Shown: positions 1 to 64,000 of the stretch, in pieces | Numbering within the stretch: the first letter of the stretch is position 1 | Layout: each line of letters starts with the position of its first letter | Assembly (NCBI GenBank): GCA_028386065.3 | Contig: JAKUCV010006844.1 | Location: 1 to 64,000, forward strand | Direction of reading: 5' to 3' | Source of the DNA: Turnera subulata | Lineage: Eukaryota; Streptophyta; Magnoliopsida; Malpighiales; Passifloraceae | DNA: 64,000 nt | Translations under genes and position numbers: made by a program | Notes under the pieces: generated by a model | Database searches by the model: none | The model's input: the letters and a program-made list of their open reading frames with translations, nothing else | Told to the model about the DNA's origin: nothing

Positions 1-281
1 AATGGTGACGAAAATAGTGTTTAGTGACAAATAAAGCAGACCATGAGTGACGGATTTTTGCGTCCCTAAATAATTTTTTTAGGGACACTAAAAATTTTCG
101 TATGTAAATAAGATAATTTTTGGGTACGAAATCCTTGGTTTCGTCCCTAAACCTTTTAGCGACGAGGATCTAGGGACGAGTCGTGTGACGAAAAAAAAGT
201 GTATCCTATTTTCTTTGGTGACGAAAAATCACTTATTGGAGACAAAAATTTTCATCTCCAAATGACAAATTTCTTGTAGTG
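1..281. mobile_element. CACTA (En/Spm) transposon, right end
   Basis: The element runs in from outside the window and stops at 281. Read on the minus strand from 281 inward, the end is CACTACAAGAAATTTGTC, the classic CACTA terminal inverted repeat. Several copies of subterminal motifs such as GTGACGAAAA and AGGGACG lie in both orientations in the last 250 bases; such arrays are typical sites for CACTA transposase binding. The three bases after the end (AAG, 282-284) would be the 3-bp target duplication, but the other end is not in the window. No transposase coding is visible in this part. Confidence 0.88.
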
Positions 282-370
282 AAGCCTAAAGAATTGATAG
301 GCTTGCCAATACTATGTTTATCATGGGTAAGAGCCGTGATGGTGTTACAGTTTTCTTCCCATAATTTTAG

Positions 371-733
371 ACAAACTAGGACATTTATTATCACTACCTG
401 GGTTTGATGGGGTGATGAGTTCAGTTGCTCGTCAATTTGCTACTTTTACAAGTAATATTACTAGTGTTCAGACACGGAAGCAACCTGGGATCGAAATTTT
501 TAAGGCAAAACATGAGGCACCAGCTCACTTGGTGCAATCAAAATAACCCAACAGGGAAGAAGTACAGACGTAAGTTATTATCCATTTTATTTACTTTGCC
601 TTTCGAACTCATAAGGCTCATATTTTAGCGTATAAAATTTTAGCGCAGTGATGATGAGAGTTTCTTTAATGGAAGTGGAAGCTACTCGTACGTTGTCACC
701 ATCAGAAACTGTGTGGAAGAAAGAAATAGATAA
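371..733 (+). pseudogene. Two-exon coding fragment of unknown family with one internal stop
   Basis: An acceptor-like TTTTAG at 365-370 opens a frame to a donor at 569/570 (CAGAC|GTAAGT). A second acceptor (GCGCAG, 643-648) joins 649-733 in the same frame and ends at TAA 731-733. The first exon contains phrases such as GFDGVMSSVARQF and a TAA at 544-546; after that stop the frame stays open to the donor and across the junction (PNREEVQTDDESFFNGSG). The reading frame therefore looks like a once-coding 3' region with a single nonsense change. I do not recognise the family. It begins about 90 bases from the CACTA end, so it may be the 3' remnant of a gene cut by the transposon or a transduplicated fragment. 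A further possible coding stretch at about 1338-1460 (AFKGRMYASHRCFTDES...) could belong to the same gene. Confidence 0.35.
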
Positions 734-1819
734 AGAAAGTAGAAATAAGCGGCACTGAGCGACAAGAATTATCTTCCCCTTCAAGGCTACATGATTATTT
801 TTTTATATAGGTTCGTAAGTTGTTGCATAGCCGATCGTACACTTCACAAGCTTAGAAACAATAAGTAGGACCCTGAAAGAATAAACTGACAGTACTGAAT
901 TGAACAAGATGAAGCCTGTATGATGTCTACTAAATGGCGCCGTTAAATTAGTGTACTACTATTCTTGGTTTGGATCAGTCAGTCAATTTTAGTCTTGATG
1001 TAATAGCCTAAACGATGAAATTCTACTGGTGCAGGAAATGTAAGATAACATGGAATGGAAGCAAAGCGTAATAAGCAGAGGGGTGCATCACGATATATAG
1101 TTGAGCATTCACTCCTTTCAATTTGCTATGATATATGACGAGTTCCAGTAAAGCAAGATAGATAGTCCCAGATTGGACATATATATTGCAATTGTGTAGG
1201 AAATCAGCACTTCAAAACTAAAACAACAGGTTGGGATGTGCATTTGTTATTCTTTTATCTTGAATTTCCTAGCCTGCCCTGCCTGAAAGCAAATCATTTT
1301 AACACATTTTGTTGTCCTGTCCATTATATTTTTTCAAAGCCTTCAAGGGGCGAATGTATGCATCACATAGATGCTTCACCGACGAGTCAACAGCAGTTGT
1401 GGCTTTACGAATGCAGGCTAAAGCAGAAGTAATGACTAGATTTCTGCGAGGCTTTTGTAACTGATAAAAACCGGAAAGATAGTGATTTCAATATTATGCT
1501 CTCTTTTGTCTGTGATAGTTGTCGCTTCTGCTGCCATTTCCACTTCCTGATGATAAAGTGAAAGATTATTTCTTGTGTTGAGGAAAATGCTGACGATGAA
1601 AAACTCTAGTGGTGCAACTAAAGACAACACTTTATTTGGGTGTCATTGGTTATACGACTCCTCAGGGTTGATTGGTTCGATTCCAATTTCCTTAATAAAG
1701 GAACATAATTTGGAAGCTCTGTCATCATTATTTGTCTGCTAAGTGTTAACATCGACTTTAAGTGCTTTGTGCCACACTATAATAGTGTGCTGCTTTCTAT
1801 AGTCACTTCAAAGGATAAA
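734..1819. other. Intergenic stretch with no convincing gene
   Basis: AT-rich sequence with short open frames only. The best candidate inside is about 1338-1460 on the plus strand. That frame reads AFKGRMYASHRCFTDES and then QAKAEVMTRFLRGFCN before a stop, with amino-acid composition like real coding sequence. It lacks a clear start and I cannot name it. No repeat ends or RNA genes were seen. Confidence 0.4.
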
Positions 1820-1837
1820 GTAGGGATGAGCATTAGT

Positions 1838-2169
1838 TTTTTTTTTTCTTTCTCGATGGATGGGGGTGTAATCGAGCCGAGCCGAGCTCGAATATAGGTA
1901 GGCTCTGCTCGAGCTCGAGCTCGAAAAAGAATTATTGAGCTCGAGCTCGAGCTCGATGGAGAATCAAAAAGTTCAAGCTCGGCTCGATTAGGATCGTTTA
2001 TATTAAATGTTTATTTAATTTGATAAGGCTCGACAAAATATGCTAGTTTAATAAGGCTCGATAAGGCTTGATAAAGCTTGCGAGCTTAGCGAGCCAAATA
2101 CTGTCAAGCCGAATACGAATTTTCATCGAGCCGATCTCGAACAGCTCATGGCTCGGCTCATTTACACCC
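1838..2169 (-). mobile_element. Short retroposon-like repeat with CGAGCT-rich body and poly-A
   Basis: The 332-bp insert lies between two near-identical 18-bp direct repeats, GTAGGGATRAGCATTAGT at 1820-1837 and 2170-2187 (one mismatch). On the minus strand it begins GGGTGTAAATGAGCCGAGCC and ends in a poly-A run (the T-run at 1838-1847 on the plus strand). A long target duplication plus an A tail is the mark of L1-type target-primed reverse transcription, as in SINEs. Both ends also match each other in inverted orientation (GGGTGTAATCGAGCCGAGCC at 1864-1883), and the interior is full of GAGCTCGAGC strings. A related, older copy is at 37868-38030. No protein is encoded. Confidence 0.65.
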
Positions 2170-3008
2170 GTAGGGATAAGCATTAGTAGTTTGGGTATGG
2201 AACCTCTTTCGTATTCTATGATCATCAGTCTAGAATCAGACATCTCTCACAAAGTAGAAATTTGATACTTAAATTTAAGTAACAATCAAGGAGGTTCAAT
2301 AGTTGAATTAATTGTTTTGTCATCATGTTACCTAGGTATATTTTAATGAGAATTTTGTTCGGCACTAACCGATCCTCAAAAAACAAAAGAGAGTACCATA
2401 ACTGATTTTGTAACTGCCACGTCTTTCTTTCTGTTTTTTTTTTTCTTTTGGTACAGTGGAATAAGAACATATACTCTAACTGCCTCGCCTTTCCAGGCTT
2501 GGGTATTGTTTCATACATACATTATAACAACTAGTTCACTACCCGTGGATTCCACGGGCTTGGCTAGTATTTTTCTAATAAAATATATTTTTTTATAAAT
2601 TTTAAATTTTTTTATATTATTGTATGGTTTAAAATTTTTTTAACAGTATACGCATTAAACTTGCTGCTCAACCAATCTGAAAGAAAAAAAAGAATTGAAA
2701 CTAATGGCCATATAAAATATTAAGTGAGGTCCTCTTTTTCCAATTGCATACCTGTATTAATTTATTCAATTTTCAGGTCAAATTTATATTTATATATCGT
2801 CAATTTAATATTTTCTGATTTAGAATTATTTAAATTTAATTAATATTCTAAAATCAAGCTCGCTAATGGCCGTATAAAATATTAACTGGTATATTTGTTA
2901 AAATTTTAAACTTAGAAATCTAATACTAAAATATAAAATACAAAATATTAAGTGCTAATATTATGTAAAAAAATGAATAGAAATCTAGGAAATAAAATTC
3001 TTAAAACT

Positions 3009-3043
3009 AATACTACCCGTGGATTACACGGACACGATTAGTT
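3009..3043 (-). repeat. Internal second Helitron 3'-end-like hairpin
   Basis: The plus strand reads CTAATACTACCCGTGGATTA then CACGGACACG. On the minus strand this gives an imperfect hairpin (CCGTG...CCACGGG) followed by TAGTATTAG, closely resembling the true terminus at 2531-2570. It lies about 480 bp upstream of the used 3' end in the direction of rolling-circle replication. Confidence 0.6.
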
Positions 3044-3278
3044 TTTTAAAAGTATACACATAAAACTTATTTAGGAAAAAACTTGGTTAGTATAAATTTT
3101 AAATATTTTTCAATAACATTTTTAATAAGTATACTATTTTTTAAAAAACATATTGTTTTTTAAATTTGTATCCCGTTTCTTAAAAAAGAAATTATTCATT
3201 CTTTAAGCCAATATTTCCGAAATTTTTCACTTTGAAAAAACAATATGAGATGTCATAAAGTGAACATATTTGTGTGCT

Positions 3279-4604
3279 TCAATTTGTGTAATTGGAACAT
3301 CGCCACTTGAAGATCCAAATTAATATAGAATATTCAAACCTTTCTAATTTCTGTTTCACTTCTGGTATATCCAAATTAATATAGAATTTCGTAGCATTAG
3401 TTGATGATAAAGTATAGGACCCTACATTCAAAAAATTAATAGGTAAAAAATATAAGTGGAAAAATACTTTAAAAGAATTTATTCTTAAAGAAAAAATTAA
3501 AAAGAGAAACATACTTTGAAACATTTTGCACAATAAAGATGTAAAAATCACAACATAAGGACCAGTTTCATCATTTAAGAATTTCTCAGAAAATATTTCT
3601 GCTTGAACTCCCCACAAAATAACTTGATACTTATCATTCCTGAAATGTGATTAACAAAAAAAATGTTTAAAATAATATTTAAAAGAAAATGAAGTCAAAG
3701 AAAATGACAAACTATCTTACTCTGAAATTATGATTTCAGCGGAACGCTTCTTTAGTGTTCCATTGGTTGATGCTATTAATTCCAAAGAACCGAGAGAGAC
3801 CAATATACCAACAACATCTTAATAAAGAAAACCAATCCCTCACGCAATTTGGCCCGAAAATGTTGTATAAAGATTTTCTTTATTACAGCATGAAAAAGAA
3901 AAAAGAAACGGAGAAAAATATTATAAAAAATATTAATATAAATAAATCAGATTTATTTTTTCAAAAAACACAATGCAAAAAAAGTAAATTAATTTTTAAG
4001 TGGCATGTAATATTTTTTATTTTAATACTTACACTACTTAATATTTAATTTTTAATATCAAATAAAATCTCATGTATTCTAGAAAAATAAGAAAACTATC
4101 ACAATGGAAGGAAAAAAATATATTATAAACCTGAAATATAATACAGGAAAATTAAAAAAACCAACATAATACCAAAAAATTAGAAAATAATATATAATAC
4201 TGAAAAAAAACAAATGTAATGGAAGGGGAAAAAATACATATTATAAATGAGGAAAAAATAAATAAAATACAAACAAAAAATATAAAAATATAAATAATAC
4301 TGGAAAATTTAAAAAGACTAATACAGTGTAAAGGAAATATAATAAAAATAAAAGAAAATAAAAAATCCAATGGAAATTAATATTGCCGTCATTTTTTCTA
4401 TAAAAATTTCGTGAAAATTAAATAATAATGGAAAAAATAAAAACAAATAAGCATACCTTTGAATCAATTAGAACCAAATCTAAATTGATAAGAAAATTTT
4501 GTAATTTGGTATTCAAAGACTCCCACATCCTTGAAACCCTAACTTGAATTGTCCATGAATCCTTGTCAGGGGTCAATTCATCCAATGTGTGAATATTCGT
4601 TCTC
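3279..4604 (-). pseudogene. RPA70/DUF223-like OB-fold gene remnant inside the Helitron
   Basis: Exons can be read on the minus strand. (1) 4604-4457, bounded by TTTTCAG and GTATGC, encodes ...HTLDELTPDKDSWTIQVRVS then RMWESL...LDLVLIDSK, the first OB strand pattern of RPA70/DUF223 proteins. (2) About 3893-3815 contains HAVIKK...HFRAKLREGL. (3) An exon ending at 3721 contains NGTLKKRSAEIIISE. (4) 3639-3515 contains NDKYQVILWGVQAEIFSEKF then LNDETGPYVV. (5) 3421-3279 contains SYTLSSTNATKFYINLDIPE. Exons 3, 4 and 5 join in frame through canonical GT-AG introns. The exon 2 frame meets a stop, and no zinc-finger C-terminal part was found, so the gene is at least partly broken. RPA-like single-stranded-DNA-binding proteins are regular passengers of plant Helitrons. 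Confidence 0.68.
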
Positions 4605-5117
4605 CTGAAAAAAATAATATGTTATACAAATTTAAATATACAATTAAAGTGTAACACAAAAAAAAATATTTTCTTTTATATAAATTCTTAAAAATATTAA
4701 TACTTACTAACATTCATACTAAAAGAAAGAAAAAAAAAGGACACTGAAAAACAGAAAACTAACACAGGAAAATAATATTTAATTCAAGGAAATTGGAAGA
4801 AATTAACACAATGCCAAAGAAAATGGAAAAAAATATAGAATACTGGATTTTTTAAAAAAAACTAATGCAATGTAAAAAAAAATAGGAAAAAATATTAAAT
4901 TCAAAGAAATTAAAAAAACCAACATAATGCCAAAAAACTGGAAAATAATATAAAATACTGGTAAAAAAACTATTGCAATGGAAGGGAAAAATAATAGATT
5001 AGAAATGAGGGGAAAAAACAAATACAATACAAATAGAAAATATATGAAATTAAATTTTTCACAGACAAAAATACTTAAAAATCAAAGTAGAATTGAAAAG
5101 AAACTAAAAAGAAACTA

Positions 5118-5520
5118 TAAAACACAGAAACTGTATCCGGATTTCATTGTACTGACACCTGGATTTTCTCTGTGTATTTTCAATTTTTTTTCCTCAAAAG
5201 AAACCATAAGAGACACACAAAATTTTAAAACAAAATAGACAAAATAGAATTGTAAAGAAACTGTAAAACACAGGAACTGTATCTGGAATTTATTGTACTG
5301 ACATTCGGATTTCTCAGTGTGTTTTCATTTCTTTGTTTCTGAAAAGAAACTGTATGAGCAGAAACTTAAAAAACAAAAAAGAATTATAAAGAAACAGTAA
5401 AACACAGAAACTGTATCCGTACATCAATGTACTAACATCCGAAATTCTCTGTGTGATTACACTTTTTTGTTTCTTTAAAGAAACTGTATTAGATACAGGA
5501 ACTTAAAAACCAAAATAGTA
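5118..5520. repeat. Three diverged tandem units of about 135 bp in the Helitron
   Basis: Units begin near 5118, 5265 and 5397, each with AACACAG(A/G)AACTGTATC, then TTGTACTGACA-like and TCTCTGTGTG-like blocks, and end AAAGAAACTGTAT-like. They are imperfect and no protein frame spans them. Further down (about 5930-6450), CTAATCTTGCTAAAA phrases recur several times, so the 5' half of the Helitron is built largely from degenerate repeats. Confidence 0.55.
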
Positions 5521-6651
5521 TTGTATAGAGAACAAAAAAAAGAGAGAATAAGATTAGTACGTACTGCAAGCTAAAAAAAGTAGGAAAACAGAGAAGAATA
5601 AATGGAGAGGAAACAGTATCAAAAACTAAACCTGTACCTATATTTATAAATATTTAGAGATAAGAGTTTAACAATTATCAATTAAATTTATTTGTTAAAA
5701 AATCGGAACAAAATAAATGGGCTAAAGTTTTTTTTTTAATCTGATCTCATGGAGAGTTTAACTTTTTTTAATCTGATCCTGGAGGGTTTAACTTCTTTTT
5801 AATATAATCTCAGTATCTTTTAAATGGTACAAATTTAGTTTTGGATGAATTTTTTCGGAACAAAATCAATGAGTTAAAGGTTTTACCTTAACTCATCTTG
5901 CTAAAAGTGCAGTATAATTAGGATTGTATCATGAAAAAAAAAACTGGTGGTGGAGAGTACTAATCTTGCTAAAAAAAAACCGTTGTATCATTAAAAAAAA
6001 ATTCTATGGTGGAGAGTACTAATCTTGCTAAAAGACACCGTACAAATTTAGCTTTGGATGAATTGTTTTACTAATTTATTTTCAAAATTGCTAATCATGG
6101 AGGTTTTTTTTTGCATCTTTTCTTTGATTTGAATCGGTTGAAAATGAATGAGTTAAAGGTCTTTTTATTCTGAACATGAAGTGTTTACGTTTTTTTTACT
6201 AATTCTGATAATTTATTTTTTTAAAAAAAACCGGAACAAAATCAATGAGTTGGCTTTTACCCATACTCTGATTGGGATAATTATGAAAATTTTTCTTTAA
6301 AAAATCGGAACAAAATGAATGAGTACCTCATCTTGCTAAAAGTGTAGTATAATTAGGACTGTATGATTAAAAAAAAATCTGATTGTGGAGAGTACTAATC
6401 TTGCTAAAAAATCTGATCGTGTATAATTAGGTATCTTGCTAAAAAAATCAAATCGTGTATAATTAGGTTTTTCCTTAACTCTAATTGGGATAATTATAAT
6501 GAAAATAAGGGCCAATCAAACAACACCTAAAACCCTCCACATGGCAAAAAAACAAAGACCTCAAAGCCTACACATGGCAAAAAAGCAAGACTCTAAAAAT
6601 CCTATGTGTCAAAACCTGGTGAGGGATTCAGCTATTAATATATATAATAGA

Positions 6652-7261
6652 TTAACAACTTTTTACCTTAAAAAAAGAAGGCCGTGAAGCTTTTTATTTG
6701 CTACACATCGTCATTAATATGGTATCTACAATATGCTGCTCCCTAACTTGTAATTTAAATAGGTTTTTTATATCTTATGAGGGCACATGATAAGGTACCA
6801 CTGAAGAAAATTTTAAGATTTTCATAATTAATTAATATTCTGTTAAAAAATCTTTGGTACTGACAAAGTAAAGTTCTTATTTGACAAAATAATTGCTTTG
6901 AACTAATGTCTACATTTAAATATAATTACACCGAGATTGACAAAAACTTAATGTGGATTGACATGCTGATATTAATAGGAAGATGCTCGATAAACTTCAA
7001 TTGAAGTATAAAGAAAGTTATACCCAATTAAGTAATAAAATCACAGAAGTGATAATAATAGGACCACCTGAAAGATGACACAAAAATAAAACCACTTGCC
7101 ATATGTTAGTATAAAAATATCTATACAAAATTAAATAAGTAGGCCAGTTACTGTGTATCCATTTAAGAAACGTTTTAAATAATATTGCCCAGATTCTGAT
7201 AGTTCAAGTTACTGTCGCGTGAACTCGCCCACACCGTAGTATGATACTACTACTCTTTTCC
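6652..7261. other. Intergenic AT-rich stretch, nothing recognised
   Basis: This lies between the Helitron 5' end and the Mutator-like element's left target duplication. No open frame, repeat end or RNA gene could be supported. Confidence 0.5.
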
Positions 7262-7271
7262 ACATGACCCA

Positions 7272-8653
7272 GGGATAATTGCACCGCGAGTCCTATATCT
7301 TTTCCCAAAATTTCATTTGAGTCCTAAAAAAGAAAAACGACTCATTTGAGTCCTATAATACTTAAAAAGTGCACCATTCGAGTCCCCGTCAAGATTTCCG
7401 TCTATTTCTTGCTTACATGGCTGTTATGTGTATACATGGAAAATGATAAAACTTAAAGGAAATAACCAAAAAACTGAAATTTAAAATTATTCATTAATGA
7501 ATACAATTAATAATAATTAGTCAATGAAGTAATTATTAATGACAATTAATGAATAGACTTGCACTATTCCCTCTCAGTAAATCTTCCCCTCCTCCCCAAA
7601 TTGAAACTCCACCACCACCGTCTCACCTCACCCGTCACCCCTCCTCTTCTTGCTGTCAAATTCATCTCCAACATAAATCCCCTCCTCCCCTCGCCACCCC
7701 TCCTCTTCCTCTGTTAAATTCATCTCCAACATAAATCCCCTCCTCCCTTCCTCCTCTTCTTCTTCTCAAATCCATCTCCAACATAAATTCCCTCCTCCCC
7801 AAATTGAAACTCCAACACCATCTCATCCCACCCGCCACCCCTCCTCTTCTTCCTCCTCTCAAATCCATCTCCGACATAAGTAGAAGAAAAATGTTACCCT
7901 GGTTCTTTACAAAAAAATATAATCAATGTTGTGTATTCCCACAAGATCCATTACATCACTCACCATGACCCATTGAAGAAAGACTAAGCCACTGCCAGAG
8001 GAGGCCCCGCTGCCTGAAGGTGGAGGTGTGGCAGCGACATACTGCTAGCCCGCCGCCAACGCCACCGCTAGCAACCCACCACCAACGCAGCTCGTCATCG
8101 GTACGGAAAACTTAATCGAAACAAACACAAAGAGGCACCGACAACGAAGATGGTATCAAGTGTTAATACCCCAAACAAGAATTGTTTTGCCGTGAGTGAT
8201 GATAGCCAGAGTAGATGTGATAGTGTTGGAGAGTTTGGATTTTTCAATAGGGTGGAGTTGCATGGCTGTGTTCCCAATTTTTCTCTTCAATTTCTTTACC
8301 CAGAGGAGATAGAATGTGAGAGAGAAGATGGAAAAAATGGAGAAGAAGGTCGATTTGTTCCCTTTTTTTTCCTTTTTAAATAATAATGGTATTTTTTATA
8401 AAAATATGATTTTTTTTAATTGTATTTTTCTCACATGGCAGCTTATATGGCATAATTGTCCTTGTCAAGGATGATGTGGATCTAATCTGTATTAAAAAAA
8501 GTCAGAAATAACAGAGTAAAAGGATGGAAACCTTAACGGGGACTCATTTATTATACTTTCTAAACGTGTTAGGACTCGAATGAGTCGTTTTTCTTTTTTA
8601 GGACTCAAATAAAATTTCGGAAAAAGATATAGGACTCGCGGTGCAATTATCCC
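7272..8653. mobile_element. Mutator-like element (MULE), non-autonomous, in the carrier gene promoter
   Basis: Identical 10-bp direct repeats ACATGACCCA (7262-7271 and 8654-8663) flank the element; MULEs make 9-11 bp duplications. The ends form a long inverted repeat starting GGGATAATTGCACCGCGAGT and continuing, with small differences, for about 120-150 bp (GACTCATT...GAGTCCTA, GAGTCCCCGT). There is no transposase. The interior holds a CT-rich tandem repeat (about 7560-7890) and GC-richer sequence (about 7990-8340) with a short open frame (8150-8383) that may be captured host DNA. The right end is 235 bp from the ATG of the downstream carrier gene. Confidence 0.85.
7560..7885 (+). repeat. CT-rich tandem repeat inside the MULE
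   Basis: The phrase (A/T)TTCATCTCCAACATAAATC or a close variant occurs four times (about 7662, 7717, 7768, 7862), separated by CCCCTCCTCC-type blocks at irregular 50-95 bp steps. Open frames here (for example a proline/serine-rich one from 7549) are by-products of the base composition. Confidence 0.6.
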
Positions 8654-8663
8654 ACATGACCCA

Positions 8664-8888
8664 TCGAGAAACATTGTCTCCCAGTAAATACCAATCACCA
8701 ATCCAACGACGGGGCACAGGATGTTACTGTAGCCCTGCACACACCTGATTAGAAATGTACTTGCACTTAAAAAGCCAAGATCCCCCTCTCCCTCCCTTCA
8801 ATTTCTCTTCTCCCTCTCTTCTGCAACGACCCTTATCTCTTCTTCTCCTCCAAACGCAAACTAAACAACCAACCAACCACCCTCAATA
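8664..8888 (+). promoter_or_regulatory. Proximal promoter and CT-rich leader of the carrier gene
   Basis: Only 225 bp separate the MULE's right target duplication from the start codon. The stretch holds a weak TATA-like ACTTAAAAAG at about 8764 and then a long pyrimidine-rich leader (CCCCTCTCCCTCCC and repeats of TCTTC), common in leaders of nuclear genes for plastid proteins. Any distal promoter elements must now lie beyond or inside the MULE. Confidence 0.45.
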
Positions 8889-11668
8889 ATGAGAGAAGAG
8901 AGAGCCGTTGTAACGTTTCGAAGCGTACCGAACCTCAAACCCTCACTCCCTCACTCGCAGTGTTTTGGCGGCAATCCCGTGGAAGACACGCGCCAGGAGC
9001 CTCTGTGGAAGAAGGGCGCGCAATTCAGTTGCGCTGCCGCTGTCGGTGGTGGCGTCAGGCACGCTAATTTCGCCTCGGTCTCCATGGCCGAGAAGGGAGA
9101 GAGGAATGAGTTCGCCCCTACTACGGCTCAGCTCATGAAGCATCCGCTGGCTATCCTGGCCTACGTTCCCAGGGACGCCGCGATTTTCGTGGCCGGAGCC
9201 ATCGCCGGAGCCGCCGCGAAAACGGTTACGGCCCCTCTTGACCGCGTCAAGCTCCTTATGCAGGTGCGTTCCACGTTTTTTCTTTTTTTCTCTTGCTGCG
9301 AATTCTTTGTCATTTCGGTGCATACGTCGCCGTTCTGGTCCGAGTCAGTTAACGGTCAAGTTAGTAACTAACACTTGGTGGCATAAAAACAGACTCACGG
9401 TGTGCGGCTTGGAAAAGAGACCGCGAGCAAGGGAATTGGTTTTATTGAGGTATCAATGTTATGGTTCATTAAACAGGCATTGTTTTACTGATTTTTTTTT
9501 ATCTCCTTTGTGTCTGTTGTATGATTTGTTCTCTTAATTTTTTAATATCAGGCTATTACAATGATTGGAAAAGAAGAAGGTCTTAAAGGTTACTGGAAAG
9601 GAAACCTTCCCCAGGTACTACTATGCTCTTAATAGGCTTTGTTTTTGTGAACAACTTTGCTCACATTGAGTTTCAGTTAACATTTAAATGAAATTTCAGG
9701 TGATTCGTGTTATTCCTTACAGTGCTGTCCAGCTTTTTGCGTACGATTCTTACAAGGTATTACAAATTGTTGCCGACTGTTGTATGTATGAGGAAGTTTC
9801 TGTTTTTTGGAGTTATCTAATTGGGGTCTTCTTTTTGAATATGTAGAAACTGTTTACTGGAAAGGATGGTGAGCTATCTGTTATTGGAAGACTTGCAGCT
9901 GGTGCTTGTGCAGGGATGACATCCACTTTTGTGAGTAATTGGGCCAATGGGAATGCAAATCTCTCTTTATCAGATTGGAATTTGTTGGGAATCAACTGTC
10001 TTATTACCACGTAATGTGTTTCTATTCAAGGGAATACATGAATTTTGCTTAGCTTTGTGGATGGTCATCTTTTAGTACCTGCATTCATGTTCTTTCACTT
10101 TGGTGCGAAGCCTATTTCTAATCCATTTCATATAATGTGTTACATTGCTGGTTTGCTTCCAGGTAACTTACCCTTTGGATGTCCTGAGATTGCGCTTGGC
10201 AGTTGAACCAGGGTACCGCACAATGTCTGACGTATGATTGCCCACTTGAATTTTGTTCATCTTTCTTTTCTATGACTAGCTGGAGATTTTATACAGTGGA
10301 GGTTTTTTTTCCCAGATGGCCTTAACCATGTTACGAGAGGAAGGGGTTGCATCTTTTTATTATGGTCTTGGGCCTTCACTTCTTGGCATTGCTCCATATA
10401 TTGCTGTGAACTTTTGCATTTTTGACTTGTGAGCCCCTAATGCCCTAAGCATTATATACCGGGAGCCTACGAACTGAAAATTTATGTCTCAAAATATTGA
10501 GCTTTGATTACAGGGTGAAGAAGTCTATGCCAGAGAAATACCGACAGAAGGCTCAATCATCTCTTCTAACTGCTGTGGTTTCTGCTGCTGTTGCAACACT
10601 GACATGCTATCCATTGGACACAGTACGAAGACAAATGCAAATGAGGGGTAGCCCATACAATACGGTTTTGGACGCCATTCCAGGTTATCTACATGCGCAT
10701 AAAGACTACACTATGCAGAGAAATTCTATATATATTCTATCTATATGAGTTTCCAGGTTTCATAAAATGGCATTGCTTTTCATTTTTGCATGATATTCTA
10801 GTCTTGGAATGTCTGATGTTCTTGTATGTTAGGCTCCTGTGTTGGGTTTACGTGATTATAGAGGTTAGAATTTTGTTATGAACGAGAGGTTTTCCCTTGC
10901 CATGATTTCCCATTGGCCGATGAATAAGTTTGTAACTCTGAAATGAACTACTGCACCTAAATTTCAAAATTTATGATGCAGGAATTGTGGAGCGTGATGG
11001 AGTTATTGGCTTATATAGGGGGTTTCTGCCTAACGCGTTGAAAAACCTTCCAAACAGCAGGTTTGCTTTCAATTATCCTTAATTGTGAAGATCACGAGCC
11101 TAGAATGGTCATTCAATAATATATTTGTTCTTTTTTATTTGAGATTGATGTGCCTTATCATCCAGAATATCATTCTTCCATTTGCTTAATTTGGGAATAG
11201 ATTTTGGTCCTCGGCTTATTTTGCTTGGTACTCTACTTGTCCACTTCAGGGTATCCTGAAGCTAATGCTTCGTGAAGAATGTAGGTTGTATTGGGAATAA
11301 GTTTTATGATGATGGATGCATATTTGCAAACTAGTTTTACCCTCTGTGCTCCCACAGTCCTTAAAGTTGTTTATACTTTCAAGTGTTTACCCCCTCGGCT
11401 TTAAAGCTGCCTATAGTATCAAATCTGTTAGCCATAATATCTTTACCGTAGTCCGTAGGGCGTTTGCTATGTTATGCCGGTAACTTTTCAGCCTTCTAAG
11501 GTGTAACATTGGTTACATGAAAATAAAACTGACATGAACGTCCTTTTCTTTGTGTTGTTCTTTCTCAGCATAAGGCTTACAACCTTTGACATTGTTAAGC
11601 GTCTGATTGCCTCCAGCGAGAAGGAGTTCCAAAGGATTGTAGGGGAAAACCGCCAGAAACAAAGTTAA
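8889..11668 (+). CDS. TAAC: Plastid ADP,ATP (and PAPS) carrier, TAAC/PAPST1-like; 10 exons, 388 aa
   Basis: Mitochondrial-carrier-family protein. Exons: 8889-9263, 9393-9449, 9552-9614, 9700-9756, 9847-9930, 10163-10231, 10316-10428, 10514-10683, 10982-11060, 11569-11668 (stop TAA). All introns are GT-AG, and the joined length is 1167 bp with no internal stop. The three carrier repeats each show their PX(D/E)XX(K/R) signature: PLDRVK (residue ~116), PLDVLR (~216), PLDTVR (~306). The last is followed by RRQMQM rather than the RRRMMM of mitochondrial ADP/ATP carriers, as in the plant TAAC/EAAC group. About 80 residues before the first helix are Ser/Arg-containing and look like a plastid transit peptide. 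The family member TAAC exchanges ADP/ATP at thylakoid/envelope membranes and also moves PAPS. Adjacency to the RUS5-type gene matches Arabidopsis At5g01500-At5g01510. An envelope paralogue (EAAC) is the main alternative. Confidence 0.88.
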
Positions 11669-12510
11669 GATGCGAAATTGTCAGAGAATCCTAACGTAGA
11701 TGCCCCCATTCTGATTTTGATGGTCATTTTTTCCCGCCCTGTATTTCTTGTGGGCGTCATTTTGGGTCGGGTTAGGACTTAGGAGTTTATGTTTGGGTAG
11801 GAACTAGAAAATCGTATTCACCGCATAGTTTAGATGTGTTACCCAAGAATTCATTCTAGCTGCCAGCGTGCCCTATTTGTCTTGGCACTGCGTTTTTTTG
11901 TAAGACAGTTATTTATTTGTGCTTCAGTCTGCCCCGGTTCCTTTTCTTGTTTACTTTTTTTCATTTCCCTTTTGAGAAACTGCATCTTCCTCTAGCCCTT
12001 GTTGTTTATTAATGTTCACAGCCAAGGGTTTCTACACTACTCTAACTTGCCGCAGAATTTGAAAATTTAACTAAGAAAAAATGAAGCTAGAGATTGGCTC
12101 TAGGTTAGAGAATTTCCTTGGCGAAAACGACATGAGCTATTAGATCTATATACACCTGAGAAAAAAAAAAAAAAAAGAGGAAAAGGAAACTCAGAAGAGG
12201 AAACGTAGCGCTCTCTTTCATTTTGGTACCGGAACAACTTCCTTATCTCTTCGGGACTAGCCATCTTAATCAAGTCATTTCTAAAAATTCCTTCTGTAGA
12301 AGCTCATAGTCATATAGCAACAGGAATTCAGCGCCTGGGGTGCGATGCAACAAAGTTATGAACAACTGAAACGATCAAGGAAGGAGTCCATCACCTATCT
12401 CTCTCTTACGACATGTCGTTCTTGAAGAAGCTTGTCGCGCGCGCGCACACCTGGTAACGGGAGGGAAGAGAACAGAAGACCGGAAAGATAAAAAAAGGCC
12501 TCTCTCCCCT
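11669..12510. other. Carrier 3' UTR and intergenic spacer
   Basis: T-rich 3' UTR-like sequence follows the TAA. Near 12434-12450 there is a short alternating purine-pyrimidine run (CGCGCGCGCGCACAC), and near 12160 an A-run. No extra gene or transposon end was seen. Confidence 0.5.
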
Positions 12511-12516
12511 TATATA
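12511..12516 (+). promoter_or_regulatory. TATA box of the RUS5-type gene
   Basis: CCCTTATATAGC lies about 105 bp before the ATG at 12620, a normal spacing for a plant TATA box with a short leader. Confidence 0.55.
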
Positions 12517-12619
12517 GCAAAACTTGGTTTAAAAATCTAGCCAATCAAAAACATATTTAAATTGGTAGCCACAATAAAGCCAATAAGAACAAGACCCCTC
12601 AATCTATCACGCTACCGCA

Positions 12620-15600
12620 ATGACTAGCACTCTGCAAGTCTCCTTCCCAGCTTGTGCCTTTGGAAAAACTTGGAGGAGCTTCACCGGAAGGAAAGCCGCC
12701 CCGCATTCTCAAACTCTCTGTTTCTCCGTACAATCCAACAACCTCCGCCGCGGAGAGGATGAAGTTGATAGCGACAGGTATCACTTCCTACTCCTCCTCC
12801 AATCTTTACCTTTGGTTACTATCATTTCACTATTGTACTGCTTCTTCCTTCCGGTTGTCAAAGCAGGGAGCGGGTGATTTTGGTTGAGAGATACGCCAAT
12901 GGAACCGCCAAAAGGTCGTTACCCAGCCTACATACCAATCCTGTTCCTTTTTTTTTTTTTATTCTATTTTAAAATTTTCCGCTTATGCTCTAATTTACTG
13001 AATTATTTTATTTTCCTGACACGCACCCAAACAAAATAAAAAACATAGTAATGGTGTTGGATTCATGGTTTGTTGAGCAGGTACGTACTAGATGATACCT
13101 CGAAATTGAAAAGCTATCTGGAGGAGGGTCGCTCTGAGAGTAACAGGTTGCGGGAATCACATTTATCTGGGGATATAAAATTATCTTGGCTGCCTGACAC
13201 AGTACTAGATTTTATTTTACCGGCAGGCTTCCCAGGTTCCTGTTTCTTTTAGTTAATTGCTTTTCGGGCTTTTTTTTTTTTTTAACTGTTTCCTGTTTTT
13301 TTCGATTCTAATCGTGTGTTTAACTGTTTCCGGTTAGTTACTCTTGGTTTCTGACTGTTATTCTATTTGATTGCAGGATCTGTTTCTGATGACTATTTGC
13401 AGTACATGTTGTTACAGTTCCCTACCAATGTTACTGGATGGATCTGCCACGCATTGGTCACCTCAAGTCTACTTAAGGCATGTTCAATCTAACTCAGGCC
13501 GTTAGTAATCGCTAGGGTATGTTTTTCTAGGAATCACAAGACTTTGCACTATACCTTGTGCTGTGATCAATGGAGATGGATGTACTATGCTTGCTTTTTG
13601 AATTTCTTTCAGTTTACATTCTTTCCAAAACATTTGTGGAATTAATTTAGGTCTGCCTGGTTATGAAATCTCTATGCACTACCATTGCAGGCTGTTGGTG
13701 TTGGCTCTTTCAGCGGAACTACTGCTGCTGCTTCTGCTGCTGCCATTAGGTGAGTCTTACATGTGTTTGATTGCTTTTGCTCCTCTATATAACGGCTGTA
13801 GCATATTAGTCCTTTACTTCAATCAGCTGTGAATGACCTGATTGTTTATGCAGATGGGTTTCAAAGGATGGAATTGGAGCTGTAGGGCGCTTATTCATTG
13901 GTCTGAAAAGAGCACTGCCAAGAGATTTAAAAAAAAAAAAAAATCTGCAGAGGTCTTGACAGTTCTACTCTTTTTCTAGGTGGACGATTTGGAAATCTGT
14001 TCGATGATGATCCCAAAAAGTGGCGCATGTATGCAGACTTCATCGGCAGTGCAGGAAGGTCTAGTTCACAAGCTTTTTGTTTAATGAGGAACATCGAGAG
14101 TAAATCTTAGATGGCCACTGACGTTTAAGTTGTTTTGCTATGCAGTATCTTTGATCTGACAACTCAAATATATCCTGGCTATTTCCTGCCATTGGCTTCT
14201 CTTGGAAATCTTACCAAGGTATCCTTTGCTGAATCTCCTTATTTACAACCCACTATTATTTCAATTGATGGAGTGTGTAGTTCTTGTCAAAAAGATTGTA
14301 TGTCATTCACTGACTGTAACTTTTTGGTGTGACCCAAAAATCTCGTGAAAGAAATGAAAATATCGGCACTTGTGAAGAAAGGTTGGCACCAATGGAAAAT
14401 CAAAAGCGTTGTGGTTATATGTCTGACATACCTGTCAATATGAACAGTTATGGTTGAGGAGACACTACAGTTTTGGGACACTATATATATATTGGGTATA
14501 TGGAGCTCTTGTCGTCTCTTGCCTGAAACAAGAGGCTGGCAATGAGAAGAGATGGAAAGCCCATTCCTGTGAATTTTGCTTTCCCGGTGTTTCTGCTTCG
14601 TACAGTTAAAGATAAACCTAACTTGATGTTAGTGACTAAAATTAGGTAATAAAAGAACATTATGTCTGATACTTGTCAAAGAACCTGCAGGTGTGATACA
14701 TGCATCAATAGTCTTAATTCTTGTCATTGTATCGTTTCCAGTAAAAAGAAATGTAAATCACGATGTGTCTGAGTAGTTCTTGCACAAAAATGCACCCATT
14801 AATTTTCAGAACATAAGATTTCCATAAGTTTTGGTAGTCTTTGTTCTGTTCACATATTGAAAAAAACACTGCTGGACTGGTGCATGCTATTCCATCTATT
14901 GCATGTGGAGGAGTTTGAATTATATACTTGAGGTTATAATTTACACAGGCCATAGCAAGAGGACTGAGAGACCCATCATTCCGTGTGATTCAAAACCATT
15001 TTGCAATGTCAGGAAATCTAGGGGATGTAGCTGCCAAGGTATATCTCCAGATCATCACCTTTTGCTGCAGATGTATTTTATTTTCTTATTAAGTAATATT
15101 TGCGGTGTCATCTCTATTTTGGTGATGATTGAATCTTACATTGAGTTTTTATTTGTGTTTGCTATTATATTGTTTTTGTTGGCTGATGCAATGTGCAAAT
15201 TTATTATGCAAATTGTATTGGCATGTGGCTGGTAGCCACTACTATGATAGTTTGATTTTGTATTTTTGTGCTCAGCAGCTGCTGCAGTCCTTAAATGTTC
15301 TTTCTTCTGTTGTGTTTACGATGTGTCATCAAGTTGTGGTGGGATCTTCATGTGGTGGAAGCTATAACCCTTATATTGGAATTGATTTCTTGTTTCTGGG
15401 CGAATGAACTACCATACTGTTGGATAAAAGCAAATAAAGGAGAAACTACATATGTTGGGCATGGCTGAAACTCCAGCATTATGGATATGCATTTAAGCTC
15501 TTTTAAAGTGAAGAATACCTTTGTCATGATCAATGGATATTTTCAGGAGGAAGTTTGGGAAGTAGCTGCTCAGTTGCTTGGTCTTGCTCTTGGCATATTG

Positions 15601-17377
15601 ATTCTGGTGTGTGTATCCTTCACTAGGATGACTGCTTCTCTTGATGATAACAGTGATTTATCCGCATCGTTTCCATGACTGTACTAAACTCTTGAGTGCA
15701 GGATACACCCGGACTGGTAAAATCGTTTTCAGCATTGACATTGACGTGGATGAGTATGCGAGCTCTGCATCTATGGTTGCGCTATCAATCACTCTCGGTT
15801 TTAAGATTTGACACAGTATGGATATTCTTCTTCCAAGTTTTTTCACCTGTAGGCTTATACTGGATACCTCTAGCCAAACCATATTAAATGATTCTTAAAT
15901 TGGTATTTTATCCAAAAGAGATGACAGGAATTAAAAGTTTATTTTTCTAAAAACAAGGAATCTTTATTGGAGAACTTCTGTTCTGAGTAAACTATATTGA
16001 ATGCGATCAACCATTCTTGCTCACTTCTTATACTGCGTCTAAAAAGAGATGGCATAGATATAAATATCAGCTGAACTGTACATGATGTGGCAACCATTCT
16101 TACGTCTGCGATGGATTAACAACAGATGAGAGGCATGCAAGCATAGGTTTTTAGCAGAAATGAGTTTTTCTATGTAGGGATAATCAGTTGATTTATCATT
16201 ATCTCCTCTTTTCTTCTTTTCTTTTAAACAGATAAATCTCAAGCGTGCTCGTTTGCTGGTAAAATCACATATCTTAGACTCTTGTGTTCTGGGTAATTTT
16301 CAGCTTAGTTTAAGTACCATAATGTGTCTTTTCTATCTTATTATGTTTCTCAAGGCGTATCTTTTGGTACTCATCACAGGATGTGCTGATTGCAATCTGA
16401 AAGAAAATATTTTATCATGGGAAAAACTGATGAAGCCACGAATTACTTTTGGCGTGCCTTTTGATCAGATGGTTGGCAAAGAGCAATCCGTTGGAAAGGT
16501 ATGCCTATATTTGTCTCGTTTGAGAATGTGTTAGCTTTACTTGGAAGTGTCAGCTTTAGTTTCTAACCACTCTTGACGCTTCTTTGTTATGTAACTGGTT
16601 CATAGAATGTCAAATTATTGCCAGATGCTTCAGAGATTCTTCTTTGCTAATTAATTACTTTCTCAAAATAGGCCACTGCTATGAATTATAGCAAAGCTAT
16701 ATTTAGAATATTTAAACATTCAGATTGGAGCTGTATCCTTTTAAAAAGTTGATTGGCAATGTTACATTAATTGCAAGTCTCGAGATACTTTTACATGTTC
16801 CAGACGATTTTCTGTGCATCAAACTTTAAAGTGAGTAGACAGAAAATATATGATCTTTCTTTCTGGACTCTTGTGGATTTTGTTTGCATCTGCACCGTGA
16901 AGACATCAATATATGCTCTTCCCTGCTCAAATATGGTTTTCTAATATCATTTTTATATGGAATAGGTTAAGATGCTTCTGAAACTGTATGCAAAGGAGAA
17001 ATATTTTCTCGTGGTAAATCAACAAAATAAAGATTTTGAGGCCTTTGTTTCATTCAAGGTACGTAGAGATGGCCCGTGAATGATTTATAAGTGAATTGAG
17101 TGATCAATGCTCTCGGCTCGTTTGAAACTTATAACGTGATATGCAGGCGGGAGCTACAAGCATGTCAGTCTTAAAAAGTGTGTGGCAGACTTACTGGTTA
17201 TTTGAGAACTGGAAAAGCTACGATGATATCTTTGATCAGCTTGCGCAAAGCCTTAACGAGGTGGGAGCTAGGTTTCAGGATTTCATTCATCAGCTAAATG
17301 CGGCCGGATGGGATACAAACCAAATAAATTTAAAGGTTCCTAAGGAAACCACCATTGATGAATTTGGCCCCGTTTGA
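12620..17377 (+). CDS. RUS5: DUF647 protein ROOT UVB SENSITIVE 5-like; 15 exons, 495 aa
   Basis: Exons: 12620-12777, 12867-12914, 13081-13235, 13377-13477, 13691-13749, 13854-13900, 13980-14058, 14146-14218, 14949-15038, 15547-15606, 15702-15815, 16232-16292, 16380-16498, 16966-17058, 17147-17377 (TGA). The joined frame is 1488 bp without internal stops. The DUF647 core is clear: LPAGFPGSVSDDYLQYMLLQ, then a Gly/Ala-rich helix (GVGSFSGTTAAASAAAIRW), KDGIGAVGRLFIGGRFGNLF, DDDPKKWRMYADFIGS, and SIFDLTTQIYPGYFLPLAS. A hydrophobic segment (AAQLLGLALGILIL) lies after residue 270. RUS proteins are plant DUF647 members; RUS1/RUS2 act in early seedling UV-B signalling, and RUS5's own role is little known. 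The N-terminus looks plastid-targeting. The order after the TAAC-type gene equals Arabidopsis At5g01500-At5g01510. Intron 4 starts with GC instead of GT. Confidence 0.9.
13478..13690 (+). other. Non-canonical GC-AG intron (intron 4 of the RUS5-type gene)
   Basis: The exon ends ...CTACTTAAG and the intron begins GCATGT; the acceptor is CATTGCAG at 13683-13690. Protein continuity (VTSSLLK / AVGVGSFSG) fixes the junction, and no GT at the right place keeps the frame. Confidence 0.75.
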
Positions 17378-18312
17378 TGCCCAAGGATGAGTGATGAGAT
17401 GTTATCATAGACATCTCTATCTTGATAGATATAGCAGAATAGACATCTTGACGGAAGAGTCGTCAGGCTGCTCTACTAGCAGCTTTAGCTTCATGTGCTC
17501 ATCTTGGGAAGAAAAGTTTGCTCAAAGAAATGTTCAAGGTCGGCAGGTCGCAGAGTTCAGGGAAGATAGATTTAAGTTGATTGACGAGCACTAGCCACCT
17601 TGATGCGCTGAAGGAAGTTTTGTAGATTTTAGACTTTTAGTATCTATTTCACCACTAATTGTTTCTCTCTCTCACACACACTCTACAACTAGGGAGTACA
17701 AAGTCTCTAATCTAGTGTCTCACATCGCGCAAGCCTTTTCACTGGCATTTTCACCTGCAAAATATAATTCTCGTTTAACAAGAGGACCAAGGATTGGATC
17801 GGGGGTTTCTGTACCTTCATGTCCAAATTTATCATATTCATGATACTAGAAACATTTGTAGTGAATGTATGCTATATAATGAGAAACGATTAGATAGGTA
17901 GCTCTATCAATCCTGATAACAGCTTGAATTATATGAAAGTGAAAATCATGCTTGTTCCTATAGCATATGAGCCAAAATCACGTCTTTTTAACAGAGATAT
18001 TCTCCAGTCTAGTTAGCAATTTAATAGCATAGGTTATTAACCCAAACAAACTCTTGCCCCTAAGGCCTATAACCGAAAGACTTCCAGTCTTGTCGAACAT
18101 ACTTAATGGGCTCGTAACCAAAGCGCGTCCCACCAACTCCCTTTTTTTTTTTTTTCTGAACACCCATTCTTTTTCAACCTGTGTAATAGGCAATTTTTAC
18201 TCTGTAAGAATTTATTCTTTAAACACAAACAAACGGCAAGGTTGGTAAGCTTAATCATTTTTCTAGCTTCCCACCTACCAAAACATTATAATATATGGGA
18301 TATAATCACATT
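17378..18312. other. RUS5 3' UTR and spacer to the LTR elements
   Basis: There is a small CT/CA microsatellite (CTCTCTCTCACACACACTCT, near 17664), and AT-rich sequence up to the target duplication of element A. Nothing coding was seen. Confidence 0.5.
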
Positions 18313-20914
18313 GTTTATGTACCAACCCGGATAAATTTTTTCGCAATTTTACCGAGTTGTTTTAACTTTTACATATGTAAATAAAATTTTATCGCGGTTA
18401 ATCGGAAATTTTATCAATCCGAGTCAATTTTCATTAATTTATAAAATTATTATTACTTTTACCATTATTATCACTATTTTACTAATCAACATTAATAATA
18501 ATACTTTTATTATTAATGTGCCGGAATATTTTTGTTACAACAATATACTAATTATAATTTAAAGAGAAATTTCATCTTTTATTTCTATGACATTTAATAA
18601 ATTAATCTTTGGAGATTTATTTTGAATTTATAAAAGAGTAATTGTTAATTATGTCTATGTTTTACAAAGATTAAGTTAAAATGTTAAACACAAGATTTAG
18701 TGTAGTTTCGACCAATACGACGTAGTTTTGGCTGAGTCAAAACATAAAACACACAACACCTTGCGTTTTGACCAATGGTATGTGTGGTTTGACTCTGGAG
18801 CCTGTGGTTGTTTAAAACTACGTCGTTTCACTGTCGGCAGGGCAAAAATTATTGCCCGACAACACCGTTGTTAACCACCATTCTTTCCTTTTTTTTTTCT
18901 TTCTTTTTCCTCCCACTTTCTTTTGTTCTTCTTTTTCCCATCTTCCCTCTCCCGATTTCTTTCCAACCAGCCCCCTCCACCATCTTCTTCTCTTTCTTTT
19001 CTTTAACTTATCTCCTTCCCCTTCCTTTCCCTATATCTTCTCCTCCTCCACACTGAACCACCACAGCACCGCCACCCTTCCTCCTCTTTCCTGCCCTTCG
19101 TCGTCTCCGCCTCAACCTCCCTTGCTTCCGCCATCGCAGCCCTTGCCACTGCTCGCGAGTGCCGCCACAACCGAGCTCGACACCACCGAGAGAAGCAGAC
19201 CTCGTCGCCGTCAAGAGCAGCGAATCGAGAGGCTGCACACTCCAATCGGCAAAGACGTGCCTGGAGGATGGGAGCCCGATTGCATCGGCTCCGATCTGCT
19301 GCTCAAGCTGCCGCCGCCGCACCCTCTTCCTCTCCTCGATTTCTGCCGACCCGCCTCCGATCTGTCACTCGCCGCCGTCGCTGCAACTCAAAGCTGCTGT
19401 CACCATCGTTCCTTCTTCTCTCTCCTTTCCCTTCTCCCCTCCTCCACCAAGACGATACCAAGGTTGGGTGAGTCTTGGCCGCGCCTCCCTCTATCCTCTC
19501 TTTGTTTTATTTTGTTTTGATTAGCTAAGGTTCGTGGCTAATTTGGTTCAATTCGTTGTTTGTGGGTCTGTGTTTGGGTGTTGCCGAGGTGGATGTGGGG
19601 TGGTATGACGTTGATGGTGTGTTGAAGGTGGTGGATTTCAGTGATGTTGTTGCCGATGAGGTTGAATGGGCAGCGGGTTGCTACTCACGGGTGATTGATG
19701 TGTTGTTGATGGACGGCGTGTTGGATTTCTGGGGTGTTTTGCTGCTGTGAACAGTACCCCTGGCCAGAACCCGGCGAGTTCCGGTGACTCGGGTATATTC
19801 CGACGTGAACAGTATATCCTTCAGCAAACGGAACTCGATGGACGGGTTGCTTCGGTAATTCCTTGGACTCGTTTACACCATGAGCTTGGGTTTGGGCTCG
19901 GTTTGCGCAACAGACTCGAAAACGGGCTGAACATGCAGAGGCCCATGTTCCCGTAACGTATGCTTTGACGGACCTAATAACGAAACCGATGGACAAGTAA
20001 AATATGTGGACGTATTATATAATTAAATGGTTAATGATTTAATTTACGGATTAAAAATGATATTATTTTTAAATAACTATGTATTTATAAGGCTAAAATA
20101 TAACTTATTTTATGACTATACTATATTTTGTTAATGGTGTTATTATTATTATCTTAACTCTAATTACAATTACCATTTATATATACATATGTATTTATAA
20201 ATATTACAATTACAACATATACATATTTATGGTTATTTTCTCGGGAACGACTATTTATCGAAATGTCATTATTTCATATTTAAGTATAGACTACAAGTAC
20301 CTTACGGGTTATAATTATTTTACAGCTGTAAAAGTAATGTTTAATGGAAACGGTTTTGGAACGGCGATAACGATGTTAATTATGGATAAGCCGAATAATA
20401 AATTGATCTCATGCATTGCATTCTTCGATGTGCATTATAAGTGATGGTATGTGTTGACATGATATAGGAACAGACAAAGCCATATGGATTATGTACCGGT
20501 TTCAGAGACATACCAGGTGAGGATAAGTAAATATTTATATACTACCTGTGAAATCAAGTTGCTGTTTGTTTACTATGCATGATACTATTTTTTTTTTTTG
20601 ACTGTGATTGATTGTCGATGTTATTGATGATGTAGGAATTGTTGGTAAAAGTAAGTTTATTGTTGTTGTTGTTGACTGTGAGAATTGTGCCAGTTGAGTA
20701 CCGGGGGTACTATTATGTGATGACAGTTTTGTTAAGTTATTATCCAGACGAGCGGAGAGGCCGTGAGCCTGCTCGGGATGATGAGATAATAGTCGGTTAA
20801 TAGTAATATAGTAAGAAGTCGAGGGAAAAGAAGATAATAAAATGGAAACACTTAGACATCTAGTAAGTCACAGTTAAATATTGGAATAGACTGATGGTAG
20901 TCTTTATATTTATG

Positions 20915-21025
20915 GTGCTGGGGGAGAGTGTGCTTGGGGTTTGCTCCCTGTCTGTACCAATTTTTATTTTAGGCGCTGGGAGAGAATGTGCTTGGGGTCT
21001 GCTCCCTGTCTGTGCCAGTTATTAC
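20915..21025 (+). repeat. Tandem repeat of about 60 bp in the A and D LTRs
   Basis: The unit GGCGCTGGGGGAGAGTGTGC-TTGGGGTCTGCTCCCTGTCTGTACC-AATTTTTATTTTA is present twice here and once in A's right LTR (about 35530-35580). D's left LTR has three copies (46045-46205) and its right LTR two (56640-56735), on the minus strand. Copy number thus differs between paired LTRs of the same element. Confidence 0.75.
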
Positions 21026-21266
21026 GTGGAGGTACCAGGGCGGGGTCCACGGGCTAGCTAGCTTGACTACCTGGCGACGGCCACCATTTAACTAGTGATA
21101 GGGGCCCTGTTAATAAAATTGGATTAGTGTGTCTAGGATAACACAGAGTACCTTCTGTCTGTTACCGTCAGTTAAGGTTTGTGAAAACCTTCTGTTTGTT
21201 GCTATTTACTGTGACTTGGTTATTATTGGTTGCCTGTATATTTATCTTTACTTATGGATTTTACCC

Positions 21267-21314
21267 GGTAAGCACTTCGGACTCACCCCTCGCCTGCGTG
21301 ACTCGGTCACGTAG
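21267..21314 (+). other. Conserved LTR hairpin pair (HP1 + HP2), element A left LTR
   Basis: HP1 (21267-21287) pairs GGTAAG with CTCACC around a C(TTCG)G loop (one A:C mismatch in this copy). HP2 (21294-21314) pairs CTGCGTGAC with GTCACGTAG around TCG. The same block sits at 35824-35871 in the right LTR and in every other LTR family of the window. Confidence 0.7.
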
Positions 21315-21345
21315 TTTGGTCTTTTCTTAGTACAGGAACATACGA

Positions 21346-22212
21346 TGTAACGCCCCGAATCTCGTTAATTTACCTTTTTCGGAATTTTCAAAATTTTCGG
21401 TATTTAATTCCAATTTTACCCTTGCAACATTTTCGGAATTCAGGTTAAGGAAATCAATTTATTTTCCTTGGAAATATAAATTTTATTTCTAAGTCGGAAT
21501 TTGTCCTTGGTTCGTGTTTTGTTGGAGTAAATGTATCTCGGAGCTTGACGTGGAGCTTATAGTAGTTTGGGTCGAAACTACGTAGTTTTGGGGATAGAAA
21601 AAAAAAAAAAAAACGCTTTGACCAGGGTTGACCACGCTAGCCAAAACGGGGTCGTTTAGGCAGCGGGTAACCCTAACCCTCACTCTCTTTTCCTCTCTTT
21701 TCTCTCTTTCTTTTTCTTTTCTTTCTTTCTTCTCTTCTTCTGCCGCTCAGAGCCGCCTCCCTCCCTGACCCTTCTCTCTCTTTCTCTTCTTCTCTCTCCC
21801 TCTCATCCCTCCTCCTCACTCCTCCTCGCTTTTCTTTTCCTCTTTTCTCCCGAGCCGGCGGTGCTCCTTTCTTTTGTTCCTTGCCTCTCCACGCAGCTCG
21901 TCGCCGTTGGGCCTCTCGTCGCGGCCGGAGCTCGTCGCCGCCGCTGGTTCGTCTCCTCTCCTCACGGCCGGGTCCTTCTCTCTAGTAACACCGTGCCGTC
22001 GCCGTCGTCATTAGTCGGGTAAGCCGGCTTTCCCTCTTCCTTGTCGCTTCTCGTTTTCTTTTGGGGTTTCTTTGTGTTGACGGGTTGTTGTGGGTTGTGA
22101 TTGATTTCCTTAACCTGAATTCCGAAAATGTTGCAAGGGTAAAATTGGAATTAAATACCGAAAATTTTGAAAATTCCGAAAAAGGTAAATTAACGAAATT
22201 CGGGGCGTTACA
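21346..22212. mobile_element. 867-bp element with 113-bp terminal inverted repeats, TG...CA ends and 5-bp TSD
   Basis: It is inserted in the left LTR of A. TACGA is duplicated at 21341-21345 and 22213-22217, and the empty site is seen in A's right LTR (about 35896). The element begins TGTAACGCCCCGAATCTCGT and ends with the reverse complement of the same sequence. The inverted match runs 113 bp with one mismatch, up to AAGGAAATCAAT. The middle has a CT-rich tract (21680-21850) and a GC-rich block with a donor-like GTAAGCC (22020), much like the leader region of the surrounding LTRs. No protein frame was found. It may be a solo LTR with greatly extended inverted termini, or a foldback-type element using integrase-like chemistry. 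Confidence 0.8.
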
Positions 22213-22470
22213 TACGAGGCAAGCTGCAGTGTACCCTCGGGCAGGACTCGGATCCATTAGTTTGCATCAGGCTTTGCATATATTGTCTTGAGATCGTAAT
22301 CGCTTCCGCTGTGCTAATGATATTGAGATTCCCGAAGTCGGGTGATATGATATTGTCAATTGGGCCGTTGGGCCGGAATTTCTATTGTATATACTATTAG
22401 TGCCACGTGTCAGCACTGTTGTTCAGTAATTACTGTTTGTTGGATAAATTTGGGTCGGGGCGTCTCATTT

Positions 22471-22482
22471 TGGTAGCGGAGT
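22471..22482 (+). other. Primer binding site of element A
   Basis: TGGTAGCGGAGT starts three bases after the LTR end. The other elements have TGGTAGCGGAGC at the same place. This matches 10 of 12 bases of the usual TGGTATCAGAGC (initiator tRNA-Met); the two changes are shared by A, C, D and E. Confidence 0.65.
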
Positions 22483-22581
22483 GGGCGGTAGGTCCTTGGG
22501 TGTTTGTTGTGCTTGTTTGTTGTGCATAGCTCACTCCACATGATTTACATGATTGCATAATATTCACATGGTTAGTGCATT

Positions 22582-22632
22582 ATGGATCCAGTCGAGGGAC
22601 GCCAGCTTGCCACAAAACATTCACATAAGAGG
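22582..22632 (+). pseudogene. Relic of a gag start in element A
   Basis: ATGGATCCAGTCGAGGGACG encodes MDPVEGRQLA, matching the gag start of element D (MDPAEGHQHA). The frame is lost after about 15 codons. The equivalent relic is in E (about 30900-30942, minus) and C (42229 onward). It marks where the gag-pol part was replaced. Confidence 0.7.
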
Positions 22633-22720
22633 TAATTGATGCCATAAACATGCTGAAACATAAATATTATTATTATTACTACTAATATTAATATTACATT
22701 ATTATTATTATTAAAATTAT

Positions 22721-23404
22721 TTATCTTGCTGGTACAACGTTGACCCTGAAGCTAGTAGGGTCATTGGTAATGTTGACCCTGATGCTATCGTTCCACGAGA
22801 ACCACATACCGCCCGTGTTGTTTTGGCCGTGAAGTTCGAACCGGTTTGCCGGAGGGAAACGAAGTGGGATGACACCGTGATCGTCTTAGGACTGCCACTG
22901 GGTCTCCATGAGCAGAACCATGTTGGGCTTGTACTAGTTCTTCAGATCCCTCAGGGTACGCACGAACTCCTGGGAATGCCTAGCGATTCCTCTGCAGTTC
23001 CAAACCAGTAGACGGGCCTTTGGCCACGTTGGTGGTAACCGAGTTACTCGGGGCACGCTCTGAGCAGTCATTGAAAGCTGGTAATAGGTACCTTGATCCA
23101 GGAATTGACAAGTGGGCTCTAGGTTGAATTCCTGAAGTCTTTAATAAATGAAAAACATGACGGAATTGGCCGAGCCATAAAAGGAGGTTCTTAGGGTGCT
23201 TTGGTCCTCTAGGAAGAACGTCTCTTCCATAGGAGTGACAAAGAACCTGGAGGAGTAGTGTTCATCGACGAAGACCAGACGAGGCATCCTGCCAAGCTCG
23301 TTCGGTAGTTCCTCTGGGCGCTCGTTTATCAGGCTGTAGGCCAGCCAATTCCTCCTTCCTAAGGAGGCACCCTCGACGAAAAAAACAGATGATGGAGTAG
23401 GCAT
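22721..23404 (-). pseudogene. Antisense ORF2 of element A (endonuclease-domain-like C-terminal part)
   Basis: A 684-bp frame on the strand opposite to the LTRs, exactly the length of its copy in E, with no indels between them and roughly 83% protein identity. The first part (MPTPSSVFFVEGASLGRRNW..., ELPNELGRMPRLVFVDE, RFFVTPMEETFFLED) is not a family I know. The last part has RLLVWNCRG, TLRDLKN, a METQ acid motif and GGMWFSW, resembling the N-terminal half of the endonuclease/exonuclease/phosphatase domain of plant LINE ORF2. This copy has three nonsense codons (about residues 88, 157 and 174). Two of them are C-to-T changes relative to E, and E has its single stop elsewhere. A TATAAAAG (23512-23519, minus) lies 108 bases before the ATG. 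The domain is cut before its later catalytic motifs, so nuclease activity is unlikely. Confidence 0.65.
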
Positions 23405-23511
23405 TTTGTCTCGACGTGTTTTGTGTGTTTTTATCTCTAAACGTGTTTTACAAATCTCTCTTTTAAAATGCTTTTTGATTATTTGTTTTCCACTACTTTG
23501 GCTTTTATAGA

Positions 23512-23519
23512 GATATGAT
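23512..23519 (-). promoter_or_regulatory. TATA box of antisense ORF2, element A
   Basis: CTCTATAAAAGCC on the minus strand, 108 bases before the ORF2 ATG. E has TATAAAAG 109 bases before its ORF2 ATG, although the sequence between differs. Confidence 0.6.
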
Positions 23520-23646
23520 TACCTATTTTTCAAAGTTTAGACCCCACCTATCCCTGGAAGAGTCTAAAAGATTTTTTGGTAATCGGTAAAGCAGATTTCT
23601 TTTCACAAAACTCCAAACTGTTTATGATCTTCAAGGTTTTGCTTTT

Positions 23647-24460
23647 TGAAAATTTTGCCATTGATTGAATTATTGCTTCATCACTTTGTGTATTTTTGGG
23701 GTACAAACGCAAGTGCTTTCCAGCTCCTTTCCATCTTACAATTTTCTTTCATTCTGGCTTTCTTGGCGTTTCTTTTTATGGTTTTTTCTATATTTTCTAC
23801 ACCTATCACATCCATGAGAGGCCAACGTGGTCAGATTGATGGGACGATACCTCGAGTACGGTACATGAGCGACAAGGTTGCTTCTCTTTGGACATCGTGG
23901 AGGGACACGAATCCCGAAAGATGTTTTTGCTCTTGTAGAGTTTATGGACGAGTGGACCAACGCGTGTTTGTGACGTCATCATCGCCTCGCGAGATAACAA
24001 ACGACGTTTTCACATAGAGAACCGACATCTCTGATAGCAAGTGCAAGTTGTAATGCTCGAAATCGAGGACCTATGTGACCGATCTAGATCGCTGGTTAAG
24101 AAACGAGTTTTATTTAACTTCTTTATGATTGATTTTATTTCTTCCTTGCTGGTTTTTCTATCTTTACATGAAATATTTGCTCTTACCACCTTTTGTGTTT
24201 TGGGTTACTAATAATAGGTTTGGTTCTATTTCCTTTTTGTTGGTTTCTTTTCTTCAAAAAATTTTACCGGTATTTATGTTTTCGGATTGTTAACAAAAGG
24301 GTTTGGTTTATTCCCTTTCTGTTGGTTTTATGTTGTCTTAAAACATTTCATTTCTGCCATATACGTTTTCGGATTATTAATAACAGGTTTGGTCTTAATA
24401 AAGACAACTTGTTTATTTCCGATAACATATTACATAGAGAAGGAGTACACTATGGAGTTA
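23647..24460. other. Spacer between the antisense ORFs of element A
   Basis: It contains short blocks shared with E (for example ATCTCGCGAGGCGATGATGA, and AGAAAATATAGAAAAA with CCATAAAAAGAAA on the minus strand) but no conserved protein frame. The shared blocks suggest leader or 3' UTR function for the antisense transcripts. Small duplicated T-rich phrases (TTTATTCCCTTTCTGTTGG-like) occur near 24215-24330. Confidence 0.45.
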
Positions 24461-24461
24461 C

Positions 24462-24848
24462 TTACTTCTCTAAATCTTTTACAAGTTTTTGTATGTTCTC
24501 GATCTGAGAGGAGAGTCCCATACACGCCTGTTCGATCTGCATCACCGCCGTGTTGACCTTCATCAGGGAAGCGTTCAGATGCTTCAGTGTCCGCAGTGAC
24601 GTGTCGCTGGGAGCAGTTGCCTTGCCCTTCCTATCATCAGCATCCTTGCGACCGGAAGGCTCCTCCTTGCCGACAGGTTTCTTTCGCCATCTCCTGGAGA
24701 CGACCATATGTTCCCTGAGACCGATGATGTTCATCTTGAAGCGTTTCTCCGGCTGTTCTTCATCGGAGTCCGTAAAGGGATTAACACCACCAGTATAACT
24801 TAACTCCTCTGAGTCAGAGGTAGTTTGAGTTCTTATTGGTGAGTCCAT
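24462..24848 (-). CDS. Antisense ORF1 of element A: small basic, coiled-coil-like protein, 128 aa
   Basis: The frame is intact on the strand opposite to the LTRs. I chose the start at 24848 because MDSPI(R/Q) is conserved with E; 28 upstream in-frame codons to 24932 are not conserved. Order: Ser/Thr/Glu-rich N-terminus (TTSDSEE..., FTDSDEEQPEKRFK), the conserved core NIIGLREHMVVSRRWRKK, a Lys/Asp-rich basic stretch (possible nuclear signal), and a C-terminal helix with heptad-like hydrophobics (AVMQIEQACMGLSSQIENIQ, then KLVKDLEK). It ends three codons earlier than the E copy. TATAAAAA (24884-24891, minus) is 36 bases before the ATG. I do not recognise the family; a DNA-binding or gag-like accessory role is speculation. 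Confidence 0.6.
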   Translation of the reverse strand: MDSPIRTQTTSDSEELSYTGGVNPFTDSDEEQPEKRFKMNIIGLREHMVVSRRWRKKPVGKEEPSGRKDADDRKGKATAPSDTSLRTLKHLNASLMKVNTAVMQIEQACMGLSSQIENIQKLVKDLEK

Positions 24849-24883
24849 GACAGAGAGTAAGTTTGCCAGGTTTTGAGGTTTGG

Positions 24884-24891
24884 TTTTTATA
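24884..24891 (-). promoter_or_regulatory. TATA box of antisense ORF1, element A
   Basis: CCTCTTATAAAAACCAAACC on the minus strand matches CCTCTATAAGAACCGAACC in E, at nearly the same distance from the ATG (36 versus 37 bases). The short leader between is also conserved (CTGGCAAACT). Confidence 0.6.
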
Positions 24892-25019
24892 AGAGGACGG
24901 GAAGACGCATAAGGGTATATACGAGATTTCATGTTGGGTGCAGTAGACAGGATGTGGAGTACTCGAGAAGATTGTTGACGTAAGCCGTGACGATTGAATT
25001 TCGAAGACGAAATTCATTT

Positions 25020-25032
25020 AAGGGGGGTAGAC
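25020..25032 (+). other. Polypurine tract of element A
   Basis: AAGGGGGGTAGAC directly precedes the right LTR. It is preceded by the near-palindrome GAATTTCGAAGACGAAATTC, which is present before the polypurine tract in C, D and E as well. Confidence 0.75.
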
Positions 25033-25921
25033 TATAACGACCCGGGTAAATTTTTCGCAATTTTACCGAGTTGTTTTAACTTTTACATAGGTAAATAAAA
25101 TTTTGTCGCGGTCGGGAATTTTATCAATCCGAGTCAATTTTCATTAGTATTTTTATTATTCTTACAATTTATAAAATTATTATTACTTTTACCATTATTA
25201 TCACTATTTTACTAATCAACAATAATAATAATACTTTTATTATTAATGTGCCGGAATATTTTTGTTACAACAATATACTAATTATAATTTAAAGAGAAAT
25301 TTCATCTTTTATTTCTATGACATTTAATAAATTAATCTTTGGAGATTTATTTTGAATTTATAAAAGAGTAATTGTTAATTATGTCTAGGTTTTACAAAGA
25401 TTAAGTTAAAATGTTAAACACAAGATTTAGTGTAGTTTCAACCGATACGACGCAGTTTTGGCTGAGCCAAAACATAAAACACACAACACCTTGCGTTTTG
25501 ACCAATGGTATATGTGGTTTGACTCTGGAGCCTGTGGTTGTTTAAAACTACGTCGTTTCACTGCTGGCAGGGCAAAAATTATTGCCCGACAACACCGTTG
25601 TTAACCACCATTCTTTCCTTTTTTTTTCTTCTTCCTCCCACTTTCTTTTGTTCTTCTTTTTCCCATCTTCCCTCTCCCGATTTCTTTCCAACCGGCCCCC
25701 ACCACTTTCTTCTTCTCTTTCTTTTCTTTAACTTATCCCCTTCCCCTTCCCTTCCCTATATCTTCTCCTCCTCCACACCAAACCACCACAGCACCGCCAC
25801 CCTTCCTCCTCTTTCCTGCCGTTCGTCGTCTCCGCCTTAACCTCCCTTGCTTCTGCCATCGCCGCCCTTGCCACTGCTCGCGAGTGCCGCCACAGCCGAG
25901 CTCGACACCATCGAGAGAAGC
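25033..25921 (+). repeat. Element A right LTR, part 1
   Basis: It begins TATAACGACCCGGGTAAA (TG changed to TA) and follows the left LTR up to the duplicated GAAGC (25917-25921), where element E is inserted. Part 2 is 33824-36152. Confidence 0.85.
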
Positions 25922-26232
25922 TGAAGCGCCTCGACCCGTATTTACCGTACACAGTAAACACGTGCCGGAACTGTGACGACCCAACCAAACCAAGCCCAGC
26001 ATACAGTGTATACAACAGTAACTCGGGCTCAACAGCCCAAAATAAAAACATCAATAACATCATAATCGACCCAATGGCCCAACAGTAGTAAAAACAATGC
26101 ACAGCGGAAGACTTAATAACTCACAAGACACTGTATGCGACACTGATGCAAACTATGGATCCGAGCCCTGTCCAAGGGATAGCGCCGCAGCCTGTCTGGA
26201 ATGCACCAAACCTGTACCACAAATAACTCATC

Positions 26233-26280
26233 CTACGGGATGAAAGCCCGCAGACGAGGGGTGAGTCTGAAGTGCTCACC
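26233..26280 (-). other. Conserved LTR hairpin pair, element E left LTR
   Basis: HP1 26260-26280 (GGTGAG/CTCACC; the loop reads TTCA here instead of TTCG) and HP2 26233-26253 (CTGCGGG/CCCGTAG). The right LTR copy is at 31366-31413 with TTCG intact. Confidence 0.7.
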
Positions 26281-26510
26281 GACGAAGGATAGACAAACAA
26301 TAAGCACACTATAATTGCTCAAGGTCGAAAACAAGCAAAAACCACCAAAATACACCAAATCGAAAGACTCGACCCAAAACCGGTCCAAGACCAAAAAGAC
26401 TAAAAACCAATTTTCCAAATTTTATCTTTCCGGGCCTCGTCACGGATAAGCTAGAGGTCAGACCTGGTTATCAACACATTCCGGGTGCCAGACCAAATCC
26501 AGAGAACCCA

Positions 26511-26861
26511 GGGATCGACATCCCAAAAATACGAACCCAGGGATAGACATCCCAAAAATAATCACGGGATAGACATCCCAAGCATAGACATGCTTATCAC
26601 AAGTAACCCAGGTCATGGCCACCACCAAACAGTCTTAAACCATCGAGTCGTACCACTACTTATCTCGTGACAATTATATTATCATCATCAAAATCAAATC
26701 ACAGGGATCAACATCCCTTACCAGAATACCGGGATAGACATCCCATCCAAAATCAAGGATCGACATCCTTATCACAATTTATTATTAATTCCATTATACT
26801 TAATCCAAAAGACACAACAATAGACATCCAAAAACAACCAGGACACTGGGATAAACATCCC
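26511..26861 (-). repeat. Palindrome array in element E left LTR
   Basis: Eight short inverted repeats with 5-6 bp arms and a 4-base loop (plus-strand coordinates): 26511, 26540, 26566 (all GGGAT..ATCCC type), 26580 (AAGCAT/ATGCTT), 26703 (AGGGAT/ATCCCT), 26731, 26755 (AAGGAT/ATCCTT), 26848. On the LTR sense strand the loops are GTCG, GTCT, GTTG or GTTT. Arms change on both sides together. The right LTR array (about 31650-31975) has some arms broken by point changes. Confidence 0.8.
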
Positions 26862-28678
26862 GAACCAAACCACAGCAAACGCAATACTCAACAGTGCAAT
26901 AACCATCAAACACAACAACCGAGTAATATAGGCACATAATGAAGGAAATCCATCCTCACCTTAGCCGATTACTCAACTCCGGAGACAATGACCGGTCCGA
27001 CGCCGGCTCCTCGGGAAACTGCCCGATATCCGAACCTATACAACAAAATAATATATACACATAAATGCACATAATCAGTATACTATGATGCCAATACTGC
27101 AAAATAACCCATCCCAGTTACATATCTTTTATTATTATCTTTTACAGAAAATATTTTACCGTACGTATTTCCGAATATAATTTCGGTACCATACTTTAAT
27201 TAAAACTCTTTCCAAAATATTTTCATAAAATAATATGCTATTTCCAAAATAATAATTACCATAATTTTCCGGAAAAGATAACATATGTATATATATATTT
27301 TCCAAAATTATTTTTTTTAATAAAACCATTACCATAATATAATTACCAAGTATTATTATCTATCAAGAATATATATTAATAGAAGATATATAATCATAAA
27401 AACTTACTCTGAAAATAAATACAATTTAATATATATACATTTTTATTTTCTAAAGACAAAAATACTTTTCCAACAATTATAAATCAACATAATAATCTAT
27501 TTCCAGAAATATTACTTAGGTATACCATATATATCTTTTTCAGAAAATATATCTTTTATTTTTATTTAATTTATACCAATTATAACCATATATATATTTT
27601 CCAGAAAATACATTTTACAAATATATAGGTATTTTTTATTTATTATTTTTTTAACGGACTGGGCCAAACAGTGCAGGCCCAGTAACATGGACTAGGCCCA
27701 CGCAGTAAGCCTGCCAACACAGCCCAGCCCAAACATTCATGGCCCAAACCAACATCAACCCAATCACACCCAGCCCACACTCGCGACCCGGATGAGGCGT
27801 CGGGTCAAACCCGACCCACAGCCACGACCCGACGGGTCATCTTCTTCCCTAAGCTCACCTAGCGGGTGTGGCAGGCGGCGCAGACGGACGAGCAGCGACA
27901 GGGCCCGGGAACGAGCGGGCGAAGGGAGGAGGACGCGGCATCAGTGAGGCAGCGGCAGGAGAGGAGGCGGCGTCGTGGTGCTGCAGATCGAGACGGCGAG
28001 GATGGCGGGTTCGACGGGCAGCAGCGGCGTGAAAGAAGAAGAGCAAGGGACGGTTGTGGACGGTTGCTCATCATCGTCTTCGTCCAAGGAAGGCAGCAGC
28101 TCGGCTACGGCGGGAGGAGGAGGAGGAAGAGAGGAGGGCGACGGTGGCTGCCGGTTCTCTTTGTTTTTTTTTTCTTTTTCTTTTCTCTATTTTCTGATTG
28201 GTTCTCTTTTTTTTTTCTTTTTTTTCTTCTTTTTTTCTCTCCCTCTCTTTTTTTTTTCTTTCTTCTTCTTTCTATTCTCTCTTTTTTTTTTCTCTCTTTT
28301 TCTTTTTCTTCTCCTCCTCTTCCCCTTCCTGCTTTCTTCTTCCTTTAAAAACCGTGGAATCACTGTGAAACCTGTGATTCCTTCAATAATGCAGCTTGTC
28401 TGCATTATGAAGCGAGTCCGGTCTGGACCAGAAAATAACTGATACCCCCTTAGTTATTTTCCGGTGTGATTTTTCCGAAAATTCCGGGACCCGAAAAATG
28501 CCATCTTAGGTCCGAAAAATCCACGAAAAAATCTCGAGCGTGGGAAAACTTTCGGTTTCAAAAATCGACGCCCGTTTTACCTTGAATTAATTACCCAAGA
28601 TTAATTCTTTCGGTAAATCGTTGTAGAAAGACTTTTACGGTCCGGTGAAAATCCAAAATTTTTACCCGGGCTGTTACA

Positions 28679-28691
28679 GTCTACCCACCTT
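28679..28691 (-). other. Polypurine tract of element E
   Basis: AAGGTGGGTAGAC on the minus strand abuts the 3' LTR and is preceded by the GAATTTCGAGGACGAAATTC near-palindrome. Confidence 0.7.
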
Positions 28692-28821
28692 AAAAAGAAT
28701 TTCGTCCTCGAAATTCCGTCTTATCCGTGGGTCCTACCACGATAAGCTTCTGGCACACTCTGCCAGGTGTCCAAACTCGACCCGAGATACCGCTTATACC
28801 CTTAAACGACTTCTCGTCCTC

Positions 28822-28827
28822 TATAAG
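28822..28827 (+). promoter_or_regulatory. TATA box of antisense ORF1, element E
   Basis: CCTCTATAAGAACCGAACC, 37 bases before the ORF1 ATG at 28864; position and surroundings are conserved with element A. Confidence 0.6.
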
Positions 28828-28863
28828 AACCGAACCTCATGACTGGCAAACTCACATACAGTC

Positions 28864-29241
28864 ATGGACTCTCCAATCCAATCTCGTACTACCTCTGACT
28901 CCGAGAACAACAGCTATATCGGTGGCACTGCCTTCCCGACAAGCTCCGATGAAGAACCTCCGAAGAAACGCTTCAAGACTAACATCGTCGGCCTGAAGGA
29001 ACACATGGTCATCTCTAGCAGACGGCGAAAGAAGCGTGCCATCAAGAAGGCTGAGGATAAGAAGGGCAAGGCAACTGCTGAAAGCAGCACTCCACAGCAG
29101 ACACTGACACAGTTGAATGTCTCACCGAAGAAGATCAGCTCGGCGGTGATGCAGATAGAACTGGCGTGCGCGGAACTCTTTCCCCACGTCAAAAACGTCC
29201 AAAAACTTGTAAAAGATCTAGAGAAGCAAGTAGCTCCATAG
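28864..29241 (+). CDS. Antisense ORF1 of element E: small basic, coiled-coil-like protein, 125 aa
   Basis: Intact frame on the strand opposite to E's LTRs. Same order as the element A copy: MDSPIQSRTTSDSE, acidic FPTSSDEEPPKKRFK, core NIVGLKEHMVISSRRRKKR, a Lys-rich stretch (AIKKAEDKKGKAT), then a predicted helix (AVMQIELACAELF..., NVQKLVKDLEKQVAP). Blocks shared with A are DSE, SDEE, KRFK, GL.EHMV.S, KGKAT, AVMQIE.AC and QKLVKDLEK. Length differs from A by three codons through in-frame indels only. The family is unknown to me. Having both copies open despite clear divergence suggests selection until recently. Confidence 0.62.
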   Translation: MDSPIQSRTTSDSENNSYIGGTAFPTSSDEEPPKKRFKTNIVGLKEHMVISSRRRKKRAIKKAEDKKGKATAESSTPQQTLTQLNVSPKKISSAVMQIELACAELFPHVKNVQKLVKDLEKQVAP

Positions 29242-29984
29242 AGTACTTCTTCTCCTGTTGTAAAACTATTGTAAAATAAATAAAATAAGCTTTCTTTTTA
29301 AATCAAAAACTCTTGTTAAATTGTGAAAACTCATGCTAACAAAAAGATAAAACATCTCAAAGCAGAACAAAAATCAACAATAAAAATATAAATCGAACAA
29401 AAAGAAATTAAAAACAAAACTCGTTTAATAAAACCAAAACATAAAGAAGTTAAGACAAAACACGTTTTCATGATCGGTGCTCGTATCGGACGTAAACACC
29501 CTCGAACCCAAGAAACGTAACGCGCACAGCTAACGGTGACGTCTGTTACCTCGTGAAAAAGATGACCGTTAACTCGCAAGGCGATGATCACGAGAGCGTC
29601 CTATGTCCCTCGAAAGAAACGATATCCACTTGTCCGCAAATTCCGCATGAGCCAAAACGTCTGTCAAGTCTTGTATCTCTCCACGGTGTCCGAACAGGTG
29701 TAAGCTTGTCGCACATGCGCTCTACTCGAGGTATGGTCCCATCAGTCTAGCCTCAACAGTCACGGATGCATGTGATAAAAGATGCAGGAAAATATAGAAA
29801 AACCATAAAAAGAAAGGACAAAGTAGCCAGGGCGAAAGAAAATCATGAGATGGAGAAGAGCTGAAAAACACTGGCATCGTAGCCCGAAAAACGTATAAAG
29901 TAACAAAGCAATAAATGAAGCAACGGAAAATTTCAAAAAGCAAATCTTGAAAATCGAAAATAGTAATCACGCTCCCCATAAGAG
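29242..29984. other. Spacer between antisense ORFs of element E
   Basis: It holds blocks shared with element A's spacer (GATGATCACGAGAG-like, AGAAAAACCATAAAAAGAAA), AT-rich 3' UTR-like sequence just after ORF1 (AATAAATAAAATAAGC at 29276), and no conserved protein frame. Confidence 0.45.
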
Positions 29985-29992
29985 TATAAAAG
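29985..29992 (+). promoter_or_regulatory. TATA box of antisense ORF2, element E
   Basis: GAGTATAAAAGACGG, with TATAAAAG 109 bases before the ATG at 30101; the copy in A is 108 bases before its ATG. Confidence 0.6.
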
Positions 29993-30100
29993 ACGGAGCG
30001 GTGAGGTGTAAATCGTCAAAAGCATCTAAAAGCAAACAACGCTCAGGCAAACTAAACCACAACGCTCAGAAAAACAAAATACCCACGCTTCCAAAACACG

Positions 30101-30784
30101 ATGCCTGCTCTCTCATCCGTCTTCTTCGTCGAAGGTGCCAACCTAGGCAGAAGAAACCGGCTGGCCTACAGCATGGTCAACGAGCGTCCAGAAGAACTAC
30201 CAAACGAGCTCGGCAGAATGCCGCGTCTGGTCTTCGTCGACGAACTCTACTCCTTCAGATTCTTCGTCACTCCCATGGAAGAGACATTCTTCCTGGAGGA
30301 CCATGGCACTCTGAGGACCTCCTACTACGGCTCGGCAAACTCCATCATGTTCTTCATCTCGGAAAGACTTTAGGAGTTCAACCTAGAGCTCACTTGCCAC
30401 TTCCTGGAGCAAGGCACCTACTACCAACTCTCGATGACGGCCCAGAGCATGCCCAGAGTAACTCGTCTGCCCGTAACTTGGCCCAAGGCCCGTCTACTGG
30501 TGTGGAACTGCAGAGGAGTCGCTAGGCGTTCCCAGGTGTTCTCGCGTACCCTGAGGGACCTGAAGAACCAATACAAGCCAAACATGGTTCTTCTCATCGA
30601 GACCCAATGGCAGCCTCAAGACGATCACGATCTCATCCCACTCCGGTTCCCCCAAGCAAACCGGTTCGAGCTTCCAGGCCAGAACAACGCGGGTGGCATG
30701 TGGTTCTCGTGGAGCGACAGCATCCAAGTCAACATCAACAATGACCCTAACAGCTTCAGGGTCAACGTCGTTCCGAGAAGATAA
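30101..30784 (+). pseudogene. Antisense ORF2 of element E (one nonsense codon; endonuclease-domain-like C-terminal part)
   Basis: A 684-bp frame with a single TAG (30371-30373, residue 91) where A has CAG. Residues 1-90 contain FFVEGANLGRRNRLAYS, PEELPNELGRMPRLVFVDE and FFVTPMEETFFLED. Residues ~130-228 contain ARLLVWNCRGVARRSQ, TLRDLKNQYKPNMVLLIETQ and NAGGMWFSWSDSI, like the first half of LINE-type EEP endonucleases (WN..G and the metal-binding Glu motif). The later His/Asp motifs are absent because the frame ends. AT-rich sequence with possible polyadenylation signals follows (30785-30850), then the gag relic and PBS of E. The frame could be translated as an N-terminal protein of 90 residues or by read-through. 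Confidence 0.65.
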
Positions 30785-31039
30785 TTGTTTTTTTATTTTT
30801 ATAAAATATCAATGTAATATTTCTGTTTGTAATCAAAATATTAGTATTATTAATAATATTTATATTTTCGTTTATTTATGGCATCATTACCTCTTATGTG
30901 TATGTTCTGCGACAGCTGGCGTCCCTTGACTGGATCCATAATGCACTAACTAAATGATATAAAGTAATAAATAAATGGAGCGAACTATGCAAACAAGAAC
31001 AACAAACACACAAAGACTGCCCAACAAGACCTAACGGCC

Positions 31040-31051
31040 GCTCCGCTACCA
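31040..31051 (-). other. Primer binding site of element E
   Basis: TGGTAGCGGAGC on the minus strand, three bases inside the 5' LTR end at 31055. A gag-start relic (MDPVKGRQL) lies further in, near 30910-30941, minus. Confidence 0.65.
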
Positions 31052-31054
31052 AAA

Positions 31055-33818
31055 TGAAGCTCCCCGACCTGTATTTACCGTACACAGTAAACACGTGCCG
31101 GAACTGTGACGACCCAACCAAACCAAGCCCAGCATACAGTGTATACAACAGTAACTCGGGCTCAACAGCACAAAATAAAAACATCAGTAACATCATAATC
31201 GGCCCAATGGCCCAACAATAGTAAAAACAATGCACAGCGGAAGACTTAATAACTCACAAGACACTGTATGCGACACTGATGCAAACTATGGATCCGAGCC
31301 CTGTCCAAGGGGTAGCGCCGCAGCCTGTCTGGAATGCACCAAACCTGTACCACAAATAACCCATCCTACGGGATGAAAGCCCGCAGGCGAGGGGTGAGTC
31401 CGAAGTGCTCACCGACGAAGGATAGACAAACAATAAGCACACTATAATTACTCAAGGTCGAAAACAAGCAAAAACCACCAAAATACACCAAATCGAAAGA
31501 CTCGACCCAAAACCAGTCCAAGACCAAAAAGACTAAAACAAAAACCAATTTTCCAAATTTTATCTTTCCGGGCCCCGTCACGGATAAGCTAGAGGTCAGA
31601 CCTGGTTATCAACACATTCCGGGTGCCAGACCAAATCCAGAGAACCCAGGGATCGACATCCCAAAAATACGAACCCAGGGATAGACATCCCAAGCGTAGA
31701 CATGCTTATCACAAGTAGCCAGGTCATGGCCACCACGAAACAGTCTTAAACCATTGAGTCGTACCACTACTTATCTCGTGACAATTATATTATCATCATC
31801 AAAATCAAATCACATGGATCAACATCCCTAACCAGAATAATGGGATAGACATCCCATCCAAAATCAAGGATCGACATCCTTATCACAATTTATTATTAAT
31901 TCCATTATACTTAATCCAAAAGACACAACAATAGACATCCAAAAACAACCAGGACACTGGGATAAACATCCCGAACCAAACCACAGCAAACGCAATACTC
32001 AACAGTGCAATAACCATCAAACACAACAACCGAGTAATATAGGCACATAATGAAGGAAATCCATCCTCACCTTAGCCGATTACTCAACTCCGGAGACAAT
32101 GACCGGTCCGACGCCGGCTCCTCGGGAAACTGCCCGATATCCGAACCTATACAACAAAACAATATATACACATAAATGCACATAATCGATATACTATGAT
32201 GCCAATACTGCGAAATAACCCATCCCGGTTACATATCTTTTATTATTATCATTTACCGAAAATATTTTACCGTACGTATTTCCGAATATGATTTCGGTAC
32301 CATACTTTAATTAAAACTCTTTCCAAAATATTTTCATAAAATAATATGCTATTTCCAAAATAATAATTACCATAATTTTCCGGAAAAGATAACATATGTA
32401 TATATATATTTTCCAAAATTATTTTTTTTAATAAAACCATTACCATAATATAATTACCAAGTATTATTATCTATCAAGAATATATATTAATAGAAGATAT
32501 ATAATCATAAAAACTTACTCTGAAAATAAATACAATTTAATATATATACATTTTTATTTTCTAAAGACAAAAATACTTTTCCAACAATTATAAATCAACA
32601 TAATAATCTATTTCCAGAAATATTACTTAGGTATACCATATATATCTTTTTCAGAAAATATATCTTTTATTTTTATTTAATTTATACCATTATAACCATA
32701 TATATATTTTCCAGAAAATAAATTTTACAAATATATAGGTATTTTTTATTTATTATTTTTTTAACGGACTGGGCCAAACAGTGCAGACCCACCTTACTAC
32801 ATGGACTAGGCCCACGCAGTAAGCCTGCCAACACAGCCCAGCCCAAACATTCATGGCCCAAACCAACATCAACCCAATCACACCCAGCCCACACTCGCGA
32901 CCCGGATGAGGCGTCGGGTCAAACCCGACCCACAGCCACGACCCGACGAGTCATCTTCTTTTCCCAAGCTCACCTAGCGGGTGTTGCAGGCGGCGCGGAC
33001 AGACGAGCAGCGACAGGGCCCGGGAACGAGCAGGCGAAGGGAGGAGGACGCGGCATCAGTGAGGCGGCGGTAGGAGAGGAGGAGGCGTCGTGGTGCTGCA
33101 GTTCGAGACGGCGAGGATGGCAGGTTCGACGGGCAGCAGCGGCGTGAAAGAGGAAAAGCATGGGACGGTTGCTCGTCATCGTCTTCGTCCAAGGAAGGCA
33201 GCAGCTCGGCTACGGCGGGAGGAGGAGGAGGAAGAGAGGAGGGCGACGGTGGCTGAAGGTTCTCTTTGTTTTTTTTTTCTTTCTTTTCTTTATTTTCTTT
33301 TTCTTTTCTTTTCTTTTCTTTTTCTTTTCTCTATTTTCTGATTGGTTTTTTTTCTTTTTTTTTCTTCTTTTTTTTCTCTCCCTCTCTTTTTTTTTTTCTT
33401 TCTTCTTCTTTCTTTTCTCTCTTTTTTTTTACTCTCTTTTTCTTTTTCTTCTCCTCCTCTTCCCCTTCCTGCTTTCTTCTTCCTTTAAAAACCGTGGAAT
33501 CACTGTGAAACCTATGATTCCTTCAATAATGCAGCTTGTCTGCATTATGAAGCGAGCCCGGTCCGGACCAGAAAATAACTGATACCCCTTTAGTTATTTT
33601 CCGGTGTGATTTTTTCAAAAATTCCGGGACCCGAAAAATACCAACTTAGGTCTGAAAAATCCACGGAAAAATCTCGAGCGCGGGAAAACTTTTGGTTTCG
33701 TAAAACGACGCCCGATTTACGTTGAATTAATTACCCAAGATTAATTCTTTCGGTAAATCGCTGTAGAAAGACTTTTACAGTCCGGTAAAAATTCAAAATT
33801 TTTACCTGGGCAGTTATA
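31055..33818 (-). repeat. Element E right LTR (5' LTR)
   Basis: It mirrors the left LTR. The outer end is TATAACTGCCCAGGTAAA (TG mutated to TA) and the inner end ...GGTCGGGGAGCTTCA. The CT-rich tract (33266-33450, plus strand) is longer than in the left LTR because of TTCTTTTCTTTTC expansions. Hairpin pair at 31366-31413. Confidence 0.85.
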
Positions 33819-33823
33819 GAAGC

Positions 33824-36152
33824 AGACCTCGTCGCCGTCAAGAGCAGTGAATCGAGAGGCTGCACACTTCAATCGGAAAAGACGCGCCAGGAGGATGGGA
33901 GCCCAATTGCATCGGCTCCGATCTGCTGCTCAAGCTGCCGCCGCCGCACCCTCTTCCTCTCCTCGATTTCTGCCGACCCGCCTCCGATCCGTCACTCGCC
34001 GCTGTCGCTGCAACTCAAAGCTGCCGTCACCATCGTTCCTTCTTCTCTCTCCTTCCCCTTCTCCCCTCCTCCACCAAGACGACACCAAGGTTGGGTGAGT
34101 CTTGGCCGCGCCTTCCTCTCTCCTCTCTTTGTTTTATTTTGTTTTGATTAGCTAAGGTTCGTGGCTAATTTGGTTCAATTCATTGTTTGTGGGTCTGTGT
34201 TTGGGTATTGCCGAGGTGGATGTGGGGTGGTATGACGTTGATGGTGTGTTGACGGTGGTGGATTTCAGTGATGTTGTTGCCGATGAGGTTGAATGGGCAG
34301 CGAGTTGCTGGTCACGGGTGATTGATGCGTTGTTGATGGATGGCGTGTTGGATTTCTGGGGTGTTTTGCTGCTGTGAACAGTACCCCTGGCCGAAATCCA
34401 GCGAGTTCCGGTGTCTCGGGTATCTTCCGGCATGAACAGTATATCCTTCAGCAAACGGAACTCGATGGACGGGTTGCTTCGGTAATTCCTTGGACTCGTT
34501 TACACCATGAGCTCGGGTTTGGGCTCGGTTTGCACAACAGACTCGAAAACGGGCAGAACATGCAGAGGCCCATGTTCCCTTAACGTATGCTTTGACGGAC
34601 CTAATAACGAAACCGATGGACAAGTAAAATATGTGGACGTATTATATAATTAAATGGTTAATGATTTAATTTACGGATTAAAAAAGATATTATTTTTAAA
34701 TAACTATGTATTTATAAGGCTAAAATATAACTTATTTTATGACTGTACTATATTTTGTTAATGGTGTTATTATTATTATCTTAACTCTAATTACAATTAC
34801 CGTTTATATATACATATGTATTTATAAATATTACAATTACAACATACACATATTTATGGTTATTTTCTCGGGAACGACTATTTATCGAAATGTCATTATT
34901 TCCTATTTAAGTATAGACTACAAGTACCTTACGGGTTATTATTTTACAGCCGTAAAAGTAATGTTTAATGGAAACGGTTTTGGAACGGCGATAACGATGT
35001 TAATTATGGATAAGCCGAATAATAAATTGTTCTCATGCATTGCATTCTTCGATGTGCATTATAGGTGATTGTATGTGTTGACATGATATAGGGACAAACA
35101 AAGCCATATGGATTATGTACCGGTTTCAGAGACATACCAGGTGAGGATAAGTAAATATTTATATACTGCCCGTGAAATCAAGTTGCTGTTTGTTTACTAT
35201 GCATGATACTATTTTTTTTTACTGTGATTGATTGTCGATGTTATTGATGATGTTGGAATTGTTGGTAAAAGTAAGTTTATTGTTGTTATTGTTGACTGTG
35301 AGAATTGTGTGAGTTGAGTACCGGGGGTACTATTATGTGATGACAGTTTGGTTAAGTTATTATCCAGACAAGCGGAGAGGCCGTGAGCCTGCTCGGGATG
35401 ATGAGATAATAGTCGGTTAATAGTAATATAGTATCGAGGGAAAAGAAGATAATAAAATGGAAACACTTAGACATCTAGTAAGTCACAGTTAAATGTTGGA
35501 ACAGCCTGATGGTAGTCTTTATATTTATGGTGCTGGGGGAGAGTGTGCTTGGGGTCTGCTCCTTGTTTGTGCCAGTTATTACGTGGAGGTACCAGGGCAT
35601 AGTCCACGGGCTAGCTAGCTTGACTACCTGGTGACGGCCACCATTTAACTAGTGATAGGGGCCCTGTTAATAAAATTGGATTAGTGTGTCTAGGATAACA
35701 CAGAGTACCTTCTGTCTGTTGCCGTCAGTTAAGATTTGTGAGAACCTTCTGTTTGTTGTTGTTTACTGTGGCTTGGTTATTATTGGTTGCCTGTATATTT
35801 ATCTTTACTTATGGATTTTACCTGGTGATCACTTCGGACTCACCCCTCGCCTGCGTGACTCGGTCACGTAGTTTGGTCTTTTCTTAGTATAGGAACATAC
35901 GAGGCAAGCTACAGTGTACCCTCGGGCAGGACTCGGATCCATTAGTTTGCATCAGGCTTTGCATAAATTGTCTTGAGATCGTAATCGCTTCCGTTGTGCT
36001 AGTGATATTGAGATTCCTGAAGTCGGGTGATATGATATTGTCAATTGGGCCGTTGGGCCGAAATTTCTGTTGTATATACCATTAGTCCTACGTGTCGGCA
36101 CTGTTGTTTAGTAATTACTGTTTGTTGGGTAAATTTAGGTCGGGGAGTCTCA
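33824..36152 (+). repeat. Element A right LTR, part 2
   Basis: It resumes A's LTR after the GAAGC duplication and ends GGTCGGGGAGTCTCA followed by the GTTTA target duplication. It holds the empty site (ACATACGAGGCAAG, about 35893-35906) of the 867-bp element and the hairpin pair at 35824-35871. Confidence 0.85.
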
Positions 36153-36157
36153 GTTTA

Positions 36158-37867
36158 CAAATTATATTAAAATAACAGTTGGTCTAAAGATAGATTATGC
36201 CACTCAATTTTCCGAAAATACTTATTGTTGTTGTACCTCAATAATTTTTTGAGCGTTTTATATCCGATGTTTGCTTTAACCGGCTGATATTATCCCTCCA
36301 ACCCAAATAAGATTATATATAACCTAATTAGGTTGGAGATGAAAACTAGTTTAGTAAAACAATAAGATTATTTCTTACACTTCAAGTATAGTTATAATTA
36401 AATTGGAAGAATGTTTATTTAACATGATGAATATCAAGCAAAATAATTTAAGTATCTTTATTAATATATAATATATACCAATTAATATGTGTATAGTACC
36501 CAAAATTTGTTGTAAACATCCCATTGGCAACAAGAAACAACATGTTAGTCAAACAGTGTCAGAAAAATCCTATCAATCCACCATTAAGTTTCGATTAATA
36601 GTATGAAATTTTCCAAACACATATTTCGTATTTGTTTTCAGAATATTTGCTTCATTTACGGTATTCGCACCCAATATTCACCAAGGAGAAGTTGCTTTGG
36701 TTCTTGTTGTGTCAACGGTTCAAAAGTTTGGAATCATCCAGAAGATATTAAATATAATTATAATGGCATGTACTTAATACATAGTGTAAAATTAGCAAAT
36801 ACTATCCCATTGACGACCATGAATGTTTTCTAAAAAATTGGAGGTACCCTTATTATTGGCTTTAATACTGTCCTTCAACTTTTCCAGTTGTCAACTGAGC
36901 CGAACCAATTATCCACCATAGAATTGAGATTTGAAGGAATAAAATCTTAATTCTCTTTATCTTAGCAAAGAAAAAACAGCTTGTTTTTAATGGTTGATAT
37001 GAGAAACTACCTAGCATACATATTACGAGTGAACTAATGCTTAAAATGACGAGTATTCATAATTTAATAAAATAATTTAAGTATTTTTATTAATTTATAA
37101 TATATAGCAATATTTGTGTGTAGAGTACCCAAAAAGTTTATGTATCATCCATAATATAATATGTTTCTTTTAAAATTATATATGAAATTTATTTTGAAAT
37201 AAAATTATGCATGAAATTCTACAACATAAATCTAATATTTTTAGGTGTATTGTGATTAAGCTGATTTGGATGTCATAACCCATTCAAAATACAAGTTTTT
37301 CTTTCTATGTGCTGTTCTCTTGTGATTTTTTACATTGGTCTTAGTTTTCTTATATTTAATATTGGTTTTTCTATGCTTTCAGTTGTAAAAAAAGAAGAAT
37401 GCTGAAAAGAGGAATGAGAAAGAAGCTGAGAAAGATGCTAGAAGTGACATCACTTATGTAATAAATATTAAAAGGTAGAAAATAGTAAATTTATCCTTAA
37501 AGCTATAATTTTTTTACATTACAAGCTATGCAAAGTGTTTATTAGTTTTGAGATGACTCGGATGAGGGGCTTGGTTGGTTGGTAAATATTTTTATGGTTG
37601 TTTGGTTTTTTCTCTGGGAGAACATGTACGGTAAGGAAAAGCTTGTTTTTAATGGTTGTAAATAAGAAACTACTAGATAGGCCATACAAAAGTAAAAATT
37701 AAGATGTTGAGTGCAATTACAGAAAGAAAGAAAGGTCAATTACATAACAAGCCTACTGAAGTTCTAGTTGATAATTGTGTTTGCGTTTGCAATGACATGC
37801 GAGGCGTAATGAGTAAAATGAGGATGGTGGCTCTTAATCCATGTGGTGGCTTTGACATGTTTTAACC
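36158..37867. other. Old intergenic DNA with degenerate duplications
   Basis: AT-rich. Two blocks occur twice about 600 bp apart: AATTTAAGTAT(C/T)TTTATTAAT near 36445 and 37075, and AGCTTGTTTTTAATGGTTG near 36976 and 37641. No element ends or genes could be defined; an open frame at 36603-36833 has no recognisable domain. Confidence 0.4.
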
Positions 37868-38030
37868 AGGAGGTGTAAGCGAACTGAGTCAGTTCGTGAA
37901 CTATTTGGAATCGACTCAACGAAAGTTCATATTTGACTCAAACTTATTAAGCTCGAGCCGAGCTTTTACGTTAAACAAGCAAAGTTCGAGCTTTTATTAT
38001 ATCTAGCTCATAAAGCTTGCAAGTCTTATC
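37868..38030 (+). mobile_element. Old copy of the CGAGCT retroposon-like repeat, split by element C
   Basis: It starts GGTGTAAGCGAACTGAGTCA and carries AAGCTCGAGCCGAGCTTTTA, AAGTTCGAGCTTTTATTATA and CTCATAAAGCTTGCAAG, as in the copy at 1838-2169 but in the opposite orientation. The remainder continues after element C at 60829 (GACCTTTTAAAATTTTATTA). Confidence 0.55.
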
Positions 38031-41000
38031 TGTAACGACCCGGGTAAAATTTATAATAATTTTACTGTTTTATTTTAACTTTTACGGTGGTGAATAAAAT
38101 TCTATCGCAGTTAATCGAGAATTCAACCTTTTGGAGTAAATTTCCATATCGTTTTCCTTACGAAAATTTTGGTTATTATTATTATTATAAATATTGTTGT
38201 TGTTGTTATTATTATTAGTATTATCAATATCATTATTACCACTAACGTTTTGCCAAAATATTTATTAATCGAAAACTAAAAGAAATGTATTTTTGATGCC
38301 TAAACGTGTTTTAGGAATTAATTTGAAAGTCGTAAAAGAATCTAATTGCTATTAACGAGATTTCTAAAATTATGATTTGGTTTGAAACAAAGATTTAACA
38401 CACGAGGTTGCGGGGAGCATCAATCGAGCCGTCGTCTAAAACGACTGCGTTTCGAGTGTCGGTAGGCACGATTATTGCCCTGACAACACACGCTTTCCCT
38501 TTCCTCTTTCCTGGTTATCTTTCTTTCTCTCTCCAGGTTTTTTCTTCCGCCGCCCTACCCCACCTCTTTTTCTTTTCTTTCTTTTCTCTTTCTTTTTCCG
38601 TCCTCCTCCCCGATTTTTCCACTAGCCGGCCCCACTCTCCTATCATCCCATCCTATCTGCTTTGTCTTCTCCTCCACTACCGGCCACCCACCCACCATTT
38701 CTCCACCTTTCTTTTTTTTATTTTATATTATCTCTTTTTTTCTCACCAACATCTTCTTTTTCTCTTTTTCTTCTTTATCTCATCTTCTCCTCCACCGATT
38801 CCACACCATTACCATCGCCCTCTCTCTCTCCCTCTCCTCCTTGCTCCTTCTCCATCCTCCTCCGTTCACTCTAGCCACCGCACCCTCCCCACTGGCACTG
38901 CAACCATAAGCGCCGCCGTGCTCGCCTTGGATCGCGCGGCCGCCGGGTACAGAGGAGACAACCTCGCTGCCTCGAACGCCTTTCCCCTCCTGCACAGCGT
39001 CGCTGCTCGCTGCTGTAGGACGAAACGCCGCCACCGAGAGGCACGATCGCTGCCCGCTCCACCTTTTCTTCCTCTCTTCCTCGTGCGACTCCGACACCAC
39101 CACCCTTGTCCACCATGGCCGCAACCTCCACCGCCGATCTCTTCTCCTTCATCTCTGGTCGCGTGTTGCTTCCCCGCGCGCCGCCGCTGCCACACCAGGA
39201 ACGGGGATAGACAAAGTCGCCGTCAAAACTCCTCTCTCTTTTTCCTCGCCGCCGCTGACGAGGAGCAGAGCTCGAACCTTGATCGTTCACAGAAGATCCG
39301 ACCTCTCCTTCCTCCTTTGCAACGCTTCACCGCCTTGATTGTCGCTCTGGTCTCCACTTCGATCCGCCACTCGCCGTCGCCACCGCGTGTAGTGTGGGTA
39401 AAGTCTGATGACAACCATGGTCTGCCTTTCCTTTATAATTTCTTCCTTCCCTCTAACTTGATCTTGGAGGATTTGGGTCTGATTGGTTTTGATTGTTGTG
39501 TTTGTTGTTGTACAGCCATTATGACGACGATGGGGTGCTTACGGATGACCGGGTTGTTGTCCTGGTGGTGTGGCTTTGGTGTTTTTGTTGGGCGATGAGT
39601 AGTGAACAGTGGGCGTATTGGAGATGTTCTGCTGCTGTGAACAGTACTGGCCGGAATCCGGCGAGTTTCCGGCAGTCTCGGGTATTTTTCGGCGAAGGCT
39701 CGGGACTTTCCAACAGGCGAAACGAGATATCTGGATGTGGTAATTCCTCGGACTTGTTTACACCATGGGCTCGGGTTTGGGCTCGATTTGCACAACGGAC
39801 TCGGAAACGGGCCGAACGTGCGGAGGCCCATGTTCCCGACGCGTTTGACGGACCCAATAACGAAACCGATAGATGAGTAATATATATAAATATGGACAAA
39901 TTATATAATTAAGTGGCAAATGATTTAATTTACGGATTAAAAATGATATCATCTATTTGGATTTAATTATGTATTTATAAGTTTGATGAGTATATATCTG
40001 AACGGAATTTACTTTATGGCCATAAGATGTTTTATTATTATACTTTTAGAATATTAATATGAACCGAGCGTATGTTGTTTATTTTGTATTATTGGTTTGA
40101 TGAAATGTTATAAATCTATTATATTATCTTATTATCGATTGTATTATTTTCAGCTAGTGATTTTACATTTATCTGCTATATTATTATGTATGAATTACAT
40201 TCTATTTAAATATTAAACATCTGTTATATTATTTAATGAGCTATAGTATTACTACTACTTAAGTTTGCTAGTTATATAGGCACAAACGTATTTGGAAAAG
40301 ATTATTTCTTTTGCAACATTACAATGCAACTATTTCCTACCGTATGATCGGCTAAGTTTATTTATTATCAATGGTATTATTTTTGTTAATTTAGTATCAG
40401 TGGTATTGTTTTCATTTAACGGTTTTATTAATAGAATATTATTTTGAGGTATTATTTATCTAAGATTTTATTTTATTCAAGGTTATAATATTTCGACCAC
40501 TGATTTTTGTTATTATCGGATATATATATGTACAGTTATAAATATTTACTTATACCGTATTTCGACTATAATGATTTCTTACCGATGATGATATTTTCTA
40601 TTTAATGGTATTACTATCGGGTATATTATTTATATGCCATTTTTACATATTTACTGTTTTATAACCTTTTCTTATTAGATGAATATGTATTTATTAATAT
40701 TATTTGATCGAGGATAATTACCTTATGAAATATTATTTAGTATTGAATAGACCACGAGTATGGGTCATGATTCAATTTATTTATTAAATATAATTTTCTA
40801 TATATAATTTATATAACGTATTTGTGTATATATGTATTTTCTTATCTTAAGCGACCTAAGGGCCGGGATATCGGCTTGGGCGCTCGGTTTCGGTTTTTGA
40901 TTTAGACAAGTATACTTGATATAACCGTTGGATTAAACTAATTACCACCAAGTTGGAAGAACTGTTTGGTAATAAGATAATTATGGAGATACTAAAATGA

Positions 41001-41470
41001 ACAGAAAAGCCGTCTAATAAATGTTAAACCGGTATCATGCATAATCATTTTGTTGTGCATTATAAGTGATTATTGTGTTTCTATATATACATATAGGGTA
41101 ACGAGGTTTGACCGAATAGCAGTTTCAGAGACACATCAGGTGAGGATGGATAACCCTCGATATGTGCCCGTAATACTGTGTTTGTTTTGTTGCTTGATTG
41201 AACTGCTGAGATGAATATTGTTGGTTGATTGACTGCTATGATGTTGTTGTTGTTGTTGATGTTAGACTGTGATATTGGATTTGTGATATTGTGTAGAGAA
41301 TAATGATGAACTGGTCTATGTGGATAATTGAGGAAAGAATAATGAGTATTGGAAATGGAATTGGAATTGAATTTAAGATGATGATTTAATTGTCACGTGG
41401 AAAGTAGTGGTACGACTAGATGGTTAGAGGCTAGTTCTGTGGTGTCATGGCCGGTTTGGTTTGGTTATTG

Positions 41471-41573
41471 GGGATGTTGATCCTGGATGATTTGGATATT
41501 GGGATGTTGATCCCAGAAGATTTGGATATTGGGATGTTGATCCCGGATTGGTTGTGATTGGGATGTTGATCCC
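41471..41573 (+). repeat. Palindrome array in element C left LTR (4 units)
   Basis: GGGATGTTGATCCC-type units at 41471 (last arm CCT), 41501, 41531 and 41560. The right LTR has only three (60211, 60241, 60270), so one GATTTGGATATT-plus-palindrome unit was gained or lost since insertion. Confidence 0.8.
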
Positions 41574-41787
41574 AAATTGTATTTTGGTCTGGCATCCGGA
41601 ATTAGTTAATAACCAGGTACGACCCTAGCTTGTCCAGTGACGGAGCCCGGAAGATAAAATTGGTAATAATAATAAACATTCTTTTGGTCTTGGCTCAGTA
41701 GTGTTTGGTAGAGTTTTTGTGTTGTGTTTGTCTGTGTTTACTTCGAAAGTATTATAGTTGATTGCATTTCTCTGTTTATCCTTCGTC

Positions 41788-41835
41788 GGTGAGCACTTCG
41801 GACTCACCCCTCGCCTGCGGGGTTTCATCCCGTAG
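41788..41835 (+). other. Conserved LTR hairpin pair, element C left LTR
   Basis: HP1 41788-41808 (perfect GGTGAG/CTCACC with inner C-TTCG-G) and HP2 41815-41835 (CTGCGGG/CCCGTAG). The right LTR copy is at 60498-60545, identical in both stems. Confidence 0.7.
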
Positions 41836-42116
41836 GATGAGTTGTTTGTAGTGCAGGAATGTACGGGGCACGCTGCAGTGTACCCTCGGGCAGGACTCAG
41901 ATCCATTAGTTGCATCGGGCTTTGCATATTTTGACATTGAGTTATAAATGCTTCCGCTGTGCTGTTGTTATTGAGATTCCCGAAGTCGGGTGTTATGCTA
42001 TTGTTATTGGGCCGTTGGGCCGATTTTCTGTTGTATTACACAATTTGTGCCACGTGTCGACACTGTTGTTGGTAATTACTGTATGTTGGGTAAATTCAGG
42101 TCGGGGTGTTTCATTT

Positions 42117-42128
42117 TGGTAGCGGAGC
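42117..42128 (+). other. Primer binding site of element C
   Basis: TGGTAGCGGAGC three bases after the LTR end; the same variant as in A, D and E. Confidence 0.65.
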
Positions 42129-42228
42129 GGGCGATAGGTCCTTGGGTGTGTGTTATGCTTGTTTGTTGTGTACAGCTCGCTCCACATGATTATCATCATT
42201 GCATACATATTCATAAGGTTAGTGCATA

Positions 42229-43442
42229 ATGGATCCAGTCAAGGGACGTCAGCTTGCTGCAGAACATTCACATGTGAGTATACTTTCTCATAAATACAGT
42301 TGGACGACAAGTTACCCGTATTTCGGTATTTTACAATATTGTTGTTTTGTTGATCCGAAGTTTTGGAAAGATAAGTTTTAAAAGGATTAGTTTTGACAAA
42401 GTGGCATTTACAGCTTAGGCTGTGGGTTGAATATGTTTATATAGCGTAACCGCTGTTTTGGGAAGCTTTATTTAACTATTATGATTTGATGGTGAAAACG
42501 ATTTTAAAGATTTCATTATAACATGGTCGTTGCCCGGGAAGAACAGTGAGATAAGGGACCTTGAGAAGGCATAGAAATCTGCCTTGTTGTATCCGTACAT
42601 TGGAAGTATCGACAGAACAAGTAAGATTTAAATATGAGTTTTGGTTTTTATATCTTAAAGTGATGGTATGATATTATATGACCTTGAGGAACTGGGAAAT
42701 GATGATTTTTTAGTACTGATTTGATTATGACATGATAAATTGATGACTTTTGGGTACTGCTTTGTTTATGATGTGATAATTTAAGTTGAGGATTGGATTG
42801 ATATTCTTAGAAAATTCTATGATTTTGAAGGTGATTCAATTTCTTTTTAAGAAGTGGGTTGATGAATTGATATTTTGGATGCTAAAGTTGATGTGACAAG
42901 ATAACTTGATTTGAGAATTGGACTAATTTCCATGGAATTCTTTGATGTCAGAGGTGGTTTAATCTTTTAAAAAAAGAGGGTTCGATGATTTGATGATATT
43001 GGTGATTCAATCTTAAAAAAAGAGTTTGATGATTCGAGGTATTATTTAAAGAGCTACAATCGAAGTTATGTTCTTTGCTAGTTTCGGTGGATTTAGAAGA
43101 GAAATAATATTTGATGGATGATTATGATAGTAATAAATCTTGAGGTGATGATTTGACATAGTTCGGGTGATATAATTCCAAAAAATAAAAAATAAAAAAT
43201 AAAATTGTTTGACGGATAATTATGTAATAAATTTTGAGGTGATGATCGACATGGTTCGGGGGTTATCATTTGGAAAATTTATTTGGAGAATTTAATTATG
43301 ATTAATGGGAGATAATTTGGAATTTATAGATTTGATGAATTGTGGAGGGATTGATGACCGTGATAACTATGTATTGAGATTTCTGGGATTGGTGGATTAC
43401 GGTATGAATTTCGAGGACGAAATTCCTTTAAGGAGGGTAGAA
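42229..43442 (+). other. Element C interior: gag-start relic, AT-rich spacer, polypurine tract
   Basis: It starts with ATGGATCCAGTCAAGGGACG (gag start), whose frame fails after about 17 codons at a donor-like GTGAGTATAC. The rest is AT-rich with degenerate GATGATTTGA-type phrases (42660-43300) and ends with GAATTTCGAGGACGAAATTC and AAGGAGGGTAGAA (43430-43442). No antisense cassette is present, unlike A and E. Confidence 0.7.
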
Positions 43443-45499
43443 TGTAACGATCCGGGTAAACTTTTTAATAATTTTACTGTTTTATTTTAACTTTTACGGT
43501 GGTGAATAAAATTTTATCGCAGTTAATCGAGAATTCAACCTTTTGGAGTAAATTTCCATATCGTTTTCCTTACGAAAATTTTGGTTATTATTATTATTAT
43601 AAATATTGTTATTGTTGTTGTTGTTATTATTATTATTAGTATTATCAATATCATTATTACAACTAACGTTTTGCCAAAATATTTATTAATCGAAAACTAA
43701 AAGAAATGTATTTTTGATGCCTAAACGTGTTTTAGGAATTAATTTGAAAGTCGTAAAAGAATTTAATTGCTTTAACGAGATTTCTAAAATTGTGATTTGG
43801 TTTGAAACAAAGATTTAACACACGAAGTTGCGGGGAGCATCAATCGAGCCGTCGTCTAAAACGACTGCGTTTCGAGTGTCGGTAGGCACGATTATTGCCC
43901 TGACAACACACGCTTTCCCTTTCCTCTTTCCTGGTTATCTTTCTTTCTCTCTCCAGGTTTTTTCTTCCGCCGCCCTACCCCACCTCTTTTTCTTTTCTTT
44001 CTTTTCTCTTTCTTTTTCCGTCCTCCTCCCCGATTTTTCCACGAGCCGGCCCCACTCTCCTATCATCCCATCCTATCTGCTTTGTCTTCTCCTCCACTAC
44101 CGGCCACCCACCCACCATTTCTCCACCTTTCTTTTTTTTATTTTATATTATCTCTTTTTTTTTCTCACCAACATCTTCTTTTTTCTCTTTTTCTTCTTTA
44201 TCTCATCTTCTCCTCCACCGATTCCTCACCATTACCATCGCCCTCTCTCTCTCTCTCCCTCTCCTCCTTGCTCCTTCTCCATCCTCCTCTGTTCACTCTA
44301 GCCGCCGCACCCTCCCCACTGCCACTGCAACCATGAGCGTCGCCGTGCTCGCCTTGGATCGCGCCGCCGCCGAGTATAGAGGAGACGACCTCGCCGCCTC
44401 GAACGCCTTCCTCCTCCTGCACAGCGTTGCTGCTCGCCGTTGTAGGACGAAACGCCGCCACCGAGAGGCACGATCGCTGCCCGCTCCACCTTTTCTTCCT
44501 CTCTTCCTCGTGCGACTCCGACACCACCACCCTTGTCCACTATGGCCGCAACCTCCACCGCCGATCTCTTCTCCTTCACCTCTGGTCGCGCCTTGATTCC
44601 CCGCGCGCCGCCGCTGCCACACCAGGAACGGGGATAGACGAAGTCGCCGTCGAAACTCCTCTCTCTTTTTCCTCACCGCCGCTGACGAGGAGCAGAGCAC
44701 GAACCTTGATCGTTCACAGAAGATCCGACCTCTCCTCCCTCTGCAACGCGTCATCGCCTTGACTGTCGCTCTGGTCTCCACTCCGATCCGCCACTCGCCG
44801 TCACCACCGCGTGTAGTGTGAGTAAGGTCTGACGACAACCATGGTCTGCCTTTCCTTTATAATTTCTTCCTTCCCTCTAACTTGATCTTGGAGGATTTGG
44901 GTCTGATTGGTTTTGATTGTTGTGTTTGTTGTTGTACCGCCATTATGACGACGATGGGATGCTTACGGATGACCGGGTCGTTGTCCTGGTGGTGTGGCTT
45001 TGGTGTTTTTGTTGGGCGACGAGTAGTGAACAGTGGGCGTATTGGGGATGTTCTGCTGCTGTGAACAGTACTGGCCGAAATCCGGCGAGTTTTCGGCAGT
45101 CTCGGGTATTTTTGGGCGAAGGCTCGGGACTTTCCAACAGGCGAAACGAGATATCTGGACGTGGTAATTCCTCGGACTTGTTTACACCATGGGCTCGGGT
45201 TTGGGCTCGATTTGCACATCGGACTCGGAAACGGGCCGAACGTGCGGAGGCCCATGTTCCCGTGACATATACGCGTTTGACAGACCTAATAACGAAACCG
45301 ATAGATGAGTAATATATATACATATGGACGAATTATACAATTAAGTGGCAAATGATTTAATTTACGGATTAAAAATGATATCATCTATTTGGATTTAATT
45401 ATGTATTTATAAGTTTGATGAGTATATATCTGAACGGAATTTACTTTATGGCCATAAAATGTTTTATTATTATACTTTTAGAATATTAATATGAACCGA
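43443..45499 (+). repeat. Element C right LTR, part 1
   Basis: It begins TGTAACGATCCGGGTAAA and parallels 38031-40067 of the left LTR. A GTTGTT expansion near 43612 is among the few differences. It stops at ATGAACCGA, where element D is inserted. Confidence 0.85.
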
Positions 45500-45767
45500 T
45501 ACTACTACAGTAACCACAGCGGTAAATATCACAACCAACAGAATTAATACAATAAAAGTACATAATACATCAACCGTACTTGTCCCGGCTCGGGAACATT
45601 ATTACAACAAACAACGGAATCAAGAAATTAAATGCAAGCAGCGGAAGTCTTAATACAACACAACAATAGACAACAGTATAAACATGATGCAACGCAGGAT
45701 GGATCCGGGCCTGGCAGTGGGCACGCCACAGCTTGCCTCGAACATACCTGAGCTACGCACAATCAAA

Positions 45768-45815
45768 CTATGCGACCAGGTCACGCAGGCGAGGGGTGAG
45801 TCCGAAGTGCTCACC
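45768..45815 (-). other. Conserved LTR hairpin pair, element D left LTR
   Basis: HP1 45795-45815 (GGTGAG/CTCACC with TTCG) and HP2 45768-45788. In D, HP2 pairs CTGCGTGAC with GTCGCGTAG (right copy, 56357-56377) using G-T wobble positions where A's copy has Watson-Crick pairs. Confidence 0.65.
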
Positions 45816-46044
45816 GGGTAAAATCCATAAGCAACTATACATATACTAGCAACCGTAAATAATCCAAGTCACATCAACAGCAAATAGCTAAGGTTCACAT
45901 GAACCCTAAATAACACACCCTGTGATTCTAGACACGCTATTCCAATTTTTATTATCAGGGCCCCTATCACTAGTTAAATGATGGCCGTCGCCTGGTAGTC
46001 AAGCTAGCTAGCCTGTGGACCCCGCCCTGCTACCTCCACGTAAA

Positions 46045-46205
46045 ACTGGCATAGACATGGAGCAGACCCCCAAGCACACTCTCCCCCAGCGCCTAAAATA
46101 AAAACTGGTACAGACAGGGAGCAGACCCCAAGCACACTCTCCCCCAGCGCCTAAAATAAAAACTGGTACAGATAGGGAGCAGACCCCAAGCACACTCTCC
46201 CCCAG
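46045..46205 (-). repeat. Three tandem copies of the ~60-bp LTR unit, element D left LTR
   Basis: The units read AACTGGTACAGACAGGGAGC-AGACCCCAAGCACACTCTCC-CCCAGCGCCTAAAATAAA on the plus strand. The right LTR has two. The open frame on the minus strand through this array is an artefact of the repeat. Confidence 0.75.
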
Positions 46206-48093
46206 CATCATAAAAATAAGACTATCATCTGGCTATTCCAACATTTAACTGTGACTTACTAGATGTCTAAGTGTGACCAGTTTTATTATTCCTAGTTACT
46301 TAATTCCTATTATCCTCCATTATCTCATTATCCCGAGCAGGCTCACAGCCTCTCCGCTCGTCTGGACAATACAAGCTTATTCAACTAGTACCCTCGGTAC
46401 TCTACTCTCACAATTTTCACAGTCAACAACCACAGTAATAACCTATTAATACCAACATTCCTACTATTACCAATAATATCAACAGTAGCATCAATTCAAC
46501 AACATCAACAGCAATAAATTCCAATTAAATTCATCTCACAACAACTATTCACAGCCACAAAGAATTATTCAAGCATATAACACAACAATAAACAGACAGC
46601 AACTTGGTACTACGGACAGTATATAAATATTTACTTATCCTCACCTTAGCCGATTTCCTATTCCTGATAGTCCTCGAAGTGTTCCGGCTCAGGCTCCTCA
46701 GGATACTGCTCGTTATCAATTCCTATATCAAACAACAGTTTATGCACATATAAGATGATATGCAAATGCTCAACTATTACTGTAAGCCGTAAAAATAATT
46801 ACTGGTCCTACTCGGTACTTCCCCGGGTTATTCCCATTATCGTCATAATTCACCATTTATTTTCATGTGTCAAAATAATACCATACTTGTAACAGCCCGA
46901 GTAAAAATTTTGATTTTTACCGGGACTGTAAAAGTCTTTTTACCGTGATTTACTGTTGAATTAATCTTGGGTAATTAATTCAAGGTGAATCGGGAGTCGT
47001 TTTTCAAAACCGAGAGTTTTCCCGCGCTCGTGATTTTTCCGTGGATTTTTCGGGCCTAAGTTGGTATTTTTCGGGTCCCGGAATTCTCAGAAAAATCACA
47101 CCGGAAAATAACTAAGGGGGTATCAGTTATTTTCTGGTCCGATTTGGACACGGCCCTGTATAATGGAGCCGCCTCTTACCTGTGCTGCCCGTGACGCCCT
47201 GTGTAGTCTGTGATTTTCCTTCCTTTTTCCCGTGACTCTGCATTTTCTCTGCAAGCATTTTCCCTGCAACTTCCTCTTCTTCTCCTGCATGACTCCATTC
47301 TTTTCTTCTTCATTCTTTCCTTCTTCTGCCTAGCTTCTACCTTCCTAAAACCAGGAAAAAAAACGAAAAAAAAAAGAGAGAAACAACACATAACCCACAC
47401 ACCACCATCCACCGAACCAACAAACACACACAAACACCACCCTTCACCGTCAACCACCACCAGCTCCTCCCCTTTCCTCTCATCTCTTCTTTTCTCCACA
47501 GACGTGCTGCCGCGCGCCCTGCTTGCCTTCCTGCCCGCTTGCTGCTGCCGCTGAGGACGCTTCGTCGCCACCCGTAGTTGCAGCATCGACAGCCGAGTGT
47601 CGTCGCCGTGTCCACCGTGACCAGCACCCACCTGTGCACGACGCCTCCTCTTCGCGTCCTCCACCATCGCGACGCCGCTGCAGACACCGCCAACACCGAA
47701 TGAAGTCGCCGCGACGAACCCGCCCTCGCTCCTCCTCCTTCGAGATCGCCGCGCCTTCCTTACCTCACGCCGCCGTCCCTGCAGTCGCCTCCGTTCCCGC
47801 CGCTCGCGCTTGCTAGCCCGACGCCGCGCCGTCATATCTGCACCAAGGTGAGCCGTCGGTGTTGACGACCCGGAAGTGTAGTACGGGTCGCGGGTTGACC
47901 TAGTTAGATAGGTTTATATTTCGGGCTTGGGCTATGTTGTTATGGGCTGTGAAGTTTTTTTTTTTTGGGCTGATGGGTTGACTTTGGGCTTGGGTTTTTG
48001 GGTCGAGCTGTTGACTTGGCCTTGCATCTGGGCTGTGTTGGTTGGGCTGGTCTAATTCTTTGGGCTGGCCCTACCAGAAATTAAAAAAAAGGA

Positions 48094-48203
<110 letters not shown>

Positions 48204-48956
48204 TACATATATATTCTGGGTATATATTTATGTTATAGAAAAATATATATTTTGGGAAATTATGGCAATTCACTATTTTTGGAAATATGTATTTATGGTA
48301 TACAAAAGTAATAGTTTGAGAATATATATAATTATTACCTTTGGAAAATATATGTATATACGTAAATTCGTATTTATATCCAGGAAAATAAATTAATTAT
48401 GTTTACTGGAAATATGGTCTTATAATATAATAATATTTGGATAATTATTATCGGCAAGTAATATATTTTATGAAAAATGTTTTGGAAAAATATATATACA
48501 TATGCTATATTTTCCAGAAAATTATGGTAATTATTATTTTGGGAAAAGTATATTATTTTATGAAAATATTTTGGAGAGAGTTTTAATTAAAGTATGGTAC
48601 CGAAATTATATTCGGATATACGTACGATATATTATTTTCGGAAAAAAGGGTTAATTATGGTAAAAGATGATAATAAAAGATATGTAACCGAGATGGGTTT
48701 ATTTCGCAGTATTGGCATCATGGCATACTCTTATGTGCATCTTATGTGAACATATACTGTTTTGTTGTATAGATTTGGATATCGGGCAGTTCCCCGAGGA
48801 GCCGGCGTCGGACCGATCATTATCTTCAGAGTTGAGTAATCGGCTAAGGTGAGGATGGATTTCCTTCAATATGTGCCTGCATTACTCGGTTATTGTGTTT
48901 GATGATTATTGCTTTGTTGGATGTTGCATTTGCTGTGGTTTGTTATGGTTTGGTTC

Positions 48957-49324
48957 GGGATGTTTATCCCATGGTCTTGACTGTTGTCGGGATGTTTATC
49001 CCATGTTGGTTTTGGATGTTTATCCTTACGTCTTTTTGGTTTAAGTATAATGGAACTAATAATAAATTGTGGTAAGGATGTCGATCCTTGATTTTGGATG
49101 GGATGTCTATCCCGGTATTTTGGTTAGGGATGTTGATCCCTGTGATTTGATTTTAATGACGATAATATAATTGTCACGTGATAAGTAGTGGTACGACTCG
49201 ATGGTTTAAGACTATTTTGTGGTGGCCATGACTTGTGATAAGCATGTCTATGCTTGGGATGTCTATCCCGTGATTATTTTTGGGATGTCTATCCCTGGGT
49301 TCGTATTTTTGGGATGTCGATCCC
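48957..49324 (+). repeat. Ten-unit palindrome array in solo LTR F
   Basis: Units at 48957, 48989, 49014, 49074, 49100, 49126, 49240, 49256, 49282, 49311. Arms: GGGAT/ATCCC (most), GGAT/ATCC, AAGGAT/ATCCTT (49074), AGGGAT/ATCCCT (49126), AAGCAT/ATGCTT (49240). The four loop bases are always GTYK (GTTT, GTCT, GTCG, GTTG). Spacing is irregular (16-114 bp). Confidence 0.85.
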
Positions 49325-49525
49325 TGGGTTCTCTGGATTTGGTCTGGCACCCGGAATGTGTTGATAACCAGGTCTGACCCCTAGCTTATCCGTGACGGGG
49401 CCCGGAAAAGATAAAATTGGAAATTGGATTTTATTTGAGTCTTTTGGTTTGTTTTATCTTGGCGGTTTTTCCTTGTTTTCGACTTGAGTAATTTTAGTGT
49501 GCATATTGATTGTCTTTCCATCGCC

Positions 49526-49573
49526 GGTGAGCACTTCGGACTCACCCCTCACCTACCGGCTTACATCTCGTAG
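49526..49573 (+). other. Conserved LTR hairpin pair, solo LTR F
   Basis: HP1 49526-49546 has a perfect stem and C-TTCG-G loop. HP2 49553-49573 (CTACCGG/CTCGTAG) has one mismatch. Confidence 0.65.
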
Positions 49574-51283
49574 GATGAGTTATTTGTGGTACAGGTTTGG
49601 AGCATTCCAGACAAGCTGCAGCGTTATCCCTTGGACAGGACTTGGATCCATAGTTTGCATCAGTGTCGCATACAGTGTTTTGTGAGTTATTAAGTCTTCC
49701 GCTGTGCATTATTTCTGCTATTATTGGGCCATTGAGCCAGTTGAGTTATCATTGTTGTTTTTACTTTGGGCTGTTGAGCCCGGATATCTGTTGTATACAC
49801 TGTATGTTGGGCTTTGTTGGGTCGGGTTGTTACAGTTCCGGCACGTGTTTACTGTGTACGGTAAATACGGGTCGGGGCGTTTCAATACTTATACCCGGAT
49901 ATTATCCCGGTATAATGCTTACTTTGATAATACCCTTTCCATATTTATTTTCCTTAAGTATGTACTTTCCAAAATATTTCTTTTACTTATATTTTTCCCA
50001 AAATAATTATTTCCATGTAGTGTACCATATATTTCCAAAATATAATTACCATTAAAATTCCATTTTTTTCAGAATTATTATTATTATTCTCTCCTTTTTT
50101 TTCAGAATTTATTCTTATTCTTTTCTTTTTTTTAATACGGACTGGGCCCAAGGGTTAGGCCTGGCCCAGACGCAGAGCCCAGACCCAAGCATGAAGCCCA
50201 TGCCAAGCCCAGACCCGCGCCAGCCCAAGCTCCAGCTGCACCCCAGCCCAAGGCGCGACCCTAACACAACCGGGTCAACCCACGACCCGTGACCCACATC
50301 CGGGTCGTCTTCATCACCCCGGGTCTGTAGCTCACCTTGTGTGGTTGCAGACGGCGGTGACGCGAGCGGCACGGCGGACGGGCGACGTGCGGTGGATACG
50401 ACGGCACGAGGAGACGCGGCAGGAGACGGCGTGGCTGCAGATCGCGGTGCAGGAGGAGGCGGCGGCAGCTGCTGGCCGTTGGAGTTGCGACTCGATGGTG
50501 TTGCAGATCGAGACGGCTAGGCTGCTATCGGTGGTGGTCCTGCCTTGGTCTTCAACTGCCGCGCTGTGGAGGGGAAGCGTCGGGTCGTCGGGTTGGTGGC
50601 GCACGACGGCGGTCTTCCTGGAGGAGATGCGTGTCGGGTGGTGCTGGTCACGGTGGAGGTGTCGGCGGTGGCGGCAGGGGAAGAAAAGAAGAAGGTGGGG
50701 TGGGGTGCCCAAAACGACGTAGTCTAGGGCTGTTGTGTGTGTGTGTGTTTTTTTTTCTTCTTTTCTGGTATTGGTTTTGAGGTTGTATGGGTTTTCTGGC
50801 AGTGATATTTTGCAGAGTTGCAGAGGAAGGTGACACTGGGTGATGGCTTTGCAGGCAGAAGAAAATGATAGTGGCGTGCTTAGAAAAGCAGAAGAAAAGC
50901 ATGCAAAGCACTGGTAGGTCACAGGTATCACATGAGGGATCAGATTTTCACGTGCATACAGGAGGAGGTGGCTGCATAATTCAATTATGCAGTCGTGTCC
51001 CGTCCGGACCAAAAAATATCTATAATACCCCCTTGACTTTATTTTTGGTCCGATAATTCGAGGATAAACCTGACTTTTCTGAAGATTCCTGGACCCGAAA
51101 AATTCCAACTTTGGTCCGTAAAATCCGCAGAAAAATCCCTAGCGTGGGGTAAGGGTCGGTTTTAGGATCCGATGTATAATTTACCCTGAAATAATTATCC
51201 AAGATTATTTTTACATGGTAAATTACTGTACAAAGCATTTTACAGTCCCGGTAAAAATATAAATTTTTACCCGGGCTGTTACA

Positions 51284-51296
51284 GTCTACCCTCCTT
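51284..51296 (-). other. Polypurine tract of element D
   Basis: AAGGAGGGTAGAC on the minus strand directly before the 3' LTR (TGTAACAGCCCGGGTAAA). Confidence 0.75.
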
Positions 51297-51318
51297 AAAA
51301 GAATTTTGTCCCCGAAAT

Positions 51319-54300
51319 TCACTCTGAACCGGTGAAGAGTTGCGGATACTGGGACCGCATATGCTCCTCGACTTCCCATGTTGACTCGTTAGCAGAATGC
51401 TTACTCCACTTGACCTTAACCATAGGAATGGTACGGTTCCGCAACTGCCGGACTTCTCGAGCAAGAATCTGTTCCGGCACTTTTGTGTAGGTGAGATCTT
51501 CTGCCACTTCAACATCCACCGGGGCCACAATATGACTAGGGTCTGATCAGTATCTCCTCAGTATAGAGACATGAAACACATCATGTATGCGTGAAAGCTC
51601 TCCAAGTATGGACAACCTGTAAGCCAAAGGTCCGATCCTCTCAACGATCTCATATGGCCCGATATACCTTGGACTCAACTTTCGTCTCTTGCCGAACCTG
51701 ATCACTCCTTTCCTGGGTGCAACTCTGAGAAAAACCTTCTCACCAACGTTATACTACATCTTACGTCGGTGTTTGTCGACATAGCTCTTTTGCCGATCCT
51801 GAGCAGCTCTCATGCACTGTCTCACTGTCTGGATCTTCTCCACTGTCTGTTGGACTAACTCCGGTCCAACGATCAATCTCATACCTTCTTCGTCCCAACA
51901 TACCAGACTTCTACACTTCCTTCCATAGAGAGCCTCAAAAGGTGGCATACCAATGCTGGAATGGTAGCCGTTGTTATATGCAAACTCTGCCAAGGGTAGA
52001 TACTTATCCCAACTCCCACTGAAGTTAAGTGCACAAGCTCTTAGCATGTCCTCCAGTGTCTGTATGGTCCTCTCAGACTGTCCATCTGTCTGAGGATGAA
52101 AAGCAGTGCTGAAGCTCAACTTGGTTCCCAAAGCAGCTTGTAAACTCTTCCAGAATCGTGTGGTGAATCTGGGATCTCTGTCTGAGACTATAGACTTTGG
52201 AATCCCGTGTAGTCTCACAATCTCAACAACATACTTACCCGCCAATGTGTCCATGGTATCAGTCTGGCGGATAGGAAGAAAATGAGCTGATTTTGTTAAT
52301 CGGTCAACGATGACCCAAATAGCATCATGCTGCCTCCGAGTCATCGGCAAACCAATCACAAAATCCATAGTGATCATCTCCCACTTTCACTCCGGCATTT
52401 TCAACGATCTCATCTTGCCTGCTGGAGCCTGATGTTTGGCTTTCACCTGCTGGCAAGTAATGCATCTTGCGACATACTCTGCCACATCCTTCTTCATACG
52501 AGGCCACCAAAAATGGCTCTTCAGGTTCTGATACATCTTGGTGCTTCCAGGATGCATCGCATACGGCGTCATATGACCTTCATCCAGGATCTAACTACGT
52601 AGATTACTGACATTGGGTACACATACCCGTTTCCCAAACATCAATGCTCCATCATCTGCTATACGAAACTTGTCTTCTTTTCCACTCCTTACTCCTTCCT
52701 TAAGCTTGACCAGGTCGGGATCTCCATCTTGTAACTCCACTATCCATCCTCTTAGGTTAGACTTGACACTCATGTGTGCTAGTAAAGCTCCTGTTTCATC
52801 CACTGTCAAGTCAACTCCCAACTTCCTTAACTGGATAAGTGAAAACATCGAGTAACTATTGGAGGCGTCATCTTATTGTCTCCGGCTCAAAGCATCAGCT
52901 ACCACATTAGCCTTCCCTGGGTGATACTCGATAGTACAGTCATAATCATTAAGCAACTCAACCCAACGTCTTTGTCGCAGGTTAAGCTCCTTCTGAGTCA
53001 TGATGTACTTAAGGCTTTTGTGGTCGGTGAAGATTCGACACTTCTCTCCAAACAAGTAGTGTCTCCAAATCTTCAGAGCCAAGATCACAGCTACCATCTC
53101 AAGATCATGAGTCGGGTAGTTCTTCTCACGAGTCCTTAGTTGTCTAGAGGCATAAGCAATCACTCTTCCTTCTTGCATCAGCACAGCTCCTAAACCAAGT
53201 CCTGATGCATCACAGAACAACACATACTCCACTCCTGGCTTCGGTATTGTTAGCACTGGTGCCGCGGTTAGCTTCTTCTTAAGCTCCTCAAAACTCTGTT
53301 GGCACTCTAGGCTCCAAACGAAAGCTTGTTCTTTCCTCAATAACTTAGTCATGGGACTGGCTAATAAGGAAAAACCTTCTATGAACCTCCGATATTATCC
53401 TGTAAGGCCAAGAAAACTCCTAACTTCGGACACATTCTTAGGAGGCTCCCACTCCAACACAGCCTTAACTTTGGCAGGATCAACCTTTATTCCATCCCCG
53501 CCTACTACATGTCCGAGGAAGGAAACTTCTCCAAGCCAAAATTCACACTTGCTGAATTTGGCATACAGCTGCTTCTCCCGTAACCTTTGAAGTACAATCC
53601 TCAAATGCTCTACGTGCTCTTCCTTGCTCTTAGAGTAGATGAGGATATCGTCGATGAAGACCGCAACGAACTTATCCAAAAACTCGTTCAAGACCAAGTG
53701 CATCAAGCACATGAATACTGTCGGTGCATTGGTCAAACCGAAAGGTACCACAGTGAATTCGTAGTGGCCATACCGTGTGCGAAAAGCTATCTTCGGTATG
53801 TCCTTCTCTGAAATCTTATTCTGGTGATAGCCCGATCGGAGATCAATCTTTGAAAACACCGTTGCTCCTTGAAGCTGATCAAAAAGATCATCAATCCTCG
53901 GTAACGGGTACTTGTTCTTGATTGTCACCTTGTTGATCTAGCGATAGTCTACACACATATGCAGACTACCATCCTTCTTTTTCACGAACAAAACTGGTGC
54001 ACCCTATGGTGAGGTACTAGGTCTGATGAAACCTTTCTCCAATAGTTCGTCTAGCTGCTTCTTCAGCTCCTGAAGTTCTGTTGGTGCCATCCTGTATGGT
54101 GCCATCGAGATAGGTGTAACTCCAGGTACAAGCTCAATGGTGTACTCAACCTCTCTGTCGGGTGGCAAACCTGGTAGATCATCTGAAAAAACATCAACAA
54201 ACTCCCTCACAACTAATTCATCCTCTAGGGTAGGGTCTTGTGTCTCTCCGCCTGGAATATAGGTCAGCAAAGCATCCAGTCCACATTGCTTCATTCCGTA

Positions 54301-55917
54301 GCCCTGGGTAGCAGAGATCCTACATGTGGTTGTAGTTCTCCCCACTCCGGACAAAACAATCGACCGGTCTTCGGCGGATGTCAACCTCACTTGCTTTGCT
54401 CGGCAATCCACCAAAGCTTGATACTTCGACAACCAATCCATACCCAGGATTATATCAGATCCTCCCATGTTCATGACAATGAGTCGAGCAGGAAAGGTTT
54501 CATTCTCGAATACTAGCGGCACATCCTTACAAACTCTATCTAGCCTCATTATGATGCCTGCGGGTAATCTAACCCTCATCGGTTTTTCTAAGGATACATC
54601 TTCACAGTTATGTTGCATAGCATAGGTCTGAGCAATAAAGGAATGTGTAGCTCCAGGATCAATTAATGTGAATGCAACACTACCATGTTCTGTAAAGATA
54701 CCTGCTATGACTTGAGCAGCATCAGGGTCCTCCTCTGCGGTGATGACGAAAGCTCTAGGAACTGCTGTGCTTTGGTTGGCTCCAGATTGGGTCCTTGCGA
54801 AAGGATTCCCATGACCACGACCTTGTCCTTGTCCTTGTGCTCTAGATCCACCTGGCACACTAGCCACAGAGGCCTGAACTGTTGGTGCCGGTGTAGAGTT
54901 ACTGACTCTCCCAAGCTTTGGGCATGCATAACGGTAGTGTCCCAACTCGTTGCACTCGAAGCATCTGACTGATGATATGGGATGTCGGAAGCGGTTGTCT
55001 CCAAAACTAGTCACTCCAAGTCCACTCCATCCTCCAGTCGAAGCTCCGCGGTTGTTAGTCCATCCACGTCCACAGGTCGTCTGCTGATACTGTCCACGTC
55101 CAGCTACAGGTGCAATAGCGGCAGGTACATAAGGCTTCTTGTTCTGACTAGGTGGAACCTGCGGTGCATTTCTCTTCCGGCGATACTCCTGTTGATCACG
55201 CCATGTGACTTCAACCTTCTGAGCAACCCTCACCATGTTCTGATAACCAGCAAAATCCTTGCATCCCATGATAGCTCGGATGTCAGGATGCAAATATCTC
55301 CAGAAACGTTGGCATCTGGCTTTGGTAGTTGCTACCAGAACTCCAACATACAGGGACAGGCGATCAAACTTCTTCTCGTACTCCGTCACGGTCATACCAT
55401 CCTGGCGCAATTCCAGGAATTCGCGCTGCATGCGCTCCTGAAATTCTTCAGTAATGAACTTGTCCTTGAACATGGCCGCGAACTCAGCCCATGGCATCAC
55501 CACTGGTTTCGGCAGGTCTCTTGTGGTAGATTCCCACTAGGTTGCTGCTTCCTCACGAAACAGAGAAGCGGCATAGTTCGCCCACTGGTCAGTCGTGCAC
55601 TTGATCTTAAGCATAACCCTGGCGATCTGGCGTAGCCACTCGTCTGCCTCACGAGGGTCGGTCGCTCCTGAGAATGGCTCAGCTCCAAGCTCAGATAGCT
55701 TGGTGAAAACAGGGTCCTCGACTGGTCCCCCAGCTGTCTGTCGATGAAGGATCTGGATCATCATGTGCATCATCTGCAGAGACATCTCGTATGGCATACC
55801 CAGTACCCCATCGTAGACATGTGGTTCATCTACATAGGCATGCGGTTGACCGATTAACACTTGGTCCTCTTTCAAGTGCTGTTCGGCGGCATGCTGGTGT
55901 CCCTCAGCCGGATCCAT
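51319..55917 (-). pseudogene. Gag-pol polyprotein of element D, one frame of 1532 codons with nine in-frame stops
   Basis: The whole frame from ATG 55917 to TGA 51319 is in register with no frameshift. Order: gag (MDPAEGHQHA..., capsid-like EWLRQIARVM), CCHC zinc knuckle (CFECNELGHYRYAC, ~residue 318), aspartic protease (LIDPGATHSFI, ~419; the usual Ser of D-S-G is Pro), reverse transcriptase ([21 protein letters not shown] ~754), RNase H ([22 protein letters not shown]), integrase HHCC (MHPGSTKMY...CITCQQVKA), DDE core (IVDRLTKSAHF, VSDRDPRF, QSERTIQ), and a C-terminal chromodomain-like part (EVRQLRNRTIPMVKVKWS...YPQLF) that suggests the Tekay/Del clade. Stops are near 55537, 54004, 53938, 53395, 52873, 52591, 52387, 51754 and 51554. 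Three replace Trp (TGG to TAG/TGA). It is inactive as read. Confidence 0.9.
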
Positions 55918-56019
55918 CTCGTCCTACCTACTTGAAGATGTATGCATGAGTATCATATTTATAACATGTGGAGCAGGATATGCACAAACAATCAAACAAC
56001 AACCAATGACCTACAGCCC

Positions 56020-56031
56020 GCTCCGCTACCA
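56020..56031 (-). other. Primer binding site of element D
   Basis: TGGTAGCGGAGC on the minus strand, three bases inside the 5' LTR. Confidence 0.65.
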
Positions 56032-56034
56032 AAA

Positions 56035-58805
56035 TGAAACGCCCCGATCCGTATTTACCGTTATGCACAGTAAACACGTGGGACCACATACTACTACAGT
56101 AACCACAGCGGTAAATATCACAACCAACAGAATTAATATAATAAAAGTACATAATACATCAACCGTACTTGTCCCGGCTCGGGAACATTATTACAACAAA
56201 CAACCGAATCAAGAAATTAAATGCAAGCAGCGGAAGTCTTAATACAACACAACAATAGACAACAGTATAAACATGATGCAATGAAGGATGGATCCGGTCC
56301 TGGCAGAGGGCGCACCACAGCTTGCCTCGAACGTACCTGAGCTACGCACAATCAAACTACGCGACCAGGTCACGCAGGCGAGGGGTGAGTCCGAAGTGCT
56401 CACTGGGTAAAATCCATAAGCAACTATACATATACTAGCAACCGTAAACAAACCAAGTCACATCAACAGCAAATAACTAAGGTTCACATGAACCCTAAAT
56501 AACACACCCTGTGATTCTAGACACGCTATTCCAATTTTTATTATCAGGGCCCCTATCACTAATTAAATGATGGCCGTCGCCTGGTAGACAAGCTAGCTAG
56601 CCCGTGGACCCCGCCCTGGTACCTCCATGTAAAACTGGCACAGACAGGGAGCAAACCCCAAGCACACTCTCCCCCAGCGCCTAAAATAAAAACTGGTACA
56701 GACAGGGAGCAGACCCCAAGCACACTCTCCCCCAGCACTACAAAAATAAGACTACCATCTGGCTATTCCAACATTTAACTGTGACTTACTAGATGTCTAA
56801 GTGTGACCAGTTTTATTATTCTAGTTACTTAATTCCTATTATCCTCCATTATCTCATTATCCCGAGCAGGCTCACAGCCTCTCCGCTCGTCTGGACAATA
56901 CAAGCTTATTCAACTAGTACCCTCGGTACTCTACTCTCACAAGTTTCATAGTCAACAACCACAGTAATAACCTATTAATACCAACATTCCTACTATTACC
57001 AATAACATCAACAGTAGCATCAATTCAACAACATCAACAGCAATAAATTCCAATTAAATTCATCTCACAACAACTATTTACAGCCACAAAGAATTATTCA
57101 AGCATATAACACAACAATAAACAGACAACAACTTGGTACTACGGGCAGTATATAAATATTTACTTATCTTCACCTTAGCTGATTTCCTATTCCTGATAGT
57201 TCTCGAAGTGTTCCGGCTCAGGCTCCTCAGGGTACTGCTCGTTATCAATTCCTATATCAAACAACAGTTTATGCACATATAAGATGATATGCAAATGCTC
57301 GACTATTACTGTAAGCCGTAAAAATAATTACTGGTCCTACTCGGTACTTCCCCGGGTTATTCCCATTATCGTCATAATTCACCATTTATTTTCATGTGTC
57401 AAAATAATACCATACTTATACCCGGATATTATTCCGGTATAATGCTTACTTTGATAATACCCTTTCCATATTTATTTTCCTTAAGTATGTACTTTCCAAA
57501 ATATTTCTTTTACTTATATTTTTCCCAAAATAATTATTCCCATGTAGTGTACCATATATTTCCAAAATATAATTACAATTAAAATTCCATTTTTTTCAGA
57601 ATTATTATTATTATTCTCTCCTTTTTTTCAGATTTTATTCTTATTCTTTTTTTTTTAATACGGACTGGGCCCAAGGGTTAGGCCTGGCCCAAACGCAGAG
57701 CCCAGACCCAAGCATAAAGCCCACGCCAGGCCGAGACCCGCGCCAGCCCAAGCTCCAGCTGCACCCAAGCCCAAGCAGCCCAGCCCATGGCGCGACCCTA
57801 ACACAACCGGGTCAACCCATGACCCACGACCCACATCCGGGTCGTCTTCATCATCCGGGTCTGCAGCTCACCTTGTGTGGTTGCAGACGGCGGTGACGCG
57901 AGCGGCACGGCGGACGGGCGACGTGCGGTGGATACGACGGCACGAGGAGACGCGGCAGGAGACAGCGTGGCTGCAGATCGCGGTGCAGGAGGAGGCGACG
58001 GCAGGTGCTCGCCGTAGGAGTTGCGACTCGATGGTGTTGCAGATCGAGACGGCTAGGCTGCTGTCGGTGGTGGTCTGGCCTTGGTCTTCAATTGTCGCGG
58101 TGTGGAGGCGAAGCGTCGGGTCGTCGGGTTGGTGGCGCACGACGGCGGTCTTCCTGGAGGAGATGCGTGTCGGGTGGTGCTGGTCACGGTGGAGGTGTCG
58201 GCGGTGGCGGCAGGGGAAGAAAAGAAGAAGGTGGGGTGGGGTGCCCAAAACGACGTAGTCTTGGGCTGTTGTGTGTGTGTTTTCTTTTTCTTCTTTTCTG
58301 GTATTGGTTTTGAGGTTGTATGGGTTTTCTGGCAGTGATATTTTGCAGAGTTGCAGAGGAAGGTGACACTGGGAGATGGCTTTGCAGGCAGAGGAAAATG
58401 ATAGTGGCGTACTTAGAAAAGCATGCAAAGCACTGGTAGGTCACGGGTATCACAGGAGGGAGCAGATTTTCACGTGCATACAGGAGGAGGCGGCTGCATA
58501 ATTCAATTATGCAGTCGTGTCCCGTCTGGACCAGAAAATATCTATAATACCCCCTTGACTTTATTTTTGGTCCGATAATTCGAGGATAAACCTGACTTTT
58601 CTGAAGATTTCTGGACCCGAAAAATTCCAACTTTGGTCCGTAAAATCCGCAGAAAAATCCCGAGCATGGGGTAAGGGTCGGTTTCAGGATCCGATGCATA
58701 ATTTACCCTGAAATAATTATCCAAGATTATTTTTACATGGTAAATTACTGTACAAAGCATTTTACAGTCCCGGTAAAAATATAAATTTTTACCCGGGCTG
58801 TTACA
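56035..58805 (-). repeat. Element D right LTR (5' LTR)
   Basis: Minus strand TGTAACAGCCCGGGTAAA ... GGATCGGGGCGTTTCA. It contains a GC-rich leader-like block (57880-58230) with the donor-like CACAAG|GTGAGC, two copies of the ~60-bp tandem unit (56640-56735), and the hairpin pair (56357-56404). It preserves the empty site of F. Confidence 0.88.
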
Positions 58806-60823
58806 GGGCGTATGTTGTTTATTTTGTATTATTGGTTTGATGAAATGTTATAAATCTATTATATTATCTTATTATTGATTGTATTATTTTCAGCTAGTGA
58901 TTTTATATTTATCTGCTATATTATTATGTATGAATTACATTCTATTTAAATATTAAACATCTGTTATATTATTTAATGAGCTACAGTATTACTACTACTT
59001 AAGTTTGCTAGTTATATAGGCACAAACATATTTGGAAAAGATTATTTCTTTTGCAACATTACAATGCAACTATTTCCTACCGTATGATCGGCTAAGTTTA
59101 TTTATTATCAATGGTATTATTTTTGTTAATTTAGTATCAATGGTATTCTTTTCATTTAATGGTTTTATTAACATAATATTATTTTGAGGTATTATTTATC
59201 TAAGATTTTATTTTATTCAAGGTTATAATATTTCGACCACTGATTTTTGTTATTATCGGATATATATATGTACAGTTATAAATATTTACTTATACCGTAT
59301 TTTGACTATAATGATTTCTTACCAATGATGTTATTTTCTATTTAATGGTATTACTATCGGGTATATTATTTATATGCCATTTTTACGTATTTACTGTTTT
59401 ATAACCTTTTCTTATTTGATGAATATGTATTTATTAATATTATTTGATCGAGGATAATTACCTTATGAAATATTATTTAGTATTGAATAGACCACGAGTA
59501 TGGGTCATGATTCAATTTATTTATTAAATATAATTTTCTATATATAATTTATATAATGTCTTTGTGTATATATGTATTTTCTTATCTTAAGCGACCTAAG
59601 GGCCGGGATATCGGCTTGGGCGCTCGGTTTCGGTTTTTGATTTAAACAAGTATACTTGATATAACCGTTGGATTAAATTAATTACCACCAAGTTGGAAGA
59701 ACTGTTTGGTAATAAGATAGTTATGGAGATACTAAAATGAACAGAAAAGCCGTCTAATAAATGTTAAACCGGTATCATGCATAATCATTTTGTTGTGCAT
59801 TATAAGTGATTATTGTGTTTTTATATATACATATAGGGTAACGAGGTTTGGCCAGATAGCAGTTTCAGAGACACATCAGGTGAGGATGGATAACCCTCGA
59901 TATGTGCCCGTAATACTGTGTTTGTTTTGTTGCTTGATTGAACTGCTGAGATGAATATTGTTGGTTGATTGACTGCTATGATGTTGTTGTTGTTGTTGAT
60001 GTTAGACTGTGATATTGGATTTGTGATATTGTGTAGAGAATAATGATGAACTGGTCTATGTGGATAATTGAGGAAAGAATAATGAGTATTGGAAATGGAA
60101 TTGGAATTGAATTTAAGATGATGATTTAATTGTCACGTGGAAAGTAGTGGTACGACTAGATGGTTAGAGGCTAGTTCTGTGGTGTCATGGCCGGTTTGGT
60201 TTGGTTATTGGGGATGTTGATCCCGGATGATTTGGATATTGGGATGTTGATCCCGGATTGGTTGTGATTGGGATGTTGATCCCAGATTGTGTTTTGGCCT
60301 GGCATCCGGAATTAGTTAATAACCAGGTACGACCCTAGCTTGTCCAGTGACGGGGCCCGGAAGATAAAATTGGTAATAATAATAAACATTCTTTTGGTCT
60401 TGGCTCAGTAGTGTTTGGTAGATTTTTTGTGTTGTGTTTGTCTGTGTTTACTTCGAAAGTATTATGGTTGATTGCATATCTCTGTTTATCCTTCGTCGGT
60501 GAGCACTTCGGACTCACCCCTCGCCTGCGGGGTTTCATCCCGTAGGATGAGTTGTTTGTAGTGCAGGAACATACAGGGCAAGCTGCAGTGTACCCTCGGG
60601 CAGGACTCGGATCCATTAGTTGCATCGGGCTTTGCATTTTTTGACATTGAGTTATAAATGCTTCCGCTGTGCTGTTGTTATTGAGATTCCCGAAGTCGGG
60701 TGTTATGCTATTGTTGTTGGGCCGTTGGGCCGATTTTCTGTTGTATTACACAGTTTGTGCCACGTGTCGGCACTGTTGTTGGTAATTACTGTATGTTGGG
60801 TAAATTCAGGTCGGGGTGTTTCA
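58806..60823 (+). repeat. Element C right LTR, part 2
   Basis: It continues the LTR from GGGCGTATGTTG (left LTR: GAGCGTATGTTG at 40065) to GGTCGGGGTGTTTCA, then the TTATC target duplication. It includes three palindromes (60211-60283) and the hairpin pair (60498-60545). Confidence 0.88.
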
Positions 60824-60900
60824 TTATCGACCTTTTAAAATTTTATTAAACCTAGGCCTACACTTTATTATTGTATTTGCTAATGGAGCTTTTTATAAAT

Positions 60901-61151
60901 GGGTTTTTCTATCTTGTGCGGCACAAGATAAACCACTAAATAAGGAAATGAATTTCTACAATTAATGAATATCATTCTCTTAGTGACTGAAATAACCTTT
61001 GATGGTTATGTACTGAATTAATTACACAACACAATTATTATTATGGAAGGGTTATTTTAGTCATTAAAAAATAATACTCATTAATTATGAGAAATCATTT
61101 CCTAATTTAGTGGCTTATCATGTGCTCCTAGGGCACAAGATAGAAAAATCC
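60901..61151. mobile_element. MULE-type MITE with 9-bp target duplication
   Basis: The 251-bp element starts GGGTTTTTCTATCTTGTGCG, and its right end read inward is GGATTTTTCTATCTTGTGCC. The inverted match continues imperfectly through ACCACTAAAT and GGAAATGA, almost to the centre. TTTATAAAT is duplicated at 60892-60900 and 61152-61160. Confidence 0.8.
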
Positions 61152-61161
61152 TTTATAAATA

Positions 61162-61681
61162 CTAGCTCACTTCCCGTGGGTTCCACGGGCTTGCATTAAT
61201 TTTTGGAAAAAAATTAAACATTTTAACTACTATTTTAGGCATTTATTATGTAATATTAAGAAAACTTGCACATAATTTGTTTCTAAATTATACATTTTTA
61301 TTAATTTTTTTCACTTTTTCATACAGATCTGGAAAATAAATAAAAAATTATTAAAATATAAATTAGAATACAAATTAGAAAAATAAATAAAATAAACTAT
61401 TTAATAATAATATAAATAATAAATAATTTTTAAATCTAAACATGCATTATTGGCCCTTAAAACAAAAAAACATATTAAACAACCAAAGAAAAAGTTAAAA
61501 TAATTAGTTAATAATAAAAAGAAATAAAGAATATACGAGAGTAATTTTTAAAACATAAATCAGTAAATGAATAAAAAATATTATTATAAAAAATTAAAAC
61601 AGAAAATATAATATAGATCAGAGAAATAAATTATAACCTAATAAATAATAATATAAAAAATAATTAATTTTGCAAAGTTAA
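61162..61681 (-). mobile_element. Helitron 3' end, interrupted by element G
   Basis: On the minus strand the sequence ends with hairpin CCCGTGG-AAC-CCACGGG then AAGTGAGCTAG and a following T, the same terminus type as the Helitron at 2531. The body is AT-rich and is cut at 61681 by an LTR. Confidence 0.7.
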
Positions 61682-64000
61682 TGAAACGCTCTGACCCGTA
61701 TTTACCGTACACAGTAAACACGTGCCGGAACTGTGACGACCCAACCAAAACAAGCCTGGCATACAATGCATCCAACAGAAACTCGGGCTCAGCAGCCCAA
61801 AATAAATACAATGATAACATCATATCCGGCCCAATGGCCCAACAATAGTAAAAATAATGCACAGCGGAAGACTTAATAACTCACAAGACATTGTATGCGA
61901 CACTGATGCAAACTATGGATCCGAGCCCTGTCCAAGGGATAACGCCGCAGCCTGTCTGGAATGCACCAAACCTGTACCTCAAATAACTCATCCTCCGGGA
62001 AGAAAGCCCGCAGGTGAGGGGTGAGTCCGAAGTGCTCACCGACGAAGGATAGACAATCAATATGCAAACTATAGATACTCAAGGTCGAAAACATGCAAAA
62101 ACCACCAAAATACACCAAATCGAAAGACTCGACCCAAAACCGGTCCAAGACCAAAAAGACTCAAATAAAATCCAATTTCCAATTTTATCTTTCCGGGCCC
62201 CGTCACAGATAAGCTAGGGGTCAGACCTGGTTATCAACATATTCCGGGTGCCAGACCAAATCCAAGAGAACCCAGGGATAGACATCCCAAAAATAATCAC
62301 GGGATAGACATCCCAAGCATAGACATGCTTATCATAAAAAAACCCAGGTCAAGGCCACCACGAAACAGTCTTAAACCATCGAGTCGTACCACTACTTACC
62401 ACGTGACAATTATATTATCATCATCAAAATCATATCACAGGGATCAACATCCCTAACCAAAATACCGGGATAGACTTCCCTATCCAAAATCAAGGATCGA
62501 CATCCTAATCACAATTTATTATTTAACCCATTATACTTAAGGCCAAAGACACGAAAAATAAATATCCAAAACCCGACGCACGGGGATAAACATCCCAAAA
62601 ACCAAATCAAAACACTGGGATAACATCCCGACAACAATCACACAAATGTAGCAACCAACAGTGCAATAATCAACAAACACAATAACCGAGTAATACAAGC
62701 ACATATTGAAGGAAATCCATCCTCACCTTGGCCGATTACTCAACTCCGGAGACAATGACCGGTCCCAAGCCGGCTCCTCGGGAAACTACCCGATATCCAA
62801 ACCTATACAAGAAAACAATATATACATATAAATGCACATAATCGATATGCTATGATGCCAAAACTGCGAAATAACCAATCCCGGATACATATCTTTTATT
62901 ATTTTTTTTCCATAATTAAACCTTTTTCCGAAAATATTTCCTTGAAAATAATTATTATTTTCTTACCATATCGTATATTTTTTTCCACAAGGTAAAAGTA
63001 TCACCATATTAAATACTTAACAAATTATATATTTATCAGAAAATACTTCCATATAGTGAATTATGTCATATTCCCCCTTTTGTTTTCCTAGCAACATAAA
63101 TTAAATATAAATATAAATATATATATATATATGTATCCAGAAAATCATTATTTAACAGATATATATTAAGGTAAGCTTACACTATATGTACTCTTTTTCC
63201 AGAAAATATAATCTTATTAACATATTTTCTGAAAATAAACATAGGTATGCATATTTATTTTCTAAAGATATAATATATTCCCAAACAATGATATTATCAA
63301 CATAATAATCTTTTTTCAGAAATATTACTTAGGTATACCATATTTATATTTTCCTGGTAAAGCATTTTCAATATATATATCTTCAAAGTATCATGTTATA
63401 ATTATCTAAATCTCTTAAAAATGTTATATTAGGGTAATTACTCCATTTATTACACAAGATGTAACCATATACCATTGATTATTTTATTTCCAGAAACCAT
63501 ATTTAATCCATACTATTTATTTCCCCCCAGAATATATTTATTCTTTGATATTTATTATTATTATTATTTATTTATTATTATTTTTTTAATTTCCAGACTG
63601 GGCCAAATAGTGCAAGCCCAGCCCAGCGCTTAGCCCCATATAACCCAAGTGTATTCATGACAGAACCCAAGCCCACTAGTCTAAGCCCGTTAGCAACACA
63701 GCCCATTCAAATAACCAAACTAACCCATACCAGCCCATATACTAAATACCCAAGCCCAAAATCAATACAACCCAAACCCATTCAACCCTAGAGAATTCGG
63801 GCCAAACCCGTCACAAACGGGTCGACCCGCAGGCTGATAACATCCTGCCACTGCTCACCTCTGTGGGCTTAACGGCGGACGATGCAACGGAAAGAGGCGG
63901 GGCGGCGGCGTCGAGGCGGGCGACGAGGCGGCAGAACACGCGGGCGGTGACGCAGCTGAAGGGGAGGCGTCGGTGGTGGGCTCCTGTTCGTGGCCGGCGG
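61682..64000 (-). mobile_element. Element G: LTR of the E/F family, runs off the window
   Basis: It begins TGAAACGCTCTGACCCGTAT, which on the minus strand is the 3' end of an E/F-type LTR. The hairpin pair is at 61993-62040 and the palindrome array at 62275-62630. The leader-like GC-rich block with the donor-like AGAGGTGAGC (about 63855) is reached near the window end. It cannot be decided whether it is a solo LTR or part of a full element. Confidence 0.8.
62275..62630 (-). repeat. Palindrome array in LTR G
   Basis: Plus-strand units at 62275, 62301, 62315 (AAGCAT/ATGCTT), 62439 (AGGGAT/ATCCCT), 62467 (one arm mismatch), 62492 (AGGAT/ATCCT) and 62583, plus 62618, which has lost one loop base. 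The order of arm types matches E and F. Confidence 0.75.

Follow-up and report, generated by a model that had tools for sequence, protein, structure and literature searches.

Additional ORFs that lie antisense between pol and the 3' LTR (aORF-3R) are known from Grande (gene23), RIRE2, Retand and PvRetro13, as described in PMC7264820 and PMC11963269. According to PMC11963269, some of the Retand elements are non-autonomous and lack some of the typical domains, and all clusters there have antisense ORFs; antisense ORFs in non-autonomous elements are therefore not new as such. What such ORFs do in plant retrotransposons is presented as an open question in PMC7264820. The pair of antisense genes that we describe below belongs to this known kind. 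What we have not found described in the literature searched is this conserved pair of genes, its selected presence in elements that have lost nearly all of gag-pol, and its occurrence in families whose LTRs are unrelated. In elements that keep the pair without gag-pol, the antisense proteins are uncoupled from the machinery of replication, and the benefit of these proteins can there be studied alone.

The layout of the locus is based on a self-comparison of the window, i.e. the whole 64-kb stretch of DNA that was analysed, and on a reading of the element edges. The features that concern the gene pair are the following, with positions given in the window.

18318..22467, plus strand: 5' LTR of element A, with the TSD GTTTA directly before it
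22468..22488, plus strand: PBS-like stretch of A, the start of which is similar in A, C, E and B
22582..22635, plus strand: gag-start remnant of A (ATG at 22582, 17 codons, stop), within a stretch that aligns to element B at its leader and gag start
22721..23404, minus strand: ORF2 of A, 684 bp, 227 codons, three stops in the A copy
23504..23509, minus strand: TATA box of A ORF2, 105 nt upstream of its ATG
24412..24417, minus strand: AATAAA motif 3' of A ORF1
24462..24848, minus strand: ORF1 of A, 128 aa, with basic stretches and a coiled-coil-like C end (by eye)
24886..24891, minus strand: TATA box of A ORF1, 43 nt upstream of its ATG
about 25018..25032, plus strand: PPT of A, from the edge reading
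25033..25921, plus strand: 3' LTR of A, part 1, split by element E
25922..33818, minus strand: element E, inserted inverted in the 3' LTR of A, TSD GAAGC
25922-28678 and 31055-33818, minus strand: LTRs of E, 93.8% alike
28864..29241, plus strand: ORF1 of E, 125 aa, antisense to E, with one in-frame 21-nt indel relative to A
30101..30784, plus strand: ORF2 of E, 227 codons, one stop, antisense to E
33819..36152, plus strand: 3' LTR of A, part 2, with the TSD GTTTA next to it
51285..56087, minus strand: gag-pol of element B, of autonomous type but broken, without the antisense pair between pol and LTR

Element A (18318-36152, plus orientation) has all parts of a complete LTR retrotransposon, with TSD, PBS and PPT present. 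Its LTR pieces are 93.4-95.9% alike in the self-comparison of the window, and its interior of 2.57 kb (22468-25032) keeps 17 gag codons up to the first stop, not the approximately 12 counted in an earlier, sequence-only reading of this DNA. The order in both A and E is 5' LTR, PBS and a short gag start, with the PPT just ahead of the 3' LTR. With paired LTRs, TSD, PBS and PPT and no gag-pol, A and E are non-autonomous LTR retrotransposons, and in each of them both ORFs run antisense to the carrier. The sequence-only reading was right on this orientation, as the LTRs had been read correctly and the order of the LTRs, the PBS, the PPT and the TSDs of A fix it; its sizes and coordinates for ORF2 (684 bp) and ORF1 (128 aa) are exact, and the same two frames do recur in E, again antisense to the LTRs. 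The stops in ORF2 are expected for old insertions. An insertion of about 865 bp, partly C/T-rich, lies in the 5' LTR of A at about 21345-22210.

The LTR and leader of element B are related to those of A and in part to those of E, and its chromodomain was seen by eye only. B is nested in the 3' LTR of element C (38031-60823), a complete LTR element with the TSD TTATC, LTRs of about 4 kb, a leader similar to that of A, and a 1.3-kb interior that holds neither a frame of at least 110 codons nor the cassette, i.e. the pair with its spacer. An E-related solo LTR (46888-49884), with ATACT on each side, is nested in the LTR of B, and an E-type LTR in the orientation of E (61680-64000) runs past the end of the window. 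The only host-like gene noticed is a frame at 8865-9368 that matches a mitochondrial carrier (PF00153).

Between A and E, ORF2 is 83.2% identical over 684 bp with 0 indels; for the spacer that separates the two ORFs, identity is 56-74% and 16 indel events fall within 859 bp. The differences in ORF2 are distributed over codon positions 1, 2 and 3 as 23, 19 and 73, and in a window scan phased on ORF2 this third-position bias is confined to ORF2. With a dN of 0.080 and a dS of 0.688 the dN/dS ratio amounts to 0.117, which was reached in 0 of 2000 neutral simulations of ORF2 (lowest simulated ratio 0.374). For ORF1 the A-E ratio is 0.53, which is not significant; because 11% of the simulations were equally low, the A-E pair alone does not prove that ORF1 is coding.

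Further copies were sought in the host assembly (518.7 Mb, 7125 contigs). Codons 1-90 of ORF2 gave 6286 first-look candidates, and the 150 of these that were scored all had E <= 1.2e-50 and were stop-free over these codons in 149 cases; ORF1 gave 3833 candidates, and the 150 scored all had E <= 1.6e-62. The numbers 6286 and 3833 count candidates, not elements. The layout set comprises 70 of the 71 fetched loci plus A and E, the excluded locus (L001) being a second view of E. It contains 61 places in which ORF2 is present over 500 nt or more: 28 are gag-less, meaning that the gag start and PBS side adjoin ORF2, 6 are gag-only (5 distinct elements) and 27 are unclassified, 23 of the latter being ORF1-fetched stretches that end in or just past ORF2. 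Seven of the 61 are repeat fetches of an element already listed. ORF1 is found upstream of ORF2, on the same strand, in 53 of the 61 places. At L031 (8337-9020) an ORF2 with one stop has no adjoining ORF1, PBS or known LTR and lies near a frame that by eye is mariner-like transposase. Also by eye, the RT frames at L032 (4149-4679) and L034 (1580-2023), which are about 32-35% like that of B, resemble remains of endogenous pararetroviruses. An open frame of 1078 aa at C617 was discarded as an artefact of a run of N.

ORF2 is free of frame-breaking indels in 31 of 38 different copies; the random frameshifts in other copies that the sequence-only reading had set beforehand as its refuter are not seen. 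Over these 31 copies (465 pairs) dN increases with dS at a slope of 0.088. Since most copies had been chosen by likeness of codons 1-90, the codons beyond were retested, which gave a slope of 0.109 and a ratio of 0.182. In the copies fetched with ORF1, codons 1-160 of ORF2 were found in 23, of which 19 have no frameshift and 12 of these 19 no stop, with a ratio of 0.103. ORF1, in turn, is present in 25 of 31 ORF2-fetched copies, without a frameshift in 22 and fully open in 16, and its dN/dS is 0.177 (231 pairs, 22 copies); the two remaining frames on the strand of ORF1 give 1.38 and 1.46. The dN/dS over copies, which had been proposed as a check, is well under 1 for ORF2 (31 copies) as well as for ORF1 (22 copies). 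Judged from these substitution patterns, both predicted proteins are kept by purifying selection while the elements multiplied. All copies were picked by similarity to the ORF queries, so that these counts apply to carriers of the ORFs rather than to all copies of a family.

The motif TATA[AT][AG] is present 39-43 nt upstream of the ORF1 ATG in 57 of 60 places (base-shuffle mean 4.8) and 60-130 nt upstream of the ORF2 ATG, mostly near 116, in 58 of 61 (base-shuffle mean 9.1); these counts include six and five repeat fetches, respectively, and stem from related copies, so they are not independent events. The 5' flank of ORF2 is only 56% identical between A and E, yet the TATA box is retained. 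AATAAA occurs within 150 nt past ORF1 in all 58 places and past ORF2 in only 2 of 35. It appears that the cassette consists of two minus-strand units, each with its own TATA box, from which transcription would start. The conserved TATA boxes would, together with conserved blocks in the spacer, also fit a cassette that matters as RNA or DNA, through antisense transcripts or as a packaging or dimer signal, with coding being incidental; regulation by antisense RNA in elements of this kind is a subject of PMC7264820. We consider this very unlikely, since the changes in ORF2 are biased to third positions and dN/dS is well under 1 in both frames but above 1 in the other sense frames tested.

The position of the genes in autonomous-type relatives can be read from two places. 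L068 (C5086), read from the end of PR downstream, has a single open frame with the end of PR, RT, RNase H, IN and a match to the chromodomain profile PF00385 (E 2.7e-4, 21.2 bits, under the cut-off of 25.1). This pol frame ends at 3262 and is followed by ORF1 (5484-5092, minus strand) and then by the PPT at about 5687; ORF2 is missing. ORF1 of L068 has the position of an aORF-3R, antisense to pol and between pol and the 3' LTR, where the LTR is recognised by its likeness to those of gag-only elements. In C4132 (L071) an integrase end, 99% like that of L068, is followed by ORF2 (cut at about codon 187) and ORF1, both antisense to pol, on 4.1 kb; this order rests on 701 bases read of the 4.1 kb, and a nested insertion between the parts is possible. 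Neither of these two integrase-end places, the ones examined of 150 listed, is an autonomous copy with both ORFs whole. By eye, the same non-cassette sequence follows ORF1 in L068 and interrupts ORF2 in L071, as if one were a deletion of the other.

Gag lies beside the cassette in L018, L066, L067, L069 and L070, none of which shows a match to B-type pol; the LTR pairs of L066, L067, L069 and L070 are about 97-98% alike. The earlier claim that the two frames are the only genes of their carrier accordingly applies to A and E but not to some of their relatives, which have gag or pol beside the cassette.

The carriers of the cassette differ far more than the cassette itself. The LTR side of L068 aligns to the LTRs of the gag-only elements (best pieces 85-93%); none of them aligned to the LTR of E at 1e-5, apart from 22 bp matched between E and L069, and with those of A and C they have stretches of just 36-69 nt in common. 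L069, a gag-only element, has a non-coding spacer that is 80.1% identical to that of E over the entire 859 bp, yet its leader has only the PBS (14-29 nt) and pieces of 11-12 nt in common with those of E and A. Element A aligns to B over 161 nt (73%) of leader and gag start, whereas for E the alignment to the leader of B is broken into pieces of 21-27 nt; between E and A the leader is 85.7% alike. The similarity of the LTRs of A and E to that of B is partial (80.7% over 710 nt; 75.9% over 216 nt). On these alignments E is tied to B through A and through parts of the LTR. The pol of B, 57% identical in protein to that of L068, reaches its PPT without a cassette, and the interior of B shares only 40-48 nt, at the PPT end, with the cassettes. 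Since the cassette is far more alike than the carrier backbones, it has most likely been passed between families. A and E look like chimeras of a B-type backbone and the antisense module of another family, and the exchange would have run from the L068 type to the B type.

A had been taken for a replication parasite with a host-derived or foreign cassette. The evidence supports a non-autonomous element with a foreign cassette in place of gag-pol and with frames under selection. An origin from the host is not supported; the source observed is a different family of LTR retrotransposons in this genome, which has the pair, or one member of it, in antisense orientation downstream of pol and ahead of the 3' LTR. 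If a conserved pair of host genes had been captured several times independently, dN/dS would likewise be low, from selection before capture, the constraint then belonging to the host. This is highly improbable given that both junctions and homologous non-coding flanks are common to A and E, that the copies are very many and that ORF1 stands upstream of ORF2 on the same strand so regularly (53 of 61 places).

In an ML tree of the 38 ORF2 copies, the bootstrap of which had not settled, at least three changes of the gag-less state are needed on well-supported branches; A groups with gag-only elements (100/97), and six gag-less copies group with the autonomous-type L071 (100/100). Over 25 gag-less copies the ORF2 and leader-LTR distances are correlated with r 0.37 (p 0.011), and inside the main E-type clade (21 copies) there is no correlation (r 0.08). 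This weak linkage may reflect either repeated exchange or a star-like burst. The spread of gag-less copies over two ORF2 clades, the changes of gag state and the weak linkage are also in line with selection that operates only in autonomous masters, the gag-less elements being short-lived sinks that are refreshed by recombination and to which the proteins are useless. That 17 of the 28 gag-less ORF2 copies are broken (11 are fully open) speaks for it as well. We nevertheless find it doubtful: gag-less pairs are far apart (mean dS 0.355; 276 pairs, 24 copies) yet have a dN of 0.044, A and E have the same junction of gag with the cassette, which makes many separate captures less likely, and ORF2 does correlate overall with leader and LTR.

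We consider it probable that A and E are non-autonomous chimeric elements of the Ty3/gypsy type (chromovirus-like), in which a B-type backbone has been combined with the selected antisense module of another family, the proteins of which would act in the nucleus on their own element. The LTRs, PBS, leader and gag start of A and E would then be of the type of B, kin of which may supply gag-pol in trans, and the 3' interior from the PPT to the end of ORF2 would be the antisense accessory module that the other family has between its pol and 3' LTR. The ordinary route of exchange is template switching within a shared particle, and the module may have reached B-type backbones by such switching between co-packaged RNAs. 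The antisense proteins would act in the nucleus on the producing element or its near kin, possibly by keeping the chromatin of the element transcribed, or by aiding its RNA or cDNA. If the product acted mainly close to where it is made, this would account for its being needed in a parasite that lacks gag-pol.

The two genes might also constitute a semi-independent selfish module that moves between unrelated LTR backbones by recombination, with proteins that act mainly on the source locus, for instance by local anti-silencing. We regard this as unlikely; if action on the source locus were true, even elements without gag-pol would be selected to keep both genes. For the chimeric elements that we favour, the occurrence of the module in unrelated LTR families suggests that accessory genes can move between families inside one genome.

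The N half of ORF2 is without relatives, and its C part is weakly but consistently like the first third of EEP nucleases. Of the 6 copies scanned, 5 match the profile PF03372 from residue 134 onward (E 0.0039-0.036), each time beginning at profile position 2 and covering about 2-89 of its 225 positions; the match is thus partial and below the cut-off, and a full-length EEP domain was not found in ORF2. The NCBIfam EEP model gave an E of 0.18 in the one copy scanned, and the WNCRG and ETQ motifs of ORF2 are reminiscent of plant LINEs. These matches make it plausible, as a tentative reading, that ORF2 arose from a LINE endonuclease (EEP) fragment fused to an unrelated N half and now serves as a non-catalytic binding domain. 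On the other side, every score is under the curated cut-offs, the copy of A (with X at the stops) gave no match, a 9-row profile found no relative in the PDB, and the AlphaFold models of two unbroken pieces of ORF2 of E (pLDDT 36 and 50) are too poor to compare.

In a set of 5.8 billion proteins, ORF2 gave 61 candidates, none with E <= 1, and ORF1 gave 10 candidates and no match; this search depends on 5-residue words common to query and target, and close relatives of the window may be absent from the set. A control query with gag-PR of B gave 1296 matches in the same set, and named plants among the 120 listed indicate that plants are represented. TRP28 (PF04195) had no match at E <= 10 in Pfam scans of ORF1 and ORF2 copies, and searches of plasmids, viral contigs, prokaryote contigs, Rfam (at the gathering threshold), tRNA and the PDB returned nothing relevant. 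By analogy with the nuclear antisense protein of Grande, as described in PMC7264820, a nuclear regulatory role would be the likeliest for the two proteins.

The sequence-only reading knew of no described family with this pair. This stands in so far as both proteins matched nothing in the protein searches made, but antisense extra ORFs at that place had already been described for Retand, Grande and RIRE2 (PMC7264820). In the literature searched for the pair itself, for antisense ORFs in chromoviruses and for exchange between families, no account of the pair or of its exchange was found, and only the aORF papers proved relevant.

Compared with the aORF-3R as given in the cited papers, ORF1 of L068 has the same place and strand, the genes likewise have no clear relatives and are kept in many copies, and the conserved TATA positions point to possible own promoters such as the one reported for gene23 of Grande. 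In contrast to these ORFs, there are two genes here, TRP28 is not matched and the element appears to be chromodomain-bearing rather than of the Retand/Tat type; moreover, A has lost all of gag-pol but 17 codons, and the module is common to families with unrelated LTRs.

L068 is similar to the Tekay/Del chromoviruses in its PR, RT, RNase H and IN and in the sub-cut-off chromodomain match with which its pol ends, whereas A and E have none of these domains. The main text of PMC6317226 has 0 occurrences of the word antisense. LARD and TRIM are non-autonomous LTR elements. A and E resemble these in having LTRs, PBS and PPT without gag-pol, and differ from them in that their interior holds two opposite-strand frames that show selection.

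Foreign genes within an LTR element are also found in maize Bs1 (as summarised in PMC7264820); unlike in Bs1, the source seen here is the accessory module of another retrotransposon, lies antisense and occurs in very many copies. Finally, a Gypsy element of Phalaenopsis with an AlkB-like ORF (PMC9289625) is comparable to A and E in that an added ORF has been retained through rounds of replication, but, unlike A and E, that element retains Gag and Pol.
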